A stretch of DNA of 64,000 bases from Campylobacter concisus (lineage in GTDB: Bacteria; Campylobacterota; Campylobacteria; Campylobacterales; Campylobacteraceae). This document shows positions 1 through 64,000 of the stretch, in pieces. The stretch spans positions 22,641 to 86,640 of the forward strand of contig NZ_PPCG01000020.1 of the NCBI RefSeq assembly GCF_002913745.1, read 5' to 3'. The position numbers were made by a program, and so were the translations under genes. Each line of letters begins with the position of its first letter. Position 1 is the first letter of the stretch. The notes beneath the pieces were generated by a model, which was given only the letters and a program-made list of their open reading frames with translations, was not told the DNA's origin and did no database searches.

Positions 1-1
1 T

Positions 2-385
2 GCAGTAAAAGAGGGCATGGTCGCAAGGCTACATAAATCACTATCAAGCAAAGATAGCGCTGATACTTCAATAATTGTCTCAGTGCAAAATTTAACCTAT
101 GAAGCGATAATCTATGATGAATACGGCTATATCACATCGTATAAAGCTTTTTTAATTCTAAACTATAAAACCAAATTTAAAGATGGCCATGTCGTAGATA
201 TACCTGCTACTGGCGAGTATGATTTTAGTGTGGCAAGACGTCAAAAAGATGTAAGATTTGCTGATAGCGTTCTTAGCGATACTCAAAAATATGAAGCCAT
301 AAAAGAGGCTTCAAAAGAGGCGTTTGATGAGTACATCGCAAATTTAGCTGTAAAAGGATATAAAAATGGCAGCAGTAACCGTTAG
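2..385 (+). CDS. lptE: LptE-like LPS-assembly lipoprotein, C-terminal part (cut by window edge)
   Basis: The reading frame is open from the first full codon at position 2, so an ATG at 17 is probably internal and the true N-terminus (signal peptide and lipobox) lies outside the window. About 127 residues are visible: beta-strand rich, then a helical C-terminus. The pattern resembles epsilonproteobacterial LptE, the outer-membrane lipoprotein that plugs LptD and helps insert LPS/LOS. Campylobacter keeps an LptE-type gene upstream of folC and mfd, which fits the genes that follow. The end overlaps the next gene by 20 nt, so translation is likely coupled. The family call rests on context and general resemblance; no invariant motif is available in this part. 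Confidence 0.5.
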   Translation, partial: AVKEGMVARLHKSLSSKDSADTSIIVSVQNLTYEAIIYDEYGYITSYKAFLILNYKTKFKDGHVVDIPATGEYDFSVARRQKDVRFADSVLSDTQKYEAIKEASKEAFDEYIANLAVKGYKNGSSNR

Positions 386-1937
386 TCAAATAGTCAAGGA
401 GGCCTTGAGCGAGATAAAAGATCGCCATTTGATGCTAACGCCAGAAAATTACACCGAAGTTTATAATGAAATTTCTAAAAAATATGGCTTTACAACTGAA
501 GAGAGCAAAAAGATAGAAAAATATATCTCAAGGCTCGGTGATGACTATAAAGCGCAAGCTATAAGCCTTCATATAAAAACGGTTGATGAGTTTGTAGCTT
601 TTATGACCGCTAGGCTCTCTCATGGTGCTAAAAATGGCGCAACCCATGTCGATGATAAAAAACTAAAGTCACTAAATGCCTTTGCAAGAAGAATCCTCCA
701 AGCCATCTCTATGCTTCACAACAAAGATGCAAAAGCTCTAGCAGAGCAGAGCATGCGGCTACTTGCTAGAAGATATGATGAGAAAAATCTTGAGGAGATG
801 TGCCTTAAATGGTTTGACCTTGTAAGCTCCTACGACACTGAATTTTTGGATTTTTTGAAATATTATGGCGTGAGAGACTTTGATGATTTAAGAACTATGA
901 GCGCTGAGCTTGAGAAATTCTTGTCTCAAAAAAATGGAAGCGCAGAAGAAAACGCTTTAGTCGAGCTTTTAAATTTTGCCCTTGAGCCTTCTATAACAAA
1001 AGAGCTTGGCGAAGAGCTTAGTACTATTAGAAGTGTTTTGAAACAAAATCCACAAAGCCTAAATAGCAAAGAATTTCAAGAGAAGATAAAAACCTTTGTC
1101 GATCGCAGGATCGAAGAAGATAGAACCGAGATCATCGAAAAGGTTGGCTCATTAAATAATATCTTACAAAACATAGGTGAGAGAATTTCAGATATTGCGG
1201 CTAGCTCTCAAAGTAACTCTGTAAAAGTTCAAAATATCAAAAATGATCTTAAAAATGTAAATTTAAATACAAATAGTATTGAACATATAAAGAATATGCT
1301 TATAGAGATAGCTGGTGCGCTTGAGATAGAGAGCAAAGAGCTTGGTCTTGAGATGAATAGTAAGCAGACTACTATCTTAGAGCTTCAAAACAGAGTTGCA
1401 AGTTTAGAAAAAGAGCTTGAAGCTGCAAAACTTGAGAGTAGAGAAGATTTTTTAACAAAAGTGGCTACAAAAAGAGCTTTGATGAGAGAAATTCAGTGTA
1501 TTGAAGAGGCTTATAAACGCTACGGCACAGACTATTCGATATGCTTTGTTGATATTGACTTCTTTAAAAAGATAAACGACACCTACGGACACGAAGCTGG
1601 CGACGTGATCCTTTCAGCAGTGGCTCAGGTGCTTAAGAAAAATGCTAGAAAGGTGGATTTTGTCGGTAGATATGGCGGCGAGGAATTTGTCATTTTGCTA
1701 CCAAGTACGAGCCTAAAAGATGGTGTTAGATTTGGCGAGAAGCTAAGAAGCATGATCGAAAATTTCAAATTTATCTATAAAAACGAGCGTATCAAAGTTA
1801 CTATTAGCTCTGGTGTGGCGACAAGAAGTGCAAATTTAAGTGACACGATGACGCTTGAGGGTGCTGATAAGATGCTCTATCTTTCAAAAGAGGGCGGCAG
1901 AAACCAAGTCATGCCAAAGATAATCGAGGAAAAATGA
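366..1937 (+). CDS. Diguanylate cyclase (GGDEF domain) with long helical N-terminus
   Basis: A 523-residue protein. Residues about 355-519 form a GGDEF domain with active-site GGEEF at about 437-441, preceded by the metal-site segment FVDIDFFKKIND. An RxxD (RKVD) lies exactly five residues before GGEEF, the spacing of the inhibitory c-di-GMP I-site, so product inhibition is expected. The domain should condense two GTP to c-di-GMP. The N-terminal 350 residues are soluble, mostly helical, with coiled coil at about 290-355; no transmembrane segment is evident, so the sensor is cytosolic and unidentified. It overlaps lptE by 20 nt and folC by 4 nt, placing it in the lptE-folC-mfd operon. Confidence 0.9.
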   Translation: MAAVTVSQIVKEALSEIKDRHLMLTPENYTEVYNEISKKYGFTTEESKKIEKYISRLGDDYKAQAISLHIKTVDEFVAFMTARLSHGAKNGATHVDDKKLKSLNAFARRILQAISMLHNKDAKALAEQSMRLLARRYDEKNLEEMCLKWFDLVSSYDTEFLDFLKYYGVRDFDDLRTMSAELEKFLSQKNGSAEENALVELLNFALEPSITKELGEELSTIRSVLKQNPQSLNSKEFQEKIKTFVDRRIEEDRTEIIEKVGSLNNILQNIGERISDIAASSQSNSVKVQNIKNDLKNVNLNTNSIEHIKNMLIEIAGALEIESKELGLEMNSKQTTILELQNRVASLEKELEAAKLESREDFLTKVATKRALMREIQCIEEAYKRYGTDYSICFVDIDFFKKINDTYGHEAGDVILSAVAQVLKKNARKVDFVGRYGGEEFVILLPSTSLKDGVRFGEKLRSMIENFKFIYKNERIKVTISSGVATRSANLSDTMTLEGADKMLYLSKEGGRNQVMPKIIEEK

Positions 1938-3136
1938 GCCTAGCGAAATTTCTTGACGGCAAGCCACTTTACTACAAAGAGATCGACTATGGCAGGATCA
2001 TAAGGGCTTATGATACGATCAAAGGCCATCTAAAGCCTTTTAAGATAATCCACATCATCGGCACAAATGGCAAAGGTAGCACGGGTCGCTTTTTAGCGCA
2101 AATTTTAAGCCAAAATGGCGCGAAAGTAGGCCACTACACGAGCCCACATATATTTAAATTTAACGAGCGATTTTGGCTAAATGGCGAGGTCGCTAGCGAT
2201 GAAATTTTAGAGGTAGCTCATGAGCGTTTGCAAGCTCTTTTGAGTGATGAATACAAGATAAAAACAAGCTATTTTGAGTATATGACACTGCTTTCTGCGG
2301 TGCTTTTTGAGGGTTGCGACTACTTTGTCTGCGAGGCTGGCATGGGCGGCGTGCTGGATGCGACAAATGTCTTTGAAAAAGAGCTAAGCATCTTTACTCC
2401 GATCGGCTTTGATCACACGGCGATATTAGGCAATAGCTTAGAAGAAATTTCACGCACGAAATTTGAAGCTATGGGCAAAAGAGCTATTTTAAATGATGAG
2501 ATGAACGAGATAAGTGTGGCTATCGCAAAAGAGATCGCAAGCGAAAAAGGCGCAACTCTGAGCTTTCCAAGAGAAATTTTGACCAAAGAGAATTTAAACG
2601 AGATCGCAAACTATGCAGATAAATTTAATCTTCCAGAGTTTTTGCGCTCAAATTTAACTCTAGCCTACGCCGCGGCTAAAATTTTAGATAGTAGCATAGA
2701 TATCAAAAAGCTTGGCGCTCTATCACTTCGTGGCAGATGCGAAAAGATCGCTTCAAATTTATACGTGGATGTCGGTCACAACGAGCTTGGCGCAAAGGCT
2801 GTGGCTAAGAAATTTAGTCAAGAAGAGTTTAGCGACAAGAAGCTAACGCTAGTTTATAACTCATTTTTAGATAAAGACTTTAAGGCGGTTTTGGCAGCTC
2901 TAAAGCCAGTTGTCAAGGACGTGCTACTTTATCACTACCACTGCGAGGGCAGGGAGCTTGGTGGAGAGCTCATAAATAAAGCGTTAAATGAGCTTGAAAT
3001 TTCGCATAGAGAGTTTGAGCCAAGCGATATGAACGATATAAAAGAGGCAAAAAACGGCAAAATTTACCTAGCATTTGGCTCGTTTCACCTGGCCGAAGCC
3101 TTTTTAAAAGAGTACTATGCAAGCAAAGGTCTATGA
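1934..3136 (+). CDS. folC: Bifunctional folylpolyglutamate/dihydrofolate synthase FolC
   Basis: FolC (400 residues) joins dihydropteroate to glutamate and extends the glutamate tail of folates, using ATP, in the cytosol. The N-terminal ATPase shows the Mur-ligase-like P-loop GTNGKGST at about residues 43-50, with YTSPH in the next strand and the family segment EAGMGGVLDATN further on; the C-terminal glutamate-ligase domain includes DVGHNELGA. Length is slightly below the usual 420-430 residues, common in epsilonproteobacteria. The ATG lies in an ATGA overlap with the preceding GGDEF gene, and its end overlaps mfd by 20 nt, so the operon is translationally coupled. Confidence 0.93.
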   Translation: MSLAKFLDGKPLYYKEIDYGRIIRAYDTIKGHLKPFKIIHIIGTNGKGSTGRFLAQILSQNGAKVGHYTSPHIFKFNERFWLNGEVASDEILEVAHERLQALLSDEYKIKTSYFEYMTLLSAVLFEGCDYFVCEAGMGGVLDATNVFEKELSIFTPIGFDHTAILGNSLEEISRTKFEAMGKRAILNDEMNEISVAIAKEIASEKGATLSFPREILTKENLNEIANYADKFNLPEFLRSNLTLAYAAAKILDSSIDIKKLGALSLRGRCEKIASNLYVDVGHNELGAKAVAKKFSQEEFSDKKLTLVYNSFLDKDFKAVLAALKPVVKDVLLYHYHCEGRELGGELINKALNELEISHREFEPSDMNDIKEAKNGKIYLAFGSFHLAEAFLKEYYASKGL

Positions 3137-6062
3137 GTATCTTTTAGCACATGCCACACAAATTCTCATCTGCGAAGATGACAAAGAAGCGGCACTCTGC
3201 GCTGATGCGGCCAGTTTTGCTGGCTTTAGCGCATTTAAACTACCTGATTTTAGAGCTAAAAAGGGCGATGATCTAAGAAGCTTTAACGAAGAGCTTTTTG
3301 AAATTTCATCCGTTCTTAGTAAATACTATAAATTTGATGGCAAAAAGATCATCATAAGCCCATTTAGCACGCTTTTAAACCCACTTCCAACGCAAAAAAA
3401 CTTAGAGAGCTCAACGATCAAGCTAAAAGACAATCTAAATTTAAGCGAATTTGCCGACTTGCTCATACGATTTGGCTACGAGTGCGTCGATATCGTTGAG
3501 AGCGTTGGCGAGTTTAGCATACGCGGCGAAGTGATCGACATTTACGGCGTAAATATGGACGATCCTGTTAGAATTTTACTCTTTGGCGATGAGGTGGAGA
3601 GTATCAGAAACTACAACACCGCCACGCAAATTAGCAACAAAAATGAGCTAAGCGAAGCCGAGATCGTGCCGTTTATCGCAAATTTGAGCAAAGATGAGTT
3701 TGAAAAAGTTAGCCAAAAGATCGAGGATATGCAAAGCGACGCTTTGGTGAGCGATCTAAATTCGCTTGGATTTTGGGCGATAGATAGCTTTAGCGACTAC
3801 TTGAAAGTTTTTGATTCAAAGCTTGTTAAAAAGATCGATTTTGAAATTTATGATGCGCCTGAAGATAAATTTAAGGGCATAGAAATTTTGCCTGAGCCAA
3901 AGGTCTATAAAGACCTAGAAGTTACTTTAAATTTTGATTTTTTTGAGCTAAATAAGAGCAAAAGCATAACCGTTCTTTCAAGAAATGAGGGGCTTTTTAA
4001 GGGCTATGAGCTTGATGGCTTTGCAAATGTCAAGCTTGAAATTTCGCCCCTTGTAGTAAATTTAACCTCAAGCGATAAGATCGTAGTATCACTTAATAAA
4101 TTTGAGAAAAAAAGGCGAGTTAAACGCTCAAGCCTCGTGGTGGACGAGCTAAAAGTAAATGACTATGTCGTGCATGAAGATTATGGTATAGGCAGATTTT
4201 TGGGGCTTGAAAAGATCAAGGTTTTGGGCGCGACGAAGGAATTTGTGGTTATTGCATACCAAAATGACGACAAGCTTCTTTTGCCAGTTGAACATCTAAA
4301 TTTGATAGACCGCTACATCGCGCAAAATGGCTCTATGGCGGTGCTTGATCGCTTAGGCAAGGCAAATTTCGCAAAGATAAAAGAGAAGGTTAGAGAAAAA
4401 CTCTTTGCGATCGCCTCAAAGATCGTGGCGATGGCGGCAAAAAGAGAGCTAATCGCAGGCAAAATTTTACAAAAAGAGGATATCTCTTATCTAAATTTCG
4501 TCCAAGACGCTGGCTTTTCATACACGAGCGACCAGCAAAAAGCGGTAAATGATATAAAAGATGAGCTAAAAAGCGGCAAGGTGATGGATAGGCTGCTTAG
4601 TGGCGACGTTGGCTTTGGCAAGACCGAAGTTGCGATGAATGCCATATTTACCTGCATAAAATCAGGCTTTAGCGCGTTTTTCTTTGTGCCAACGACGCTT
4701 CTTAGCTCGCAGCACTACAAGACGCTAAGCCAGAGATTTAGCAAATTTGGCATAAAGGTCTTTAGGCTAGATCGCTTCTCAAGTGCCAAAGAAAAATCAA
4801 GCCTACAAAAAGCGCTAAAAGAAAATGAGCCCATAGTTTGCGTGGGTACGCATGCGCTTCTTGGCGTAAAGGCTGAAAATTTAGGGCTTATAGTGGTTGA
4901 TGAAGAGCATAAATTTGGCGTTAAGCAAAAAGAGCAGCTAAAAGAAATTTCTCAGCACTCTCACATCTTAAGTATGAGCGCCACGCCGATACCAAGAAGC
5001 CTAAATATGGCGCTTAGCAAGATAAAAACATATAGCATTTTAGCCACTCCGCCAAGCTCGAGGCTGGATGTGAGAACAAGCGTGAGAGAGTGGGACGAAA
5101 AGGTCGTCAAAGAGGCGATCATGCGTGAGCTAAGACGTGGCGGGCAGACCTTTTATATCCACAACCACATCGCAGACATCGAGCAGACAGCAAATGAACT
5201 AAGAAAAATTTTGCCAAAGCTTAGAATTTTGATACTTCACTCAAAGATAAATGCAAAAGTCGCTGAAGATGAGATGATGAAATTTGAGCGGGGCGAGTAT
5301 GACTTGCTGCTTTGCACCAGCATCGTTGAAAGCGGCATCCACTTGCCAAATGCAAACACTATAATCGTAGAAAATGCTAATAAATTTGGCATGGCTGATC
5401 TGCACCAGCTGCGTGGTCGCGTGGGTAGAAGCGACAAGCAGGCTTATTGCTACTTTTTGGTGGAAGATAAAAATGCCATTAGCAAGGACGCGCTAAAACG
5501 CCTCATGGCACTTGAAGGCAACTCATTTTTGGGCGCTGGCTCAGTGCTAGCATATCACGACCTTGAGATAAGAGGTGGTGGCAACATCATCGGCGAGGCG
5601 CAAAGCGGCCACATCGAGGCTATCGGCTACTCGCTATATCTAAAGATGCTAGAAGACGAGATCAATAAACTGCTAAATCAAGACTCCGCAAAGCTAGACA
5701 AGATCGATCTAAAGCTTAGTGTGAGCGCCTTTTTAAATCAAGAATTTATAAGAGAAGATAGGCTAAGGCTTGAAATTTACAGGCGTCTTAGCAAGTGTAA
5801 AGAGGTCGCTGAAGTCTATGAGATACAAAGCGAGCTTGAGGATAGATTTGGCAAGATAGATACATTTACAAAGCAGTTTTTAGACCTTATCATCATCAAA
5901 ATTTTAGCTCTAAAAGCTGGCATAAAGACGATCTCAAACAGCGAACAAAATATACTAATAACAAAAAATGATGAGGAGAAGATCAGGCTAAAGTCACGTA
6001 GCAAGGACGATAACGATGTTTTGGCTGAAATTTTGGTCTATCTAAGAAAGGATAAGAGATGA
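3117..6062 (+). CDS. mfd: Transcription-repair coupling factor Mfd
   Basis: Mfd (981 residues) removes RNA polymerase stalled at DNA lesions and recruits UvrA. The N-terminal UvrB-like module has the segment SVGEFSIRGEVIDIY. The RNA-polymerase-interacting CarD-like domain follows at about 345-400 (VNDYVVHEDYGIGRFLGL). The RecG-like translocase has Walker A GDVGFGKTE near 500, DEEH near 595, SATPIPRSL, and motif VI in QLRGRVGRSD. The C-terminal TRCF domain includes AGSVLAYHDLEIRGGGNIIGEAQSG split over the junction. It is shorter than the roughly 1150-residue E. coli protein, as is normal for Campylobacter. It overlaps folC by 20 nt and the next gene by 4 nt. Confidence 0.95.
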   Translation: MQAKVYEYLLAHATQILICEDDKEAALCADAASFAGFSAFKLPDFRAKKGDDLRSFNEELFEISSVLSKYYKFDGKKIIISPFSTLLNPLPTQKNLESSTIKLKDNLNLSEFADLLIRFGYECVDIVESVGEFSIRGEVIDIYGVNMDDPVRILLFGDEVESIRNYNTATQISNKNELSEAEIVPFIANLSKDEFEKVSQKIEDMQSDALVSDLNSLGFWAIDSFSDYLKVFDSKLVKKIDFEIYDAPEDKFKGIEILPEPKVYKDLEVTLNFDFFELNKSKSITVLSRNEGLFKGYELDGFANVKLEISPLVVNLTSSDKIVVSLNKFEKKRRVKRSSLVVDELKVNDYVVHEDYGIGRFLGLEKIKVLGATKEFVVIAYQNDDKLLLPVEHLNLIDRYIAQNGSMAVLDRLGKANFAKIKEKVREKLFAIASKIVAMAAKRELIAGKILQKEDISYLNFVQDAGFSYTSDQQKAVNDIKDELKSGKVMDRLLSGDVGFGKTEVAMNAIFTCIKSGFSAFFFVPTTLLSSQHYKTLSQRFSKFGIKVFRLDRFSSAKEKSSLQKALKENEPIVCVGTHALLGVKAENLGLIVVDEEHKFGVKQKEQLKEISQHSHILSMSATPIPRSLNMALSKIKTYSILATPPSSRLDVRTSVREWDEKVVKEAIMRELRRGGQTFYIHNHIADIEQTANELRKILPKLRILILHSKINAKVAEDEMMKFERGEYDLLLCTSIVESGIHLPNANTIIVENANKFGMADLHQLRGRVGRSDKQAYCYFLVEDKNAISKDALKRLMALEGNSFLGAGSVLAYHDLEIRGGGNIIGEAQSGHIEAIGYSLYLKMLEDEINKLLNQDSAKLDKIDLKLSVSAFLNQEFIREDRLRLEIYRRLSKCKEVAEVYEIQSELEDRFGKIDTFTKQFLDLIIIKILALKAGIKTISNSEQNILITKNDEEKIRLKSRSKDDNDVLAEILVYLRKDKR

Positions 6063-6823
6063 TAGATTGGGGTGTGAAGTACGCAGCGATTTATAAGAGC
6101 ACAAAAGGGATGTTAAAACCAGTTGAGGATATCGATTTTGTCGATATCGACTCACTTTATGGACTAGAGAAACAAAAAGAAATTTTGCTAAAAAACACTA
6201 GAAATTTTATAGCTGGCGACGAGGCAAATCACGTGCTTCTTTGGGGTGAGAGAGGATGTGGCAAGTCAAGCCTTGTAAGGGCTGTTTTTACTAAATTTTA
6301 TAAAGAGGGACTTCGCATCATTGAGATCGGCTGCGAAGATCTAAAATACCTTGGCGACATCATCGACGAGATCAGAAAGAGCGAGTTTAAATTTATCATT
6401 TTCTGCGACGATCTAAGCTTTGAAAATGGTAGCAATGAGTATAAATTTCTAAAACCTATCATGGATGGCTCTATTCAAAAGCCGCCAAAAAACGTCCTTT
6501 TATACGCCACATCAAACCGCCGCCACCTAATAAGCGAGTTTAAAAGCAAAAATGAAAACTCAGAGCTAATAGACGGAGAAATTCACTACAGCGACGCAGC
6601 TCAGGAGAAAATTTCACTCTCAGATCGCTTTGGTCTTTGGGTCAGCTTTTATCAAGGCAACTACGACGAGTATCTAAAAATGGTTGATTTTTACTTTAAA
6701 GACTACACTGGTGACAAAGATGAGCTTCACACGCTTGCTAAAAATTTCGCCACCCTAAGAGCCAGCAGAAGTGGCAGGACAGCAAAGCAGTTTTATCTAA
6801 CTTTTAAAGAAAATTTAAAATGA
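6059..6823 (+). CDS. DUF815-family AAA+ ATPase
   Basis: A 254-residue P-loop ATPase. It has Walker A GERGCGKSS at about 63-71, a Walker B-like strand (FIIFCDDLSF) and a sensor-1-like LLYATSN followed by RRHL, the pattern of the DUF815 family related to AAA+ clamp-loader-like ATPases. Its function is not established. It starts in an ATGA overlap with the mfd stop and overlaps the following glycosylase gene by 4 nt, so it is embedded in a DNA-repair operon. A role with its repair neighbours is possible but is only context-based inference. Confidence 0.85.
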   Translation: MIDWGVKYAAIYKSTKGMLKPVEDIDFVDIDSLYGLEKQKEILLKNTRNFIAGDEANHVLLWGERGCGKSSLVRAVFTKFYKEGLRIIEIGCEDLKYLGDIIDEIRKSEFKFIIFCDDLSFENGSNEYKFLKPIMDGSIQKPPKNVLLYATSNRRHLISEFKSKNENSELIDGEIHYSDAAQEKISLSDRFGLWVSFYQGNYDEYLKMVDFYFKDYTGDKDELHTLAKNFATLRASRSGRTAKQFYLTFKENLK

Positions 6824-7488
6824 GATCAACTGATCTGTTTTTAGCCCTGCTAAATCACAAAAGTAGAAATTTTGACGAGCTAAAATGGCCAGGCGAGGGC
6901 ACTTTTGAGGTTATTTTGGGCGCTATTTTGGTGCAAAATACCAACTGGAAAAACGTTGAAAAAGCGCTAGATAATCTAAAAAAAGCGAGCAAAGATAGCC
7001 TGCAAGGCATTTGCACGCTTGAAAACAGCGAGCTTGCCACACTCATAAAGCCAAGCGGCTTTTACAACACAAAGGCAAAACGGCTAAAGACGCTTTGTCT
7101 AGCTATAAAAAATGGATTTGGTGACTTTGAAAACTTTAAAGAAAACGTAAGTCGCGAGTGGCTCATAAGCGTAAAAGGCGTTGGCTCTGAGACTTGTGAT
7201 GCGATACTTGCTTACGCTTGCGGCAAGCCTTACATGGTCGTTGATGCTTATGCGCTTAGGATAATGGCATATTTTGACTACATTTTTGAGAGCTACGACG
7301 AGGCGGCTGAGTGGTTTAGCTCGCTTGATTATGATGAAATTTATAAATTTCTTGATAGCGAGAAATTTGACGAGACTGAGGTTTTAAAACTCTATCATGC
7401 ACTTATTTTGGAGTTTTGCAAAGAGAATTTCAAAGGTAAAATTTTAAGCCAAAGCGGACAAGAGGTGCTTGATAACATTAAAAATTAA
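6820..7488 (+). CDS. magIII: HhH-GPD DNA glycosylase, MagIII-type (3-methyladenine)
   Basis: A 222-residue endonuclease III superfamily protein. It has the helix-hairpin-helix VKGVGSETCDAIL followed by the catalytic aspartate in MVVDAYALRI. The lysine that gives Nth its lyase activity (GVGRKTA) is replaced (GVGSETC), and the C-terminal four-cysteine iron-sulfur motif is absent, with a single Cys in that tail. These features fit the monofunctional MagIII group known from Helicobacter, which excises 3-methyladenine. It ends the operon with mfd; the next gene begins after about 90 nt. A generic HhH-GPD endonuclease is the alternative. Confidence 0.75.
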   Translation: MRSTDLFLALLNHKSRNFDELKWPGEGTFEVILGAILVQNTNWKNVEKALDNLKKASKDSLQGICTLENSELATLIKPSGFYNTKAKRLKTLCLAIKNGFGDFENFKENVSREWLISVKGVGSETCDAILAYACGKPYMVVDAYALRIMAYFDYIFESYDEAAEWFSSLDYDEIYKFLDSEKFDETEVLKLYHALILEFCKENFKGKILSQSGQEVLDNIKN

Positions 7489-7581
7489 ATTTTTATTTTA
7501 AATTTAGCGTAAATTAGGACTTTTTATGTTTTATTTTAAATTCTATGCTAAATTTACGAGAAATTTATTTTAGGAGGAGTG

Positions 7582-8487
7582 ATGATATACGATAACATCG
7601 TAAAAACGATCTGTAATACACCTATCGTAAAGGTTAAAACAGGTGCTGACGAGGCTGAAATTTACGTAAAATTAGAGTTTTTTAACCCAGGCGGCTCTGT
7701 AAAAGATAGGATCGCATTTAATATGATCACAAAAATGCTAGCTGATGGCACACTAAAACATGGCGACACTATCGTTGAGCCAACAAGCGGAAATACAGGC
7801 ATCGGCGTAGCTATGTGCGGTGCTGCACTTGGCTTTAAAGTGATCCTTTGCATGCCTGAGAGCATGAGTATCGAAAGACGCAAGATCGTTGCAGCTTATG
7901 GCGCTCATCTTGAGCTAACTCCTGCAGCTGGCGGTATGAAAGCAGCGATCGCAAAAGCTACTGAGCTAGCTTCTCAGCCAAATCACGTAATGCTAAGCCA
8001 GTTTGAAAACAAGTATAATCCACAAGCTCACGAGCTAACAACAGCTGCTGAGATCGTGGCTGACTTTAGCAAGCTTGATGCCTTTGTGGCTGGCGTTGGC
8101 ACAGGCGGCACGATAAGCGGCGTGGCAAAGGTTCTAAAAGAAAAAGGCTATGACACTAAGATCATCGCAGTAGAGCCTGAAGCATCACCAGTTTTAAGTG
8201 GCGGCAACCCAGGACCACATAAGATTCAAGGCATCGGAGCTGGATTTTTACCAAATACAATGGATATGAGCCTAGTTAGCGAAGTAGAAAAAGTAAGCAA
8301 CGATGACGCACTAAACGCAGCTAGAGCGATCGCAAAGAGCGATGGCTTGATGATAGGCATAAGTGGCGGCGCTTCTTACGTGGCTGCAAAAAGAGTGGCT
8401 AAAAGACTTGGCGCTGGCAAAAAAGTGCTTTTCATAGCTCCAGATAACGGTGAGAGATACCTAAGTACAGAGCTTTACGGAGCGTAA
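7582..8487 (+). CDS. cysK: Cysteine synthase A (O-acetylserine sulfhydrylase)
   Basis: A PLP enzyme of fold type II that makes L-cysteine from O-acetylserine and sulfide. The Schiff-base lysine is K41 in GGSVKDR; the substrate loop TSGNTG is near residues 69-74; the phosphate-binding GTGGTISG lies near 173-180. At 301 residues it has normal length. I chose the ATG at 7582 rather than the in-frame GTG at 7579, because the ribosome site AGGAGG ends at 7577 and the GTG would sit almost on it. cysE follows four bases later, so synthesis of the substrate and its use are co-transcribed. Confidence 0.94.
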
Positions 8488-8491
8488 AAAT

Positions 8492-9043
8492 ATGTGGGAG
8501 AGTCTAAAAGAGCTAGTTCAAACCGTTCGTGAAAAAGACCCATCGGTGCATAGTTGTTGCTTTTTGGCGATACTTATAAACACTCCTGGCATCCATGCGG
8601 TTTTGTTTCATAAAATTTCTCATTTTTTATATGAGAAAAAGTGGTTTTTTCTAGCTAGACTCATCTCACAAATAGCAAGATTTCTAACAGGCATCGAGAT
8701 CCACCCTGGGGCAAAGATTGGTAGGAGATTTTTCATAGATCACGGCATGGGCGTGGTTATCGGTGAGACGGCTGAGGTCGGTGATGATGTGATGATGTAT
8801 CATCAAGTGACACTTGGCGGCACTGGCAAAGAGTGTGGCAAGCGCCATCCAACCATTAAAAATGGCGTCACTATCGCCGCTGGCTCAAAGATACTTGGTG
8901 CCATAACTATCGGTGAAAATGCCAAGATCGGCGCAAACTCGGTCGTGCTAAAAAACGTCCCATCAAATGCAACTGTCGTTGGCATACCAGCAAGGGTTGT
9001 CAGGGTAAATGGGACAAAATTTGAGCCAGAATTTATCATTTAA
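8492..9043 (+). CDS. cysE: Serine O-acetyltransferase CysE (short form)
   Basis: It acetylates L-serine with acetyl-CoA to O-acetylserine, the substrate of the neighbouring cysK product. The protein has 183 residues: a shortened helical N-terminus and a left-handed beta-helix built from hexapeptide repeats ([21 protein letters not shown], then [20 protein letters not shown] in part). The catalytic His/Asp pair is in FIDHGMG, and the C-terminal PARVVR segment is typical. E. coli CysE is about 273 residues; the missing N-terminal helices match the short form common in epsilonproteobacteria. Only four bases separate it from cysK. Confidence 0.93.
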
Positions 9044-9110
9044 AATTTAAATTTACTCTCACTGCATCATAAAAATACAAATTTTTGATACGGCTAATTT
9101 ACTATCCACT

Positions 9111-9827
9111 ATGTTGCCAGCGTTTTTTAGCTTTGCGCTACCTATCATAATATTTGTCATTTTAATAAATTTGATAACAAAATTTATCAGGCAAAAGCTG
9201 CGCCAAAAATCTTACGTAAAATTTAACCAAAGAAATATAGCTGATACGTTTAGTGCAAAAGAGATAGCAAAGAAATTTGGCAAAAACGCAAAAGATGTAA
9301 ATGAGGTTTTGTTAAATTTAGGCTTTATAAAAAAATGTGACAACGGCTACAACGTGACAGATGTTGGCAGATACTATGTAGGCATGCAAAACTACTACAT
9401 GAGCAAAGCAAGCGTTAGGTGGGACGAGAGGCTACTTTGTAATGAAAATTTCATAAACGAGATCGTAAAAGTTGGCGAAAAATCTAGCAAAAAAGAGCAA
9501 AAAGAAGACTTTAGAGAGAAATTTAAGGCTGAATACCGAACAAACGACGGTCACTACGTAAGAAGTAGGGCTGAGCTAGTTATAGCAAACTGGCTTTTTG
9601 CTGAGGGCATAGCCTACGCTTATGAAAAAAGAGTGCCGATAAAAGAAGATGTCTATTGTGATTTTTACATACCAAAAGGCAAGATTTATATAGAGTTTTG
9701 GGGCTTAAAATATGATGAGGCGTATATAAAAAGAAAAGAGAAAAAGATAGAGCTTTATAAAAAATACAATTTAAATTTAATAGAGATAGATAACGACAAG
9801 ATTGGCAATTTAGACGATTATCTGTAA
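9111..9827 (+). CDS. Membrane-anchored protein with PD-(D/E)XK nuclease-like C-terminus
   Basis: A 238-residue protein not recognised as a named family. Residues 1-25 form one hydrophobic segment. Residues about 40-95 look like a winged-helix unit (AKEIAKKFGKNAKDVNEVLLNL, in part). Residues about 150-238 show the restriction-endonuclease-like pattern: SRAELVIANWL (helix with Glu), DFYIP (Asp before a strand), IYIEFWG (Glu), then a Lys-rich helix and LIEIDND. That order matches VSR/DUF559-like nucleases, but the exact catalytic lysine is uncertain. It stands alone after cysE with no strong ribosome site, and faces the cytochrome c gene convergently. A membrane-tethered DNA-processing role is inference. 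Confidence 0.6.
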   Translation: MLPAFFSFALPIIIFVILINLITKFIRQKLRQKSYVKFNQRNIADTFSAKEIAKKFGKNAKDVNEVLLNLGFIKKCDNGYNVTDVGRYYVGMQNYYMSKASVRWDERLLCNENFINEIVKVGEKSSKKEQKEDFREKFKAEYRTNDGHYVRSRAELVIANWLFAEGIAYAYEKRVPIKEDVYCDFYIPKGKIYIEFWGLKYDEAYIKRKEKKIELYKKYNLNLIEIDNDKIGNLDDYL

Positions 9828-9866
9828 AAAGAGCTTTTAAAATTTGGTGTGAGTTTAAATTTGTAG

Positions 9867-9885
9867 AAAAAGGGGCGAGCGCCCC
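9867..9885 (-). terminator. Intrinsic terminator of the cytochrome c553 gene
   Basis: On the minus strand a GC-rich stem GGGGC, loop GCTC, GCCCC is followed directly by TTTTT. It lies just past the stop codon of the minus-strand cytochrome gene at 9891. Confidence 0.85.
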
Positions 9886-9890
9886 TATGA

Positions 9891-10193
9891 TTATTTTAAA
9901 GTTTGGATGTATTCAGCTACTGCTTTTGCATCTTCATCGCTCATTGGAGTAGCGATAGGTTTCATCATAGCACCAAGACCAAATTTATTTGCTCCTGTTT
10001 TGTAGCCTTTTAGAGCTGCTTCGATAGCTGCTGCGTCAAGTGATGTTAAAGCTGGAACTTTGTTATTGAAAACTTTTTCAGCTTTAGCGCCATGACAGGC
10101 AATGCATTTTTTATAGATAGTAGCGCCATCTGCAGCGAAAGCAGCAGTTGAAAGTAGTGCTGCAACACTTGAAACGATTAGTAGTTTTTTCAT
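9891..10193 (-). CDS. Periplasmic cytochrome c553 (class I)
   Basis: A 100-residue small c-type cytochrome. Residues 1-20 are a cleavable signal peptide ending AAFA; the haem-binding motif is C30-I-A-C33-H34; the distal methionine is probably one of the Met in GAMMKPIATPM. It shuttles electrons from the cytochrome bc1 complex to cbb3 oxidase or peroxidases in the periplasm. Campylobacter carries a c553 gene next to gmhB, as here. A -10 box TATAAT at 10228-10223 gives a short leader with AAGGATG before the ATG. It is divergent from gmhB. Confidence 0.92.
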   Translation of the reverse strand: MKKLLIVSSVAALLSTAAFAADGATIYKKCIACHGAKAEKVFNNKVPALTSLDAAAIEAALKGYKTGANKFGLGAMMKPIATPMSDEDAKAVAEYIQTLK

Positions 10194-10222
10194 TTGTCAT
10201 CCTTTTTAAAAAACGTGCCGGC

Positions 10223-10228
10223 ATTATA
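10223..10228 (-). promoter_or_regulatory. Promoter -10 box for cytochrome c553 gene
   Basis: TATAAT on the minus strand, about 30 nt before the ATG at 10193, in a T-rich context typical of Campylobacter sigma-70 promoters. The predicted start near 10216 leaves a leader of about 23 nt with a ribosome site. Confidence 0.65.
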
Positions 10229-10273
10229 ATACAAAAATGTAAATTTGCAAGGGGCGGGTTAAAATATTTTGGC

Positions 10274-10279
10274 TATAAT
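10274..10279 (+). promoter_or_regulatory. Promoter -10 box for the heptose operon (probable leaderless start)
   Basis: GGCTATAAT precedes the gmhB ATG (10286) by six bases. A start 6-8 nt past the -10 box would place the first transcribed base on or next to the initiator codon, so the mRNA would have essentially no leader. No ribosome site is visible upstream. Confidence 0.6.
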
Positions 10280-10285
10280 CACCAA

Positions 10286-10801
10286 ATGATAAGAGAAACA
10301 GCCAACAAAGCACTTTTTTTAGACCGAGACGGCGTCATAAATGAAGACGCTGGATACGTTTGCGAGATCAAAGATTTCAAATTTATTGATGGCATTTTTG
10401 ATGCTTTAAGAGAATTTGTTAAGGCTGGCTACAAGCTCTTTGTCGTGACAAATCAATCAGGCATCGGCAGGGGCTACTATACGCAGGAGCAGTTTGACGC
10501 TCTAAATAAATTTATGCTTGAAAGCTTTAAAAAAGAGCAGATTTTTATCACCAAAGTCTATTTTTGCCCGCATGCTCCAGAGCAAAAATGCACCTGCAGA
10601 AAACCAAATCCAAAAATGATACTTGATGCTTGCAAAGAGTTTGACATAGACCTTGAAAACTCGCTAATGATAGGCGATAAACCAAGCGACGTTGAGGCTG
10701 GCAAAAGAGCAGGAGTGGGCAGAAATTTCTTGCTCGATGGGATAAATTTTAAAGATGTAAGAGATGTTTTAAATAAGCTAAAAAAGGAAAAATCACTATG
10801 A
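10286..10801 (+). CDS. gmhB: D-glycero-beta-D-manno-heptose 1,7-bisphosphate 7-phosphatase GmhB
   Basis: A HAD-family phosphatase (171 residues) that removes the 7-phosphate of heptose bisphosphate on the way to ADP-heptose for the LOS core. The nucleophile motif is D13-R-D15-GVIN; the zinc loop is CPHAPEQKCTCRKP; motif IV is MIGDKPSDVEAG. I place the start at 10286, because the frame upstream of it encodes an unrelated extension that runs through the divergent promoter region and GmhB proteins begin close to the DRDG motif. The end overlaps the hldD start by 4 nt. Confidence 0.92.
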   Translation: MIRETANKALFLDRDGVINEDAGYVCEIKDFKFIDGIFDALREFVKAGYKLFVVTNQSGIGRGYYTQEQFDALNKFMLESFKKEQIFITKVYFCPHAPEQKCTCRKPNPKMILDACKEFDIDLENSLMIGDKPSDVEAGKRAGVGRNFLLDGINFKDVRDVLNKLKKEKSL

Positions 10802-11787
10802 ATTTAAACGGAAAAAAGATAGTTATAACTGGCGGCGCTGGCTTTATCGGCTCAGCTTTGGCGCACTATTTTGATGAAAACTATAAAGATGCTCACGTGC
10901 TTGTCGTGGATAAATTTAGAAACGACGAGACATTTAGCAACGGCAATCTAAAAAGCTTTGGCCATTTTAAAAATTTACTTGGCTTTAAGGGTGAAATTTA
11001 CGCTGGCGATATCAATGATAAGAGCACGCTTGAGAAGATAAAAAGCTTTCGCCCAGACGTCATCTACCACGAAGCAGCGATCTCAGATACGACCGTAAAA
11101 GAGCAAGACGAGCTAATAAAAACAAATGTAAATGCCTTTGTAAATTTGCTTGATATCTGCGAGAGTTTGGGCGCAAAGATAATCTACGCTAGCTCAGGGG
11201 CGACTTATGGCAACGCAAAGAGCCCACAAACAGTCGGCGATTGCGAAGCACCAAATAACGTCTATGGCTTTAGTAAACTAAGCATGGATAATATCAATAA
11301 AATTTACGCGAAACGCGGTGTAAGCGTGGTTGGGCTGAGATATTTTAACGTCTTTGGCAAGGGCGAGTTTTTTAAAAACAAAACCGCCTCGATGGTGCTT
11401 CAGTTTGGACTTCAAATTTTAGCTGGCAAGACCCCAAGGCTCTTTGAGGGCAGCGACCAGATCAAACGCGACTTTGTCTATATAAAAGATATCATTGACG
11501 CAAATATAAAAGCACTTGACGCGCCAAGTGGCGTCTATAACGCGGCTACTGGCAAAGCTAGAAGCTTTCAAGATATCGCTGACATCTTGCAGCGCGAGAT
11601 CGGCGTAAATTTAGGCAACGAATATATCAAAAATCCATTTATCGGCTCTTATCAGTTTCACACAGAGGCCGACGTAGCCCCAGCTCGCGAGGCATTTGGT
11701 TTTAGCGCTACTTGGAGCTTAGAAGAGGCGATAAAAGATTATTTGCCAGAGATAAAGAGAATTTATAAGGAAGAGCTAAATGGCTAA
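10798..11787 (+). CDS. hldD: ADP-L-glycero-D-manno-heptose 6-epimerase HldD
   Basis: An SDR-family epimerase (329 residues) that converts ADP-D,D-heptose to ADP-L,D-heptose, the donor for inner-core LOS. The Rossmann NAD(P) loop is GGAGFIGS at residues 12-19; the catalytic Ser-Tyr-Lys set is visible as YASSGATYG and VYGFSKLSM. The substrate segment RYFNVFG follows. It overlaps gmhB by 4 nt and hldE by 8 nt, so the whole heptose pathway is one coupled operon. Confidence 0.95.
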   Translation: MNLNGKKIVITGGAGFIGSALAHYFDENYKDAHVLVVDKFRNDETFSNGNLKSFGHFKNLLGFKGEIYAGDINDKSTLEKIKSFRPDVIYHEAAISDTTVKEQDELIKTNVNAFVNLLDICESLGAKIIYASSGATYGNAKSPQTVGDCEAPNNVYGFSKLSMDNINKIYAKRGVSVVGLRYFNVFGKGEFFKNKTASMVLQFGLQILAGKTPRLFEGSDQIKRDFVYIKDIIDANIKALDAPSGVYNAATGKARSFQDIADILQREIGVNLGNEYIKNPFIGSYQFHTEADVAPAREAFGFSATWSLEEAIKDYLPEIKRIYKEELNG

Positions 11788-13198
11788 GAGAGTTAAAATT
11801 TTAGTCGTCGGTGATCTCATGCTGGACCACTATATCTGGGGCAGTTGCGAGCGCATCTCGCCTGAAGCGCCTGTGCAGGTCGTAAAGATAAATAACGAAA
11901 CCTACACGCTTGGTGGCGCTGGTAACGTGGTGAGAAATTTACTCTCTCTTGGCGCAAATGTGAGTGTGGCTAGCGTCTTAGGAGATGATGAGGCTGGCAA
12001 AAAGATAAAAGAGAAGCTTGCTGAGCTAAATGTAAAAGATGAGCTCATCCTTACTGAAAAAGGGCGTGAGAGCTCGATAAAAAGCCGCATCATGGCATCT
12101 CACCAGCAAGTTGTCAGGATCGATAAAGAGAGCGTTGTCAAGATAAATTTAGAAGATGAGCTCGTCTTAAGGGTCAAAGAAAATCTTGCAAATTTCAAGG
12201 CCGTCTTGCTAAGTGACTACGGCAAGGGCGTGCTTAGCGAGAAGGTCTGCCAAGAGATCATAAACGAGTGCGTGAGGCTAAAAATACCAGTTCTCATAGA
12301 CCCAAAAGGCAGCGACTACTCAAAGTATAAAAACGCGACCCTTCTAACGCCAAATAAAAAAGAGGCGAGCGAGGCTACAAATTTAAAGATAAAAGATAGG
12401 GCTGAGCTTGAAAAGGCGATAAAACAGTTAAAAGACGAGCTAAATTTGACCTATTCGATCATCACGATCTCAGAAGAGGGCATCGCGCTATATGATGACA
12501 AATTGCATATCTTTGCTGCAAAAGCAAAAGAGGTCTTTGACGTCACTGGCGCTGGAGATACGGTGCTTGCCACACTTGGCTATATGCTGGCAAATGGAGC
12601 TGATATAAAAGAGGCGATAAAGATAGCAAACCTCGCAGCAGCCGTCGTCGTGGCAAAGATCGGTAGTGCAACGGCTAGCTTTAGCGAGATCGAACAGCTG
12701 CTAAATAGCTCATTTGGGGCAAATTTCGAGCACAAGCTTAAAAGCGTTGAGGAGCTAGAAGAAATTTTGAGCCAAAAGGGCAAGAAAAAGGTCGTTTTCA
12801 CAAATGGCTGCTTTGATATCTTGCACGCTGGACACGTAAAATACCTAGCGCGCGCAAGAGAGCTTGGCGATCTTTTGGTCGTTGGGCTAAATTCTGATGC
12901 TTCAGTTAAGAGGCTAAAAGGCGAGACAAGACCTATAAACTCGCAAGATGATAGAGCCTGCGTGCTAAGCGGGCTTGGATTTGTTGATTATGTCGTGATT
13001 TTTGATGAGGATACACCTTTAAATTTAATAACAAAGATAAAACCAGACGTGCTTGTAAAAGGGGCTGATTATAAGGGCAAAGAGGTCGTTGGCAGTGAGA
13101 TCGTAAAAGAGGTCAGGCTGATTGACTTTGTCGAGGGCAAAAGCACAACTGGGATAATAAAAAGGATAAAAGATGATAAAAACAATGATAAAAAATGA
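11780..13198 (+). CDS. hldE: Bifunctional heptose 7-phosphate kinase / heptose 1-phosphate adenylyltransferase HldE
   Basis: A two-domain enzyme (472 residues). The ribokinase-type N-terminal domain (about 1-320) phosphorylates heptose 7-phosphate at C1; it has [10 protein letters not shown] and the catalytic [12 protein letters not shown]. The C-terminal nucleotidyltransferase (about 335-472) has [16 protein letters not shown] with the HxGH motif and makes ADP-D,D-heptose. It lies between hldD and gmhA, overlapping both (8 nt and 26 nt). Together with GmhA and GmhB it completes the route from sedoheptulose 7-phosphate. Confidence 0.95.
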
Positions 13199-13742
13199 GC
13201 TCGAGGCTCACCAAAAGACCTTTAGCGAGCATGTAAATTTGCTAGGTAGCTTGGAGCGTGCTTGCCAGATGGTGGCTGATACGCTAAAAAATGGCAAAAA
13301 GGTGCTAATATGCGGCAACGGCGGCTCTGCGGCGGACGCTCAGCACTTTGCAGCCGAGCTAACTGGCAGATATAAAAGCGAGCGCCAGCCACTACCAGGC
13401 ATCGCGCTAACTACCGACACTTCGGCGCTTACAGCCATTGGCAACGACTACGGCTTTGACTATGTTTTTTCACGTCAGTTTGAGGCCTTAGCTCAGCCAG
13501 GTGACTTGCTCGTGGCTATCTCAACGAGTGGCAACAGCAAAAATGTCCTTGAAGCTATAAAAAGTGCCAAGAAAATGGGCGCATCAGTGCTCGGACTTAG
13601 TGGTAAAGGCGGTGGCGCGATGAATGAAGGATGTGATCTAAATTTAGTCGTTGGCTCAAGCGATACAGCAAGAATTCAAGAGTCGCACATATTTTTTATA
13701 CACACGATCTGTCAAGCCGTAGATGAGGCTTTTAGGGGTTAA
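13173..13742 (+). CDS. gmhA: Sedoheptulose 7-phosphate isomerase GmhA
   Basis: A SIS-domain isomerase (189 residues) that makes D-glycero-D-manno-heptose 7-phosphate, the first committed step of ADP-heptose synthesis. Family segments are visible: [33 protein letters not shown] and [12 protein letters not shown], and the late QESHIFFIH helix. The start at 13173 has AGGA at 13163-13166 upstream and lies inside the end of hldE, giving a 26-nt overlap; an ATG at 13185 is the alternative. Start choice changes only four residues. Confidence 0.94.
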
Positions 13743-13743
13743 A

Positions 13744-14139
13744 ATGCAAGAAGCGATGGATAAATTTTTAAGTGATCCTAGCGAGAAAAATGAGATAAAT
13801 TTGATATCGGCTTTAAAAAAGGCTACTTTTTTTGCTCCTGTGCTTTTAAACCAAGCGCTCGCAAAGCCTGATGGTGGTGTCGTTTATGAGGAGGAGGGCT
13901 CAAATATCAAATTTATCCTGCTTGAAGATGAGGGCGAGAAGCTTAGCTATTTTCCAGCATTTACAAGCAAAGAGGCGATGAAGCTTTGGCGAAACGACAG
14001 CGAGCAAGAGAGCATTGAGATAGGGCTAAAGGAGTATCTTGCGATGCTAAAAGAGAGCAGTTATGCTGGTGTCGTGGTGGATGCTTTTAGCTATGACTTT
14101 GTGCTAAAAAGAGAGCTTATAGAGAAAATCCTCGCCTAG
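13744..14139 (+). CDS. SseB N-terminal-domain family protein
   Basis: A 131-residue protein resembling the SseB N-terminal domain (MDKFLSDPSEKNEINLISAL then a strand/helix core with YFPAFTSKEAMKLW). The family occurs widely as a small soluble domain of unknown function; the name comes from enhanced serine sensitivity in E. coli. The ATG at 13744 lies just past the gmhA stop and is preceded by AGGGG, so I prefer it to an in-frame ATG at 13723 inside gmhA. It is the last gene of the heptose operon and is followed by a hairpin. Confidence 0.65.
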   Translation: MQEAMDKFLSDPSEKNEINLISALKKATFFAPVLLNQALAKPDGGVVYEEEGSNIKFILLEDEGEKLSYFPAFTSKEAMKLWRNDSEQESIEIGLKEYLAMLKESSYAGVVVDAFSYDFVLKRELIEKILA

Positions 14140-14178
14140 TGCGTAATAAAATTTATAAAATTTTACGCATTATTTTAT
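14140..14178 (+). terminator. Likely terminator after the heptose operon
   Basis: TGCGTAA at 14140 pairs with TTACGCA at 14163, with further A/T pairs inside, and is followed by TTATTTT. It begins right after the SseB-like stop codon. Confidence 0.6.
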
Positions 14179-15099
14179 GCAAATGGCTTTGATGAGGTAA
14201 AATTTAAATCGCTGGTTTGTCTAAATTTGTTTTATGGGCTGGCTTTTGCTGTAACTGGTGCCGAGTAAAAATTTGATATCGCAGATCGGTTGAGGCTTAA
14301 TTTGCATGAGGGTTTAAATTTAATGAACCACAAAATTCATTATCTCGTTTATAAAACTTAGTTTCATATATAAAATTTACGTTTTAATGGTTTACAAGTA
14401 ATATGAATATTGTTAAGCCGAATTTCTATACGCGATTTCAAAGCCGCAAGAACGCTGTGATTTTTAAATTTAAGGCTAAAAATTGGCAGTTGGCTGATAA
14501 AAAAGATTTATATAAATTTAGAGTTTTTTGGTTTGGTGCTTGAAAATTTACATCACAAATGATGTGATTGCATTTAATAAATTTACTAGTCTCTACTATA
14601 AATTTAACTTTTAGTATAGAAATTTTTTAGGTTTAGTGCCGTTTTTGCCAAGGTTGAAGTGGGCATTTACTTGAGATCTTGAGTAAATTTGCTGCTTAAG
14701 GCTTTAAATTTTTACTTATAAGATCAAATTTGTAGCCAAATTTAAGCCCAAAAAAATAGTTGCAATAAACTAAAAATAAATAAATTTACCGATAGAAATT
14801 TTCAATTTGCTCTTTTGTTGGTTAGATTTGTTGCCTTTATGCTCTACATTTAAATGCAAAAGCAGTTTATATCAGAGAAAATAAAGTCAAATTCGCAGTC
14901 TTTCTCTAAATACCAATGTTAGCTGGTTCTTTAGTTCAAGGGTTGAAGCAAAGTTTAGTTTTAAATTTGACCTTTGTAGATCAAATTTTCAGATAGAAAT
15001 TTTAAATTTTTGCAGACTTGTTAAGATTGTTGTAAAAAATTTGGTGATAAAAAGTTTAAATTAGCCTTTAGTAGATCAAATTTATAGCCCAAAAACGCT
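14179..15099 (+). other. Gene-free AT-rich stretch with recurring AAATTT-centred motifs
   Basis: About 920 bases without a convincing gene on either strand. Short related strings recur: GATAGAAATTTT near 14791 and 14993 (a near copy at 14614), and GATCAAATTT near 14721, 14975 and 15073, two of them followed by TAGCC. No recognisable protein fragment, hairpin RNA or mobile-element end was found. It may be strongly decayed sequence. Confidence 0.5.
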
Positions 15100-16092
15100 C
15101 TATTTGCTAAAAAATTTAGAGAGATTTTCTATTTGAATGCCGCTTGCAAATAGATAGCCTCTATTTATCGCTGGGAGCTTTAAAATTCTAGCTTTTTCTT
15201 TAAATATTTTTGGCATTATGGCTTTGCAAAATGGCGTTACTAGGATGTATCCATCAGCGTAGCCAACGGCGATCTTGCCACTTAGCACCACGCTTGTTTG
15301 CTTTGCTAAATTTGCGCTTAGCTCATCTTTTTGAGCCTTGCTTAAAAGCACATTTAGCTCTTTTGCCGCCATATCGACACCCCGAACGACGTTACTATCA
15401 TTTTTTATAATGAAAATTTCATCATCTATCTTTGTGATATTTGGCAGTAATTTTTGCCTATCAGCCTCTAAAAACTCAAAGCTTTTCTTCACACCACTAA
15501 AATACTCGTCCAAAAACGGCTCGCTAAAATTTAGCCTAACAAAGCTTCTTTTAAGCTTGCCTTCTAAATTTGTCTCATCGACAAAATAGCGCAAACCTCG
15601 CTCGTCAAGGTAGTTTTGAAGCTCTTTTTTGCGTGAATTTAAAAGCGGTCTAACCAGCCAAAAGTGCTCTCTGCTCTCAAGCTCGCTCATGCTAAAGAGC
15701 TCTTTTAGTCCAGCGCCCTTGCCAAGCTGCATCAAAAACCACTCAAATTTATCGTCAAATTGATGAGCTAGGATCAAATTCTCATAGCCAAATTTTTGGC
15801 AAATTTCACCAAAAAACTCATACCTCGCCTCGCGCGCGTTTTTTTCAAAATTTGACTTACCTAAATTTATGCTTTTTATGTAGATTTTTTTGCCAAATTT
15901 GCTGGCAAGCTCTTTGGCGCTTTCAACTTCAAATTTACTCTGCTCTCTGGCGTTGTGATCGACTATGGCTAGATCAAATTTAACCCCAGCCTCTTGCAAA
16001 ATGTAAAAAAGTGCGGTGCTATCGATGCCGTGCGAGAAGGCAAGCAGGTTTGCACCCAAGCTTAGCCTATCAAGCACATTTTGGCTTATCAT
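15100..16092 (-). CDS. tilS: tRNA(Ile)-lysidine synthetase TilS
   Basis: TilS (330 residues) attaches lysine to C34 of the CAU-anticodon tRNA-Ile so that it reads AUA. The N-type ATP pyrophosphatase PP-loop is present as FSHGIDST at about residues 19-26, a variant of SGGxDS, followed by the family segment VDHNAREQS and [14 protein letters not shown]. The C-terminal tRNA-binding domain is short, as in other Campylobacter. It overlaps the rimO stop by 4 nt and is the last gene of the minus-strand panC-rimO-tilS run. Confidence 0.9.
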
Positions 16093-17399
16093 TTTGCTTT
16101 TTTAATGATGGTGGCGACTAGTTTTTGATCAACCACGTCGCTGACCTCGCAAAGGTAGAGCGAGCCGATCTCAAGCTCTTTTACATCGCTTTCATTGATC
16201 AAAATTTCACCGTCTATATCTTTATCCCAGATATCTTTTTTGGCAGCGTAAAACATCTCGCCCTCGCTGCTAATGCCCTCAAGCGATGCGTAAATTTGCT
16301 TGCCAAGCTCTTTTTGCAAGCTCTCGTTTATCGCTTTTTTGGTGATCTTTTCTATCTTGCTTAGCCTTTTTGAGATGATTTTTGCTGGGATTTGTTCCAT
16401 TTCAAAAGAGGCTGTGTCCTCTTCTTTTGAGTAGGCAAAGGCGGAAATTCTATCAAATTTAAACTCTTCTAAAAACTCGCAAAGCTCCTCAAAATCCTCC
16501 TCGCTCTCGCCTGGGTGTCCCACGATGACGCCGGTTCGTAAGAATGAATTCTCGGCATTTCTCATCAAATTTAAAAGCTCTTTTATCTTTTTAGCACCAC
16601 TTCCACGCTTCATTATCTTTAGCATATTTTCGCTGATGTGTTGGATAGGCATGTCAAAGTAGTTGTGAAAGATAGGCGAAGCGATGATGCGCGAAATGAG
16701 CTCCTTGCTGGTCGTGCTTGGGTAGAGATAAAGTATCCTAGCACTCCTTACGCCTTCTATCTTTTCTATCTCGGCTATTAAATTTATTAGCCCGTCGCTA
16801 ACGCCCTGATCGCGCATGTATGAGCTTGAGTCTTGGGACAAAAAGCTAAAGTCGTAGTAGCCTTTTTTGACTAAATTTTTAACCTCATTTGTGATATTTT
16901 CAAGCGAGCGCGATTTTAGCTTGCCCTTAAATGTTGGTATCGCGCAAAAGCTGCATTTTTGGTTGCAGCCCTCTGAAATTTTGATGTAGGCGTGGTAGTT
17001 TGAGCCAGTTATCACGCGCTCTTCGTTTGCTTGCAGATAAGTTTCTGGGCTAAATAAATTTTGCTTTTTCAAGATTATCTCATCGATCTTGTCATAATCC
17101 GCCACGCCGGTAAAGAGATCGACCTCTGGCAGTTCTTTTATGAGCTCATCCTTATAGCGCTGCATAAGACAGCCAGTCACTACCAGCAAAGAGCCATTTT
17201 TACGAGCTTCGTGCATCTCAAGTATGGTTTGGATGCTCTCTTCTTTGGCGGATTTGATAAAGCCGCAGGTATTTACGATGATGACGTCGGCGTCGCTGAT
17301 ATCGTCCGTGATATCGTAGTTTTGCAATCTGCCAAGCATGATCTCTGAATCAACTAAATTTTTGTTACAGCCAAGTGAAATTAAGTGAAGCTTTGGCAT
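16089..17399 (-). CDS. rimO: Ribosomal protein S12 methylthiotransferase RimO
   Basis: A radical-SAM methylthiotransferase (436 residues) that modifies the conserved aspartate of ribosomal protein S12. The UPF0004 domain holds three cluster cysteines (SLGCNKN, NTCGF, TGCLMQ); the radical-SAM site is CNQKCSFC near 144-151; a TRAM domain ends the protein. MiaB elsewhere in this window (26902-28203) is the tRNA-modifying paralogue; RimO is told apart by the [11 protein letters not shown] start and the SKRLSKIEK region. It is three bases from panC and overlaps tilS by 4 nt. Confidence 0.93.
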
Positions 17400-17401
17400 T
17401 T

Positions 17402-18223
17402 TTATATCCAGATATTGTCTATTAGTCTAGTTTTGCCAACACAAGCTGCTACTAAAATGATGGTGTTATTTTTTTCTATTTTGGAAATTTCATTTAAATT
17501 TCTATCCGTAATTGCGACATAATCAACCTTTAGTGGCTCTAGCACTTCAAGCATCTTTGTTTTGATCTCGCTTGCGTCCTCTTCGCCGTTTTGGATCAAA
17601 TTTTGTGCTTTATTTAGCGATCTTGAAAGCCTTAGAGCATTACATTTATCTTCGTCGCAGATATAGACGTTTCTACTTGAAAGCGCTAAGCCGTCTGGCT
17701 CTCTAACGATATCGCAAGCCACTAGGCTGACATTTAGAAAAAATGTCTTTATCATGTTTTGCACGATGATTAGTTGTTGCGTATCTTTTTTGCCCATGTA
17801 AACGCTATTTGCACGAGTTAGGCGAAATAGCTTGTTTAGCACTCTTAAGACGCCGTCAAAGTGTCCAGGTCTAGTTTTGCCCTCTAAGATGGCTGAAAAT
17901 TTCTTTGGAGCTACGATTAGAGGCTCATCTTCAAAGTAAAGTTCGTTAGCATCTGGGATAAAAATAGCACTAACGCCATTTTGCTCGCAAATTTTAATGT
18001 CGTTTTGCTCGTTTCTTGGATATTTGTCTAGATCTTCGCCTGGTAAAAATTGAGTTGGATTAACGAATGTTGAGACGATACTTATCTCATTTTCGTTCAC
18101 GCATTTTTTAATAAGGCTAACATGTCCGTCATGAAGTGCGCCCATGGTCGGCACAAAACCGATCTTTGCGCTTGTGCTAGAGACGAAATTTTCAAGTTCT
18201 TTTATAGTTCTTATGATTTGCAT
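17402..18223 (-). CDS. panC: Pantothenate synthetase PanC
   Basis: PanC (273 residues) condenses pantoate and beta-alanine with ATP to form pantothenate. The HIGH-like motif is in [15 protein letters not shown]; other family segments are [34 protein letters not shown] and [13 protein letters not shown]. Length is typical. It is the first gene of the minus-strand run with rimO and tilS and is divergent from prfB. Confidence 0.95.
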
Positions 18224-18314
18224 TTTTGACTCTTTTTGTTTGAAATTTTAACTTGGCATTGTAACAAAAAAGGATTAAAAGGGCGTAAATTTAAAAATGT
18301 AAGCAACTTTTGGC

Positions 18315-18320
18315 TAAAAT
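18315..18320 (+). promoter_or_regulatory. Possible -10 box for prfB
   Basis: GGCTAAAAT lies 24 bases before the probable TTG start of prfB in the divergent panC/prfB gap. No clear -35 box is seen, as is usual in Campylobacter. Confidence 0.4.
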
Positions 18321-18344
18321 CGGCAAAAATTTTTGGAGAAAAAC

Positions 18345-19445
18345 TTGGATAGTTACGAATACAACGAGCTTTTAAAGAAGCTACAAACAAAAGTTGAAAA
18401 CATAGGCTCTATCGTAAAGCCTGAAGAGATCAAGGCTAGACTAAAAGAGATCGAGGCTATAGAGCAAGACCCTAGCTTTTGGCAAGATATCGCTAAAGCA
18501 GGGGCGCTAAATAAAGAAAAGACAAAAATTTCAAATATGCTTGCAAAATTTAACGATGCTAATCAGGCAGTAAGCGATGCAAAGGAGCTTTTTGAACTAG
18601 CAAATTCTGAAAATGATGAAGAGACTATAAATTCTCTCTTTGATGACGCTAAAAATTTAGATGAAAAGATAGTAAATCTTGAAATTTCTATGCTTTTAAG
18701 CGGCGAAGATGATGGCAAAAATGCGATCGTATCGATCCATCCTGGAGCTGGCGGTACTGAGAGTAACGACTGGGCGAGCATGCTTTATAGGATGTATCTT
18801 AGATTTTGCGAGCGTGAGGGCTTTAAGGTCGAGACTCTGGACTTTCAAGAGGGCGAAGAGGCGGGGCTAAAGGATGTGAGCTTTATCGTAAAAGGTGAAA
18901 ACGCTTATGGTTATTTCAAGGCAGAAAACGGCATCCATAGGCTTGTTCGCACAAGTCCATTTGATAGCGCAGGACGCCGTCACACGAGCTTTTCTAGTGT
19001 CATGGTGAGCCCTGAAGTAGATGATGATATCGAGATCGAGATCGAAGAGAAAGATCTAAAGATAGATACTTATAGAGCTAGTGGCGCAGGCGGTCAGCAC
19101 GTAAATAAGACTGAATCAGCCATCCGTATCACGCACATACCAACTGGCATCGTCGTGCAGTGTCAAAACGACCGCAGCCAGCACAAAAACAGAGCCACAG
19201 CGATGAAGATGCTAAAGTCGCGCCTTTATGAGCTTGAGCTGATGAAACAGCAAGAGGCTAGCAACAGCGTCGAAAAGAGCGAGATCGGCTGGGGACATCA
19301 GATAAGATCATACGTGCTTTTCCCATATCAGCAAGTAAAAGACAACCGCAGTGGCGAAGCATACTCGCAAACTGACGCGATACTTGATGGTGATATCAAA
19401 AAGATGATAGAGGGCGTTTTGATCGCTCAAAAGGCTGAGGCGTAG
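18345..19445 (+). CDS. prfB: Peptide chain release factor 2 (RF2)
   Basis: RF2 (366 residues) ends translation at UGA and UAA. The stop-codon tripeptide SPF is at 204-206 and the catalytic GGQ at 249-251 ([12 protein letters not shown]). I start it at the TTG at 18345 because GGAG at 18335-18338 is correctly spaced and the N-terminus [10 protein letters not shown] then matches the family start; a TTG at 18333 lies on the ribosome site. The frame is continuous, so the autoregulatory +1 frameshift of E. coli prfB is absent, as in other epsilonproteobacteria. Confidence 0.95.
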
Positions 19446-19452
19446 TAAATTT

Positions 19453-19485
19453 AAAAGAGATGAGAGCTAAAATTTCATCTCTTTT
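19453..19485. terminator. Bidirectional terminator between prfB and a convergent lipoprotein gene
   Basis: AAAAGAGATGA at 19453 pairs with TCATCTCTTTT at 19475. The stem has A-rich and T-rich flanks, so it can end transcription in both directions; it overlaps the stop end of the minus-strand gene. Confidence 0.7.
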
Positions 19486-20018
19486 AGCTTCGTGCAGGCC
19501 TCTTCTTTGCCGTGATAGCAAGCCTCATCAAGATAAATTCTAGCTTTTTTATAGTCATTTTTGCCAAGATAGATGAGCCCTAGATCGTAGCTAGCCTCGC
19601 TTGAGCCAAGGCTTGTGGCTTTTTCATAAAAATATATCGCTTTTTCTAAATTTTTATTGACCCCAAGGCCGTATTCGTAGATATATCCAGCGCTTCTTAG
19701 CCCGTCTATGTTGCCGTATCTGCCAGCTGTCTCAAACCAAAAAAGTGCCCTTAAGATATCCTTGCTAAAGCCTTTGCCGTCACGAAAACAAACGCCAGTT
19801 TGCTGCATGGCTAGGACATTGCCATCTTTTGCGTAGTCGTAAAATCTCTTGCAAGCCTTTGGATAGTTGCCTTCGTTATATAGATAGATGGCGTCTGCTA
19901 TCTGCTCTACTTCAGGATTAAGTGGTGGCTCGCTAAGACCTAAATTTTGCGAAATTTGCTCTGCTGAACAGCCCCAAAATAGCAAAATGTTAAATAGAAA
20001 AATGATAAATTTTTTCAT
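19467..20018 (-). CDS. Sel1-repeat lipoprotein
   Basis: A 183-residue secreted lipoprotein. The signal peptide ends in lipobox LFWGC with Cys17. Sel1/TPR-like repeats follow, including ACKRFYDYAKDGNVLAMQ, ALFWFETAGRYGNIDGLRSA and AIYFYEKATSLGSSEASYDL, each a helix-turn-helix unit of about 36 residues. Paired cysteines near the start and end of the repeat region resemble the Helicobacter Hcp proteins. Probably a periplasmic or surface protein-interaction scaffold; the partner is unknown. It stands alone, convergent with prfB. Confidence 0.75.
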   Translation of the reverse strand: MKKFIIFLFNILLFWGCSAEQISQNLGLSEPPLNPEVEQIADAIYLYNEGNYPKACKRFYDYAKDGNVLAMQQTGVCFRDGKGFSKDILRALFWFETAGRYGNIDGLRSAGYIYEYGLGVNKNLEKAIYFYEKATSLGSSEASYDLGLIYLGKNDYKKARIYLDEACYHGKEEACTKLKEMKF

Positions 20019-20060
20019 ATTTGTCCTTGAAAATTTAGGCGATTTTATCGAATTTTATCT

Positions 20061-20066
20061 TATAAT
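20061..20066 (+). promoter_or_regulatory. Promoter -10 box for the 105-aa gene and the RclA-like gene
   Basis: TATAAT, 30 bases before the ATG at 20096, with AAAGGA just before the start codon. The expected leader is about 23 nt. Confidence 0.6.
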
Positions 20067-20095
20067 GATCGCAAATTTAAGCAAAAAGGAACGAT

Positions 20096-20413
20096 ATGGA
20101 TCATAACGCACTTTTGACACAGCTTGGCTACAACATAGATGAAACGACCACTGAGCATATGCGTAGAATTTTAAATAACACTGACGGCCTTTTGCCAAAG
20201 AGTGTGATCGAGCTAAACGATCATCTAAAGCCACACCTTTGCTTTGTGGCGATGAGCGGGAGTGAGGATAGGCTAAAGATAAAAAACGTCGCAACCGTCA
20301 AAGAGATAAAAGAGCGTGTTGATGAGATCATCAAAAGCTGGGCAAATAAATACAAAATGGATATCAAAAAGATAAACGAAACTACATACTACATAATGGG
20401 AAAAATTAAATGA
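20096..20413 (+). CDS. Conserved-looking small protein of unknown function
   Basis: A 105-residue soluble protein I do not recognise. It is mostly helical with charged surface segments (TVKEIKERVDEIIKSW) and ends in a possible two-strand hairpin (KKINETTYYIMGKIK). It has one Cys and no signal peptide or membrane segment. It has its own -10 box and ribosome site, and its stop overlaps the start of the RclA-like flavoprotein gene by 4 nt, so the two are co-translated. A link to that enzyme, for example as a partner or in the same stress response, is inferred from coupling only. Confidence 0.7.
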   Translation: MDHNALLTQLGYNIDETTTEHMRRILNNTDGLLPKSVIELNDHLKPHLCFVAMSGSEDRLKIKNVATVKEIKERVDEIIKSWANKYKMDIKKINETTYYIMGKIK

Positions 20414-21750
20414 AATATGACATTGTTATTATTGGATTTGGTAAGGCTGGCAAGACGCTAGCTGTAAAGGCTGCTGCGCTTGGCAAAAAAGTCGCTCTAA
20501 TCGAGAGATCGCCAAAGATGTATGGAGGCACTTGCATAAACGTGGGCTGCATACCGACAAAGCGTCTAATCACAGCTGCAAAAGAGGCGATATATGCAGA
20601 TAATAGCGTTGAAAACGAGTATTACACGCTTAGCATCGAAAATAAAAATAAGTTAATCTCAGCTTTAAATTCTAAAAACTATGCGATGCTAAATGATAAA
20701 GAAAATATCGACGTGATCGATGGTGTTGGCTCGTTTAAAGATAAAAATAGCGTCCTAGTTACAACCTCAAACGGCGAGCAAAAAGTCGTTGAAGGCGAGT
20801 TTATCATCATAAACACTGGCTCAAAAGAGGCGTATGCGCCATTTGAGATAACAAACTCAAACGTCTTTTCAAGTAAAACTTTGCTTGATTTAAAAACTAT
20901 GCCAAAACATCTTGTCATCGTTGGTAGTGGATTTATCGGCATCGAGTTTGCATCGATGTTTGCAAATTTTGGCTCAAAAGTGACTATCGTCGGACGCTCA
21001 AAACTTCTAAAAAACGAAGATGAAGATATAGCTAAGAGCGTAAAAGATGCGCTAAACGTGCAGGGCATCGAAATTTTAGAGGGCTGCGAGATAGAGAGCC
21101 TAAAAGATAATGCGCTAAATTTCAAACAAGATGGTGAAGACAGGATCATTAAGGCAGATGCGTTCTTAGTAGCGCTTGGCAGAGTAGCAAATTTAGATGA
21201 TCTAAATTTAAAAGCAGCTGGCGTCGAGCTAAATGAAAAAGGCTTTATAAAGACAAATGAGCGCCTTCAAACAAATGTGTCAAACATCTACGCAGTGGGC
21301 GACGTGCGCGGCGGAGAGCTTTTTACCTACACTAGTTTGGATGATTTTAGGATAGTTTTCTCGCAAATTTTTGGCGATAAAAAACGCACTACACAAAACA
21401 GAAGCATCCATGCAAACGTGCTATTTACCGACACTCCGCTAGCAAGAGTTGGCATGAGTGCAAAAGAGGCTAGCAAGCTTGGGCTAAATTTCAAGGAGCT
21501 AAAGCTTAGCATGGCAGCAGTGCCAGGAGCAAAGGTGCTAAATCACGATGTGGGCATGCTAAAAGCGATCGTTGAAGCTAGTAGTGGCGAAATTTTAGGG
21601 GCAAGCTTTCACTGCATCTACGCAAATGAGATCATAAACGAGATCGCGATCGCTATGAATTTAAAAGCAGATGCAAATTTCTTTAAAAACCAAATTTTCA
21701 CTCATCCAAGCATCAGTGAAGCCCTAAATGACTTGTTTGGACAATACTAA
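20410..21750 (+). CDS. rclA: RclA-like pyridine nucleotide-disulfide oxidoreductase
   Basis: A class I flavoprotein disulfide reductase (446 residues). The FAD loop is GFGKAGKTLA at 9-18; the redox pair is C42/C47 in GGTCINVGCIPTK; the NAD(P) loop is IVGSGFIGIEFASMFANFG; the second FAD segment is IYAVGDVRGG. The N-terminal pattern GFGKAGKTLA plus MYGGTCIN resembles RclA (Cu(II) reductase for reactive chlorine resistance) more than lipoamide dehydrogenase. No pyruvate or 2-oxoacid dehydrogenase genes are nearby. Cytosolic. Exact substrate is inferred; other group I reductases such as mercuric reductase-like enzymes remain possible. Confidence 0.75.
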   Translation: MKYDIVIIGFGKAGKTLAVKAAALGKKVALIERSPKMYGGTCINVGCIPTKRLITAAKEAIYADNSVENEYYTLSIENKNKLISALNSKNYAMLNDKENIDVIDGVGSFKDKNSVLVTTSNGEQKVVEGEFIIINTGSKEAYAPFEITNSNVFSSKTLLDLKTMPKHLVIVGSGFIGIEFASMFANFGSKVTIVGRSKLLKNEDEDIAKSVKDALNVQGIEILEGCEIESLKDNALNFKQDGEDRIIKADAFLVALGRVANLDDLNLKAAGVELNEKGFIKTNERLQTNVSNIYAVGDVRGGELFTYTSLDDFRIVFSQIFGDKKRTTQNRSIHANVLFTDTPLARVGMSAKEASKLGLNFKELKLSMAAVPGAKVLNHDVGMLKAIVEASSGEILGASFHCIYANEIINEIAIAMNLKADANFFKNQIFTHPSISEALNDLFGQY

Positions 21751-21760
21751 AAGGATAAAA

Positions 21761-22420
21761 ATGAAAAAATATCTACTACTTTTAACTGCTCTATTTTTCA
21801 CAGGTTGCTTAAACGTGATTGGTATCGGGGATATGCCAAAGCAAGATGACTCATGGCAGCAACCAAAGGACGAAAAGGTGGTGCAAAACAAAGAGCAAAT
21901 TTCAAAAAATGCCATCGATCTTTTAACACCAAAATGCGAGAGCGGCGATGCTGAAGCTTGCAACGACTTGGGTGTAAATTTTGAGCTTATGAAAGAGTAT
22001 GACAATGCCTATGCAAACTACAAAAAGGCTTGCGATGCGAAAGTGCAGCTTGCTTGCTCAAATCTTGGCACGCTCTATGAAAACGGCCTTGGCGTGAAAA
22101 AAGATCCAAAAAAAGCGGTCGAAATTTACAAAGATAGCTGCAACAGTGGCGGCGTACAAGCTTGCTACCACCTAGGAAACGCCTACCGCAAGGGCGAGAT
22201 CGTAAAACAAGACTACTATCTAGCGATGGAGGCCTACACAAACGCTTGCAACGCTGGAGATCTGCCAAGCTGCGCAAATATCGGCGCGATGTATGAGCTA
22301 GGTCTTGGTATGAACAAGGACGAAAAGAGAGCTTATGGGATTTACAAAGTCGCTTGCTTTCGTGGTCTAAATAAGGCGTGCCCACAGATGAAAAGACTTG
22401 GCGCAAAGCTTGGCATGTAA
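21761..22420 (+). CDS. Hcp-type Sel1-repeat lipoprotein
   Basis: A 219-residue lipoprotein. I start it at the ATG at 21761 (AAAGGA upstream); the signal peptide ends in the lipobox FFTGC, Cys16. Four to five Sel1 units follow, most carrying a cysteine pair spaced as in Helicobacter Hcp proteins (e.g. CDAKVQLACSNLGTLYENGL and CNAGDLPSCANIGAMYELGL), so each repeat is probably closed by a disulfide in the periplasm. Hcp proteins have been linked to penicillin binding and host responses in Helicobacter. It starts 11 bases after the RclA-like stop and is followed by a paralogue. Confidence 0.8.
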   Translation: MKKYLLLLTALFFTGCLNVIGIGDMPKQDDSWQQPKDEKVVQNKEQISKNAIDLLTPKCESGDAEACNDLGVNFELMKEYDNAYANYKKACDAKVQLACSNLGTLYENGLGVKKDPKKAVEIYKDSCNSGGVQACYHLGNAYRKGEIVKQDYYLAMEAYTNACNAGDLPSCANIGAMYELGLGMNKDEKRAYGIYKVACFRGLNKACPQMKRLGAKLGM

Positions 22421-22432
22421 GCAGGAAATTAA

Positions 22433-23056
22433 GTGAAAAAAGTTTTAAATTTTGGGCTTATCGTAGCTGCTAGCTTTATGCTAAGTGGCTGCTGGTCGTG
22501 GCAAAAGATGGTGAGCTTTGGCTTTTGGCAAAGTGATGAAGAGGCTAGGGCGGAGCGTCTTGAGCTTGAAAAAGAGAAAATGGTGCAAAACTGCGAGAGC
22601 GGAAATAGCATCGACTGCAACAACCTAGCTGTAAATTTTAGCAACGAAAAGGACTTCGTAAAGGCAAAAGGCTACTACGAAAAGGCTTGCAACGCTGGGC
22701 TTGCGACTGCTTGCTCAAATTTAGGTCAAATTTATGAGCAAGGGCTAGTCGATGAGCAAAAAGATATCGAAAAGGCTCTAAAGCTTTATAAACTAGCTTG
22801 CGATAGTGGCGACGGCGTTGGCTGCTACAACGAGGCAATGGGACTAAAATCCTACATCGAAAGCGAAAATTTAAAAACTCATAAGATAGATAGAACTAAG
22901 GCCGAGGCTAGAGTTTTAAAGCTTTTGGCAAAGAGCTGCGAGCTTGAGTATGCACAGTCGTGCTTCTTGCTTGCAAAGCTAAGCGGCGATGAAACAAAGG
23001 CAGATGCGCTTTATAAAAGAGCCTGCCAACTTGGCAAATGCGTGGATAAAAAGTAA
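22433..23056 (+). CDS. Second Hcp-type Sel1-repeat lipoprotein
   Basis: A 207-residue paralogue of the preceding gene with a GTG start preceded by AGGA at 22424. The signal peptide ends in lipobox MLSGC (Cys20). Repeats share the same cysteine spacing (NCESGNSIDCNNLAVNF, CNAGLATACSNLGQIYEQGL) and continue to the last residues (CQLGKCVDKK). The high similarity of the N-terminal repeats to those of the upstream gene suggests tandem duplication. It is followed by a strong hairpin, so it ends the operon. Periplasmic or outer-membrane-attached; function unknown. Confidence 0.78.
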   Translation: MKKVLNFGLIVAASFMLSGCWSWQKMVSFGFWQSDEEARAERLELEKEKMVQNCESGNSIDCNNLAVNFSNEKDFVKAKGYYEKACNAGLATACSNLGQIYEQGLVDEQKDIEKALKLYKLACDSGDGVGCYNEAMGLKSYIESENLKTHKIDRTKAEARVLKLLAKSCELEYAQSCFLLAKLSGDETKADALYKRACQLGKCVDKK

Positions 23057-23059
23057 AAA

Positions 23060-23093
23060 TTTGTGTAGCTTAAATTTATAAAAGCTACACAAA
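23060..23093. terminator. Bidirectional terminator between convergent genes
   Basis: TTTGTGTAGCTT at 23060 pairs perfectly with AAGCTACACAAA at 23082. It lies between the plus-strand lipoprotein gene and the minus-strand winged-helix gene. Confidence 0.8.
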
Positions 23094-23100
23094 GTTAAAT

Positions 23101-23415
23101 TTAATTTGCTCCGCTAAGTCTATATCCCACGCCTGAGATGTTTTTGATGAGGTCGGCGTCAGTTTTTGCTCTTATCTTTTTGATAGTCATTCTAAGCGCT
23201 TCGTTGCTCATCGATTTTTCACCCCAGACATAGTTTTCGATCACTTCGTAACTTACAACTTTTTCTATATTACTCACAAGCAAAAAGAAGAGTTTTGCCT
23301 CATTTTTTGGCATTTGCACCTCTTCACCATTTTTGAAAAGCTGCTTGCTCTTCATATCGTATTCGTAAATTTCTTTAAATTTGATCCTGCTTTCAAAAAG
23401 ATCTTTTGTCGCCAT
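23101..23415 (-). CDS. OmpR/PhoB-type winged-helix domain protein lacking a receiver
   Basis: A 104-residue protein that is almost entirely a Trans_reg_C (OmpR/PhoB) DNA-binding domain: two strands, the helix PKNEAKLFFLLVSN, a recognition helix in SNEALRMTIKKIRAK, and the wing ending ISGVGYRLSG, which is the family signature. No receiver domain precedes it. Upstream, the frame stays open to a stop near 23505 without a normal start codon, and coding-like sequence appears in two other frames, so this may be the surviving 3' end of a longer regulator. It could still act as a small DNA-binding protein if translated from the ATG at 23415. Confidence 0.6.
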   Translation of the reverse strand: MATKDLFESRIKFKEIYEYDMKSKQLFKNGEEVQMPKNEAKLFFLLVSNIEKVVSYEVIENYVWGEKSMSNEALRMTIKKIRAKTDADLIKNISGVGYRLSGAN

Positions 23416-23593
23416 TATGATCGTGGTTTGAAGTTCTTTACATAGTTTTATAATCTCGCTTTGTGTGCCAGCATCTACGCGTGTAAGAGCTTGTTTGGCA
23501 CCTTAGCAGAGATGGCTCTAGCTTTTTTATATCCAAGTATTTGCTAAGAGCAGTGCGATTTTAATTTTATGTGGAGAAATTTATTAAATTTGG

Positions 23594-24130
23594 TTACTTC
23601 AACCCAAAAACTTTTATGTTAAAGGTTGTGTGGATCTTATCGTTTTCGCCTTTCATGACGATAGGAAATTCGGCTTTTATGATGCTGTCGTAGCTGCTAA
23701 GTGCATCTAAAAAGTCATAAAATTTCTGCGGGGTTTTAAGCGAGCTAGTGACGTTTAGGCGGTATCTAAAAAACTTCTCGGTTGCGTTATTCTCGCCTTC
23801 TTCTATCTTGCTAAGGCTCACTTCGCTAAAAAATTGCGATGCGAAATTTATAAATTTATCCTTATCAAAAGCTGTATCATAAGCCAAGATGATAGCGCCA
23901 TCTTTTTGTCTTGTCGCTTCAAGTGCTTTAAATTTAGCTTCAAATTCATTTTTTACTTTCGTATATGATGAGGTTTGCGAGTAGTTTTGTCTTGAGAGGC
24001 TTTTAAATTCTTTTATGTTTGGCACGATAAAGCCAAATATCATAATGAAGCAAACTATGATAAAAGCAAATATAAAAAGTAAAAGCTTTACAGGGTCGAT
24101 TTTTTCTAAGCTTGTATCTTTTTTACTCAT
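23594..24130 (-). CDS. PilO-like inner-membrane protein (competence/type IV pilus-like)
   Basis: A 178-residue bitopic protein. One transmembrane helix at about 12-38 (KLLLFIFAFIIVCFIMIFGF) is followed by a coiled segment and a ferredoxin-like periplasmic domain (FFRYRLNVTSSLKTPQKFYDFLDAL split). Size, topology and position after a PilN-like gene match PilO/GspM. I start at the ATG at 24130 (GAGGG upstream), overlapping the upstream gene by 8 nt. Campylobacter uses such proteins in its DNA-uptake apparatus; assignment to that system is inferred. Sequence-level recognition is weak. Confidence 0.6.
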   Translation of the reverse strand: MSKKDTSLEKIDPVKLLLFIFAFIIVCFIMIFGFIVPNIKEFKSLSRQNYSQTSSYTKVKNEFEAKFKALEATRQKDGAIILAYDTAFDKDKFINFASQFFSEVSLSKIEEGENNATEKFFRYRLNVTSSLKTPQKFYDFLDALSSYDSIIKAEFPIVMKGENDKIHTTFNIKVFGLK

Positions 24131-24644
24131 TATATCCCTCAGAATTATCAATCTTATTTGTGCTTATAAAGCCGTACCAGCCGTTTTTGCTCTGATAAAA
24201 GCTAGTGTTTGACGTGGTGAAAATCGACCTTAGTGGCGACGCTAAAAGCTGGTTAAAGACATCCTTTGTGGGCGTTATACCGCGGATGATGAGTGAATTT
24301 TTATCCATAAAGACCTCTTCAAGCGTGATGCTATCAGGCACAAGGTCAAAAAGGTTGTGCAAGCTTTGCTTTAGGATAGAATTTGACGTAAAGATGTCGT
24401 TTGCCGAGTCTATCTGCACGCCAAGCCTAGCTGAAATTTCATCCGTAGTGACTATCTTTTGGCTAAGCTCTTTTTGCTCGTTTGCTAGAAATTCTATATT
24501 TTTTTTGGTTGAGTAGTTTTTATAAACGATGAAGAAATTTGCCACCAAAAGCACCACAAAGACAAAGCCAATAAGGCTTAGCCAGAGCTTGCTAAAGATA
24601 GATAGAAGCGGTCTTGGTTCTGGAGTGATGAAGCTAAATTTCAT
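24123..24644 (-). CDS. PilN-like inner-membrane protein
   Basis: A 173-residue protein with a short cytosolic tail (MKFSFITPEPRPLL), one transmembrane helix at about 22-46, a coiled-coil stretch (NEQKELSQKIVTTDEISARL) and a small domain containing SILKQSLHNLFDLVPDSITL, then a strand reading EVFMDKNSLIIRGI. The segment PDSITLEEV...LIIRG is typical of PilN. It overlaps the PilM-like gene upstream by 4 nt and the PilO-like gene downstream by 8 nt, giving the usual PilM-PilN-PilO order. Confidence 0.65.
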   Translation of the reverse strand: MKFSFITPEPRPLLSIFSKLWLSLIGFVFVVLLVANFFIVYKNYSTKKNIEFLANEQKELSQKIVTTDEISARLGVQIDSANDIFTSNSILKQSLHNLFDLVPDSITLEEVFMDKNSLIIRGITPTKDVFNQLLASPLRSIFTTSNTSFYQSKNGWYGFISTNKIDNSEGYNE

Positions 24645-25645
24645 AGTGTTATCTCTTCTTGCATGATCTCATTCATGATGTGATTTGTGTTGATCGGATA
24701 GCTTGATGTCTCCACAAATAGCTCTGATTGCAGGTATTGTAAAAAGGTTGCGCTTGTCTTTGTGTTTTCAAAAACGATGATCTGCTCGATAAAATCGCCG
24801 CCGTAGATTGGATTTTCATAAAATTCTTTCATAGCTTTTGCGATGTAGTCAAACATCTTCATATCGCGCCCAAAGATCGCCACTGACTTCTCGACATTGG
24901 TCGAAGCTGGCATGTTTAGTTCGTAGTTTAGATCTTCAAATTCTTTTGGTTTATCATCGCTTAAAAAATCATCCAAACTCTTAAAATCATCAAGCACAGT
25001 TGCGCCATCTTCTTCTTTAACTATAAGGTTATCTATGTCTGTTATATCCTCTTCTTTTAGGCTTTCGATCTCTTCGTTGCCCTCTTCAGCGTCACCCATA
25101 TTTAAAAACGTCGAGAGCTTCATCTGCTTGTCTTTAAATATCGCAAGCGCAAAAGAGTGCGAGTGGATGTAGAGATATAGTGTGGTTTTTGGCGAAATTC
25201 CACGCTTTAAAAGCTCGTGAAAGAGCAGGGCGATAGGCGAGTAGATAAGATCGACACTACCTTGTCCAAAGAGGTTTTTATATCTTCTTATAGCATTTAA
25301 ATTTGCATATATACTCCAGCTATCTTGCATCACAAGGCTGGTTAAATTTTGCGTGTTGATGTTAAATTTCTTGTACTCGTCAAAGTTAGCAGTAGGCAGC
25401 GCACCTTGTGAGTCGTCGTTAAAAAAGAGCGAAACATAGACGCCAAAATAGGCCTTTTCTTGCTCCTCTATGTATTTTAAAACTTTTTCATCGACACTAT
25501 CGATGCTTATGTCTGTAAATTTAGCATTTATGGTTTTTATAAGCTTGCCATTTCTAAAGACCTGACCGTAAAAAACGCACTCATTGCCCTCGATCACGGC
25601 GCTTAAGAAAAGGTTTGAAAAAAGCTTTTTGATGCTAAAAGACAT
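24641..25645 (-). CDS. PilM/GspL-like cytoplasmic protein
   Basis: A 334-residue soluble protein without transmembrane segments. Strand/helix alternation with SPIALLFHELLKRG and TTLYLYIHSHSFALAIFKDK resembles the actin-like fold of PilM or the cytoplasmic half of GspL. A low-complexity acidic linker (EEGNEEIESLKEEDITD and on) lies in the middle. It is the first gene of a tightly overlapped set with PilN-like and PilO-like genes, which is the main reason for the call. It probably forms the cytoplasmic side of an inner-membrane platform. The AAATTTAGGAGAG before the ATG is a good ribosome site. Confidence 0.55.
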   Translation of the reverse strand: MSFSIKKLFSNLFLSAVIEGNECVFYGQVFRNGKLIKTINAKFTDISIDSVDEKVLKYIEEQEKAYFGVYVSLFFNDDSQGALPTANFDEYKKFNINTQNLTSLVMQDSWSIYANLNAIRRYKNLFGQGSVDLIYSPIALLFHELLKRGISPKTTLYLYIHSHSFALAIFKDKQMKLSTFLNMGDAEEGNEEIESLKEEDITDIDNLIVKEEDGATVLDDFKSLDDFLSDDKPKEFEDLNYELNMPASTNVEKSVAIFGRDMKMFDYIAKAMKEFYENPIYGGDFIEQIIVFENTKTSATFLQYLQSELFVETSSYPINTNHIMNEIMQEEITL

Positions 25646-25705
25646 AACTCTCCTAAATTTAGTGCATAATTTTTGTTATGGTAGCTAAAAAGGGATTAAA
25701 TAAGT

Positions 25706-26152
25706 TTAAAACAGCTCGTTTTTAAGCTTAACGAAAATCTCTTTTGTATTTAAAGCTTCATTTTTTAGCTCACTATCAAGTAGGGCTGAGTTTTTAAGGT
25801 CGTCAAAATCCTCTATCATCACATCACACATCATCTTAATGCGTTCACTATCAGCCTTGCTGACGCTACTTTGGCTCATTTTTTTGATGCGCTCAAGATA
25901 CTCTTTGCCATTTTTTATGTATGAGCTAAATTTGATAGCAGCCTTGCTTTGGTTTAGCACAGTATTTGCCATTTTGTTATAAATATCTATATCAAGTGCT
26001 TTTTGGCTTAAATTTAAGGCTTTTTCGTACTCTTTGTTTTCGTATAAAAATTTTGCTTCAAGAGCGAGCTTATAGGAGTTGTCGCTGTAAAAAAATAGCC
26101 CAAATAAAATAATTAGAAAGATGGCTATAAAAATAGATAGTTTATTTTTCAT
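25706..26152 (-). CDS. Membrane-anchored protein with TPR-like segment
   Basis: A 148-residue protein not assigned to a named family. Residues 5-22 are a transmembrane anchor (IFIAIFLIILFGLFFYS); residues about 28-62 look like one TPR unit (AKFLYENKEYEKALNLSQKA), and the rest is helical. It overlaps the DUF374 acyltransferase gene upstream by 11 nt and sits just before the PilM-like gene, so it may belong to the same envelope or competence set. No enzymatic motif is visible. Confidence 0.6.
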   Translation of the reverse strand: MKNKLSIFIAIFLIILFGLFFYSDNSYKLALEAKFLYENKEYEKALNLSQKALDIDIYNKMANTVLNQSKAAIKFSSYIKNGKEYLERIKKMSQSSVSKADSERIKMMCDVMIEDFDDLKNSALLDSELKNEALNTKEIFVKLKNELF

Positions 26153-26921
26153 AAATTTCGTCCAAAATTTCTTTTATCTCGTCGCTTATTTGTGGATTTT
26201 TATGAGCATACTTTTTCCACCAAATTTTTAAATTTGATCTAAAATCTTCTTGATTTTGCTCCACGCTCTTACCACCGTCGTTTTGCGAGGCCTGCCAAAG
26301 TTCGTTTTGTATCTTCTCTTTTGCCTCTTTTTGATCTAAATTTGCCACGCTAAAAGGGGCTGAGAGGCTAAAATTTATAGTTGAAAATGGCTTTGGAAGT
26401 ATCATCTTATCCCAGCTTTTAAATTCCCAAAACGAGTTTGCTTCGAAATTTAGAGCGTAAATTTCGCAAGATGACTTTTGTGCGATCACTGCAGCTCCGT
26501 CTGCGACGCTGTGTCTTGGTCCGCGTGGGCCATCTGGCGTGATGATGACGTCGTGGCCTTGCTTTATCTCTCTTAGGGCTTCTATGAGCGCCCTTGCACC
26601 GCCTTTTGAGCTGCTGCCTCTAATGGTGCCGATACCAAAAAAATTGATTATTCTGGTGATGAGCTCGCCATCTTTGTGGTCGCTTATTATCACCTTGCCT
26701 TGTTTTCTGTTTTGACTGCTCCACCAGCGTCTGTAAGCAAAGCTCATAAAGCTAAGTCTGCCGTGCCAAAAGACGACGACGCAGCCATTTTGTGGTAAGA
26801 AATTTGGAGTGTAGCTCTTTTTGCAGGTTAGAAAAATGAGCCACATCAAAATGTAGATGGAAAAGACGCCAACACTTAGGGCAACCTTTTCAAGGGTGTT
26901 TTTAAATTTGCAGCTCGCCAT
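26142..26921 (-). CDS. DUF374-type lysophospholipid acyltransferase family protein
   Basis: A 259-residue membrane-associated acyltransferase-like protein. A hydrophobic N-terminal helix at about 12-30 is followed by the DUF374 signature: [13 protein letters not shown] (the HxxxxD-like position is altered as is usual in this family), [29 protein letters not shown] and [17 protein letters not shown]. Related proteins act in lipid A or phospholipid acylation, but the substrate of DUF374 proteins is largely unknown. It overlaps miaB by 20 nt and the next gene by 11 nt. Confidence 0.8.
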
Positions 26922-28203
26922 ACAAAACCATTCGTTTTGGATTTGTGATCTTTACTTTTTGCGTAGTGCCAAGAAGCTCCTCGCTGCCATCAACTTGAAT
27001 TAAAAAGTTGTTAAAACTTCGCCCAGCAACGCCGCCATTTGCCCTTAGCTCTTCAAAATATACATCAAAAATTTTATCTTTTTGCGCCGCCACGATCTCG
27101 TCTAAAATTTCGCTGTGGCGATTTTGCAGGCGTGTTAGCCTTTCTGAAGCGGTCTTGTCGTCTATTTGATTTGTAAAAGTAGCTGCCTTTGTAAGCGGAC
27201 GAGGCGAATACTTAAAGCTAAAAATTTGCTCAAATCTAACTTGCTCAAGCACGTCCATCGTATCTTCAAATTCATTGTCGCTCTCGCCTGGAAATGCGAC
27301 GATGATATCAGTCGAGATGCTCACGTCTGGACACATCTTTCTAAGTCTTAGCGCTCGGTCTAAAAACCACTCTTTTGTGTATCCACGCTTCATTTCACGC
27401 AAAACTTTTGTGTTTCCGCTTTGAAGTGGCATGTGCATAGACTTGCAAATTTTTGGGTTATTTGTGAAAATTTCAAGAAATTTATCATCCATGTGAAGTG
27501 GGTGTGGGCTTGTAAATCTTATCCTCTCAACGCCCTCTATCTCGCTTATCTTTACTAGAAGGTCGCTAAAATCGATATTTTCTTGCACACCTGAAAATCT
27601 TTTGCCGTAGTTATTGACATTTTGCCCTAGTAAAAATATCTCTTTTGCGCCGCTTTTTGCGGCCTTTTCTACCTCTTTTAGGATGAGGCTTGAAGGGATA
27701 GAAATTTCATCGCCTCTGGTGTGTGGGACGATGCAGTAGGTGCATTTTTTATCGCAGCCGATCGAGATGTTGATGTGGCTTTTGTATGGTGAGCCTCTAA
27801 ATTCGCCAAATGCATATTCGCTCTCGTCGTGGTTGATGTCGGTTGAGATAAATTTAGGCGTATTTACCGCCTTTGTGATCTTGCTGACATTTCTTGCGCC
27901 AAGAACAAAATCAACATAAGGCGCGCGCTTGAAAATTTCACTACCCAAATGGCTTGCAGTGCAGCCACAAACGCCTATTTTAGCACCTCTTTTTTTGGCT
28001 TTTTCAAAGGCTCCGACCTCGCTAAAAAGCTTATGAACTGGCTTTTCACGAACTGAGCAGGTATTTATAAGGATTAAATCAGCTTCTTCGATGTTTTGTG
28101 TTAAGGAGTAGTCTTCTTTTTGTGAGAGCTCGGCTATGATATGCTCGCTGTCACGAACATTCATAGCACAACCTAAAGTTTGGATAAAGAGTTTTTTACT
28201 CAT
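26902..28203 (-). CDS. miaB: tRNA-2-methylthio-N6-dimethylallyladenosine synthase MiaB
   Basis: MiaB (433 residues) adds a methylthio group to i6A37 of tRNAs that read UNN codons. The N-terminal domain has the cysteines in TLGCAMN, INTCSVR and GVCGCTA; the radical-SAM triad is CDKKCTYC; the TRAM domain is at the C-terminus. The start [20 protein letters not shown] is diagnostic against RimO. It overlaps the stop of the HP0268-like gene upstream by 1 nt and the acyltransferase gene downstream by 20 nt. Confidence 0.95.
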
Positions 28204-28445
28204 TAAAGTATATGCACTTCATACATATAATCGCTATCATCAAGCCCGTATTTTACGGTTCTGTGATAAACGCTTAGCCCTTTTTCTTCAAAATGCTCTA
28301 CTAGGGCGATTAGTTGTTTGTGTGTGTTTTCTTTATCAAAATAGAAAATTTTCTGACCCTCTTTTTCGACAGCTGCCTCTATCTTTTCTAGTGAAATCGT
28401 TTTTGGTTTTGCGTCTAATTCGGCTCTTGCAAGTTTTAGCTCCAT
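28203..28445 (-). CDS. HP0268-family small protein
   Basis: An 80-residue protein matching the epsilonproteobacterial HP0268 family in length and pattern ([14 protein letters not shown] at the start, [14 protein letters not shown] at the end). Helicobacter HP0268 folds like a Smr domain and has been reported to have nuclease activity. I use the ATG at 28445, preceded by AAAGGA; an ATG 15 bases upstream lies on that ribosome site. It directly precedes miaB with a one-base stop/start overlap, as expected for a conserved pair. Confidence 0.8.
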
Positions 28446-28560
28446 TTTTAATCCTTTCAAAATCTTAAATTTTAATCGGTCAATATACCCAAATCATCAT
28501 AAAAAAAGGATTAAATAAAAGTTAATAACAAGCTTAAAGTTATTAAAAGTATGGCTTATG

Positions 28561-28566
28561 TATAAT
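28561..28566 (+). promoter_or_regulatory. Promoter -10 box for nusA
   Basis: TATAAT in TTATGTATAATTTC, 51 bases before the nusA ATG. The leader would be about 45 nt with TGGAG before the start codon. Confidence 0.6.
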
Positions 28567-28617
28567 TTCAAAACTTCACGAAAAATCCCCGAAATTTATC
28601 GTCACAATGGAGAAAAA

Positions 28618-29721
28618 ATGGAAAGAATATCAGACATTATAGAGTCAATTGCCAATGAGAAAAATTTAGAGATAGAAGATGTAAAAGAGCGCGTCATAAG
28701 AGCCTTGATAAACACTGCAAAAAGGGTTTATGGCGAAAATTATGAGTATGACGTGAGCATCGATGCAAATAAAAATTTAAAGCTTTATCAAAAAATTTCA
28801 ATCGTAGCAAACGACGATGAGAGGCTTGCTGAAGACAATGAGCACTTTTTAAGCTTAAAAGAGGCTAAAAAGATAGATAGTGGCGTAGAGATCGGCGATG
28901 AGCTCACTTACGAGCTAAGCCTTGATAACCTTGGCAGAACCGCAGCTCAAACGCTTCACAAAGAGCTTGAGTATCACATCCAGCGCCTAGTAGAAGAGAA
29001 AATTTTACAAAAATATAATGAGATGAGCGGTCACATGGTCTTTGGTCCAGTTGTAAGGGTCGATAACGATGAAAACACATTTATCGAGATAGACGAGCTT
29101 CGTGCCATCTTGCCACGTAAAAACCGCATAAAAGGCGAGAAATTTAAAGTAGGCGACGTGGTAAAAGCGGTCATTAGAAAGGTTTTTACAGATAAAAATT
29201 TAGGCATAAAGGTCGAACTTTCAAGGACATCACCTAAATTTCTTGAAGCGCTGCTAACTTCAGAGGTGCCTGAGATAAAAGATGGCGGCATCATTATCCA
29301 AGGAAGTGCGAGAATCCCTGGCGAAAGGGCTAAAGTAGCGCTCATCTCGACCACTCCAAATATCGATCCAGTCGGCGCAACGGTCGGCACAAAGGGCGTT
29401 AGGATAAATGCCGTAAGTAAAGAGCTTCATGGCGAGAGTATCGACGCGATCGAATACACCACAGAGCCAGCGATCTTGGTGGCTCGCGCTATGGCACCTG
29501 CGATCATCACATCTGTAAAGATCGAAGAAAATAAGGCGATCGTGACACTTGCAAGCGAACAAAAGAGTAAGGCGATCGGTAAAAATGGCATAAATATCCG
29601 CCTAGCAAGCATGCTAACTGGCTATGAGATCGAGCTAAATGAGCTTGGCTTAAAAACTAGTAGCAGCGGCGAAAATGGCGAAATGGTTAAAGACCTAAAA
29701 GCACTCTTTGGAGATAATTAA
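28618..29721 (+). CDS. nusA: Transcription termination/antitermination factor NusA
   Basis: NusA (367 residues) binds RNA polymerase and nascent RNA and modulates pausing and termination. It has the N-terminal polymerase-binding domain, an S1 domain (about 125-195, MVFGPVVRVDNDENTFIEI split) and two KH domains (VGTKGVRINAVSKEL and IGKNGINIRLASMLTGYEI). The acidic repeats of E. coli are absent, as is usual outside gammaproteobacteria. I use the ATG at 28618; the frame upstream of it reads through the promoter and leader. A GNAT gene overlaps its stop by one base. Confidence 0.95.
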   Translation: MERISDIIESIANEKNLEIEDVKERVIRALINTAKRVYGENYEYDVSIDANKNLKLYQKISIVANDDERLAEDNEHFLSLKEAKKIDSGVEIGDELTYELSLDNLGRTAAQTLHKELEYHIQRLVEEKILQKYNEMSGHMVFGPVVRVDNDENTFIEIDELRAILPRKNRIKGEKFKVGDVVKAVIRKVFTDKNLGIKVELSRTSPKFLEALLTSEVPEIKDGGIIIQGSARIPGERAKVALISTTPNIDPVGATVGTKGVRINAVSKELHGESIDAIEYTTEPAILVARAMAPAIITSVKIEENKAIVTLASEQKSKAIGKNGINIRLASMLTGYEIELNELGLKTSSSGENGEMVKDLKALFGDN

Positions 29722-30200
29722 TGAAATTTCAAATAAGAAAAGCAACGAGAGCCGATATAGATGTAATTTGCGAGCTTGTAAGAGAGCTTGCGAGCTATGA
29801 AAAGATGAGCGATCAAGTTACTTTTACAAATGAAATTTTTGCAGACTCCATCTTTAATAAAAATCACGCAAAAGCCCTTATTTGCGAGAGTGAGGGCAGG
29901 GCGATAGGATATGCTATCTATTTTTACACATTTTCCACATTTTTGGGGCTTGGCGGGATCTATCTTGAGGACATCTACGTCAAAAAAGAGTTTAGAAATC
30001 AAGGCATCGGCAAGGCATTTTTTAAATTTTTAGCTCAAATTTGCAAGGATGAAAATTTAAAAAGGCTTGAGTGGTGCTGCCTAAACTGGAATGAGCCAAG
30101 CATCAAATTTTATGAAAGCATGGGCGCTAATAATCAATCTCTTGAGTGGAGAACCTACCGCTTAGACGGCGAAAATTTAGAAAATTTATTAAATTTATAG
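29721..30200 (+). CDS. GNAT-family N-acetyltransferase
   Basis: A 159-residue acetyltransferase-like protein with motif A at EDIYVKKEFRNQGIGKAFFK (acetyl-CoA pyrophosphate loop R-N-Q-G-I-G-K) and motif B in WCCLNWNEPSIKFYESMGA. The sequence resembles diamine/thialysine acetyltransferases (YLEDIYV and NWNEPSI...FY are typical of that branch). Substrate is therefore plausibly a polyamine or lysine analogue but unproved. It starts on the last base of the nusA stop and is followed by a terminator. Confidence 0.85.
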   Translation: MKFQIRKATRADIDVICELVRELASYEKMSDQVTFTNEIFADSIFNKNHAKALICESEGRAIGYAIYFYTFSTFLGLGGIYLEDIYVKKEFRNQGIGKAFFKFLAQICKDENLKRLEWCCLNWNEPSIKFYESMGANNQSLEWRTYRLDGENLENLLNL

Positions 30201-30229
30201 CTTATTTTAAAAGTAGGGCAGTTAGTTAA

Positions 30230-30259
30230 AAGCTCAAATTTGCTTTGAAATTTGAGCTT
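30230..30259. terminator. Bidirectional terminator
   Basis: AAGCTCAAATTT at 30230 and AAATTTGAGCTT at 30248 form a perfect 12-bp stem with a 6-base loop between the GNAT gene and the convergent outer-membrane protein gene. Confidence 0.8.
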
Positions 30260-30267
30260 GTGAATTA

Positions 30268-30867
30268 TTAAAATTTATATGTATATCCCATATAAAGACC
30301 GACATTTGTCTCTTTTATTTTTGCATTATCATATTTTGCTATAGAGCGATATTTCGTTCTATCAGCTTTTAAACCAAACTCAACTGTATTGTTTTCATTT
30401 ATAGAGTATTCTGCACCAACTCTTGCACCTAGTATCCAGCCGTTCGTGCTAGCACTTTCCATCGGATTTTCAGCATCGCCACCTCTTAGTTTAAGCTTTG
30501 AAAAACCAGTGTAGCCACCAAGAACTAGTTTAAGATCTTTTGCTACGCTTGGAGTATAGTTAGCTCCAACTATAAATTTATGAGTTTTCCACTCAGCTAC
30601 GCTTTTATCTTCGTCATTTGCTGTTTTCTTAACTTTAAAATCATATATGTATGCTCCATAAACTCTAGCCACATCAAAGTCATAACCAGCTTTTATGCCA
30701 AGACCGGGTTGTGCTTTTTTAGCTTTTGATTTGCCATTGTCACTTTTTGCTGTTAAATTTGAGTTAAAAGAATAATCTCCTTCAAATCCTACAAAGGCTC
30801 CTTGAGCTAAAGCGACGGCACTAGCTAGGCTTAAACCTAAAGCAACTTTTAAAACTACATTTTTCAT
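30268..30867 (-). CDS. Small outer-membrane beta-barrel protein
   Basis: A 199-residue protein with a signal peptide (residues 1-22, cleavage after VALAQG or nearby). The rest alternates in strands of about ten residues: FVGFEGDYSF, LGIKAGYDFD, VGLYMGYTYKF. It ends in a C-terminal aromatic residue (YKF), the signal recognised by the BAM complex. About eight strands fit an OmpA/OmpX-like barrel. Function unknown. It has a good AAGGAG ribosome site and an AT-rich divergent promoter region shared with the small HTH gene, so that gene might regulate it (inference only). Confidence 0.8.
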   Translation of the reverse strand: MKNVVLKVALGLSLASAVALAQGAFVGFEGDYSFNSNLTAKSDNGKSKAKKAQPGLGIKAGYDFDVARVYGAYIYDFKVKKTANDEDKSVAEWKTHKFIVGANYTPSVAKDLKLVLGGYTGFSKLKLRGGDAENPMESASTNGWILGARVGAEYSINENNTVEFGLKADRTKYRSIAKYDNAKIKETNVGLYMGYTYKF

Positions 30868-31015
30868 TTTTACTCCTTATTTAAAAAATGTTACGTGGCT
30901 ATTTTAAATTTTCTTATATTAAATAAAATTTAAATATTCAATTAAAATAATAAAAAACATAAAATAATTCAATTGTTTTCTTATCAGAATAAAATTTATA
31001 AAATCACTCAAAAAG

Positions 31016-31021
31016 AAGGAG
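31016..31021 (+). promoter_or_regulatory. Ribosome binding site that selects a GTG start
   Basis: AAGGAG six bases before GTG at 31028. The next ATG (31037) would be 15 bases away, so the GTG is the better start for the small HTH protein. Confidence 0.65.
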
Positions 31022-31027
31022 TGTAAA

Positions 31028-31240
31028 GTGGCTAAGATGACAAAACGTGATATGGCTTATCATTTAGACGTTGATGTCGCAACGCTTTACAACTGGCGAA
31101 AACACAAGCCTAACCTTTATCGTATCGTGATGCTTGGATTTAAATTTGACGAGCTTATCGAGCAGAGCAAAAAGACTTGCAACGAGCTTTGCGAATATGA
31201 AAATTTAATCAATCAAGATATAGAAAAATTTAGTAAATAA
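31028..31240 (+). CDS. Small helix-turn-helix protein
   Basis: A 70-residue cytosolic protein. Residues 6-30 read as an HTH (RDMAYHLDVDVATLYNWRKH): a first helix, turn, then a recognition helix with the TLYNWRK pattern of Xre/MerR-like or transposase-like DNA-binding domains. The rest is a helix with two cysteines (CNELCEY). No metabolite domain is present. It is divergent from the outer-membrane barrel gene across 160 AT-rich bases, so local regulation is possible. Confidence 0.7.
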   Translation: MAKMTKRDMAYHLDVDVATLYNWRKHKPNLYRIVMLGFKFDELIEQSKKTCNELCEYENLINQDIEKFSK

Positions 31241-31371
31241 TCGTAATCTTTCTTATAACTGCAAGTGCTAGAAAATTCAAAATTTTTAAGATATTTTTGG
31301 CTAGAAAAGCTAGAGTTTATATTTTAAGTAAAAATTTGAGCTCAAAGCAAGGGCTTCAAGCTCAGTTGAAT

Positions 31372-32715
31372 TTACTCGTTTAGGATAGAGAGAAGCTCTT
31401 TGTTGTCTTTTGTTTTTAGCATTTTTGCGTATAAGAATTTAAGCGCTTCGACGTCGTCCATTGTCGCGATCGCAGAGCGGATAGCCCAAATTTTTTGAAG
31501 CTCGTCAGGTTTTTGAAGTAGCTCTTCTTTTCTGGTGCCTGATTTTAGCACGTTGATAGCTGGGTAAATTCTGCGGTCTGAGATGTTGCGGTCAAGCACG
31601 ATCTCGCTGTTTCCAGTGCCTTTAAACTCTTCAAATATCACTTCATCCATGCGTGAGCCAGTGTCAATAAGAGCAGTTGCGATGATGGTTAGAGAGCCGC
31701 CGTGCTCGATGTTTCTAGCTGCGCCAAAGAAGCGTTTTGGCTTGTGAAGTGCGTTTGCGTCCACGCCGCCTGTTAGCACCTTGCCGCTTGGTGGGGTTAC
31801 TGTGTTGTAGGCGCGTGCTAGACGGGTTATGCTATCAAGCAAGATGATGACGTCTTTGCCCATTTCAACTAGACGTTTTGCCTTTTCGATGACTAGCTCT
31901 GCTACGCGGACGTGGTTAAGCGCTGGCAGGTCAAATGTCGAGCTAAATACCTCGCCTTTTACGCAGCGCTGCATGTCGGTAACTTCTTCTGGTCTCTCGT
32001 CAACCAAAAGCACCATTAGCTGGGCTTCTGGGTGATTTTTAGCGATGCCATGAGCTAGCTCTTTCATAAGCTCAGTTTTACCACTTCTTGGAGGTGCGAC
32101 GATGAGGCCACGCTGACCCTTGCCAATAGGCGTGAAAAGGTCAAGCACACGGCCCGTTAGCTTCATCGGATCATACTCTAAATTTAGCTTTTCAGTTGGG
32201 AAAAGTGGGGTTAAGTTGTCAAAGAGTGGCCTCTCTTTTGCGTCTGCTAGAGGCATGTAGTTTACCGCCTCGATCTTTAAAAGGGCGTAGTATTTTTCTT
32301 GATCTTTTGGCTCTCTTACTTGGCCAGTGATGATGTCGCCCACACGAAGTGCAAATTTGCGGATCTGCGAGTTTGAAACATAAGCGTCGTTTGAGCTGTC
32401 GCTTAAATTTGCATCAACAGCCCTTAAAAAGCCGTAGCCCTCGTTTGTGATCTCTAAAATTCCAGTAAATAGTATAAAGCCGCCTTGTTTTGTCTGGGTT
32501 TTTAGTATCTCAAATATCAAATCCTGCCTGCGAAATTCGCGTGGATTTTCGACGCCAACGCCATTTGCGATCTGCACTAGTTCATCTAAGCTAAGCGTTC
32601 TTAGCTCTTCGATCTTGTGTCCATCGACTGGTACGTGAGTTCTTGATGCTTGATGTTTTTTTGTAGTTTTTGCGCTTTGAGCAGCACTTTGCTCGGTTTG
32701 GTTGTTGTTTTCCAT
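31372..32715 (-). CDS. rho: Transcription termination factor Rho
   Basis: Rho (447 residues) is the hexameric RNA-dependent ATPase that ends transcription at unstructured C-rich RNA. An N-terminal extension of about 30 residues is Q/T/K-rich; the Rho-N domain and CSD RNA-binding domain ([20 protein letters not shown], about 76-95) follow; the ATPase has Walker [10 protein letters not shown] and Walker [11 protein letters not shown], plus the Q/R-loop region in TGGVDANAL. It sits next to ccoI-ccoS and dnaX as in other Campylobacter. Confidence 0.96.
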
Positions 32716-32859
32716 TTTTCCTCTTTAAATGCGGGGATAAGATTGCAGAATTTCTAAGTTTCAAAAGTTTTTTGAAAGTTTTGGCATTTTATAAAAATAA
32801 AACTTTGTTGTCAAGAAATGGCATAAAATAAAATTTTTGCTCAAAGATGGTTCATTTGC

Positions 32860-32865
32860 TATAAT
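32860..32865 (+). promoter_or_regulatory. Promoter -10 box upstream of ccoI
   Basis: TATAAT in TTTGCTATAATCTCG, in the 288-bp divergent rho/ccoI gap. The leader to the ATG at 33004 would be about 130 nt and contains an inverted repeat. Confidence 0.55.
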
Positions 32866-32902
32866 CTCGCCATTTTATAAGGATAATAAAAGAAGAAATT
32901 TG

Positions 32903-32955
32903 TGCCTATTTTTTGCAGTTTGTCTGCTTCAAATTTATATGGTGCGTAATAGGCA
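32903..32955 (+). repeat. Inverted repeat in the ccoI leader
   Basis: TGCCTATT at 32903 and AATAGGCA at 32948 are perfect inverted copies 37 bases apart, between the -10 box and the ccoI start. They could pair in the mRNA leader or bind a dimeric regulator. Confidence 0.4.
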
Positions 32956-33003
32956 TGTGATGCAATAATATTGGTAAAAAATTTTAGATAGAAGAAAGTA
33001 AAA

Positions 33004-35385
33004 ATGCCACAAAGTAGATGTGCTCATTGTAGATCAATATTTGATGAAAGCGTGATGATAGAGGCTAAGGGCGGGCTCAAGTTTTGCTGTGTTGGCTGCA
33101 AAGGTGTCTATGAAATTTTAAATGAAAGTGGTCTTGGCGAGTTTTATGAACGACTTGGCAAAAACACGCTAAATCCTGCAAGTAGCGGTGCAAACGTCAA
33201 AAATTTAGCGGCAAATTTTAGCGAGCTAGTGACAAAAGAGGGCGAGTTTTCTAAAATTTCACTTCTCATTGACGGCATAACCTGCTCAGCGTGCATCTGG
33301 CTGCTTGAAAAGGCGCTTTTTAGCCTGCCTGGTATCTTAGAGGTAAATATCAACTCGCTTAGCCAAAAGGCGGTCATCGTTTACGATGAGCAAGAGCTTT
33401 TGGTGGAGCAAATAATTGAGAAAATTTACGCCGTTGGCTACACTCCAAAGGCCTACGCAGCGAGCCAAAAAGAGGATGAACTAGTCAAAAAAAGGCGAAA
33501 TTTCTACGCAAAAGCGCTTGTTGGCGTCTTTGCCACGATGAATATCATGTGGCTAGCGATCGCGCAGTATGGCGGCTACTTTAGCGGTATCAGAAGCGAC
33601 GTGAAGGACCTGCTAAGCTTCGCGCAGTTTGTGCTGGCAACGCCAGTGCTTTTCTACACTGGCAGCGAGTTTTTTAAAGGGGCGAAGATCGCCATTAAAA
33701 ACGCCTCGCCAAATATGGACCTGCTCGTTATCACAGGGGCTAGCATAACATATATCTACTCGATCTTTGCGATGCTTACAAGAAGTGGTGAGAGCTATTT
33801 TGACTCGGTAGCGATGATCATAACCTTTGTTTTTATCGGTAAATTTTTAGAAATTTTAGGCAAGAAAAAGGCGCTTGAGACTTCAAATTTCTTAAGTGAT
33901 ATGTTGCTTGCAAAAGTGTGCGTTTTAGAGGATGGCAAGGACGTTTTAAAAGAGCCAAAGGATGTAAATTTAGGCGAAAAGATCGTGCTTAGATCGGGCG
34001 AGAGGGCGCTACTTGATGGGGTGGTGCTTAGCGGTGAGGCGAGCGTGGACAGCTCAAGCCTAACAGGCGAAAGCTTGCCACTTTTGCTAAGCTGTGGCGG
34101 CGAGGTCAAAAGTGGCGTCGTCTGTCTAAACGGGCAGATCGTCTATGAGGCAAGGCAAATTTTTAAAAACTCATATCTTAATAAGCTTATAAATTTACTC
34201 CAAAACGCAGAGCTAAAAAAGCCAAATATCGAGCTAGCAGTCAATAAAATCGCCTCGAAATTCTCTCTTGGTGTGCTAACTCTGGCATTTTTCACATTTT
34301 GGTTTTGGTATTTTAAATTTAGCTTTTCAGAAGCGGTAGTAACGGCTGTGAGCGTCATCGTGATCGCTTGCCCTTGTGCGCTTGCCCTTGCCACGCCAGT
34401 TAGCAGCGTTTGCGCCCTTGGGGTTGCCTTTAAAAACAATGTGCTTTTTAAGGAGGCTAAATTTTTTGAAAGCCTTGCAAAGTGCGATGTGGCAGTGTTT
34501 GACAAGACTGGGACGCTCACAAAGGCTAAATTTGAAGTTGGCGAGTTTTTTATAAAAGAGGGCGTGAGTATAGATAAAATTTACTCGCTTTGCCTTATCT
34601 CAAACCACCAAATAAGCGTGGCGGTAGCTGAGTTTTTAAAGCAAAAGGGTGCAAAAAAAGTCGAGCTTGAAAATGCAAATTTAAGCGTGGCAAAGGGAGT
34701 TAGCGCTGATATTTTGGGTGAGCGTTTTGTGGCTGGAAGTAGGCGCTTTTTGGCTGAAAATGGGGTGAAATTTGAAGAGAACGAAGAAAATGTGAGCTTT
34801 TTTGTGGGCAAGCAGGGCGAGCTGGTGGCTAAATTTTACCTAAAAGATAGCGTAAAGCCTGAGGCAAAGGCTTTGATGGACGAGCTAAAGAGCGTTCGCA
34901 TGAAGGTGTGTATCCTAAGTGGCGACGTGCAAAATGTGGTAAAAAATGTGGCAGATGAGCTTGGCGTGAGCGAGTTTGGAGCAGGGATGCTACCTGATGA
35001 AAAGGCTAAATTTATAGCCGGTCTTAAGCAGCAGGGCAAAAAGGTGCTGATGGTGGGGGATGGCATAAACGACGCAGCCGCGCTTAGCCTTGCTCACGTG
35101 GCTATTTGCATGGGAAGTGGCGCTGCGGTGAGCTTAGAGAAAAGTGACGTGGTGCTACTTGATGATAGCCTGCAAAGCCTTGCAAAAGCGGTGAAAATTT
35201 CAAAATTTACTTATAAAACGATAAAGCAAAATTTACTCTTTTGCCTGCTTTATAACGCACTTAGCCTGCCATTTGCCGTGTGTGGCTACGTCATGCCGTT
35301 ATTTGCTGCGCTTTTCATGTCGGCAAGCTCGCTAAGCGTCATACTAAACTCGCTTTTTATAGTTAGAAAATTTAAGGACAAATAG
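33004..35385 (+). CDS. ccoI: cbb3 oxidase assembly copper P-type ATPase CcoI/FixI
   Basis: A 793-residue P1B-type ATPase that exports Cu(I) for assembly of the cbb3 cytochrome c oxidase. It starts with the FixI/CcoI-specific cysteine region (CAHC, then CCVGCKGVYEIL), followed by an HMA domain with CSAC. Membrane helices surround the CPC metal site at 456-458 (ACPCALALATP); the phosphorylated Asp is D500 in DKTGTLT; the hinge is MVGDGINDAAAL. The N-terminal domain and the ccoS gene right behind it separate it from a plain CopA detoxification pump. Confidence 0.93.
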   Translation: MPQSRCAHCRSIFDESVMIEAKGGLKFCCVGCKGVYEILNESGLGEFYERLGKNTLNPASSGANVKNLAANFSELVTKEGEFSKISLLIDGITCSACIWLLEKALFSLPGILEVNINSLSQKAVIVYDEQELLVEQIIEKIYAVGYTPKAYAASQKEDELVKKRRNFYAKALVGVFATMNIMWLAIAQYGGYFSGIRSDVKDLLSFAQFVLATPVLFYTGSEFFKGAKIAIKNASPNMDLLVITGASITYIYSIFAMLTRSGESYFDSVAMIITFVFIGKFLEILGKKKALETSNFLSDMLLAKVCVLEDGKDVLKEPKDVNLGEKIVLRSGERALLDGVVLSGEASVDSSSLTGESLPLLLSCGGEVKSGVVCLNGQIVYEARQIFKNSYLNKLINLLQNAELKKPNIELAVNKIASKFSLGVLTLAFFTFWFWYFKFSFSEAVVTAVSVIVIACPCALALATPVSSVCALGVAFKNNVLFKEAKFFESLAKCDVAVFDKTGTLTKAKFEVGEFFIKEGVSIDKIYSLCLISNHQISVAVAEFLKQKGAKKVELENANLSVAKGVSADILGERFVAGSRRFLAENGVKFEENEENVSFFVGKQGELVAKFYLKDSVKPEAKALMDELKSVRMKVCILSGDVQNVVKNVADELGVSEFGAGMLPDEKAKFIAGLKQQGKKVLMVGDGINDAAALSLAHVAICMGSGAAVSLEKSDVVLLDDSLQSLAKAVKISKFTYKTIKQNLLFCLLYNALSLPFAVCGYVMPLFAALFMSASSLSVILNSLFIVRKFKDK

Positions 35386-35654
35386 TGGATACAACGACTC
35401 TTGCGATGCTTGTTTTTATCTCGGTTTTGATGGGGGCGGCATTGCTTTTTGGCGTGCTTTGGGGGATAAAAAATAGGCAGTTTGAAGACTACCGCAAATT
35501 TTTAGACGGAGCGAATTTGGACGATGAAGATGCGCTAAATGAAGCTTATGCGCTCGAACTTCGCAAAAAAGAGGCTCTAAAAAAGAGGCTAGAAGCTAGC
35601 AAAAATGATCATGAAAGCAAGGGCGAGCATGATGAGGCCGACAAAAAACTCTAA
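35385..35654 (+). CDS. ccoS: cbb3-type cytochrome oxidase assembly protein CcoS
   Basis: An 89-residue small membrane protein with one helix at about 5-28 and the CcoS-like segment LFGVLWGIKNRQFEDYRK, then a charged tail. CcoS is needed for cofactor insertion into cbb3 oxidase. It starts with GTG in a TAGTG overlap with the ccoI stop, so the two are coupled. The last 66 bases overlap the 3' end of the convergent LysE-family gene, so the C-terminal tail is encoded antisense to that gene. Confidence 0.88.
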   Translation: MDTTTLAMLVFISVLMGAALLFGVLWGIKNRQFEDYRKFLDGANLDDEDALNEAYALELRKKEALKKRLEASKNDHESKGEHDEADKKL

Positions 35655-36236
35655 AATTTTCCAAGAGATGGGCCTTGCAAAAATGGGCGCTAAAAACCTA
35701 GCCAGATAGCCAAGTGTAAAGAAAAAACAAAATGAGGCAAGGCAGGCTCCCACGCCAAATATCAAATTTTCATCTTTAAATTTAGTAGAAACAGAGCCTA
35801 TTAGGATCATCGTATCAAGATAGACGTGAGGATTTAGCCAAGTAAATGCGAGCGTTAAAAGGATATTTTTCTTTAAATTTGATCTGGCGTTTTCGCCGCT
35901 GGTATCCATGCTAAGGTCCTTAAAAAAGCACGTGTGAAAGCTCTTTAGCGCGTAAAATAGTAAAAATAAAAAGCCACCATATAGGGCGATTTCCTTGATG
36001 ATGGGGAAGTTTTGCACGAGGCTACCAAGCCCAAAAACTCCTGCAAAGATCAAGAGGGCGTCGCTAATAACGCAAATGAGGCAGATGATAAAGATATTTT
36101 CTCTTTTGATGCCCTGTTTTAGCACAAATGTGTTTTGCGCGCCAATGGCTAAAATGAGCGATAAAGAGGTGAAAAATCCAGACAAAAATGCTTGCAAATT
36201 TATCCTTCTAGCTAAAGTTTGGCTTAAATTTAGCAA
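35589..36236 (-). CDS. LysE/ArgO-family amino-acid exporter
   Basis: A 215-residue integral membrane protein with about six helices. The LysE signature is visible near residues 20-47: ILAIGAQNTFVLKQGIKREN, then CVISDALLIFAGVFGLG; the second conserved block is LTLAFTWLNPHVYLDT. The family exports basic amino acids; the AQNTFVLKQGI pattern is closest to the ArgO/LysE branch. Its 3' end overlaps ccoS by 66 bases in antisense. It is divergent from dnaX. Confidence 0.85.
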   Translation of the reverse strand: MLNLSQTLARRINLQAFLSGFFTSLSLILAIGAQNTFVLKQGIKRENIFIICLICVISDALLIFAGVFGLGSLVQNFPIIKEIALYGGFLFLLFYALKSFHTCFFKDLSMDTSGENARSNLKKNILLTLAFTWLNPHVYLDTMILIGSVSTKFKDENLIFGVGACLASFCFFFTLGYLARFLAPIFARPISWKILEFFVGLIMLALAFMIIFASF

Positions 36237-36314
36237 AATTTAACTTTATCATAACCATAAATTTATGCCTTTTTTTATAAAATCTGCAAATTAAAATTGC
36301 AAAAAGGAAAGCAG

Positions 36315-37979
36315 TTGCAAGCACTAGCCCTAAAATATCGACCAAAAAATTTTGACGAGCTCATCGGACAAGAAGCCGTAAGCAAGAGCCTAACCCACGC
36401 ACTTGACGAAAACAGAGTGAGCCATGCCTATTTATTTTCAGGACTTAGGGGAAGCGGCAAGACATCGAGTGCTAGGATATTTGCAAAGGCTTTGGTCTGC
36501 GAGAAAGGGCCAACTTCTAGGCCTTGTGAGGTCTGTGCGCAGTGCGTGATGGCAAACGAGTCGCGCCACATGGACATCATCGAGATGGACGCAGCTAGCC
36601 ATAGAAAGATCGACGACATAAGGGAGCTCATCGAGCAGACAAAATACGCTCCTACGGCTGCTAGATATAAAATTTTTATCATCGACGAAGTGCATATGCT
36701 AACAAAAGAGGCGTTTAATGCCCTTCTTAAAACGCTCGAAGAGCCGCCAAGCTATGTTAAATTTATCTTAGCGACCACTGATCCGCTCAAGCTTCCAACG
36801 ACGGTGCTTTCAAGGACGCAACATTTTAGATTTAAGCAAATCAGCAGATATGAGATCGTAAAACATCTTGAATTTATCCTTAGTAAAGAGGGCGTGAGCT
36901 ACGAGAGGGAGGCGCTTGAGATACTAGCTAGAAGCGGCGGCGGCTCGCTAAGAGATACGCTAACGCTGCTTGATCAAGCTATCATTTATGGCGCTAGTAA
37001 TATCACAAAATCAAGCGTGGCAGCGATGCTCGGACTTCTTGATCCAAGTAGGATCGAGCAGATCATTGAGCACGTCGCAAATGCCGATAAAAACGCCATT
37101 AGAGTGCTTGTGACCGAGCTTGAGACCTATGAGCCAGAGATGATCATAGATGAAATTTTGGCAAATTTAAAGCAGAGATTTTTAGATAACGACCCAAAAT
37201 TTTCACTTCTTATATATGAGAGATTTTTTAGGATTTTGGCGCAGGCAAAGTCGATGCTAAGCGTATCAAGCGACAATGGCTTTGTGCTGATGCTTATGCT
37301 CTTTATGATGATAGAGGCGCTAAATCTGCAAGATATCGATGAAGCCATAAAGCTTGCTAAGAGCGAGCCTAGCGTGGCTGTGATCGAGCCAAAAGCTGGC
37401 GTGAGTGAGCAAATTTTAGCCATAAAAGAAGCGCCAAAGACGCCATACGAGCAGTTTGTGGCAAAAATTTATGATAGAAGTTTTGAGCTTGGTGAAATTT
37501 TTAAAAATCACATAAGTTTTAGCTTTTTAAATGAAAATGAGCTTGGGCTAATCGTAAATGCAACTGGCGATGAGTTGGCTTTTTTCAAAAAAAGCTGGGG
37601 CGTAATGCATGAAATTTTACATACAATTTTTGGTAAAAAAATAAAGATCGTAAATGCTAAAACCCAAGCTCCTGCCCCAAAGCCAGAGCCTCAAACTAAG
37701 TCACAAGAGCCACAGGATAAATATAGCTACCTTGACGATGAGATCGCCAAGATAAAGGCTAGGCAGCAAGACGAGCAAAAAGATGAGCCAGCAAGCAAGC
37801 CAGAGGTAATGCCTGAAACTAAGGTAAATACGCTATCTCAGCCGCGAAATGACTTTGCAAAAGAGCTAATGTCGCTAAGTCAGAGCAAAAGCCCAGAGGA
37901 GCTTAAAAAGCAAAGAGAAGAGGGCGTGATAAAAGAGGCAAATAGGCTCTTTGGGCAGCCTGAAGTGCAAAATAGTTAG
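36315..37979 (+). CDS. dnaX: DNA polymerase III subunit tau/gamma
   Basis: DnaX (554 residues) is the clamp-loader ATPase. Walker A is GLRGSGKTSSA near 42-52; the zinc module has CEVCAQC; Walker B is IFIIDEVHML, then LLKTLEEPP and the SRC-like sensor TVLSRTQHFRF. Domain III ends near 350, followed by a specific tail. I start it at the TTG at 36315 because AAGGAAAG precedes it at the right distance and the protein then begins LQALALKYRPKNF; a TTG at 36297 lacks a ribosome site. An A7 run at codon 441 could support slippage to a short gamma form. Confidence 0.94.
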   Translation: MQALALKYRPKNFDELIGQEAVSKSLTHALDENRVSHAYLFSGLRGSGKTSSARIFAKALVCEKGPTSRPCEVCAQCVMANESRHMDIIEMDAASHRKIDDIRELIEQTKYAPTAARYKIFIIDEVHMLTKEAFNALLKTLEEPPSYVKFILATTDPLKLPTTVLSRTQHFRFKQISRYEIVKHLEFILSKEGVSYEREALEILARSGGGSLRDTLTLLDQAIIYGASNITKSSVAAMLGLLDPSRIEQIIEHVANADKNAIRVLVTELETYEPEMIIDEILANLKQRFLDNDPKFSLLIYERFFRILAQAKSMLSVSSDNGFVLMLMLFMMIEALNLQDIDEAIKLAKSEPSVAVIEPKAGVSEQILAIKEAPKTPYEQFVAKIYDRSFELGEIFKNHISFSFLNENELGLIVNATGDELAFFKKSWGVMHEILHTIFGKKIKIVNAKTQAPAPKPEPQTKSQEPQDKYSYLDDEIAKIKARQQDEQKDEPASKPEVMPETKVNTLSQPRNDFAKELMSLSQSKSPEELKKQREEGVIKEANRLFGQPEVQNS

Positions 37980-38471
37980 GGATTTGGCTCTTTTGTAAAT
38001 TTCTAAATAAAAGTGGTCAAATTTGGTTTTTAATAAATTTATCTGCTGCCATCCTGACTAAATGAAATTTCAAATTTATATTGCAAATTTAAAAGAGCTA
38101 GGACTTGTTAAATTTGAACTTTTAATGAGGCAGATAAATTTAAAACTCTGGTAAATTTGACCCTTGTTTGCAAAATCAAATTTAGCTCAAATTTTAACCG
38201 CCATGTTAAATTTGGAGTTTCAAATTTATCTGCTATGACTATTTTTATGCATAAGTTTTAAATTTCTAAATTTTCATGAGTTTGGGCTTATTAAATTTAA
38301 AATTTATTCTTGTGCGTAAAGCCAAATTTAGCCCAAAATTTAACTATATAGATTTTATATTTTTAAAAAATTTATCTGTTGTGGTTAAAAAAAACTAAGC
38401 GATAATGTTTATTGGATTTAGCTCTAAATTTAATAATCGCAGGATCTTATATTTTAAATTTGATTAAAGAA
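37980..38471 (+). other. Gene-free AT-rich stretch dominated by AAATTT
   Basis: About 490 bases between dnaX and the glnA terminator without a credible gene on either strand. AAATTT recurs many times, often in phrases such as CAAATTTAGC and AAATTTGACC. It resembles the 14.2-15.1 kb stretch in style. No RNA structure or mobile-element end was recognised. Confidence 0.5.
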
Positions 38472-38472
38472 G

Positions 38473-38499
38473 TCTCCAAGCTCAAAATGAGCTTGGAGA
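38473..38499 (-). terminator. Terminator of glnA
   Basis: On the minus strand a perfect 12-bp stem (CTCCAAGCTCA side and its partner) with a 3-base loop follows the glnA stop by about 8 bases; the run after it is ACTTCTTTAATC, moderately T-rich. Confidence 0.8.
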
Positions 38500-38506
38500 T
38501 CGCGTT

Positions 38507-39937
38507 TTAGCAAGAGAAGCAGGTTTTAAACTCATAAGCGGTTGGGCGTGCTTCGTAAGGCCAAACCTGAGTTTCAAATTTCATGTGTTGATAAGTGTCG
38601 ATGAAAAGATCACTCATTATCGGTTTTAGGTATTCGTTATCGCGGATAAGCGCTTCAAGGCTGCCACGAAGTGTGTGTGGGAGCTGCTCGATGCCACGCT
38701 CTCTGATCTCATCTAGGTGAAGTTTAAATAAATTTTCATCCATCGGACCAACTGGCTCGTATTTGTTTTTAACGCCGTCAAGCCCTGCCATTAACATCGC
38801 TGAGAAGGCTAGATAAGGGTTTGCTGTGCTATCTGGAAATCTCATCTCAGCTCTAACTGACTTCTCGCCAGCTCCGTAAGGTATGCGGATGCTCGCTGAG
38901 CGGTTTTGGCTCGAGTAGGTTAGGATAGATGGCGCTTCAAAGCCTGGTATTAGGCGTTTGTAGCTGTTTGTGCTTGGGTTTGTGAAGGCTGCAACGCTTC
39001 TTGCGTGTTTTAAAACACCGCCGATGTAGTGCCTTGCAAAGTCACTTAAATTTGCGTAGTTGCCCTCTTTGTAGAATAAATTTTTACCATCTTTCCAGAC
39101 TGATTGATGCACGTGCATGCCGCTGCCGTTGTCGCCGTAGAGTGGTTTTGGCATAAATGTAACTGTCTTGCCGTTTAGGTGAGCGACCATGCGAACGACG
39201 TATTTGTAAATTTGAACGTTGTCAGCAGCCTCAACTAAGTTGCCAAATTTCACGCCGATCTCGCCTTGACCTTGTGCGACTTCGTGGTGTCCTAAAAATA
39301 CTTCAAGACCAACTTGCTCTAAAACCTGCATCATCTCGGCTCTTAGATCGACCATACTGTCGATCGGCTGGGTCATCAAGTAGCCGCCTTTTCTGCGTGG
39401 GCGGTGACCTGTGTTGTAGCTATCTTTGAAGTCCGCAGCGTCGTTCCACTCGCCTTCTTCGCTATCTACTTGATACATCGCGCAGTTTGGGCTGTCGATG
39501 ATTTTTACGTTGTCAAATACAAAAAATTCATTCTCAGGGCCAAAATATGCCTCATCGCCAAGTCCGCTATCTTTTACATATTGCATCGCTCTTTTTGCGA
39601 TCGAGCGAGGGCATTTTTCATAAATTTGACCTTTGTAAATGTCGTAGATATCGCAAAAAACGACGACTGTGATATCAGAGGTAAATGGGTCCAAAAACGC
39701 AGATGTCGCTTCTGGCTTCATTATCATATCGCTCTTGTCGATAGGCTGCCAGCCATTCATCGAGCTAGCGTCCATTGGGATGCCGTTTGTGAAATTCTCT
39801 TTTGTAACAGCTTTTATGTTGTAGCTTATGCTGTGCCAAGCGCCGTTTAGATCGGTAAATCTAAAATCTACAAATTTAACTTCATTTTCTTTGCAAAAAT
39901 CAAAAAAATGATCGATGTTTTGGACAAATTTTCCCAT
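38507..39937 (-). CDS. glnA: Type I glutamine synthetase GlnA
   Basis: GlnA (476 residues) makes glutamine from glutamate, ammonia and ATP as a dodecamer. Family blocks are visible: [26 protein letters not shown] (metal-binding Glu), [28 protein letters not shown], and the ATP site [20 protein letters not shown] split across its core. The position corresponding to the adenylylated Tyr loop (near residue 400) reads [14 protein letters not shown] without an obvious NLYDLP, suggesting no GlnE-type adenylylation. A TACAAT -10 box and AGAAGGAG precede the ATG. Confidence 0.95.
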
Positions 39938-39968
39938 TTTTTATCTCCTTCTGGTTTTTAATTTTCGT

Positions 39969-39974
39969 ATTGTA
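39969..39974 (-). promoter_or_regulatory. Promoter -10 box of glnA
   Basis: TACAAT on the minus strand, with about 25 nt of leader to the ATG at 39937 and an AAGGAG ribosome site. Confidence 0.5.
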
Positions 39975-40024
39975 TCACAAAATTTTATATTTAAGATTAT
40001 TTTTATATTTTATTTGACCCCAAA

Positions 40025-40804
40025 CTAAAATTTTACTAATTCTCTATCTCTGTTTTTAAATATCGCACACTTTGAATACCCCAAATTTCTAGCTATCTGC
40101 TCGCAAATTTCGCCGTTTTTGCTGATATCTTCTTTGGCATGAGCATCTGAGCCAAAGGTGATAGTGATGTCATTTTCAGCGATTAACTCTAGTAAATTTA
40201 CGCTTGGATATTGCTCGCCGATAGGTTTTCTAAAGCCAGCTGCGTTTATCTCAACTACCAAATTTGCCTCTTTTATCGCTTTTATGGCGTTTTGGGCTAA
40301 GATCCTGACATCTTTTTTGGGTAAAAATTTAAATAGCTTTAAAAGATCGATGTGCCCCATGATGTCAAATTTACCAAGCCTAGCCGATCTTTCTATGTGG
40401 TCAAAATACTCCTGCCAAATTTGATCCAGGTCTTTGCCTTCGTAGCCACCGATAAATTCAGGGTTGTCAAACGCCCAGCCGTTAAAAAAATGCACAGAGC
40501 CTATTAGATAATCAACCTTTCTAGCAAAAACTCGCTCGTCCATAAAGCCATCTAAAAAGTCCATCTCATAGCCAAGTAAAATTTCTATCTCACCACTAAA
40601 TTCATCTCTTAAACGTAAAATTTCGTCTTCGTAGCTTTGCATCTCTTCAAATTTCATCCTATAAGCTTCATCGTAGTTCATCGGCGCGTGATCGCTAAAG
40701 CCAAAGTATTTTGTGCCAGCTTTTATGGCGCATCTCACAAATTCTAGCGGTTCGCCAACTGCGTGGTTGCAAAGCGGTGTGTGGTTGTGAAGATCGACGG
40801 TCAT
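40025..40804 (-). CDS. PHP-domain histidinol-phosphatase-like protein
   Basis: A 259-residue metal-dependent phosphoesterase. PHP motifs are visible in order: motif I VDLHNHTPLCNHA at 3-15, FSDHAP, EILLGYEMDF, IGSVHFFNGW, MGHIDLL, and FGSDAHAKEDI. This set matches the HisJ-type histidinol phosphatase family, which would act in histidine synthesis. Substrate cannot be fixed from sequence, since related PHP proteins act on other phosphates. Single gene upstream of glnA on the same strand, separated by 87 bases holding the glnA promoter. Confidence 0.85.
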   Translation of the reverse strand: MTVDLHNHTPLCNHAVGEPLEFVRCAIKAGTKYFGFSDHAPMNYDEAYRMKFEEMQSYEDEILRLRDEFSGEIEILLGYEMDFLDGFMDERVFARKVDYLIGSVHFFNGWAFDNPEFIGGYEGKDLDQIWQEYFDHIERSARLGKFDIMGHIDLLKLFKFLPKKDVRILAQNAIKAIKEANLVVEINAAGFRKPIGEQYPSVNLLELIAENDITITFGSDAHAKEDISKNGEICEQIARNLGYSKCAIFKNRDRELVKF

Positions 40805-40908
40805 TTTTTGCCTTTTAAAGTCGTTTATTTTTCAAAAATGCTACCTAAAATTTGATAAATTTAAAGATAAACGCATACTTTTTAAACTTTCTTTTTATTT
40901 AAATCTTA

Positions 40909-40914
40909 TATAAT
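40909..40914 (+). promoter_or_regulatory. Promoter -10 box for the cheZ-led operon
   Basis: TATAAT within CTTATATAATCAAGG; the expected start near 40921 leaves a 20-nt leader with TTAGGAG before the ATG at 40941. Confidence 0.65.
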
Positions 40915-40940
40915 CAAGGCAAATTTTATTAGGAGCTTTT

Positions 40941-41699
40941 ATGACCCAAGAGGAACTTGACGCGCTTATGGCGGGCGGATTAGAGGATGATTTAGGTGAT
41001 ACTAAAGATGCCAGCCAAGAGGTCGCGGACGTCAAAGAGGAAACAGACGAGGTAGCAGAAGTTGCAGAGGCAATGAGTGCTAAAGCAGATGAGCCACAAG
41101 CAAAGTCAGAGAGTAGCTCAAAACAGGGCGAAAACTACAGAGTGAGTGCAGACGGCGTTTGGCCACCGCCACCACCGACTGAAGACCACAAAATGGTACA
41201 CCAGCTTGATGATGTGACAAGAGATAGCGAAGAGAAAGCTACTCAGATGTTTGACAAGCTTGAGACGATAAATAACTTTTTTATGGACGCTGAGAGCGAC
41301 TCAAACAGCCTAAAAGACGCTATAAACTCAAACGTTGAGCTATTTACGACGCTAAGTGAGAAATTTCCAAATATCGCTGCATTTAGCGAGGCTTTGGAGA
41401 AAAACAACGCACTTCTTGGCACAGTTGATAACATCATCTCAAATTTACAAATGGGACAAGATGAGATCATGATGGCTATGGATATGATGCAGTATCAAGA
41501 CATCCACAGGCAAAAGATCGAGCGTGTTATCAACGTTATGAGAGCACTAAGCAAGTATATGAATACCTTGTTTGAAGGTAAAATAGACGATGAAAAACGT
41601 GTTGGCTCTGCTGTTCATATCGCAGGCGATACAACGACTGAAAACCTAGTCAGCAACGACGACATCGAAGCCTTGATAGAAAGTCTGGGTAAAAAATAG
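40941..41699 (+). CDS. cheZ: CheZ-like chemotaxis phosphatase
   Basis: A 252-residue protein of the remote epsilonproteobacterial CheZ group (Helicobacter HP0170, Campylobacter Cj0700). Residues 187-191 read D-I-H-R-Q inside MQYQDIHRQKIERV, matching the DxxxQ catalytic motif of CheZ on a long helical hairpin (about 90-215). The N-terminus MTQEELDALMAG and an acidic, Pro-rich linker (about 15-85) are unlike enterobacterial CheZ. The C-terminal SNDDIEALIESLGKK may be the CheY-binding tail. It should dephosphorylate CheY-P. It is followed by trhP with a TAGTG overlap. Confidence 0.85.
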   Translation: MTQEELDALMAGGLEDDLGDTKDASQEVADVKEETDEVAEVAEAMSAKADEPQAKSESSSKQGENYRVSADGVWPPPPPTEDHKMVHQLDDVTRDSEEKATQMFDKLETINNFFMDAESDSNSLKDAINSNVELFTTLSEKFPNIAAFSEALEKNNALLGTVDNIISNLQMGQDEIMMAMDMMQYQDIHRQKIERVINVMRALSKYMNTLFEGKIDDEKRVGSAVHIAGDTTTENLVSNDDIEALIESLGKK

Positions 41700-42958
41700 T
41701 GCTAAAAAGGCCTGAGCTTTTATCTCCAGCTGGAAATTTAACAAAACTTAAAATCGCCCTTGAATACGGAGCCGACGCTGTTTATGGCTCGGTGGCTAGC
41801 TTTTCGCTAAGGACTAGATCAGCAAGAGAGTTTAACCTTGAAACATTCAAAGAGGCAATAGACTACACACACGAAAAGGGAAAGAAATTTTATGCGACCA
41901 TAAATGCTTTTCCTTTTAACTCTCAGATAGAGCCGCTAAAAAGGCACTTACAAACCATCTCAGCGATGAAGCCAGATGCCTTTATCATCGCAACTCCAGG
42001 CGTCATGAGCCTAGCAAAAGAGATCGCTCCAGATATCGAGATACACCTCTCCACTCAGGCAAACGTTATGAACGTGCTGGATGCTAAAATTTATCACGAC
42101 ATGGGCGCAAAACGCATTGTTGTGGCTAGAGAGATGAATTTAAAAGATGTTATAAAGATAAAAGAGGAAATTCCAACCCTTGATATCGAAATTTTCGTCC
42201 ATGGCTCGATGTGCTTTGCCTACTCTGGCAGGTGCCTAGTAAGCTCAGTGCAAAGCGGACGTATGTCAAACCGCGGCAGCTGCGCAAATGACTGCAGATT
42301 TAAGTATGAACTCTACGCCAAAAACGAAGAGAGCGGCGTGCTTTTCCGTTTAGAAGAGGACGAAAACGGCACTCACATTATGAACTCAAAGGATCTTTGC
42401 CTCATCTCACACATCAAAGAGATTGTTGATAGCGGTGTTGTTGATAGCTTTAAGATAGAGGGTCGCACAAAGAGCGAGTACTACGCAGCCTGCACGGCAA
42501 GAGCCTATAAAATGGCAATAGATGACGCTATGGATGATAAATTTGACGCGCAAATTTATGAAAATGAGATAAATACGCTGAAAAATCGTGGCTTTACGGA
42601 CGGCTACTTGGTGCATAGACCTTATGAGCGAACCGATACGCAAAACCACGTTAGCAGCCTAGAAGAGGGCACTCATCAGGTAAATGCCATAAGCGAAGAT
42701 GGTGAGTTTTTTAAGTGTAAGTATAAAATTTTCCCAGATAAGGGCTACGAGATCGTAGCACCGACTGGGGCTATTATAGATGATAGTGAAAATGAAATTT
42801 CTAAGGTCTATTCGCAAGATGGCAAGAAATTTATCAAATTTAAGCAACTCATCACCAAAAAAGGCAAGGTCATGAGCGAAATTCACAGCGGCAATGAAAA
42901 TGAGATAAACCTCGGCGTTAAGCTGCCAAAATTTAGTTTTTTAAGGGAGAAAATATGA
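41699..42958 (+). CDS. trhP: U32-family protein, tRNA hydroxylation factor TrhP-like
   Basis: A 419-residue member of the peptidase U32 family. The family signature is visible in VHGSMCFAYSGRCLVSSV with conserved cysteines, followed by NRGSCANDCRF; the N-terminal TIM-barrel part begins RPELLSPAGNLTKLKIAL. In E. coli the YegQ/TrhP group is needed for 5-hydroxyuridine at tRNA position 34, so protease activity is doubtful. GTG start overlapping the cheZ stop by one base; the end overlaps purE by 4 nt. Confidence 0.85.
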   Translation: MLKRPELLSPAGNLTKLKIALEYGADAVYGSVASFSLRTRSAREFNLETFKEAIDYTHEKGKKFYATINAFPFNSQIEPLKRHLQTISAMKPDAFIIATPGVMSLAKEIAPDIEIHLSTQANVMNVLDAKIYHDMGAKRIVVAREMNLKDVIKIKEEIPTLDIEIFVHGSMCFAYSGRCLVSSVQSGRMSNRGSCANDCRFKYELYAKNEESGVLFRLEEDENGTHIMNSKDLCLISHIKEIVDSGVVDSFKIEGRTKSEYYAACTARAYKMAIDDAMDDKFDAQIYENEINTLKNRGFTDGYLVHRPYERTDTQNHVSSLEEGTHQVNAISEDGEFFKCKYKIFPDKGYEIVAPTGAIIDDSENEISKVYSQDGKKFIKFKQLITKKGKVMSEIHSGNENEINLGVKLPKFSFLREKI

Positions 42959-43449
42959 AATTTGTTTCTATTATAATGGGAAGTAAAAGTGACTATGAGA
43001 TCGTTAGCGAGGCGGCAAAGACTCTGGAGAAATTTGGCGTAAAATATGAACTGATAATCAGCTCAGCCCACAGAAGCCCAAAAAGAACTAGCGAGTACGT
43101 CGCAAATGCCGAGAAAAAGGGCGCAAAAGTCTTCATCGCAGCTGCTGGTATGGCGGCTCACCTAGCTGGAGCGATCGCTGCAAACACAACAAAGCCAGTG
43201 ATCGGCATACCAATGGCAGGATCGGCTTTAAGCGGCGTTGATGCACTTTACTCAACTGTGCAAATGCCAAGTGGCATGCCAGTGGCGACCCTAGCTATCG
43301 GCAAGGCTGGCGCAATAAATGCAGCCTATCTTGCGGTGCAAATTTTAGCCCTTGAAGATGAGGGGTTAGCAAGTGTGCTAAAAGCCGACAGAGAGGCAAA
43401 GATAAAGGCTTTAGAGGAAGACTCTTCAAAGGTTGAAGTGATACTATAA
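42955..43449 (+). CDS. purE: N5-carboxyaminoimidazole ribonucleotide mutase PurE
   Basis: PurE (164 residues) converts N5-CAIR to CAIR in purine synthesis. The substrate-binding GSKSDYEIV lies at 9-17, the catalytic His in SSAHRSPKRT, and AAAGMAAHLAGAIAANTTKPV and GVDALYSTVQMPSGMPVATLAI (in part) follow. Normal length. It overlaps trhP by 4 nt and is followed by a GTG-started gene after 11 bases. Confidence 0.95.
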   Translation: MKFVSIIMGSKSDYEIVSEAAKTLEKFGVKYELIISSAHRSPKRTSEYVANAEKKGAKVFIAAAGMAAHLAGAIAANTTKPVIGIPMAGSALSGVDALYSTVQMPSGMPVATLAIGKAGAINAAYLAVQILALEDEGLASVLKADREAKIKALEEDSSKVEVIL

Positions 43450-43460
43450 AAGGAGAAGCG

Positions 43461-43934
43461 GTGCAGACCTATCTTGGAGTTGATGAATTTTGCAAACTTG
43501 TGCACTTGGAGCGCGAAGTTATCGAGGATATGATAAATCGTGGCGTTTTGAAGACCAAAGAGGAAAATGGAGAAATTTTGATAGAAGCGAGCGAGGGAAC
43601 GATGAGCGTGGTGCCTAGCGTTTCGCAAAATTTATCCTTGCAGCCGCAAAGCCAAGATGGTTTTAGCTTTGTCGAAAAGACGATTGGCACGATACTAAAT
43701 TTACATGAAAAAGTGCTTGACGCAAAAGATGAGACGCTTGAGACCTTAAGAAATGAGAATAAATTTTTAAAAGAGGCGCTCATTTCGATGCAAGAGCTCT
43801 ATGACGAAGATAGAAAAACGGTCGAGACGCTTACAAAACAGCTTAAAATTTCACAAGATGAAGTTGAATTTCTAAAACGAAAATACAAGCTTATGTGGAA
43901 CCAAGCGGTTGAAAATTTTAACGGACAAAAGTAG
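43461..43934 (+). CDS. DUF3972-type coiled-coil protein
   Basis: A 157-residue cytosolic protein. Residues 1-50 resemble a MerR/excisionase-like HTH or lysine-rich adaptor (YLGVDEFCKLVHLEREVIEDM), and residues 75-150 are a long coiled coil (NLHEKVLDAKDETLETLRNE and on) ending KRKYKLMWNQAVENF. The GTG start has AGGAG just upstream. In Campylobacter a gene of this type lies between purE and glyQ. Function unknown; the combination suggests a structural or regulatory DNA-binding adaptor. Confidence 0.7.
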   Translation: MQTYLGVDEFCKLVHLEREVIEDMINRGVLKTKEENGEILIEASEGTMSVVPSVSQNLSLQPQSQDGFSFVEKTIGTILNLHEKVLDAKDETLETLRNENKFLKEALISMQELYDEDRKTVETLTKQLKISQDEVEFLKRKYKLMWNQAVENFNGQK

Positions 43935-43937
43935 TTT

Positions 43938-44354
43938 ATGAAGATTATAAATTTAGATGATAGCTTTGAAATTTATGGAGTAAAAACTCGCACTAAAAAT
44001 GAAGATGAAATGGACGGCAACGGCAAAATTCCAGCTTTATGGTCCAAATTTATGAGTGAATACTATGATGGCAAGAGTGAAATTTATAGTGTTTACTGTA
44101 ACTACGAAAGTGATTTTAATGGACATTACGATAACTTCATCGGCATAAGATCGCACCAAAAAGGTGATGAAAATTTAAAGATACAAAGTGGAAAATACGC
44201 TCTTTTTAGTTTTGCAAATGAGCCACAAAATGTTGCAAAATTTTGGGGTGAAATTTGGAGATATTTTGAAAGTAGTGAGCTAGAAAGAGCCTATAAAACG
44301 GACTTTGAAAAATACCTAAAAGATAAAATAGAAATTTATATATCAATAAAATAA
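43938..44354 (+). CDS. GyrI-like effector-binding domain protein
   Basis: A 138-residue single-domain protein resembling the AraC effector-binding/GyrI-like fold: an opening strand ([15 protein letters not shown]), a helix with [11 protein letters not shown], a strand with [21 protein letters not shown] split, the typical SGKYALFSF and a second helix with FWGEIWRYF. Stand-alone members (including integron-associated ones) bind small hydrophobic molecules; the ligand here is unknown. It has no DNA-binding domain. It sits between conserved genes that are adjacent in some Campylobacter, so it may be an insertion. Confidence 0.75.
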
Positions 44355-44364
44355 AAGGCAAAAA

Positions 44365-45225
44365 ATGACATTTTCACAAATAATACTAACGCTTCAAAAC
44401 TATTGGCAAGAGCAAGGCTGCGTCATACTTCAGCCATACGACATGCCAGCAGGTGCGGGCACATATCATCAAGCGACATTTTTAAGAAGCCTTGGACCAA
44501 AGCCGTGGGCGACCGCATACGTAGCTCCAAGCCGCCGTCCGACTGATGGTAGATACGGCGAAAACCCAAACCGCCTTGGCGCTTACTATCAGTTTCAAGT
44601 GCTCATAAAACCAAGCCCAGAAAATATCCAAGAGCTTTACCTAAAAAGCCTTGAAAGACTTGGTTTAAATTTGAAAAATCACGATATTCGCTTTGTAGAA
44701 GACAACTGGGAGAGCCCGACGCTGGGCGCTTGGGGACTTGGCTGGGAGGTCTGGCTAGACGGCATGGAAGTAACGCAGTTTACCTATTTTCAACAAGTGG
44801 GTGGCATCGCATGCGAGCTCATATCTGGCGAGATAACCTACGGCCTTGAGCGCTTAGCTATGTATCTACAAGACGTAAATAGCGTCTACGACATCGTTTG
44901 GGACGACTCTAATGGCAACATCGTAACCTACGCTGACGTGCATAAACAAGGCGAGTATGAGTGGAGTAAATATAATTTTGAAGTGGCAAACGTTGATATG
45001 CTTTTTAACCAGTTTGAAAATGCATTTAACGAGTGCAAACGCTGCTTGGAGGCTAAAATTTCACTGCCAGCTTACGACTACTGCATGCTTGCAGCTCATA
45101 CATTTAACGTCCTTGATGCGCGCGGAGCGATCAGCGTGACGCAAAGACAAGACTACATCTTAAAAATTCGCGAGCTTGCAAAAGAGTGCGCGCTAACATA
45201 TAAAGAGAGCTTAGAGCAAAAGTAA
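44365..45225 (+). CDS. glyQ: Glycyl-tRNA synthetase alpha subunit
   Basis: GlyQ (286 residues) is the catalytic alpha chain of the heterotetrameric class II glycyl-tRNA synthetase. It begins [20 protein letters not shown] and shows motif 2-like [20 protein letters not shown] (20 residues), then [20 protein letters not shown] in part and the motif 3 [17 protein letters not shown]. The beta subunit glyS is not adjacent. It lies between the GyrI-like gene and nif3. Confidence 0.95.
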
Positions 45226-45231
45226 AATTTG

Positions 45232-45954
45232 ATGAAAATAGCTGAAATTTATAAAATCTTAGATGAAATTTGCCCATTTGCAAGCCAAGAGTCTTGGGAT
45301 AATAGCGGCCTGCAAGTTGGCTCATTTGACAGCGAATTTGAGCGAATTTATCTAAGCCTTGATATTGATAGCGAGCTTTTGCAAAATGTCTTGCCAAACT
45401 CGCTCATCATCACCCACCATCCGCTCATTTTTAAGGGGTTAAAGTGCCTAGACTACAGCCTCTATCCAAGCTCGCTCATAAGAGAGATGATGATAAAAAA
45501 CATCTCACTCATCTCGCTTCACACAAATGCTGACCTTGCATTTTTAAATGAAAAATTTGTAACGCAGGTTTTGGGGCTTGAAATTTCAAGCAAAGAGGGA
45601 TTTTTGGTCTACGCTGATGTGAATATGAAATTTAGCGAGCTTTGCAAATTTATAAAAGAAAAACTTGGGTTAGAAAATTTAAGAGCCGTTCATGCAAAAG
45701 ATGAAATTTTTAAAATTTGCATCTGCACTGGAAGCGGCGCAGATCTCATGCAAGATGTCAAAGCAGACGCCTTTTTAACGGGCGATCTAAAGTATCACCA
45801 AGCCCTTTATGCAAAGGAAAATGGACTAAATTTGATCGACATAAACCACTATGAAAGTGAGCGTTATTTTAGTGATTTTTTAGCAAAATATTTGCAAAAT
45901 CTAAAAATTGAAGTTATAATAAGCAATTCTAAAAACCCATTTACATATTGCTAA
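45232..45954 (+). CDS. Nif3/YbgI-like dinuclear metal protein
   Basis: A 240-residue member of the Nif3 family (GTP cyclohydrolase I type 2/NIF3). Metal ligands are in IITHHPLIFKG (HH), LHTNADLA (His, Asp) and the C-terminal DINHYESERYF (His, Glu). Function remains uncertain; members have been called GTP cyclohydrolase-like or metal storage proteins. I start at the ATG at 45232 rather than the TTG three bases before. It is followed closely by the flgZ-type zinc-ribbon gene. Confidence 0.85.
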   Translation: MKIAEIYKILDEICPFASQESWDNSGLQVGSFDSEFERIYLSLDIDSELLQNVLPNSLIITHHPLIFKGLKCLDYSLYPSSLIREMMIKNISLISLHTNADLAFLNEKFVTQVLGLEISSKEGFLVYADVNMKFSELCKFIKEKLGLENLRAVHAKDEIFKICICTGSGADLMQDVKADAFLTGDLKYHQALYAKENGLNLIDINHYESERYFSDFLAKYLQNLKIEVIISNSKNPFTYC

Positions 45955-45970
45955 CAAAAAAGGAAACATT

Positions 45971-46678
45971 ATGAATAAATATTTGCAACAATTAGTTGAA
46001 TTATCTGATCTTGACAAACAAATAGATGGTTTCACTCCACGCATACAAGAAGTAGAAAAAGCCTATAAAAGCATAGAAGAAGAGTGTGAAACTATAGCGG
46101 TTAATGTAGAAAGACTTGACGAAGAGGTAAATGATCTAAAATCACAAAAATCAGGCACAAACGCTCATATCGCAGAATTTAGCGCAAAGATCAAAGACGT
46201 GGCTAAAAAAAGCTCAAGTGCAAAAAGCGAAAAAGAGATAAAAGCGCTAGGTCTTGAAGAAGATATCGCAAAAGAGCAACTTGAAGCAGCAAACGAAGAG
46301 ATCGCTAGACTTGAAAAATTAATAGACAATAAAAATGCTCAAAAAGATGAGCTAAATGCTAAAAAAACAGAGCTTGAGGGAAATTTAGAAAAGATAAAAA
46401 GCGAGGTTTCATCTGAGCTTGAAAAGATCGAAAAAGAGCGCAAAGAGGTTTATGCTAAAAAAGATAAACTTGTCGCTGCGATGAACCAAAAAATCCTAGC
46501 ATTTTATGAAAAGATCAGAAAATGGGCTCACAACACAGCCGTTGTGCCTGTTAAAAAACAAGCTTGTTATGGCTGCTTTATGCAGATAAATGATAAAACT
46601 TTCTCTGCGGTTGTAAAAGGCGAAGATATCGTTACTTGCCCGCATTGTGGCAGAATTTTATATAAACAAGAGCAATAA
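45971..46678 (+). CDS. Coiled-coil C4 zinc-ribbon protein, FlgZ (HP0958)-like
   Basis: A 235-residue protein with a long antiparallel coiled coil (about 5-175) and a C-terminal C4 zinc ribbon, CYGC...CPHC (about 198-225). This architecture and the gene position between nif3 and waaA match the epsilonproteobacterial HP0958 group; in Helicobacter that protein stabilises RpoN and binds flagellin mRNA, controlling flagellar assembly. The same role here is inferred. Related zf-RING_7 proteins exist in many bacteria. A TATAAT inside the end of nif3 (45917-45922) could give it its own promoter. Confidence 0.8.
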   Translation: MNKYLQQLVELSDLDKQIDGFTPRIQEVEKAYKSIEEECETIAVNVERLDEEVNDLKSQKSGTNAHIAEFSAKIKDVAKKSSSAKSEKEIKALGLEEDIAKEQLEAANEEIARLEKLIDNKNAQKDELNAKKTELEGNLEKIKSEVSSELEKIEKERKEVYAKKDKLVAAMNQKILAFYEKIRKWAHNTAVVPVKKQACYGCFMQINDKTFSAVVKGEDIVTCPHCGRILYKQEQ

Positions 46679-46686
46679 CACGTTTC

Positions 46687-47823
46687 GTGATAATAATATA
46701 TTATTTTTTAGCCTCAATACTCTACTTTTTTGGGGCTATTTTTCTACTTTTGTTAAGTTTCAAAAAAAAATACCATAGATCGATCCCAGCACGTTTTTTT
46801 CTCTTTGATAATCCTAAATTTAAAGACGCAGATGTGCATTTTCACGCTTGCTCGTTTGGCGAGGTGCAAGCGCTTAAGCCTTTGGTGCAAAAATTTGACA
46901 GCAAAGCCATAAGCGTTGTGACAAATACGGGCTTTGAAGCGGCGAGTAAAATTTGTGCTAACACGAGACTTTTGCCATTTGAAATTTTCTTGCCATTTTG
47001 GTTAAAAAAGAGCAAAATTTTAGTCATTTTTGAGGCTGAGCTTTGGCTCATGCTAGTTTTCATGGCAAAGCTAAAAGGCAGCCGCGTGATACTGATAAAT
47101 GCAAGAATTTCAGATAGAAGCTACAAAAGCTACTTGAAATTTGGCTTTTTTTACAGATATCTTTTTAAATTTATAGATAAAATTTATGCCCAAAGTGAGC
47201 TTGATAAAGAGAGGCTAAAGTCGCTTGGAGCAGGTGAAATAGAGGTCGTTGGCAACATAAAAGCTGCGTTTTTACCAAGTGTGAGTAAAATTTATGAAAA
47301 GCCAAAAGCTAGAGTGATCGTGCTAGCAAGCACGCATACTGGCGAAGAAGAGATGATTTTAGATAATTTAAATTTAAAAGAAAACGATCTATTAATCATC
47401 GCACCACGCCACCCTGAGAGATTTGCAGAGGTGGAAAAGCTAGCTAGCGAGTACGCTAAAAAGCATGATTTTAGCTTTGCTAAATTTAGCCAAAGGCATA
47501 AATTTGAAGCTAAAGTAAATTTGCTTGACACTTTAGGTGAGCTTGTAAATGTCTATGCTATTAGCGATGTAGTCGTGCTTGGTGGCAGTTTTGTGCCAAA
47601 TATCGGCGGGCATAATCCAATCGAGTGCGCGCAATTTAACCCAGTGATAATTAGCGGTGAGTTTATATTTAACCAAAAGGCGTTATTTAGCCTAGTTGAA
47701 AACATCTATATCGCAAAGGCTAGCGAGATCGGCGGCATAATGGGTAGTGACGCCAAAAAGAGCAAGATCGCCGTGCAAGCAAGCGCTGATGCGATCATAG
47801 AAGATATAAGGAGCACTTTATGA
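46687..47823 (+). CDS. waaA: 3-deoxy-D-manno-octulosonic acid transferase WaaA
   Basis: KdtA/WaaA (378 residues) transfers Kdo from CMP-Kdo to lipid A. A membrane anchor at about 2-24 is followed by HACSFGEVQALKPL (with the acidic catalytic residue), VTNTGFEAA, FEAELWLMLV, and the donor-binding VVLGGSFVPNIGGHNPIE, all family blocks. The GTG at 46687 is the only reasonable start and includes the anchor; the ribosome site is weak. Its stop overlaps the next gene by 4 nt. Together with the heptose operon it covers inner-core LOS synthesis. Confidence 0.92.
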   Translation: MIIIYYFLASILYFFGAIFLLLLSFKKKYHRSIPARFFLFDNPKFKDADVHFHACSFGEVQALKPLVQKFDSKAISVVTNTGFEAASKICANTRLLPFEIFLPFWLKKSKILVIFEAELWLMLVFMAKLKGSRVILINARISDRSYKSYLKFGFFYRYLFKFIDKIYAQSELDKERLKSLGAGEIEVVGNIKAAFLPSVSKIYEKPKARVIVLASTHTGEEEMILDNLNLKENDLLIIAPRHPERFAEVEKLASEYAKKHDFSFAKFSQRHKFEAKVNLLDTLGELVNVYAISDVVVLGGSFVPNIGGHNPIECAQFNPVIISGEFIFNQKALFSLVENIYIAKASEIGGIMGSDAKKSKIAVQASADAIIEDIRSTL

Positions 47824-48578
47824 GTGAAGAAAAAGCGTATAAAATTTTAGCCAAGCAAAAAAATATCTCAAACAACGAGGCAAAGGAGCTAATTGACAGC
47901 GGACTAGTCTATGCCAAGGGGCAAAAGGTAATGATCGCTCGTGCGCTAATGAGCGAAAATACTAAATTTAGCGTCGAAGAGATACCAAAGCCAAGCGTTA
48001 TCTTTGAAGATGAAAATTTAATAGCCATTAACAAACCTGCTGCCATAACTAGCGAAAAAATCAGCCAAATGTATAAATTTCCACTCCTTCACAGGCTCGA
48101 TAAAGACACAAGCGGCGTGCTGCTTCTTGTAAAGAATGACGAATTTGCGAGCCTTGCCATAAATGAGTTTAAAAAGATGAAGGTTGAGAAAATTTACGTG
48201 GCTGCAGTTAGGGGCATCATGAGCGAGGAGGTCGTCGTAAATGAGCCGATCTTAACGATAAAAAATAAAAATGGCGCCTTTTCAAAGATCTCAAAAGATG
48301 GCAAAGAGGCGATCAGTGAAATTTCACCGCTCATGGTTGCTGGTAAAAAAACGCTGGTAAAAGTTGCCATAAAAACAGGCAGGACGCACCAGATAAGAGT
48401 GCATTTGGCTAGTTTAAATTTACCTATCGTTGGCGATGAAAAGTACGGTAAAAATATGGCAAATAGAATGTTCTTGCATGCCTATTCTATCGCTCTTTTA
48501 GACTATAAATTTAAAGCGCCGATCCCAAAAGAATTTAACTCTCTTGGATTTGAGCTTTCTAATAAATTTGAAATTTAA
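47820..48578 (+). CDS. RluA-family RNA pseudouridine synthase
   Basis: A 252-residue pseudouridine synthase. An S4-like N-terminal segment (about 1-50) is followed by the RluA catalytic block HRLDKDTSGVLLLVKN with the nucleophilic Asp, the strand IYVAAVRG, and the late block KTGRTHQIRVHLASLNLPIVGD in part, with YGKN after it. Target uridine (rRNA or tRNA) cannot be told. It starts in an ATGA overlap with waaA, matching the Campylobacter order waaA-rluA-type-ffh. Confidence 0.9.
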   Translation: MSEEKAYKILAKQKNISNNEAKELIDSGLVYAKGQKVMIARALMSENTKFSVEEIPKPSVIFEDENLIAINKPAAITSEKISQMYKFPLLHRLDKDTSGVLLLVKNDEFASLAINEFKKMKVEKIYVAAVRGIMSEEVVVNEPILTIKNKNGAFSKISKDGKEAISEISPLMVAGKKTLVKVAIKTGRTHQIRVHLASLNLPIVGDEKYGKNMANRMFLHAYSIALLDYKFKAPIPKEFNSLGFELSNKFEI

Positions 48579-48640
48579 AGAGCAATAAAGAAATTATTTA
48601 GTAATATACGCCCTTTAATAACAACTTAGAAAGGTGATTA

Positions 48641-49981
48641 GTGTTCGAGCAAATTAGCGAGTCTTTTAGATTAGCCGTTAGCAAGATACGTTTTGTAGAT
48701 GACGAAAAAGCTCTAAAAAACGCACTTGACGTGCTCAAAAAAGCTCTTTTAAAAGCTGATGTTCACCATAAAGTCACCAAAGATTTGCTTGCATCTATCG
48801 AAAGCGAACTAAAGCAAACTGGTGTTGGCCAAAAGAATTTTCTAGATGCGATCAAGTCAAATTTAACGACTATCTTAACAGCTCCTGGTAATCAAGGCTT
48901 TGTCTATGCGCCAGTTGCACCGACCATTGTTTTGATGGCTGGCTTGCAAGGCAGCGGTAAAACAACGACAACTATCAAGCTTGCAAACTATCTAAAACTA
49001 AGAAAGAAAAAAGTTTTAGTTGCAGCTTGTGATTTGCAAAGATTAGCAGCGGTTGAACAGCTAAGGCAGCTCTGCGTTGCAAATGAGATCGATCTTTTTT
49101 ATATAGAAAACGAAAACAACCCCATAAAAGTAGCAAAAGAAGCACTAGAAAAAGCAAAAAGCGGCCTTTATGACGTGCTTTTGGTGGATACCGCTGGTCG
49201 TCTTGCGATCGATGAAAAGTTGATGCAAGAGATAAAAGATGTAAAAAATGCGATAAATCCACATGAAATTTTCTATGTAGCTGACGCTATGAGCGGACAA
49301 GACGCCGTAAAAACAGCTACAAGTTTTAATGAAATTTTGGGAATTTCTGGAGTTATCCTTTCTAAATTTGACTCTGACTCAAAGGGCGGCGTAGCTATTA
49401 GTATCGCAAAACAGCTAAATATCCCACTTAGATTTGTCGGTACTGGCGAGAAAGTAGCTGATATCGAGAGTTTTATACCAGATCGTATTGTAAGCCGTAT
49501 AATGGGTGAGGGCGACTTAGCTACTTTGGTTGAGAAAACATCGACTATTATCGATGAAAAAGAGGCGAAGCGTCTAAATCAAAAGATAAAAAAAGGTCAG
49601 TTTAACTTTAATGACTTTTTGGATCAAATGGAAAGCGTTAAAAAGCTTGGTAGTATGAAATCTTTGATGGGTATGATACCTGGACTTTCAAATATTGCAA
49701 ACCAGATAAAAGATATAGACCTTGATAATTCAAAAGAAATTTTGCATATTAAGGCTATGATAAATTCTATGACACAAAAAGAGCGTGAAAATCCAGACCT
49801 TTTAAACAATAGTAGAAAAAGGCGTTTGGCAGCTGGTTCTGGACTATCTCAAGTAGAGGTAAATCGCTTTTTGAAGCAGTTTGAAAATGCCTCAAAGCTT
49901 GCTAAGAAATTTTCAGGAAAAGGCGGAGCAAAAGGACTTGCAAATATGCTTTCACAAGCAAATTTAAAAAGACCTGTTTGA
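48641..49981 (+). CDS. ffh: Signal recognition particle protein Ffh
   Basis: Ffh (446 residues) binds 4.5S RNA and signal sequences and delivers ribosomes to FtsY. The N domain is followed by the G domain with G1 [41 protein letters not shown] and GTGEK; the methionine-rich M domain includes [23 protein letters not shown] start with AAAGGTGA upstream. It heads the ribosomal run ffh-rpsP-khpA-rimM-trmD-rplS. Confidence 0.96.
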
Positions 49982-50052
49982 TAAAAGGGTTTAAATTTGG
50001 ATATTTATTATCTAAATTTAAGCTTTATTTAAAAACAAGAGGAGAATATAAT

Positions 50053-50280
50053 ATGGCAACAGTAGTAAGACTAACAAGAATGGGACGTAAAAAAAGACCT
50101 TTTTATCGTATAGTTGTTACAGATAGCAGAAAAAGACGCGATAGCGGTTGGATAGAGAGCATTGGTTATTACAACCCTATGGTTGAGCCAAATGTTATAA
50201 ATTTCAACAAAGAGAGATTGGATTACTGGAAAAGCGTCGGTGCTAAACTTAGCGACAGAGTTGCACAAATTACAAAATAA
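50053..50280 (+). CDS. rpsP: 30S ribosomal protein S16
   Basis: S16 (75 residues) is an assembly protein of the small subunit. It begins [20 protein letters not shown] and includes [19 protein letters not shown]. The ATG at 50053 has GAGGAG at a normal distance, so the open frame upstream of it is not coding. The stop and the khpA start share one base (TAATG). Confidence 0.96.
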
Positions 50281-50522
50281 TGGTTGAAAATTTTTTATAC
50301 GAATACGCCAAGCTTATAGCTGATTTTCCTGAAAAGGTGACTATTGAGCGTCAAGAGCTTGGTGAAAATTTTGTCGAGATCATTATAAGTGCTGATAAGG
50401 TTGATACTGGAAAGCTTATCGGTAAAGACGGCAAAATGATAAATGCTATAAAGACCGTTATTATTGGCTGTAAAGCCAAAGACAATACAAGTTATAGAGT
50501 AACGGTAAAAGCTATTGAATAG
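50280..50522 (+). CDS. khpA: KH-domain RNA-binding protein KhpA
   Basis: An 80-residue single type II KH domain with GKLIGKDGKMINAIKTVI (the GxxG loop as G-K-D-G). KhpA binds RNA as a dimer or with KhpB and affects cell division and translation in other bacteria. It sits between rpsP and rimM, a widely conserved position, with a one-base overlap before it and an 8-base overlap after it. Confidence 0.9.
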   Translation: MVENFLYEYAKLIADFPEKVTIERQELGENFVEIIISADKVDTGKLIGKDGKMINAIKTVIIGCKAKDNTSYRVTVKAIE

Positions 50523-51045
50523 TGATATTGTTGAAGTCGCTACCATCGGGAGATGTGTTGGTTTAAAAGGCTATTTAAAGCTTCGCAACAAGAGCGACTT
50601 CCCAGAGCAATTTAAAAAAGGCACAACCTTTTTTGATAAAAACGATAATCAGCTCATCATAAAAGACTACAACAGACAAAAAGAGCTGGTTTTGTTTGAA
50701 AAATTTGATGACTTAGACCTTGCTAAAACACTAGTAAACAAAACTATCTATACCACAAAAGAACTTACTAGAAAAAACTGCAAACTAAAAAAAGATGAAT
50801 TTTTTCACTTTGATATCATTGGTTTAAAAGTTGTAGAAAATGGCGAAATTTTAGGTATTGTAGAAGATATCCAAGATAATTTTGCAAATTCACTTTTATA
50901 CATAAAAACTGACGAAAGACTTATCGCAGCTGGCAAACCAAAGAATTTCTACATTCCATATTTGGAGCATTTTATCGAAAGCGTAAATTTGGATAGTAGA
51001 GAGATATTGGTAAAAGGCGCTAAAGATATCTTAGAAAATTCATGA
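50515..51045 (+). CDS. rimM: Ribosome maturation factor RimM
   Basis: RimM (176 residues) binds S19 and helps 30S head maturation. The N-terminal barrel has [17 protein letters not shown]; the PRC-barrel has [13 protein letters not shown] and [17 protein letters not shown]. No ATG or GTG fits; the TTG at 50515 inside the end of khpA is the likely start, giving the expected short lead before VEVATIG. It overlaps trmD by 4 nt. Confidence 0.92.
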
Positions 51046-51734
51046 AATTTACTTTTATTACACTTTTTGAAAATTTAGTCAAACCTTACTTTTGCGATTC
51101 TATTTTAAAACGCGCGATTAACAATAAATGTATAGAAATTGATTTCATAAATCCAAGAAATTTTACCAACAATAAGCATAATAAAGTTGATGACTATATG
51201 ATAGGAGGTGGAGCAGGCCTTTTGATGTTTCCGCAGCCTTTGGATGAGTCGATCAAATTTCTAAAAGAAAAAGACAAAAATGCCCATGTTATTTTTTTGA
51301 CGCCAGCTGGTAAAAAATTTAGTCAAAATGACGCAAAAAGGCTTTCTAAAAAAGATCATATTTGTTTTGTCTGCAGTAGATATGAAGGTCTTGATGAGAG
51401 AGTTATTGAGCTTTGGGCGGATGAAGTTTTTTGTATAGGTGATTTTATTTTAACTGGCGGAGAGTTACCCGCACTTTGTATGAGTGACGCGATATCAAGA
51501 AATGTGCCCGGAGTTTTAGGAAACGACATGAGCCTTGAAGTGGAGAGTTTTGAAGGCAATCTGCTTGAAGCCCCATCTTTTACAAAACCTGATCATTTTA
51601 AATCCATCTTTGTGGTTTCAGAGTTTTTAAAGGGTAATCATGCTAAAATCCACAACTTAAAAAACAAGATGGCTCACTGCAAAACAAGGTACTTTCGCCC
51701 TGATTTATATCAAAAGCTAAAGCCACATAAATAA
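51042..51734 (+). CDS. trmD: tRNA (guanine-N1)-methyltransferase TrmD
   Basis: TrmD (230 residues) methylates G37 of tRNAs using SAM and prevents +1 frameshifting. The trefoil-knot SAM site shows [27 protein letters not shown] and [12 protein letters not shown]; the N-terminal block is [12 protein letters not shown]. The usual order rimM-trmD-rplS is kept, with a 4-nt overlap to rimM. Confidence 0.95.
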
Positions 51735-51742
51735 GGAAAAAC

Positions 51743-52099
51743 ATGAGAAATAAATACATTGAAGCGTTTGAAAATGCTCAAATTGCTGGTAAGAATATCC
51801 CTGACTTCCGTGCAGGAGATACATTGCGTGTGGCTACTCGTATTCACGAGGGAGACAAAACGAGAATTCAAAATTTTGAAGGCATTTGTATAGCTAGACG
51901 TGGTAGCGGTACTGGTGAAACATTTATCATCAGAAAAATCGGCGCTAACAGTGTTGGTGTTGAGAGAATTTTCCCAATATTTAGCGATTCTATCGAAGAG
52001 ATAAAGGTTCTTAGAAAAGGTCGTGTTAGAAGAGCTAAGCTATTCTATCTACGCGAACTACGTGGTAAGGCTGCTAAGATCCGCGAACTTAGAAAATAA
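51743..52099 (+). CDS. rplS: 50S ribosomal protein L19
   Basis: L19 (118 residues) lies at the subunit interface. It shows the family blocks [39 protein letters not shown] and [14 protein letters not shown], ending [12 protein letters not shown]. It starts 8 bases after trmD, with AAGGAAA before the ATG, and is followed by a hairpin. Confidence 0.96.
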
Positions 52100-52106
52100 A
52101 ACTTTT

Positions 52107-52123
52107 CCCTGAAATTTTCAGGG
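52107..52123 (+). terminator. Hairpin after rplS
   Basis: CCCTGAA and TTCAGGG form a 7-bp stem shortly after the rplS stop. The following bases (ATTCTCT) are only weakly T-rich, so termination may be partial. Confidence 0.55.
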
Positions 52124-52234
52124 ATTCTCTACTATAAGCTATATTTAAAATCATTTTTATATTACTTCATATTTATACTTCATTAATCACTCTTTGCTAG
52201 AATTTTACCTCAAATTTACTTTTAAGGAATGGAA

Positions 52235-52744
52235 ATGAAAAAAATTTTGATTTCACTTGCAGCTATTGCGTCTTTGGCTATGGCAGCAATCAATCTAAAC
52301 ACAGCTACAAAAGAGGAACTTATGAGTCTTGATGGTATCGGCAGTGCAAAAGCAGATGCTATCATCGAGTATAGAAAAGCAAATAAATTTAACTCAATCG
52401 ACGATCTCAAAAATGTAAATGGCATCGGCGATAAAACTTTTGATAACCTAAAAGGTGAAATTTCTACTACTGGTAAGAGCGAAATAAGCGAAAAAGCAAA
52501 AGCTGGTAAGAAGAAAATGGATGAGGCAAAAGACGAGATGAAAGAAAAAATCTCTGATAAAAAAGATAAATTTAAAAAGAAAGCTTCTAAAACTAAAGAA
52601 GAGCTAACTTCTAATAAAGAAGATGAAACTAGTATGAGTGAAAAAGCAAAAGATGAAAAAGACAAAGTTGTTGACAAAGTAAAAGAAAAGAAAGAAAAAG
52701 CTGTTTCAAAAGCTAAATCTAAAAAAGAAAAACTAGAGAAATAA
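52235..52744 (+). CDS. ComEA-like helix-hairpin-helix protein with Lys-rich tail
   Basis: A 169-residue exported protein. Residues 1-18 are a signal peptide (MKKILISLAAIASLAMA); residues about 20-75 hold two HhH motifs (LMSLDGIGSAKADAIIEY and LKNVNGIGDKTFDNLKG) as in ComEA, the periplasmic DNA receptor for natural transformation. The remaining 90 residues are a highly charged Lys/Glu coiled tail not found in typical ComEA. I start at the ATG at 52235 (AAGGAA upstream). Role in DNA uptake is inferred from the HhH domain, and fits the PilMNO-like set near 24 kb. Confidence 0.75.
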   Translation: MKKILISLAAIASLAMAAINLNTATKEELMSLDGIGSAKADAIIEYRKANKFNSIDDLKNVNGIGDKTFDNLKGEISTTGKSEISEKAKAGKKKMDEAKDEMKEKISDKKDKFKKKASKTKEELTSNKEDETSMSEKAKDEKDKVVDKVKEKKEKAVSKAKSKKEKLEK

Positions 52745-52750
52745 AACATT

Positions 52751-52784
52751 TTAAAACCTGCTTGTTTTTACAAGTAGGTTTTAA
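52751..52784. terminator. Strong bidirectional hairpin after the ComEA-like gene
   Basis: TTAAAACCTGCTTG and CAAGTAGGTTTTAA form a 14-bp stem (one G-T pair) with a loop of about six bases, seven bases after the stop codon. Confidence 0.8.
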
Positions 52785-52905
52785 AAATTCATATATTTTT
52801 TGTTTTAATTATAGTTGACAAAAAAATTCACAACCTTTTTTAAATTTCATTAATCCGATAATTTGCTTCATTATAATCTTTAGCTAAGGTTTTTGCTAAT
52901 TTGTG

Positions 52906-53270
52906 CTAAAACAGCTGCCATCTAACTTTACCAATTAAAAATTTATATGGAACTGCCCCGAAAAAACGACTATCAAAAGAGTGATTGCGGTTGTCGCCAA
53001 CCATGAAAAATGTATCTTTTTCTAACTTCCATATAGAAACATTTTGACAACTCGGAGTATCTAAATTTGATTTAAATGAAGCCATTTCTGAGGCATCTGT
53101 ATTATTAAGAATTTCTTTTGATCCTTTTTTTGATATTCATGTTCTAGAATATTGAATATTGCTGCATTATCTTCATCATAGTGTTTATCTGCAAATTGTT
53201 CTTTATGTGGATCAAAAATAAATTCTTTGCCTTGCGGACGTTTTAAACAAAGATCATAGTAAGTAATTTT
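52906..53270 (-). pseudogene. lepB: Broken signal peptidase I (LepB) fragment
   Basis: On the minus strand the last 60 codons read DTFFMVGDNRNHSFDSRFFG then AVPYKFLIGK, the C-terminal box of type I signal peptidases. The preceding part (ITYYDLCLKRPQGKEFIFDP and on) is in another frame; the two join at an A7 run at about 53124-53130 (T7 on the plus strand), consistent with loss of one base. The N-terminal membrane anchor and catalytic Ser and Lys boxes are absent, and the fragment is cut off a short distance before the CRISPR array. It cannot be active as it stands. Confidence 0.75.
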
Positions 53271-53331
53271 TGTAAAAATAATAGTGTAGCAACTATTTTT
53301 ACTCTAATGTGTAAAGTTGTCTTTTAAAATT

Positions 53332-55001
53332 ATCTCAAACTCCAACGGAGTAAATTCTAATCGTGCTAAAAGATGAAAAGAGAGAGCAAAACCAAGTTTC
53401 AAACTCCAACGGAGTAAATTCTAATTCAAGTTGCAAAATGACGAAATAGTAAATTTAGGAAAGTTTCAAACTCCAACGGAGTAAATTCTAATATGATGTT
53501 ATCGAACTTTGCCTCGCGCACGTTGAAGTGTTTCAAACTCCAACGGAGTAAATTCTAATTCAGCCAGCATAAAAACAAAAGGTAAGTTTTTATTAAGTTT
53601 CAAACTCCAACGGAGTAAATTCTAATGAATTCGTCTTGTGGCAGTTCCCTTATTTTAGCTAGTTTCAAACTCCAACGGAGTAAATTCTAATACTGGGATT
53701 AAATGCATCTTTCCCTTTGACCCTATATTGTTTCAAACTCCAACGGAGTAAATTCTAATTGCATATATTAGGAAAAACGCAGAGCATAAAAACACGTTTC
53801 AAACTCCAACGGAGTAAATTCTAATTTTGCCCTTTGCGTTCATTTGGTGCTAACCTCAAAGTTTCAAACTCCAACGGAGTAAATTCTAATACCATACAAG
53901 ATAAACAATGAACGCCCTATCGCCAGTTTCAAACTCCAACGGAGTAAATTCTAATAGCAAAAGAAAAGCCATATTTTGTCAGCGACGGCGAGTTTCAAAC
54001 TCCAACGGAGTAAATTCTAATCGTGCATGAATAGCGCAAACACCAGTTGGAATGCTGTTTTAAACTCCAACGGAGTAAATTCTAATTGAAAACCAGAAGC
54101 GCATCGGTGTGATCAAATACGGTTTCAAACTCCAACGGAGTAAATTCTAATAAAGCGTTCACCGTTAAAACTCATAGCCAAAAGAGGTTTCAAACTCCAA
54201 CGGAGTAAATTCTAATTTTAAACTTACGCCACTACCTATCATATCTTTGGCGGGTTTCAAACTCCAACGGAGTAAATTCTAATAAACGTGCCTATCTTAC
54301 GGCTTGTTACTTCAATCATGTTTCAAACTCCAACGGAGTAAATTCTAATTGAGCGTTTTGGTTATTACCGCGAGATCAGATACGGGTTTCAAACTCCAAC
54401 GGAGTAAATTCTAATATATCTTCAACCCTGACGCCTAGATACTTCGCACGTTTCAAACTCCAACGGAGTAAATTCTAATTTTGGCGCTTCTTAGATAAGC
54501 GTTGCTATTAGTGTGTTTCAAACTCCAACGGAGTAAATTCTAATAAAATAGCTCCACGTAACGCTTACCTCGCCGTTGCGTTTCAAACTCCAACGGAGTA
54601 AATTCTAATCTAGGCTTTCATTTACGTTCAAAGCCTTGGCTATGTTTCAAACTCCAACGGAGTAAATTCTAATAATTAAATTCTCGCCTCACGGCCATTC
54701 CTTTTTTATCGTTTCAAACTCCAACGGAGTAAATTCTAATTTATTGGAATAATTTAAAAAGTGGGACGTATTACTAGTTTCAAACTCCAACGGAGTAAAT
54801 TCTAATGTTAGCCCTAACTCTTTCAAGGCTTCATCACGAGGTTTCAAACTCCAACGGAGTAAATTCTAATTATCTTTTTGTTTATTGCTTTGTCAATCAC
54901 TGCACGTTTCAAACTCCAACGGAGTAAATTCTAATCCCACTCTAGGTTTGTATTGTCGCTAGGTATTTGATGTTTCAAACTCCAACGGAGTAAATTCTAA
55001 T
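53332..55001 (-). CRISPR. Type I-B CRISPR array, 26 repeats and 25 spacers
   Basis: 30-nt repeats start (plus strand) GTTTCAAACTCC and end AATTCTAAT, separated by 25 spacers of 34-38 nt, all different. On the minus strand the repeat ends TTTGAAAC, close to the ATTGAAAC handle of type I-B, and contains the hairpin CTCC-GTT-GGAG, so transcription is leftwards, like the cas genes. The leader side is then at 55002-55154 next to cas1. The repeat at 53332-53361 differs at two positions at its outer end, as expected for the leader-distal terminal repeat; the repeat at 54057-54086 carries one C-to-T change. The other 24 copies appear identical. Confidence 0.98.
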
Positions 55002-55154
55002 AGCACCAAAAAGCCTATTTTATAGGCATTCTAGTGCAAGAAGTCTATATTTTTTCGCCTTAAAGTTGACTAAAATTTAGCCATGTGCAAATACGCCAAG
55101 CCCTAAATTTCAAGCTTTTTAAAATCTTAAAAAACGCTTTATTAAAATGCGATT
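55002..55154 (-). promoter_or_regulatory. CRISPR leader region
   Basis: The 153 bases between cas1 and the first repeat in transcription order. On the minus strand it contains A/T-rich tracts, candidate -10 boxes TAGAAT and TATAAA, and a palindrome just before the array. Its leader role is inferred from array polarity. Confidence 0.65.
55008..55027 (-). terminator. Terminator-like palindrome at the leader/array junction
   Basis: On the minus strand GCCTAT-AAA-ATAGGC is followed by TTTTT, six bases before the first repeat. It may end the cas transcript; the same bases contain CTATAAAAT, which could instead be a -10 box for the array. Confidence 0.5.
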
Positions 55155-56153
55155 TCACTCCCACCTAAATCCTTCATAAGGCGCATCCTCGCAGATACAC
55201 TTTTTAAGCTTATTTGCTTCGCGGCGGATCACCTGCCTCCACGTTAGCTCCCTACCGCCCACCGTGAGCGTCTCGCAAAGGCGCGAGATCATCTTTAGCT
55301 CGATCTTTTGCACGGCGTCGTTGCTAAATTTTATCCTGCCGGCGTCCGTTTGGAAGTCCTTTACGGTGATCTCTTTTTTATTTAGCAAGTTAAAAATCAG
55401 CGTATCGCCCAAGATCGGCTTAAAAATCTCCGCAAGATCGAGATGTAGGCTTAGCGCGCGGTAGTTTGGCTCGTGCAAAAAGCCGATGCGAGGATCTAGC
55501 TCGGTCTTGTAAATTTCACTTAGGCAGATGTTGTAGATACGCGTATTTGCGTAGCTTATGAAGCTGTTGATCTTATCAGCGGGTGGGCGTTTTGAGCGGA
55601 CGGTAAATTTAAAGCTTCGCTGATCTGAGATGATCTCGTTCCACTTTTCGTAGTAGAGCTTTTGAAATGCACCCTCTACCGCCATTATTGCAGGCACGCT
55701 AGTGGCGGCATCTAGTGCCTTTAAGTATGGCTGTGCGTCAAATTTCACGCCGTGTCTTTTGCAGTTTGCCGCGTCGTTTATAATGTGGGCTCGAGTTATC
55801 TCGCGCGCGATATATGCACGTTTGATCGGATCGTCAAAAGAGCGGAGCTGGCACAGCAACACAAAGCCGCTTTTATTTACAGAGTTTGGCGTATTTGGGT
55901 AGAAATTCCCGCGAAAACTCTGATACGGGCTAAAGATGTGCAAAAGGATGTTATTATCCGCTAAAAATGCGATGGTGTAGGTGTCGATCTGCACCTTTGC
56001 CAGCATGTAAATTTCATCGATCGCGTTTATTGGCAAAATTTTACTAGCGATAAGCGCGCCCGTCTCGTCAAATTTTTCAAAGTAGATATTGTTATCTTGC
56101 CTGTAAAGCCTACCTGGACTAAGTATAAAGTGCGTTCTGTCGCTCTTTTGCAT
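55155..56153 (-). CDS. cas1: CRISPR-associated endonuclease Cas1 (type I-B)
   Basis: Cas1 (332 residues) is the integrase that, with Cas2, inserts new spacers at the leader. The N-terminal beta domain starts ILSPGRLYRQDNNIYFEK; the catalytic helical domain shows the metal ligands in MAVEGAFQKLYYEKWNEI (Glu), GFLHEPNYRALSLHLDLAEI (His and Asp). AAGGAG precedes the ATG. It is the last gene of the cas operon, downstream of cas2, the reverse of the common cas1-cas2 order. Confidence 0.96.
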   Translation of the reverse strand: MQKSDRTHFILSPGRLYRQDNNIYFEKFDETGALIASKILPINAIDEIYMLAKVQIDTYTIAFLADNNILLHIFSPYQSFRGNFYPNTPNSVNKSGFVLLCQLRSFDDPIKRAYIAREITRAHIINDAANCKRHGVKFDAQPYLKALDAATSVPAIMAVEGAFQKLYYEKWNEIISDQRSFKFTVRSKRPPADKINSFISYANTRIYNICLSEIYKTELDPRIGFLHEPNYRALSLHLDLAEIFKPILGDTLIFNLLNKKEITVKDFQTDAGRIKFSNDAVQKIELKMISRLCETLTVGGRELTWRQVIRREANKLKKCICEDAPYEGFRWE

Positions 56154-56162
56154 ATTTGCTCC

Positions 56163-56441
56163 TTAGCTAAATACCGGGCTATTTTTATCTACGCCAATGA
56201 CGATGCGCTCGGAGTATTTTAGTGAGTTAAATGTATAGATGACGATGGAGTCTAGCTCGCTTACGCACTCTTTTTGCAGCGTCTTGCTTAGCTTTTTAAA
56301 GTCGCTCTCGCGGATCTCGCCCTCATAGACTGAAAACTGCACGCGAGGCAGAAACTTCTCGACCGCTTTTCTGATACGATTTGCGTTATTTCGCTCTTTT
56401 TGCTCGCACCCTGCGATGTCGTAAAAAAGTATCACATACAT
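56163..56441 (-). CDS. cas2: CRISPR-associated Cas2
   Basis: A 92-residue ferredoxin-like protein beginning MYVILFYDIAGCEQKERNNA; Asp8 is the conserved first-strand Asp, and RRVQFSVYEGEI-like FLPRVQFSVYEGEI is the typical second block. It bridges two Cas1 dimers during spacer integration. I start at the ATG at 56441, with TAGGAG upstream, because the longer open frame runs back into cas4. It lies 8 bases after cas4 and 9 bases before cas1. Confidence 0.94.
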   Translation of the reverse strand: MYVILFYDIAGCEQKERNNANRIRKAVEKFLPRVQFSVYEGEIRESDFKKLSKTLQKECVSELDSIVIYTFNSLKYSERIVIGVDKNSPVFS

Positions 56442-56449
56442 CTTGTCTC

Positions 56450-56950
56450 CTAAGCAGTGCAATAGTCGTGATATGCGCAGTTTTGGCAAAATTTACCATG
56501 CGTAAATTTTGGCGGCTTCTCTAAATTTGCAAGTGCGCTTATCTCACTTAAAATTTGTTCCATTAGAGCAAAATTTTCGCTGGTGTCATCAACTAAAATC
56601 ACCTTTTTACCGCTTATTAGCTTGCCTTTTACCTCTTTTAAATTTAAGCCCGTTTTTAAAAGATAGATGTAAAAAAGTAGTTGCATCTTGCCTGCAAGCT
56701 CGTTTTTTAGGCTCTTTTTATATTCCGTGATGAGGTAGTGGCCGTGCTGCTTTGAGAGTTTGTCAAATTTAAGGTTGCCAAAGGCAAATTCTTGTAGATC
56801 TCGCTCTTTGATATCAGCCAAAGCCTTGCCCATCAGCACGTTTTCATCCTCTTGGTCCGCGTGGATCTGATGTGCGTAAAGCCACGCCTCGCGCTTACAG
56901 GTGACGTAGTAATTCACAAGTGTACCAGTGATCTGATCTTTTGAGAACAT
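56450..56950 (-). CDS. cas4: CRISPR-associated exonuclease Cas4
   Basis: Cas4 (166 residues) trims prespacers and helps choose PAMs. It has a RecB-like nuclease core with KFDKLSKQHGHYLITEYKKS (Asp, Glu-x-Lys) and the four iron-sulfur cysteines C18, C155, C158 and C164 (CQNCAYHDYC). Short Cas4 of this kind is usual in type I-B. Its start overlaps the cas3 stop by one base, and cas2 follows. Confidence 0.93.
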   Translation of the reverse strand: MFSKDQITGTLVNYYVTCKREAWLYAHQIHADQEDENVLMGKALADIKERDLQEFAFGNLKFDKLSKQHGHYLITEYKKSLKNELAGKMQLLFYIYLLKTGLNLKEVKGKLISGKKVILVDDTSENFALMEQILSEISALANLEKPPKFTHGKFCQNCAYHDYCTA

Positions 56951-59151
56951 TAGTCAAACACCTCGTCGGTTATGTCTAAATTTGTATCCTTTTTAAGGCC
57001 GCACTCGGCACTATAAAAATAAGACGAGCCAAACGGCAGATAAAACATATCATTAAGCCCATTTATCTGTTTTAAATTCGGCATTAGCTTATTTATATCT
57101 TTTAACGTTACATTTATGCTAAATTTCGACAACTTTCTGATGTGGTTTTTAAAAAGATCTCTTATGGTAAATTTCTCATTTGGACTATTTTTGATCTCAA
57201 AAATTCTAGCTTCAAAATCTTTAATGAAATTTTCTTCAGGCTCGATTATTATGGTTTGTTTGTAATTGTCGTTCATGATATCCTCGATTTTTTGATTTAT
57301 ATTTTCAAATTCCAGCTTTTCTATCTCGCTTTTTATATGCAAATTTTCCAGTTGATTGCTTATCTTTTGAAAATACAAATTTGAAATTTCTAAAATTTCG
57401 CTCTCTCGCACCTCTTTTTGCTTAAGATCGCTCAAAATAGTTCCACTTACTTTATATAGATCGCCGTAAATCAAATTTGTAAATTTGCTTATTTCAGGAA
57501 AGACGTATAGCTCGCCCCTTGTTGCTCCAAAATGCCTATTTACGCGCCCTGCTGTTTGTATGATAGAGCTAATGGGCGAGACTTCGCGAAACCCAATGTC
57601 AAAGTCAAGATCCACTCCAGCTTCTATGGACTGCGTGGAGATAAGTAAAATTTTGCTTGCGAGCGGATCAACTTTGTTTTTATCTATCGCGCACCTTACA
57701 GCCTCGATAGTAGCACGTTTGTGATCATCATACATATATCCGTTTAGGCAAAAGCAGTTAAATTTATCCCTTAGTTTAGCAAATAGCTCTTGCGCTTTTT
57801 TGATCGTATTTACGACGACTAGAGTATTTTTATCGCTTGCGGTTTCGCAAATCTTTTCTAAAAGCTCATCTTCGCCGCCTATATCAAGCCATTTTATGAC
57901 ATATCTATCCTGCTTTGAAAAATAGTCTAAATTTGAAATTTCTTTAAATTTTTCGCTTTTTATGACCGGCATCGTCGCTGACATAAATATAAAAATAGTG
58001 CCAAGTCGCTGCGAAACGATCTCGCAAAGCAGGATAAAATCTTTTCTAAAGTTATATGGGATCGCTTGCGCCTCATCGATGATAACGACGCTATTTTTTA
58101 GCTGATTAAATTTAACGTTGTCTTTGTTTTTGTTACCAAATAGCGCAAATATCAGCTGATAAAGCGTAGTCACGTTTATCTCGCCGCTAAAAGATTCCAT
58201 TAGAAATTTGATCTTTGAGTATCTGTCTTCGTCGGTTAAATTTTCTTCATCTACCATTGTTTTGTGGTGAGCCTTGCTGACCAAAATATCGCTATTTTTA
58301 TAAATTTTCGCGAATATATCATAGGTTTGATCGATTATTGAGGTAAATGGAAGCGCATAAATTATGCGTGATTTTTTAAATTTCAATGCAAAGTTTAATG
58401 CCGTCAAGGTCTTGCCGTAGCCAGTCGGTGCAGTCAAAATAAAAAGTTTGCGCTCTTTGTCAAAGTTGTTTAAGACGAAATTTCTAAACGCATCTCTCTT
58501 TTCATTTGGCGGCAAATTTTTGATATCACTCTCTAAAACATCTATCGGTATATCTTTGCTTTGCTGCTTTGGCATGCTAAAGATCGCCTCAAATTTATCG
58601 CTATAAATCAAATTTGAATATAGGCTCTTAAAATTTATAAAGTCCTCATAGGTAAATTTGTGCCTGTACTGCGATAAAATTAAGTATTGACGAAGCTTTT
58701 CCGCTCTATCTAAAAACTCATCTTTTTTTGTAGATAACTCCAAATAGATCTTAATGTTTTTAGCAGCGCCAGCCACTTCATCCCACTGCTCTAGCTCTTT
58801 TTGGTTTTTGAAAAATTTATTAGCTTCTCTGGCTAGCGTCATTAAATTTACCACGTCGCCGTGGTGCGAAACGATAGCAAGAAAGCCAAACAGGGTTGGC
58901 ATCTCATCAAATTTTGAGTTTAGCAAGAAAAAATATGCCGACAAGAGCGAGTGGTTTTTATCTAGCTTGTCGTTTGAAGTATCTCTGATATAAATTTGAA
59001 AATTATTTTTCAGTTTTGCGATGTCGTGATAGAGTTTGACCTGCTTATCCAGCTCATCGTCGTCAGGCGAGATCATATTTTTTATATGATTTTCTAAAAG
59101 TTTATTTGGATGAGACCAAAACTCGTCAAATAAAATAGACTCTTTCATCAT
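56950..59151 (-). CDS. cas3: Cas3 helicase-nuclease (HD + DExD/H)
   Basis: Cas3 (733 residues) unwinds and degrades target DNA after Cascade binding. The N-terminal HD nuclease has H22, H42-D43 (YHDIAK), H67 and the SHHGD pair near 92. The helicase shows Walker A APTGYGKTLTAL, DEAQ (VVIIDEAQAIP), FMSATMP, STQSIEAGVDLDFD and QTAGRVNRHF. All catalytic residues look intact. The start overlaps the end of cas5 by 26 bases; the in-frame ATG three bases in is an equal choice. Confidence 0.95.
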   Translation of the reverse strand: MMKESILFDEFWSHPNKLLENHIKNMISPDDDELDKQVKLYHDIAKLKNNFQIYIRDTSNDKLDKNHSLLSAYFFLLNSKFDEMPTLFGFLAIVSHHGDVVNLMTLAREANKFFKNQKELEQWDEVAGAAKNIKIYLELSTKKDEFLDRAEKLRQYLILSQYRHKFTYEDFINFKSLYSNLIYSDKFEAIFSMPKQQSKDIPIDVLESDIKNLPPNEKRDAFRNFVLNNFDKERKLFILTAPTGYGKTLTALNFALKFKKSRIIYALPFTSIIDQTYDIFAKIYKNSDILVSKAHHKTMVDEENLTDEDRYSKIKFLMESFSGEINVTTLYQLIFALFGNKNKDNVKFNQLKNSVVIIDEAQAIPYNFRKDFILLCEIVSQRLGTIFIFMSATMPVIKSEKFKEISNLDYFSKQDRYVIKWLDIGGEDELLEKICETASDKNTLVVVNTIKKAQELFAKLRDKFNCFCLNGYMYDDHKRATIEAVRCAIDKNKVDPLASKILLISTQSIEAGVDLDFDIGFREVSPISSIIQTAGRVNRHFGATRGELYVFPEISKFTNLIYGDLYKVSGTILSDLKQKEVRESEILEISNLYFQKISNQLENLHIKSEIEKLEFENINQKIEDIMNDNYKQTIIIEPEENFIKDFEARIFEIKNSPNEKFTIRDLFKNHIRKLSKFSINVTLKDINKLMPNLKQINGLNDMFYLPFGSSYFYSAECGLKKDTNLDITDEVFD

Positions 59152-59836
59152 TTATCTGATAAATATTTCCATGATTTTTAGATTTTATAAGCTCTTTGCC
59201 GTTTATCTCCATAACAAAGTCTTTAAAATCTTTAAAAATTCGTCCATTTTCGCAGCCACAAGGCATTCTTGCCGTAGTTAATTTCACATTTTCATCAATG
59301 CCTTCAAAAACAAAGTCATCCATAAGCATAAATGTGTTTATAAAGCTTTCATCTTGCGATATTTTTTCGCATATTTTTATATCTATCCAGCTAAAATCCG
59401 CTATGCAAAAATTTATCCCAAGATAGGGCGTAAAGGCGGTTTTATGCTCTTTTAAATTTGAGATTATTTTATCTTGATAGCATTGCTCTAAATTTTCTAA
59501 ATTTAAAAATATGACATAAGATGGCGAGCAGATTAGTTCTCTGTAAAACTGCTTTTTCTCTTTTGCGTTTTGATAGCCTTCTTCTATGTGTATATTACTT
59601 GATAGGGCAAATTTTATGCCGTTAAAAACAAAGCTCTTTTTTAAAATTTGCCTATCTATTTTTACGCTGTATTGGATGCTTGATAGCTTAAAGTACTCTT
59701 CTTCGCCTATAACGGCGCCTAAAAAGCCCATTATAGTGGTCTTTGGTGGCACTGGATAGGTTAAGCTAGAATAAATCGTCGCCGGATGCGAAAAATGAGC
59801 GTAATCGCCAAATAATCTAAAAGCAACAATGCTCAT
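59126..59836 (-). CDS. cas5: Cascade subunit Cas5 (type I-B)
   Basis: Cas5 (236 residues) caps the 5' handle of crRNA in Cascade. The RAMP fold shows in MSIVAFRLFGDYAHFSHPAT, the conserved YPVPPKTTIMGFLGAVIG block (beta-strand, then Pro-Pro-Lys-Thr loop and helix) and a later TPYLGINFCIAD. It starts one base after the cas7 stop (TAAAATG) and overlaps cas3. Confidence 0.92.
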   Translation of the reverse strand: MSIVAFRLFGDYAHFSHPATIYSSLTYPVPPKTTIMGFLGAVIGEEEYFKLSSIQYSVKIDRQILKKSFVFNGIKFALSSNIHIEEGYQNAKEKKQFYRELICSPSYVIFLNLENLEQCYQDKIISNLKEHKTAFTPYLGINFCIADFSWIDIKICEKISQDESFINTFMLMDDFVFEGIDENVKLTTARMPCGCENGRIFKDFKDFVMEINGKELIKSKNHGNIYQINDERVYFI

Positions 59837-59837
59837 T

Positions 59838-60779
59838 TTATGCCTCTATCTTTTTCCAACTGCTGTCAAAATTCCCTTTATTTATCGCTTCAAAATCATA
59901 ATCGCTCATATACTCTATCTTTTCTATATTTGCAGCGTATCTTGCGAGTTTATTTTTTAAATTTGTAAAGTCGATAGTGTATTCGTTGATGCTTCTTATC
60001 ACTCTATCTTCTTTTTCGCTTTTTAGGCTTATGCTATTGTTTAGATCGCCTGCAAACGTATCGTCTTTGTATGTGATGATTAGCATAAATCTTGGAGTTT
60101 GACCGATTTTGGAGCGAGTTGTCAGGTTTTTAGTACCGTGCCACAAAGCTTTTAAAATTTTAGCCTCATCGGCTTCGTTAAAGCCTGTTTTTGCTGCATT
60201 ATAGTTATCTATGATGCCGTAAGTAGCAAAAATAGCGTATTTTATAAATTCCTCTTCTCTAAAAGTCGCTTGATCTTTTTGTTTTTTTGGATCATTTTGA
60301 TCGTAGTCGCTAGCAAAAGCGCCAGTTCCTTTAACATGCTCTACTTCGACCTTGTTTAGGGATTTGCTTAGTCTAAACTGCACTGGTCCAGTAAATTGGA
60401 CGCCTGCGGTTTTTATCTCTTTGTCTTGTTTCATCTCGTCTTTATCTGAAATAGGCAAAACTCCGCCAAATGCGCGGATATCGATAAATTTAGACAAAAT
60501 TTCTCTTTGCAGTTCGCTTTTGTTTTGCTTTATGTTTATACTTTGTCTGATAGCCGTTTTAGCGTCTAGCAGGGCATCCTCTATCCTATACTCCTTTATA
60601 AAAATCGACGCCTCATCTTTTTTCATGATCTCATCTCTAATAGTCCTTTTTATACGCACGTCCGTCACCTCGGCTATGCCGGTCTCATCATCTCGCCTAG
60701 GAGCGTTATCCTTTAGCATGTCGCCATTTGGGTTCCAGTTCTCTCCGTCCCATAAAAAAAGTATCTCTTTTTTTTGCAT
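59838..60779 (-). CDS. cas7: Cascade backbone subunit Cas7 (Csh2 type)
   Basis: Cas7 (313 residues) forms the helical backbone on the crRNA. The Csh2 signature is clear: LWDGENWNPNGDMLKDNAPR followed by RDDETGIAEVTDVRIKRTIR in part, a glycine-poor thumb, and FGGVLPISD. Strong AGGAG upstream. It sits between cas8b (10 bases) and cas5 (one base). Confidence 0.95.
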   Translation of the reverse strand: MQKKEILFLWDGENWNPNGDMLKDNAPRRDDETGIAEVTDVRIKRTIRDEIMKKDEASIFIKEYRIEDALLDAKTAIRQSINIKQNKSELQREILSKFIDIRAFGGVLPISDKDEMKQDKEIKTAGVQFTGPVQFRLSKSLNKVEVEHVKGTGAFASDYDQNDPKKQKDQATFREEEFIKYAIFATYGIIDNYNAAKTGFNEADEAKILKALWHGTKNLTTRSKIGQTPRFMLIITYKDDTFAGDLNNSISLKSEKEDRVIRSINEYTIDFTNLKNKLARYAANIEKIEYMSDYDFEAINKGNFDSSWKKIEA

Positions 60780-60789
60780 TTTATTCTCC

Positions 60790-62556
60790 TTATTTTGTTT
60801 TTTCTTTTATAAATTTACGATAGTCGCTTCCACCCATAGCAAAGGCAAGCGTAGTATGTGAGGTTTTTACTATCTTTCTCTCCTTAGAAAAGACCTGCGG
60901 TAAAATTTCGATCAAACACTCTTTTATATTTTCAATGTTAGCATTTGGCTTGCCAGAAGCAGCCTTAAGCTTTCTAATCATCTCATCGCACTTTGTCCAA
61001 ATTCGCTCCAAATTTTCCATACTTATTGATTCGCAGTCATTGAGCCAGTTGCTAAAAGATACGCCGCCGTTCACGCCAAGCTGCCAGTTTATCATGGCCG
61101 CGCTTAGCATACCGAGCAAATAAGCGCTAATGAGCGCATCGTTTTGATGTAAAAACTCGCTATTTTTGATTAGCTCTTTGATCAGTTCTTTTTTATCGGT
61201 TAAATTTTCCAAATCGCACTCCTTTTGAAAGACTAGTTTTTTGTTTAAGACATTGGTCTCATTAAAGAAATTTTGATATTTTGCAATATTTTCAAACTTT
61301 CTTTCTTTATAAAAATCGTTAAAGTATTTGCTCCATTCCAACTTTTTTGCGTAACTTTTATTGACGCTACCATAATAAATCAGATCGCTATATCTTTCTA
61401 TCATAATCTCTAAATCAAATTTATTTCTTGATAGCAAAAAGCTCATCACACCAAGCCTGCTTTCAAATAAATTTTGCAGATAGATCGTCTCATCTGTGCC
61501 GCTATTTTTTTCATAGAAGGCTTTTATGTTAAAACGGCTCATTAAATTTGAGATGCGAGAGATAAAAGATGGTAAAACATCGTCTATCGCAAGCTTCAAA
61601 TCGATAGCAGCGTTGCTTTGCGTGTAAAATAAAATCGTATTTAAAACAGGTAAATTTTCCTGCTTTTTAGCTGTTGTCTCGAGATAATAATCTATGCTAA
61701 ATTTTATGGCTTCCTCGGCGATTTCAATATTTTTTATGTCGCTCTTTGAAGTCTCTTCAAGTATTTTTACAATCTCTTCTAAATTTACTGAGCTACTCAA
61801 AATAGTCGGTAAAATCGCCATTTTCATACCATAAAAATTATGCGATAGCTTATCTTTTATCGCTTTAAAGCCATTTTCTACCTTTTTTGCACTATTGGCG
61901 CTCAGTGGCAGGAGCTTTGATTTGATAAATTGCATATTAGCAGGCATCTCATATACCGAGCAAAATGCTAAATTTGCATCGCCGCCGATACCCTTTTCAT
62001 TTGTCAAAATATCGTACCCGTAAGATGATTTTTGCTCTTTTACGCTGATATGATTTTCAAAAATTTGCTTAAAATATGCAGAAACCGGCTTGCCATTATA
62101 TGAGAGCGAGAAAAAAGTAGCGACTTTTTTACCTTTTTCGTTTTTTAGCTCATCTAGACCTTTGATCTCATCTATAATACCAACAAAATACTCTTCATTT
62201 ATGCTTGATAGTATGGATAAAATAGCGTCTTTTTCTATAATGCTTGGCTCAAAAAGGGAGAGCAAATTTGAAATAGATTTCAAAATGCCTCTTATAAATT
62301 TAGCTTCGTCTTTATTTATTTCTTTGGATAAAAATTGAGAATTTGGGAAAAGATTGCCAGAATTTGCTCCAACGCCAAATCTACATATTATTAAGTCATA
62401 TTTACTTATATTGAAATTTGGCTCGATCTGCTTGGTCGCTATGTCGCAGAGATAGACTTTGATCTTGTCGTATTTGTGAGCGCCATTTTTGAGCTTAAGC
62501 TCTTCTTTTTCATATACTTCACCTATGTCAGCAAGAATTTTAACTATATCAGCCAA
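60790..62556 (-). CDS. cas8b: Cascade large subunit Cas8b (TM1802/Csh1 type)
   Basis: Cas8b (588 residues) is the large subunit that recognises the PAM. It starts MADIVKILADIGEVYEKEEL and ends with FAMGGSDYRKFIKEK, the TM1802-family C-terminal block. No CXXC zinc site is obvious, fitting some Cas8b variants. The start is a TTG at 62556 with AAGGA about nine bases upstream. The 464-bp gap to cas6 lacks a convincing promoter close to it, so transcription may come from the divergent-site promoter at 62874-62902, through the small ORF. Confidence 0.92.
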   Translation of the reverse strand: MADIVKILADIGEVYEKEELKLKNGAHKYDKIKVYLCDIATKQIEPNFNISKYDLIICRFGVGANSGNLFPNSQFLSKEINKDEAKFIRGILKSISNLLSLFEPSIIEKDAILSILSSINEEYFVGIIDEIKGLDELKNEKGKKVATFFSLSYNGKPVSAYFKQIFENHISVKEQKSSYGYDILTNEKGIGGDANLAFCSVYEMPANMQFIKSKLLPLSANSAKKVENGFKAIKDKLSHNFYGMKMAILPTILSSSVNLEEIVKILEETSKSDIKNIEIAEEAIKFSIDYYLETTAKKQENLPVLNTILFYTQSNAAIDLKLAIDDVLPSFISRISNLMSRFNIKAFYEKNSGTDETIYLQNLFESRLGVMSFLLSRNKFDLEIMIERYSDLIYYGSVNKSYAKKLEWSKYFNDFYKERKFENIAKYQNFFNETNVLNKKLVFQKECDLENLTDKKELIKELIKNSEFLHQNDALISAYLLGMLSAAMINWQLGVNGGVSFSNWLNDCESISMENLERIWTKCDEMIRKLKAASGKPNANIENIKECLIEILPQVFSKERKIVKTSHTTLAFAMGGSDYRKFIKEKTK

Positions 62557-62700
62557 AATATTTTCCTTATTTTATTTAACTTAAAATTTTAAATATTTTT
62601 TAATTTTATGCATGCTCGACTTAAATATCTCTAAATTTAAGCTTATTTTGCAAGTTTAAAAAATAAAAATATAAATCAAGTATTTTTTATTATGCTTGTA

Positions 62701-62838
62701 TTAGCTACAGTAAATACTGAACTCTATCCATTCTAAATTTATGTCAAAAATTTTAATGTCTACGATAAGACTAAAAAATATAAACAAAAAGCACAATATA
62801 TATTTTCTTGTGCGATTAAAAAGCTTTTTAATTTTCAA
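62701..62838 (-). CDS. 45-residue basic/hydrophobic peptide, CreT-like toxin candidate
   Basis: A short ORF between cas6 and cas8b. The TTG start at 62838 is six bases from a very strong ribosome site GGGAGGG (62851-62845), itself behind a TTGAAA/17/TATAAT promoter. The peptide has a basic N-terminus (MKIKKLFNRTRK), a hydrophobic stretch (YILCFLFIFFSLIV) and a tail ending IYCS, the build of small membrane toxins. A CRISPR-repeat-like RNA encoded divergently carries a guide matching the bases just upstream of its -35 box. No family was recognised; toxicity is inferred from context. The strong signals argue against a chance ORF. Confidence 0.6.
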   Translation of the reverse strand: MKIKKLFNRTRKYILCFLFIFFSLIVDIKIFDINLEWIEFSIYCS

Positions 62839-62873
62839 ATATAACCCTCCCAAATCTTTTTTATTTGCATATC

Positions 62874-62902
62874 ATTATAATACAGAATAAAATATATTTC
62901 AA
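62874..62902 (-). promoter_or_regulatory. Sigma-70 promoter of the small ORF (and possibly cas8b operon)
   Basis: On the minus strand TTGAAA (62902-62897), exactly 17 bases, then TATAAT (62879-62874). The start would be near 62867, leaving a leader of about 28 nt with GGGAGGG. Confidence 0.75.
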
Positions 62903-62903
62903 G

Positions 62904-62922
62904 TTATATTGTTTTAACGGTT
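62904..62922 (+). promoter_or_regulatory. Probable target of the repeat-like guide RNA (PAM-like TTA plus 16-nt match)
   Basis: Bases 62907-62922 match the 16 nt right after the repeat-like handle (62998-63013) at 15 of 16 positions; the only mismatch is position 12, one of the every-sixth positions not paired in type I Cascade. The preceding TTA would be the PAM. It abuts the -35 box at 62902. Confidence 0.7.
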
Positions 62923-62953
62923 AAAATGATTTTTGTTTTGACAAAAAATGTAC

Positions 62954-62959
62954 TATAAT
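62954..62959 (+). promoter_or_regulatory. Promoter -10 box of the repeat-like RNA
   Basis: TATAAT on the plus strand, with TTGACA at 62938-62943 (spacing of 10 to this box, 17 to CATATT at 62961). Either start would lie just before the repeat-like element. Confidence 0.6.
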
Positions 62960-62965
62960 ACATAT

Positions 62966-63036
62966 TAAAGAATAAGGTTCCCGCTGGGATTTGAAATTAT
63001 TGTTTTAATGGTTTGTAACCTTATTCTTTTTCTTTT
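62966..63036 (+). ncRNA. CRISPR-repeat-like guide RNA (CreA/CreR-like)
   Basis: A predicted RNA of about 70 nt, antisense to the end of cas6. It contains TCCC-GCT-GGGA then TTTGAAAT (62990-62997), compared with CTCC-GTT-GGAG then TTTGAAAC in the array repeat: same hairpin with compensated pairs and almost the same 8-nt handle. The next bases (62998-63013) match a site upstream of the small ORF promoter. GAATAAGGTT (62970) and AACCTTATTC (63017) enclose the element and are followed by TTTTTCTTTT, a terminator. Cas6 could cut after the hairpin and load it on Cascade. Confidence 0.7.
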
Positions 63037-63707
63037 GTTATCTCTATAAAACCTACTCCATAGTTCATACATCCACTACCAACTCCCACATCAAGGATCA
63101 AATTTATAAGCTCTGGCCTTGCTTTGATATGCCATTTTGCAGGCCAAGCTTTGACTGGCATATTGTTGTTGCCATAGTAAAAATAAAAAGGTTTTTGTAA
63201 ATTTTGCCAAAGCAAATTTAGCTCAAACTCGCCCTCATATTTATACCCAATAAGTGTTTCAAATCTTTGTAGCGCGTTTGTTTTCATCATTTCAAGATGT
63301 CTAGAGTCTTGCGGCTCAAGATGTACTTTGTATCCCAAAAGTCCAACAACCGAACACACTACGCATCCTTGAAAAGTAGCCTCATTTTGTGAAATTCTAT
63401 GCTCTTTTACTGACACAGACGTGTCAAGCAAACAAATATTGCCAAGTTTTAATCCATCTTTTAGTACAGCAAAAGCGATCGTTTTTTCAAATTCTGGCAC
63501 AAACGAGCTAAATCTTATTTCTAAACTTAAGCCATTTAATCTAAAATCAAAATTTGATCTTTTAAAATTTTTTCCACTCTCTTTATGTGTGTATCCGTCA
63601 TGTTCAGCTTTTGGCAAATAGCTATAAATATAGCCTTGTATGAGCTTAGATAAAGACTTTGCTATTTTTAAATTTTGAGTAGGTAGGCGTGAATTTATAA
63701 TGATCAT
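63021..63707 (-). CDS. cas6: CRISPR RNA endoribonuclease Cas6
   Basis: Cas6 (228 residues) cuts pre-crRNA inside the repeat, leaving the 8-nt handle. The two ferredoxin folds end in the glycine-rich loop DVGVGSGCMNYGVGFIEI at about 205-223, the Cas6 hallmark; a possible general-acid His is in KAEHDGYTH near the start. It has AAGGAG before the ATG and a TATAAT -10 box at 63741-63736. It lies upstream of cas8b but is separated from it by the 464-bp regulatory gap; its stop codon lies within the terminator stem of the opposing RNA. Confidence 0.9.
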   Translation of the reverse strand: MIIINSRLPTQNLKIAKSLSKLIQGYIYSYLPKAEHDGYTHKESGKNFKRSNFDFRLNGLSLEIRFSSFVPEFEKTIAFAVLKDGLKLGNICLLDTSVSVKEHRISQNEATFQGCVVCSVVGLLGYKVHLEPQDSRHLEMMKTNALQRFETLIGYKYEGEFELNLLWQNLQKPFYFYYGNNNMPVKAWPAKWHIKARPELINLILDVGVGSGCMNYGVGFIEITKEKE

Positions 63708-63735
63708 ACTTGCTCCTTATTTGTTGCTAAAATGG

Positions 63736-63741
63736 ATTATA
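63736..63741 (-). promoter_or_regulatory. Promoter -10 box of cas6
   Basis: TATAAT on the minus strand about 29 bases before the cas6 ATG; predicted leader of about 22 nt with AAGGAG. Confidence 0.55.
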
Positions 63742-63864
63742 ACTCAAAATTTTGTAAAAAATAGACAATTATATAAAATAAATTTTTTAGAATTTATTTT
63801 TTATTTTAAAATAATGTAACTAAATAAAATCAAAAACTTATTTTAAAATTCAAATGCTCTTTTC

Positions 63865-63893
63865 TTGACATATAATAATGTTTTTTGTATAAT
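63865..63893 (+). promoter_or_regulatory. Consensus sigma-70 promoter of tRNA-Lys
   Basis: TTGACA (63865-63870), 17 bases, TATAAT (63888-63893): a perfect match in both boxes, fitting a strongly expressed tRNA starting at 63918. Confidence 0.85.
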
Positions 63894-63917
63894 CTCAATT
63901 CTTTTTTAAATAATCAT

Positions 63918-63993
63918 GTCTTGCTAGCTCAGTCGGTAGAGCATCTCACTTTTAATGAGGGGGCCGTTGGTTCGAATCCAACGCAGGACACCA
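63918..63993 (+). tRNA. tRNA-Lys (anticodon TTT)
   Basis: A 76-nt cloverleaf: acceptor GTCTTGC/GCAGGAC, D arm GCTC...GAGC, anticodon arm TCTCA-CTTTTAA-TGAGG with TTT at positions 34-36, T arm with GTTCGAATCC, discriminator A and encoded CCA. It follows the cas locus on the opposite strand. tRNA genes often border genomic islands, so it may mark the edge of the CRISPR region. Confidence 0.95.
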
Positions 63994-64000
63994 TTTTTGG

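Follow-up and report, generated by a model that had tools for sequence, protein, structure and literature searches.

The Campylobacter concisus locus described here is akin to the CRISPR-guarded CreTA modules of Haloarcula hispanica and Halobacterium hubeiense and of the Acinetobacter type I-F locus, in which a degenerate repeat followed by a guide pairs, through seed positions 1-5 and 7-11, with a PAM-flanked site at a neighbouring promoter (PMC8501985). The H. hispanica module is alike in two further respects, its position between cas6 and cas8 and its single degenerate repeat (psi-R) with a T-rich end (PMC8501985). As described in that source, positions 1-5 and 7-11 of H. hubeiense CreA are needed while 6 and 12 tolerate mutation, and creA genes keep the stem, the loop length and the handle while the start of the repeat degenerates. 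In CrePA, CreP is a protein toxin with a KilA-N domain (“typically”, in the wording of the review) that is repressed by CreA together with the Cas effector (PMC12737573). A cas-regulating RNA, CreR, has been reported for types I-B, I-E and V-A (PMC13131331). No case of CreTA, CrePA or CreR in Campylobacter was found by searching open-access papers, and the word Campylobacter is absent from four papers on these systems; a listing in Science 2021, Cell Host Microbe 2023 or Nat Chem Biol 2025 is possible.

We analysed the window, a 64,000-nucleotide stretch of C. concisus DNA. We consider it likely, judging from the sequence, that a guide RNA encoded beside cas6 leads the type I-B Cascade to a TTA-flanked site at a divergent -35 box, where it would block a suspected toxin gene and, probably, the effector operon.

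Results

The type I-B locus and its guide-RNA gene

The type I-B locus of the window reads leftward as cas6, a 464-bp gap, cas8b (Cas_TM1802), cas7, cas5, cas3, cas4, cas2, cas1 and a CRISPR array. All of the cas genes are on the minus strand: cas6 at 63021..63707 (PF01881, 2.7e-9; PADLOC Cas6b), cas8b at 60790..62556 (PF09484, 3.1e-17; PADLOC Cas8b), the first effector-operon gene after the cargo, and cas7 through cas1 at 55155..60779. The array (53332..55001, minus strand in the crRNA sense) has 26 repeats and 25 spacers, and its repeat, ATTAGAATTTACTCCGTTGGAGTTTGAAAC on the minus strand, contains the hairpin CTCC-GTT-GGAG followed by TTTGAAAC. One spacer at an array end (53362-53395) matches the strain's own chromosome at 33 of 34 positions without a TTA PAM (G000:C13:43724-43757) and is also matched in several relatives. 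A search of Rfam returned no family at the cas6-cas8b gap and, elsewhere, a tRNA and a sub-threshold riboswitch match; a tRNA gene at 63918-63990 adjoins the cas6 end of the locus and is a possible integration or exchange point. No close relatives of Cas6 were found in viral contigs.

The plus strand of the gap carries, beside the cas6 stop codon, a degenerate CRISPR repeat (psi-R, 62968..62997) and a guide (psi-S, 62998..63013 for its first 16 nt, TATTGTTTTAATGGTT). The repeat-like hairpin and handle of the original prediction are both present (62979-62997), the hairpin as TCCC-GCT-GGGA (62979-62989) and the handle as TTTGAAAT (62990-62997). Compared with the array repeat, psi-R is identical at 7 of 8 handle positions and at only 9 of the first 22 nt, while the stem stands at the same position, both loops are 3 nt long and two stem pairs are compensated. 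A repeat-derived hairpin with an 8-nt handle like that of the resident repeat, as expected of a CreA or CreR RNA, is therefore found.

The predicted guide-RNA gene of the CreA/CreR kind (62967..63029, plus strand) is bounded by a 13-bp closing stem (arms 62967-62979 and 63017-63029) that encloses hairpin, handle and guide and is followed by a T-rich tail; the last codons of cas6 overlap its right arm. The stem's score was reached in 0 of 300 shuffles, and the RNA fold of the gene has a z of -3.66. Relatives have an enclosing stem of 7-13 bp that differs in sequence, equalled by at most 3 of 300 shuffles in each of 12 among the 16 loci measured and not clearly above chance in the other four (18, 27, 91 and 87 of 300 for L016, L029, L032 and L036). 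Stems were counted locus by locus, with no covariance model made, because MAFFT alignment A2 of 13 guide RNAs aligned the closing stems badly. We infer that the closing stem may close and terminate the guide RNA, replacing a second repeat.

A possible guide-RNA promoter lies at 62938..62966 (plus strand; TTGACA-17-CATATT, with a TATAAT also at 62954-62959), a weak assignment by consensus. The plus-strand promoter that had been predicted thus has its sequence elements in place, but these are not in excess over shuffles (six matches in the region against a shuffle mean of 7.0), which makes the guide promoter less firm. A terminator scan of the region limited to loops of 3-8 nt found none, and the 23-nt handle-plus-guide stretch had no match in viral contigs.

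The target site, its PAM and the divergent promoter

The guide matches a target 91 nt upstream on the same strand (62904..62922, plus strand), pairing at 15 of 16 positions with the protospacer 62907-62922, the sole mismatch being position 12, and the PAM TTA occupies 62904-62906. On the minus strand next to it is the promoter predicted to be repressed (62874..62902), with -35 TTGAAA (62897-62902) and -10 TATAAT (62874-62879) at a spacing of 17, 11 of 12 consensus positions and a -35 that begins 4 nt from the protospacer edge, a geometry common to relatives. This promoter drives toward the cargo ORF (62701..62838, minus strand), which has 45 codons, a TTG start and the Shine-Dalgarno sequence GGGAGGG at 62845-62851. 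The prediction of a 15/16 guide match upstream of a divergent promoter (62902-62874), leading to a 45-codon ORF (62838-62701) behind a strong ribosome site, was thereby confirmed.

The PAM was derived by matching the array against 48 genus genomes, and its protospacers are sites in relatives' genomes because the array spacers had no match among INPHARED phages. From a longer list 20 places were picked, two of which were dropped with best spacer matches of only 19/37 and 20/37. The 18 remaining protospacers, each for a different spacer, are preceded on the 5' side by TTA in 15 cases and TTG in two, the last being a PAM-less self match. The guide target has TTA at the exact position of this spacer-derived PAM, as at CreA and CreR targets, and the fit counts as independent confirmation because the PAM was unknown when the original prediction was made.

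Several controls bear on chance. In dinucleotide-shuffled versions of the 270-bp upstream stretch, an exact 10-nt seed with TTA occurred at a frequency of 0.0005 for the window locus and of 0 to 0.00125 across 12 loci, each tested singly; without TTA, the seed was found in 0.025 to 3.9% of shuffles. The string formed by TTA and the first 11 guide letters has a single occurrence in the strain's own genome, at the target site, and nine in 48 genus genomes, two of the nine being guide targets. When all positions were weighted equally with no seed or PAM rule, the target was the top-scoring 16-nt stretch on the same strand among the 400 nt upstream in 19 of 21 loci; all 19 have TTA and mismatches before position 12 only at position 6, and L008 and L009 have another site with equal score. 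The guide-target relationship, as read from these sequences, is real, conserved and beyond chance.

Conservation and co-change in relatives

Genomes with such a cas operon were sought in the genus and the family, in 398 genomes sampled evenly from the order and in the family of G127. Of the 43 genomes so gathered, 24 combine a guide with a TTA-flanked target, with 19 distinct 11-nt seeds among them, so the conservation in relatives proposed as a check on the prediction was borne out; related loci are not independent. By group, the combination is found in nine of ten genus genomes with the window-type cas8b, in four of five with similar cas1, cas2 and cas4 and another effector, in 7/8 from the rest of the family (20/23 for Campylobacteraceae as a whole), in 4/14 from the family of G127 and in 0/6 elsewhere in the order.

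No guide with a matching target was found in 19 of the 43 genomes, most of them outside Campylobacteraceae and a few cut by contig ends. The three Campylobacteraceae exceptions are G006, which has a short gap without a repeat; G046 (L011/L039), in which cas8b is present and the 4-kb flank has no cas6 match; and G571 (L138), which has repeat and guide and no TTA-flanked match. The G571 locus is decaying, with stops in cas8b and a cas6 match in three pieces. Stops in cas8b are also seen in G040 (L009), which has a guide and no cargo, perhaps through an assembly error. The first scans accepted only G or T at the fourth handle position, and a wider scan of 22 guide-less genomes added G559 and G560 (handle TTTAAAAT) and G045. 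The wider scan gave five matches for TTA against 0 to 3 for other trinucleotides, and two of the five (G045 and G571, outside the gap) are taken as chance.

In all 24 loci the guide lies 77-121 nt downstream of its target on the same strand. Positions 1-5 and 7-11 are all matched in 23, where mismatches before position 12 occur only at 6, a pattern partly built in, as most scans scored only positions 1-5 and 7-11. The sole seed mismatch is in G045 (L188 7791), whose TTA-flanked pairing has mismatches at 6 and 8. Positions 6 and 12 are the bases that Cascade leaves unpaired. Seed pairing at 1-5 and 7-11 to a nearby promoter, the hallmark of CreA and CreR, is thus what the loci have. In 19/21 loci the distance from the protospacer edge to the start of the best -35 box is 4-8 nt, and the best promoter scores only 8/12 in five of the 21.

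Guides also occur beside other kinds of Cas8b (PDLC01387 in G031; PDLC01343 in G037 and G041), and it is therefore cas6, rather than any one cas8, that the guide accompanies. The effector modules of these three genomes appear, on this comparison, to have been swapped while cas6 and the guide stayed. At L154, L186 and L187 (G037, G031 and G041, respectively), window-like cas1, cas2, cas4 and cas6 flank the different Cas8b genes.

Cargo genes and their linkage to cas8

No gene is seen between the guided promoter and cas8 in 15 of the 24 guide loci, an arrangement of the CreR type, and in the other nine a cargo gene comes first. The cargo is the 45-residue peptide in the window strain, G014 and G037; a 55-residue peptide with a C-terminal hydrophobic stretch in G003 and G038 (L007/L010), weakly alike; a 37-residue TM-like peptide with a PemK/MazF-like protein in G127 (PF02452 PemK_toxin, 7.2e-11); a 41-residue TM-like peptide in G556; and a PIN protein in G546 and G551 (PF01850, 9.2e-13). 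On inspection of the ORF listing, no separate antitoxin-like ORF was apparent alongside the PIN and PemK cargo. KilA-N, the domain of CrePA toxins, had no match in seven cargo proteins at E up to 1.

The 45-residue cargo, with the hydrophobic stretch ILCFLFIFFSLIVDI and a net charge of +3, is predicted to be a membrane peptide and suspected, on its sequence, of being a toxin. The window and G037 ORFs, both of 45 codons, have 34, 36 and 23 identities of 46 at the three codon positions, with synonymous differences of 0.75 per site and nonsynonymous of 0.23, a pattern that speaks for a translated ORF under purifying selection; the three substitutions that separate the window and G014 ORFs are all nonsynonymous, which counts against constraint. 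The 55-residue pair L007/L010 has 13/56 ungapped identities including the stop (ps 0.67, pn 0.47). The window peptide had no family match, and no match in 5.8 billion proteins in a search that needs shared 5-residue words, the ORF starting with TTG. Homologue searches recovered one homologue of the 55-residue peptide and seven of the 41-residue peptide.

The PIN gene runs 8 nt into the start of cas8b, which the end of the 41-residue ORF abuts, while at the other cargo loci the cargo-cas8 distance is 30-144 nt; the cas8 frame is without an internal stop in 9/9 cargo loci. At the window locus, neither a terminator-like sequence nor a further minus-strand promoter-like site was found from the cargo promoter to cas8b. 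Because the PIN and 41-residue cargo overlap or abut cas8b, cargo and effector genes are probably one transcript, and the guide would silence both. The same overlap and abutment in relatives lend support to the suggestion that cas8b is transcribed from the cargo promoter, and so do the cargo-less relatives, where the guide addresses the promoter directly before cas8. The effector promoter is targeted directly in 15/24 loci, as in CreR; the window locus would share this feature only if transcripts from the cargo promoter continue into cas8b.

Genomes with 95-98% identical cas8b differ in their cargo (the window strain and G014 versus G016, G022 and G027), and guide, target and cargo therefore seem to be exchanged together, moving as a cassette.

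A plasmid type IV-E array directed at the locus

A search with the gap in relatives led, in G027, to a different type of CRISPR array, that of plasmid pICON (NZ_CP021643.1) of C. concisus P2CDO4. The type IV-E system lies at about 35950-37450 and 37536-42597 (L151/L184), where PADLOC identifies a type IV-E Cas6, a fused Csf3-Csf1 and DinG, with Csf2 as type IV; it is not named type IV-E in the PLSDB annotation. A term search of the main text of the pICON paper gave no occurrence of CRISPR (PMC5893538).

Among the 19 spacers extracted from the pICON array, one is identical to a stretch of the cargo ORF at 33 of 33 positions (62784..62816, plus strand) and a second matches cas8b at 30/35 (62099..62133, minus strand; 31/35 in L003, L004 and L006-L009). 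A third pICON spacer shares 31/34 positions with one of the spacers in the I-B array of its host. Conversely, a spacer of the G027 I-B array (L043, apparently that of P2CDO4) matches pICON (L189) at 34/37 with TTA at about 106744, and another matches at 30-34/37, in some cases with TTA, in pICON repeats (about 110253-110520) just before the replication gene. From these matches, chromosome and plasmid appear to carry guides against each other. pICON persists despite matching host I-B spacers.

The pICON host chromosome (L005) has no cargo, and its cas8b matches the plasmid spacer at 30/35; other strains were therefore probably the source of the cargo-directed spacer or the reason that it was kept. 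A search of PLSDB and the family found pICON to be the only such plasmid, and type IV-E Csf3-Csf1 occurs in one of 153 family genomes, G027 itself, so that the plasmid attack on the locus rests on one plasmid. The 33-nt pICON spacer had no match in viral contigs. According to a survey of plasmid CRISPR systems, their targets are mainly plasmids and viruses (PMC9071438).

Alternative explanations

One might suspect a stray repeat-spacer unit, now decaying and matched by chance, in DNA this AT-rich, in which the 10-nt seed alone recurs in as many as 3.9% of shuffles; with TTA the frequency falls to at most 0.125% per locus, and 24 genomes with 19 seeds have similar geometry. This explanation, which we regard as extremely improbable, was rejected on the shuffles, genome-wide uniqueness, the best-site control and the conservation in relatives. 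It is also very improbable, if a little less so, that the inverted repeat merely terminates or attenuates transcription at the cas6 3' end: its 13-bp stem, T-rich tail and overlap with the cas6 stop codon would suit such a role, but the tail is on the plus strand, opposite cas6, and the loop contains handle and guide in 16 of 16 loci measured. A plain terminator was rejected on these two grounds.

The other two alternatives concern what is guarded. The guide might only autoregulate the cas operon in the manner of CreR, the small ORF being a harmless leader peptide or an unrelated insertion. The 15 loci in which the guided promoter leads straight to cas8 agree with this, as do the three changes between the window and G014 ORFs, all nonsynonymous, whereas the protein-level constraint between the window and G037 ORFs, the PIN and PemK domains in the same slot elsewhere and the plasmid array spacer against the 45-codon ORF disagree, and we judge autoregulation without a functional cargo to be unlikely. 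Less probable again is a true CreTA in which the transcript's Shine-Dalgarno sequence and codons sequester parts of the translation machinery and the peptide is incidental. The strong GGGAGGG would serve such an RNA, and the CreT of H. hispanica is an RNA toxin (PMC12737573), but it is the third codon positions that vary most, and the cargo of other loci consists of known protein toxin domains. The original prediction of a CreTA-like module accordingly holds as to conservation and PAM, while the cargo, which looks translated and conserved, places the locus nearer to CrePA, or to CreR with cargo, than to CreTA with its RNA toxin. The best-supported description of the locus is a CrePA-like variant with a protein toxin, coupled to Cas autoregulation, in which the peptide would be toxic.

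Discussion

For the guided, Cascade-dependent repression favoured here, the elements seen in the DNA are the degenerate repeat, the seed, the PAM, the promoter geometry, the co-change of guide and target and the PIN and PemK/MazF cargo. Cas6 would cut after the hairpin to give an RNA whose 5' end is the handle TTTGAAAT from 62990 and which begins TTTGAAATTATTG. Because the pairing is short (about 14-19 nt), Cascade would be expected to bind without cutting. Should Cascade disappear, be inhibited by an anti-CRISPR or be drawn off by other crRNAs, repression would drop, and the derepressed cargo would then harm the cell. The circuit would be a CreR feedback with a fuse, loss of Cascade giving more Cas and, where cargo exists, a toxin as well, so that an invader disabling CRISPR would release the suspected toxin.

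A further proposal, which we put forward tentatively and consider less likely than not to hold in full, is that a swappable guide slot at cas6 converts an autoregulator into a booby trap and back, and that the type IV-E guides of pICON, by hitting both cas8b and the fuse, disarm the guard. In this proposal the guide is aimed at any promoter lying before cas8, and a peptide or a PIN or PemK toxin inserted between them serves as the fuse, which fires once Cascade falls. Were this so, it would be a natural case of CRISPR against CRISPR in which the guard toxin is disarmed and a plasmid could both switch off the host CRISPR and escape the trap. Judging by the pICON spacers, a mobile element appears to find the guard worth targeting, which offers a concrete and testable reason for fuses. 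The origin of addiction from autoregulation can also be tested directly, since close relatives (cas8b 95-98% identical) either have or lack cargo at one locus. If the main reading is correct, CRISPR-guarded toxins would extend to Campylobacterota and to the classical folds PIN and PemK/MazF, whose protein antitoxin would apparently have been replaced by RNA-guided Cascade.

The guide, the seed rule, the PAM and the targeting of a promoter are already known from CreA and CreR. The CreTA cargo is an RNA toxin, whereas here a conserved peptide or classical toxin domain seems to take its place; this cargo, moreover, runs divergently from the guide and apparently opens the cas8b operon, and the guide lies inside a closing stem. 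CrePA is alike in its protein toxin, crRNA-like antitoxin and release upon effector inhibition (PMC12737573), with toxicity of the cargo inferred in the present case, and differs in that the cargo here lacks KilA-N, comprises 37-55-residue peptides, PIN and PemK/MazF, and is tied to effector autoregulation. Type I toxin-antitoxin systems likewise have a small hydrophobic peptide beside a small-RNA gene (PMC12737573); their RNA acts on mRNA, whereas the predicted target of this one is promoter DNA, reached through Cascade. CreR resembles the present system in that the guide matches the promoter of the cas effector operon, and 15 of the 24 loci do only that; the other nine differ from CreR in having cargo between the guided promoter and cas8. 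What appears to be new, judged by comparison of these loci, is the joining of autoregulation and a protein-toxin fuse on one guided promoter, with interchangeable cargo.
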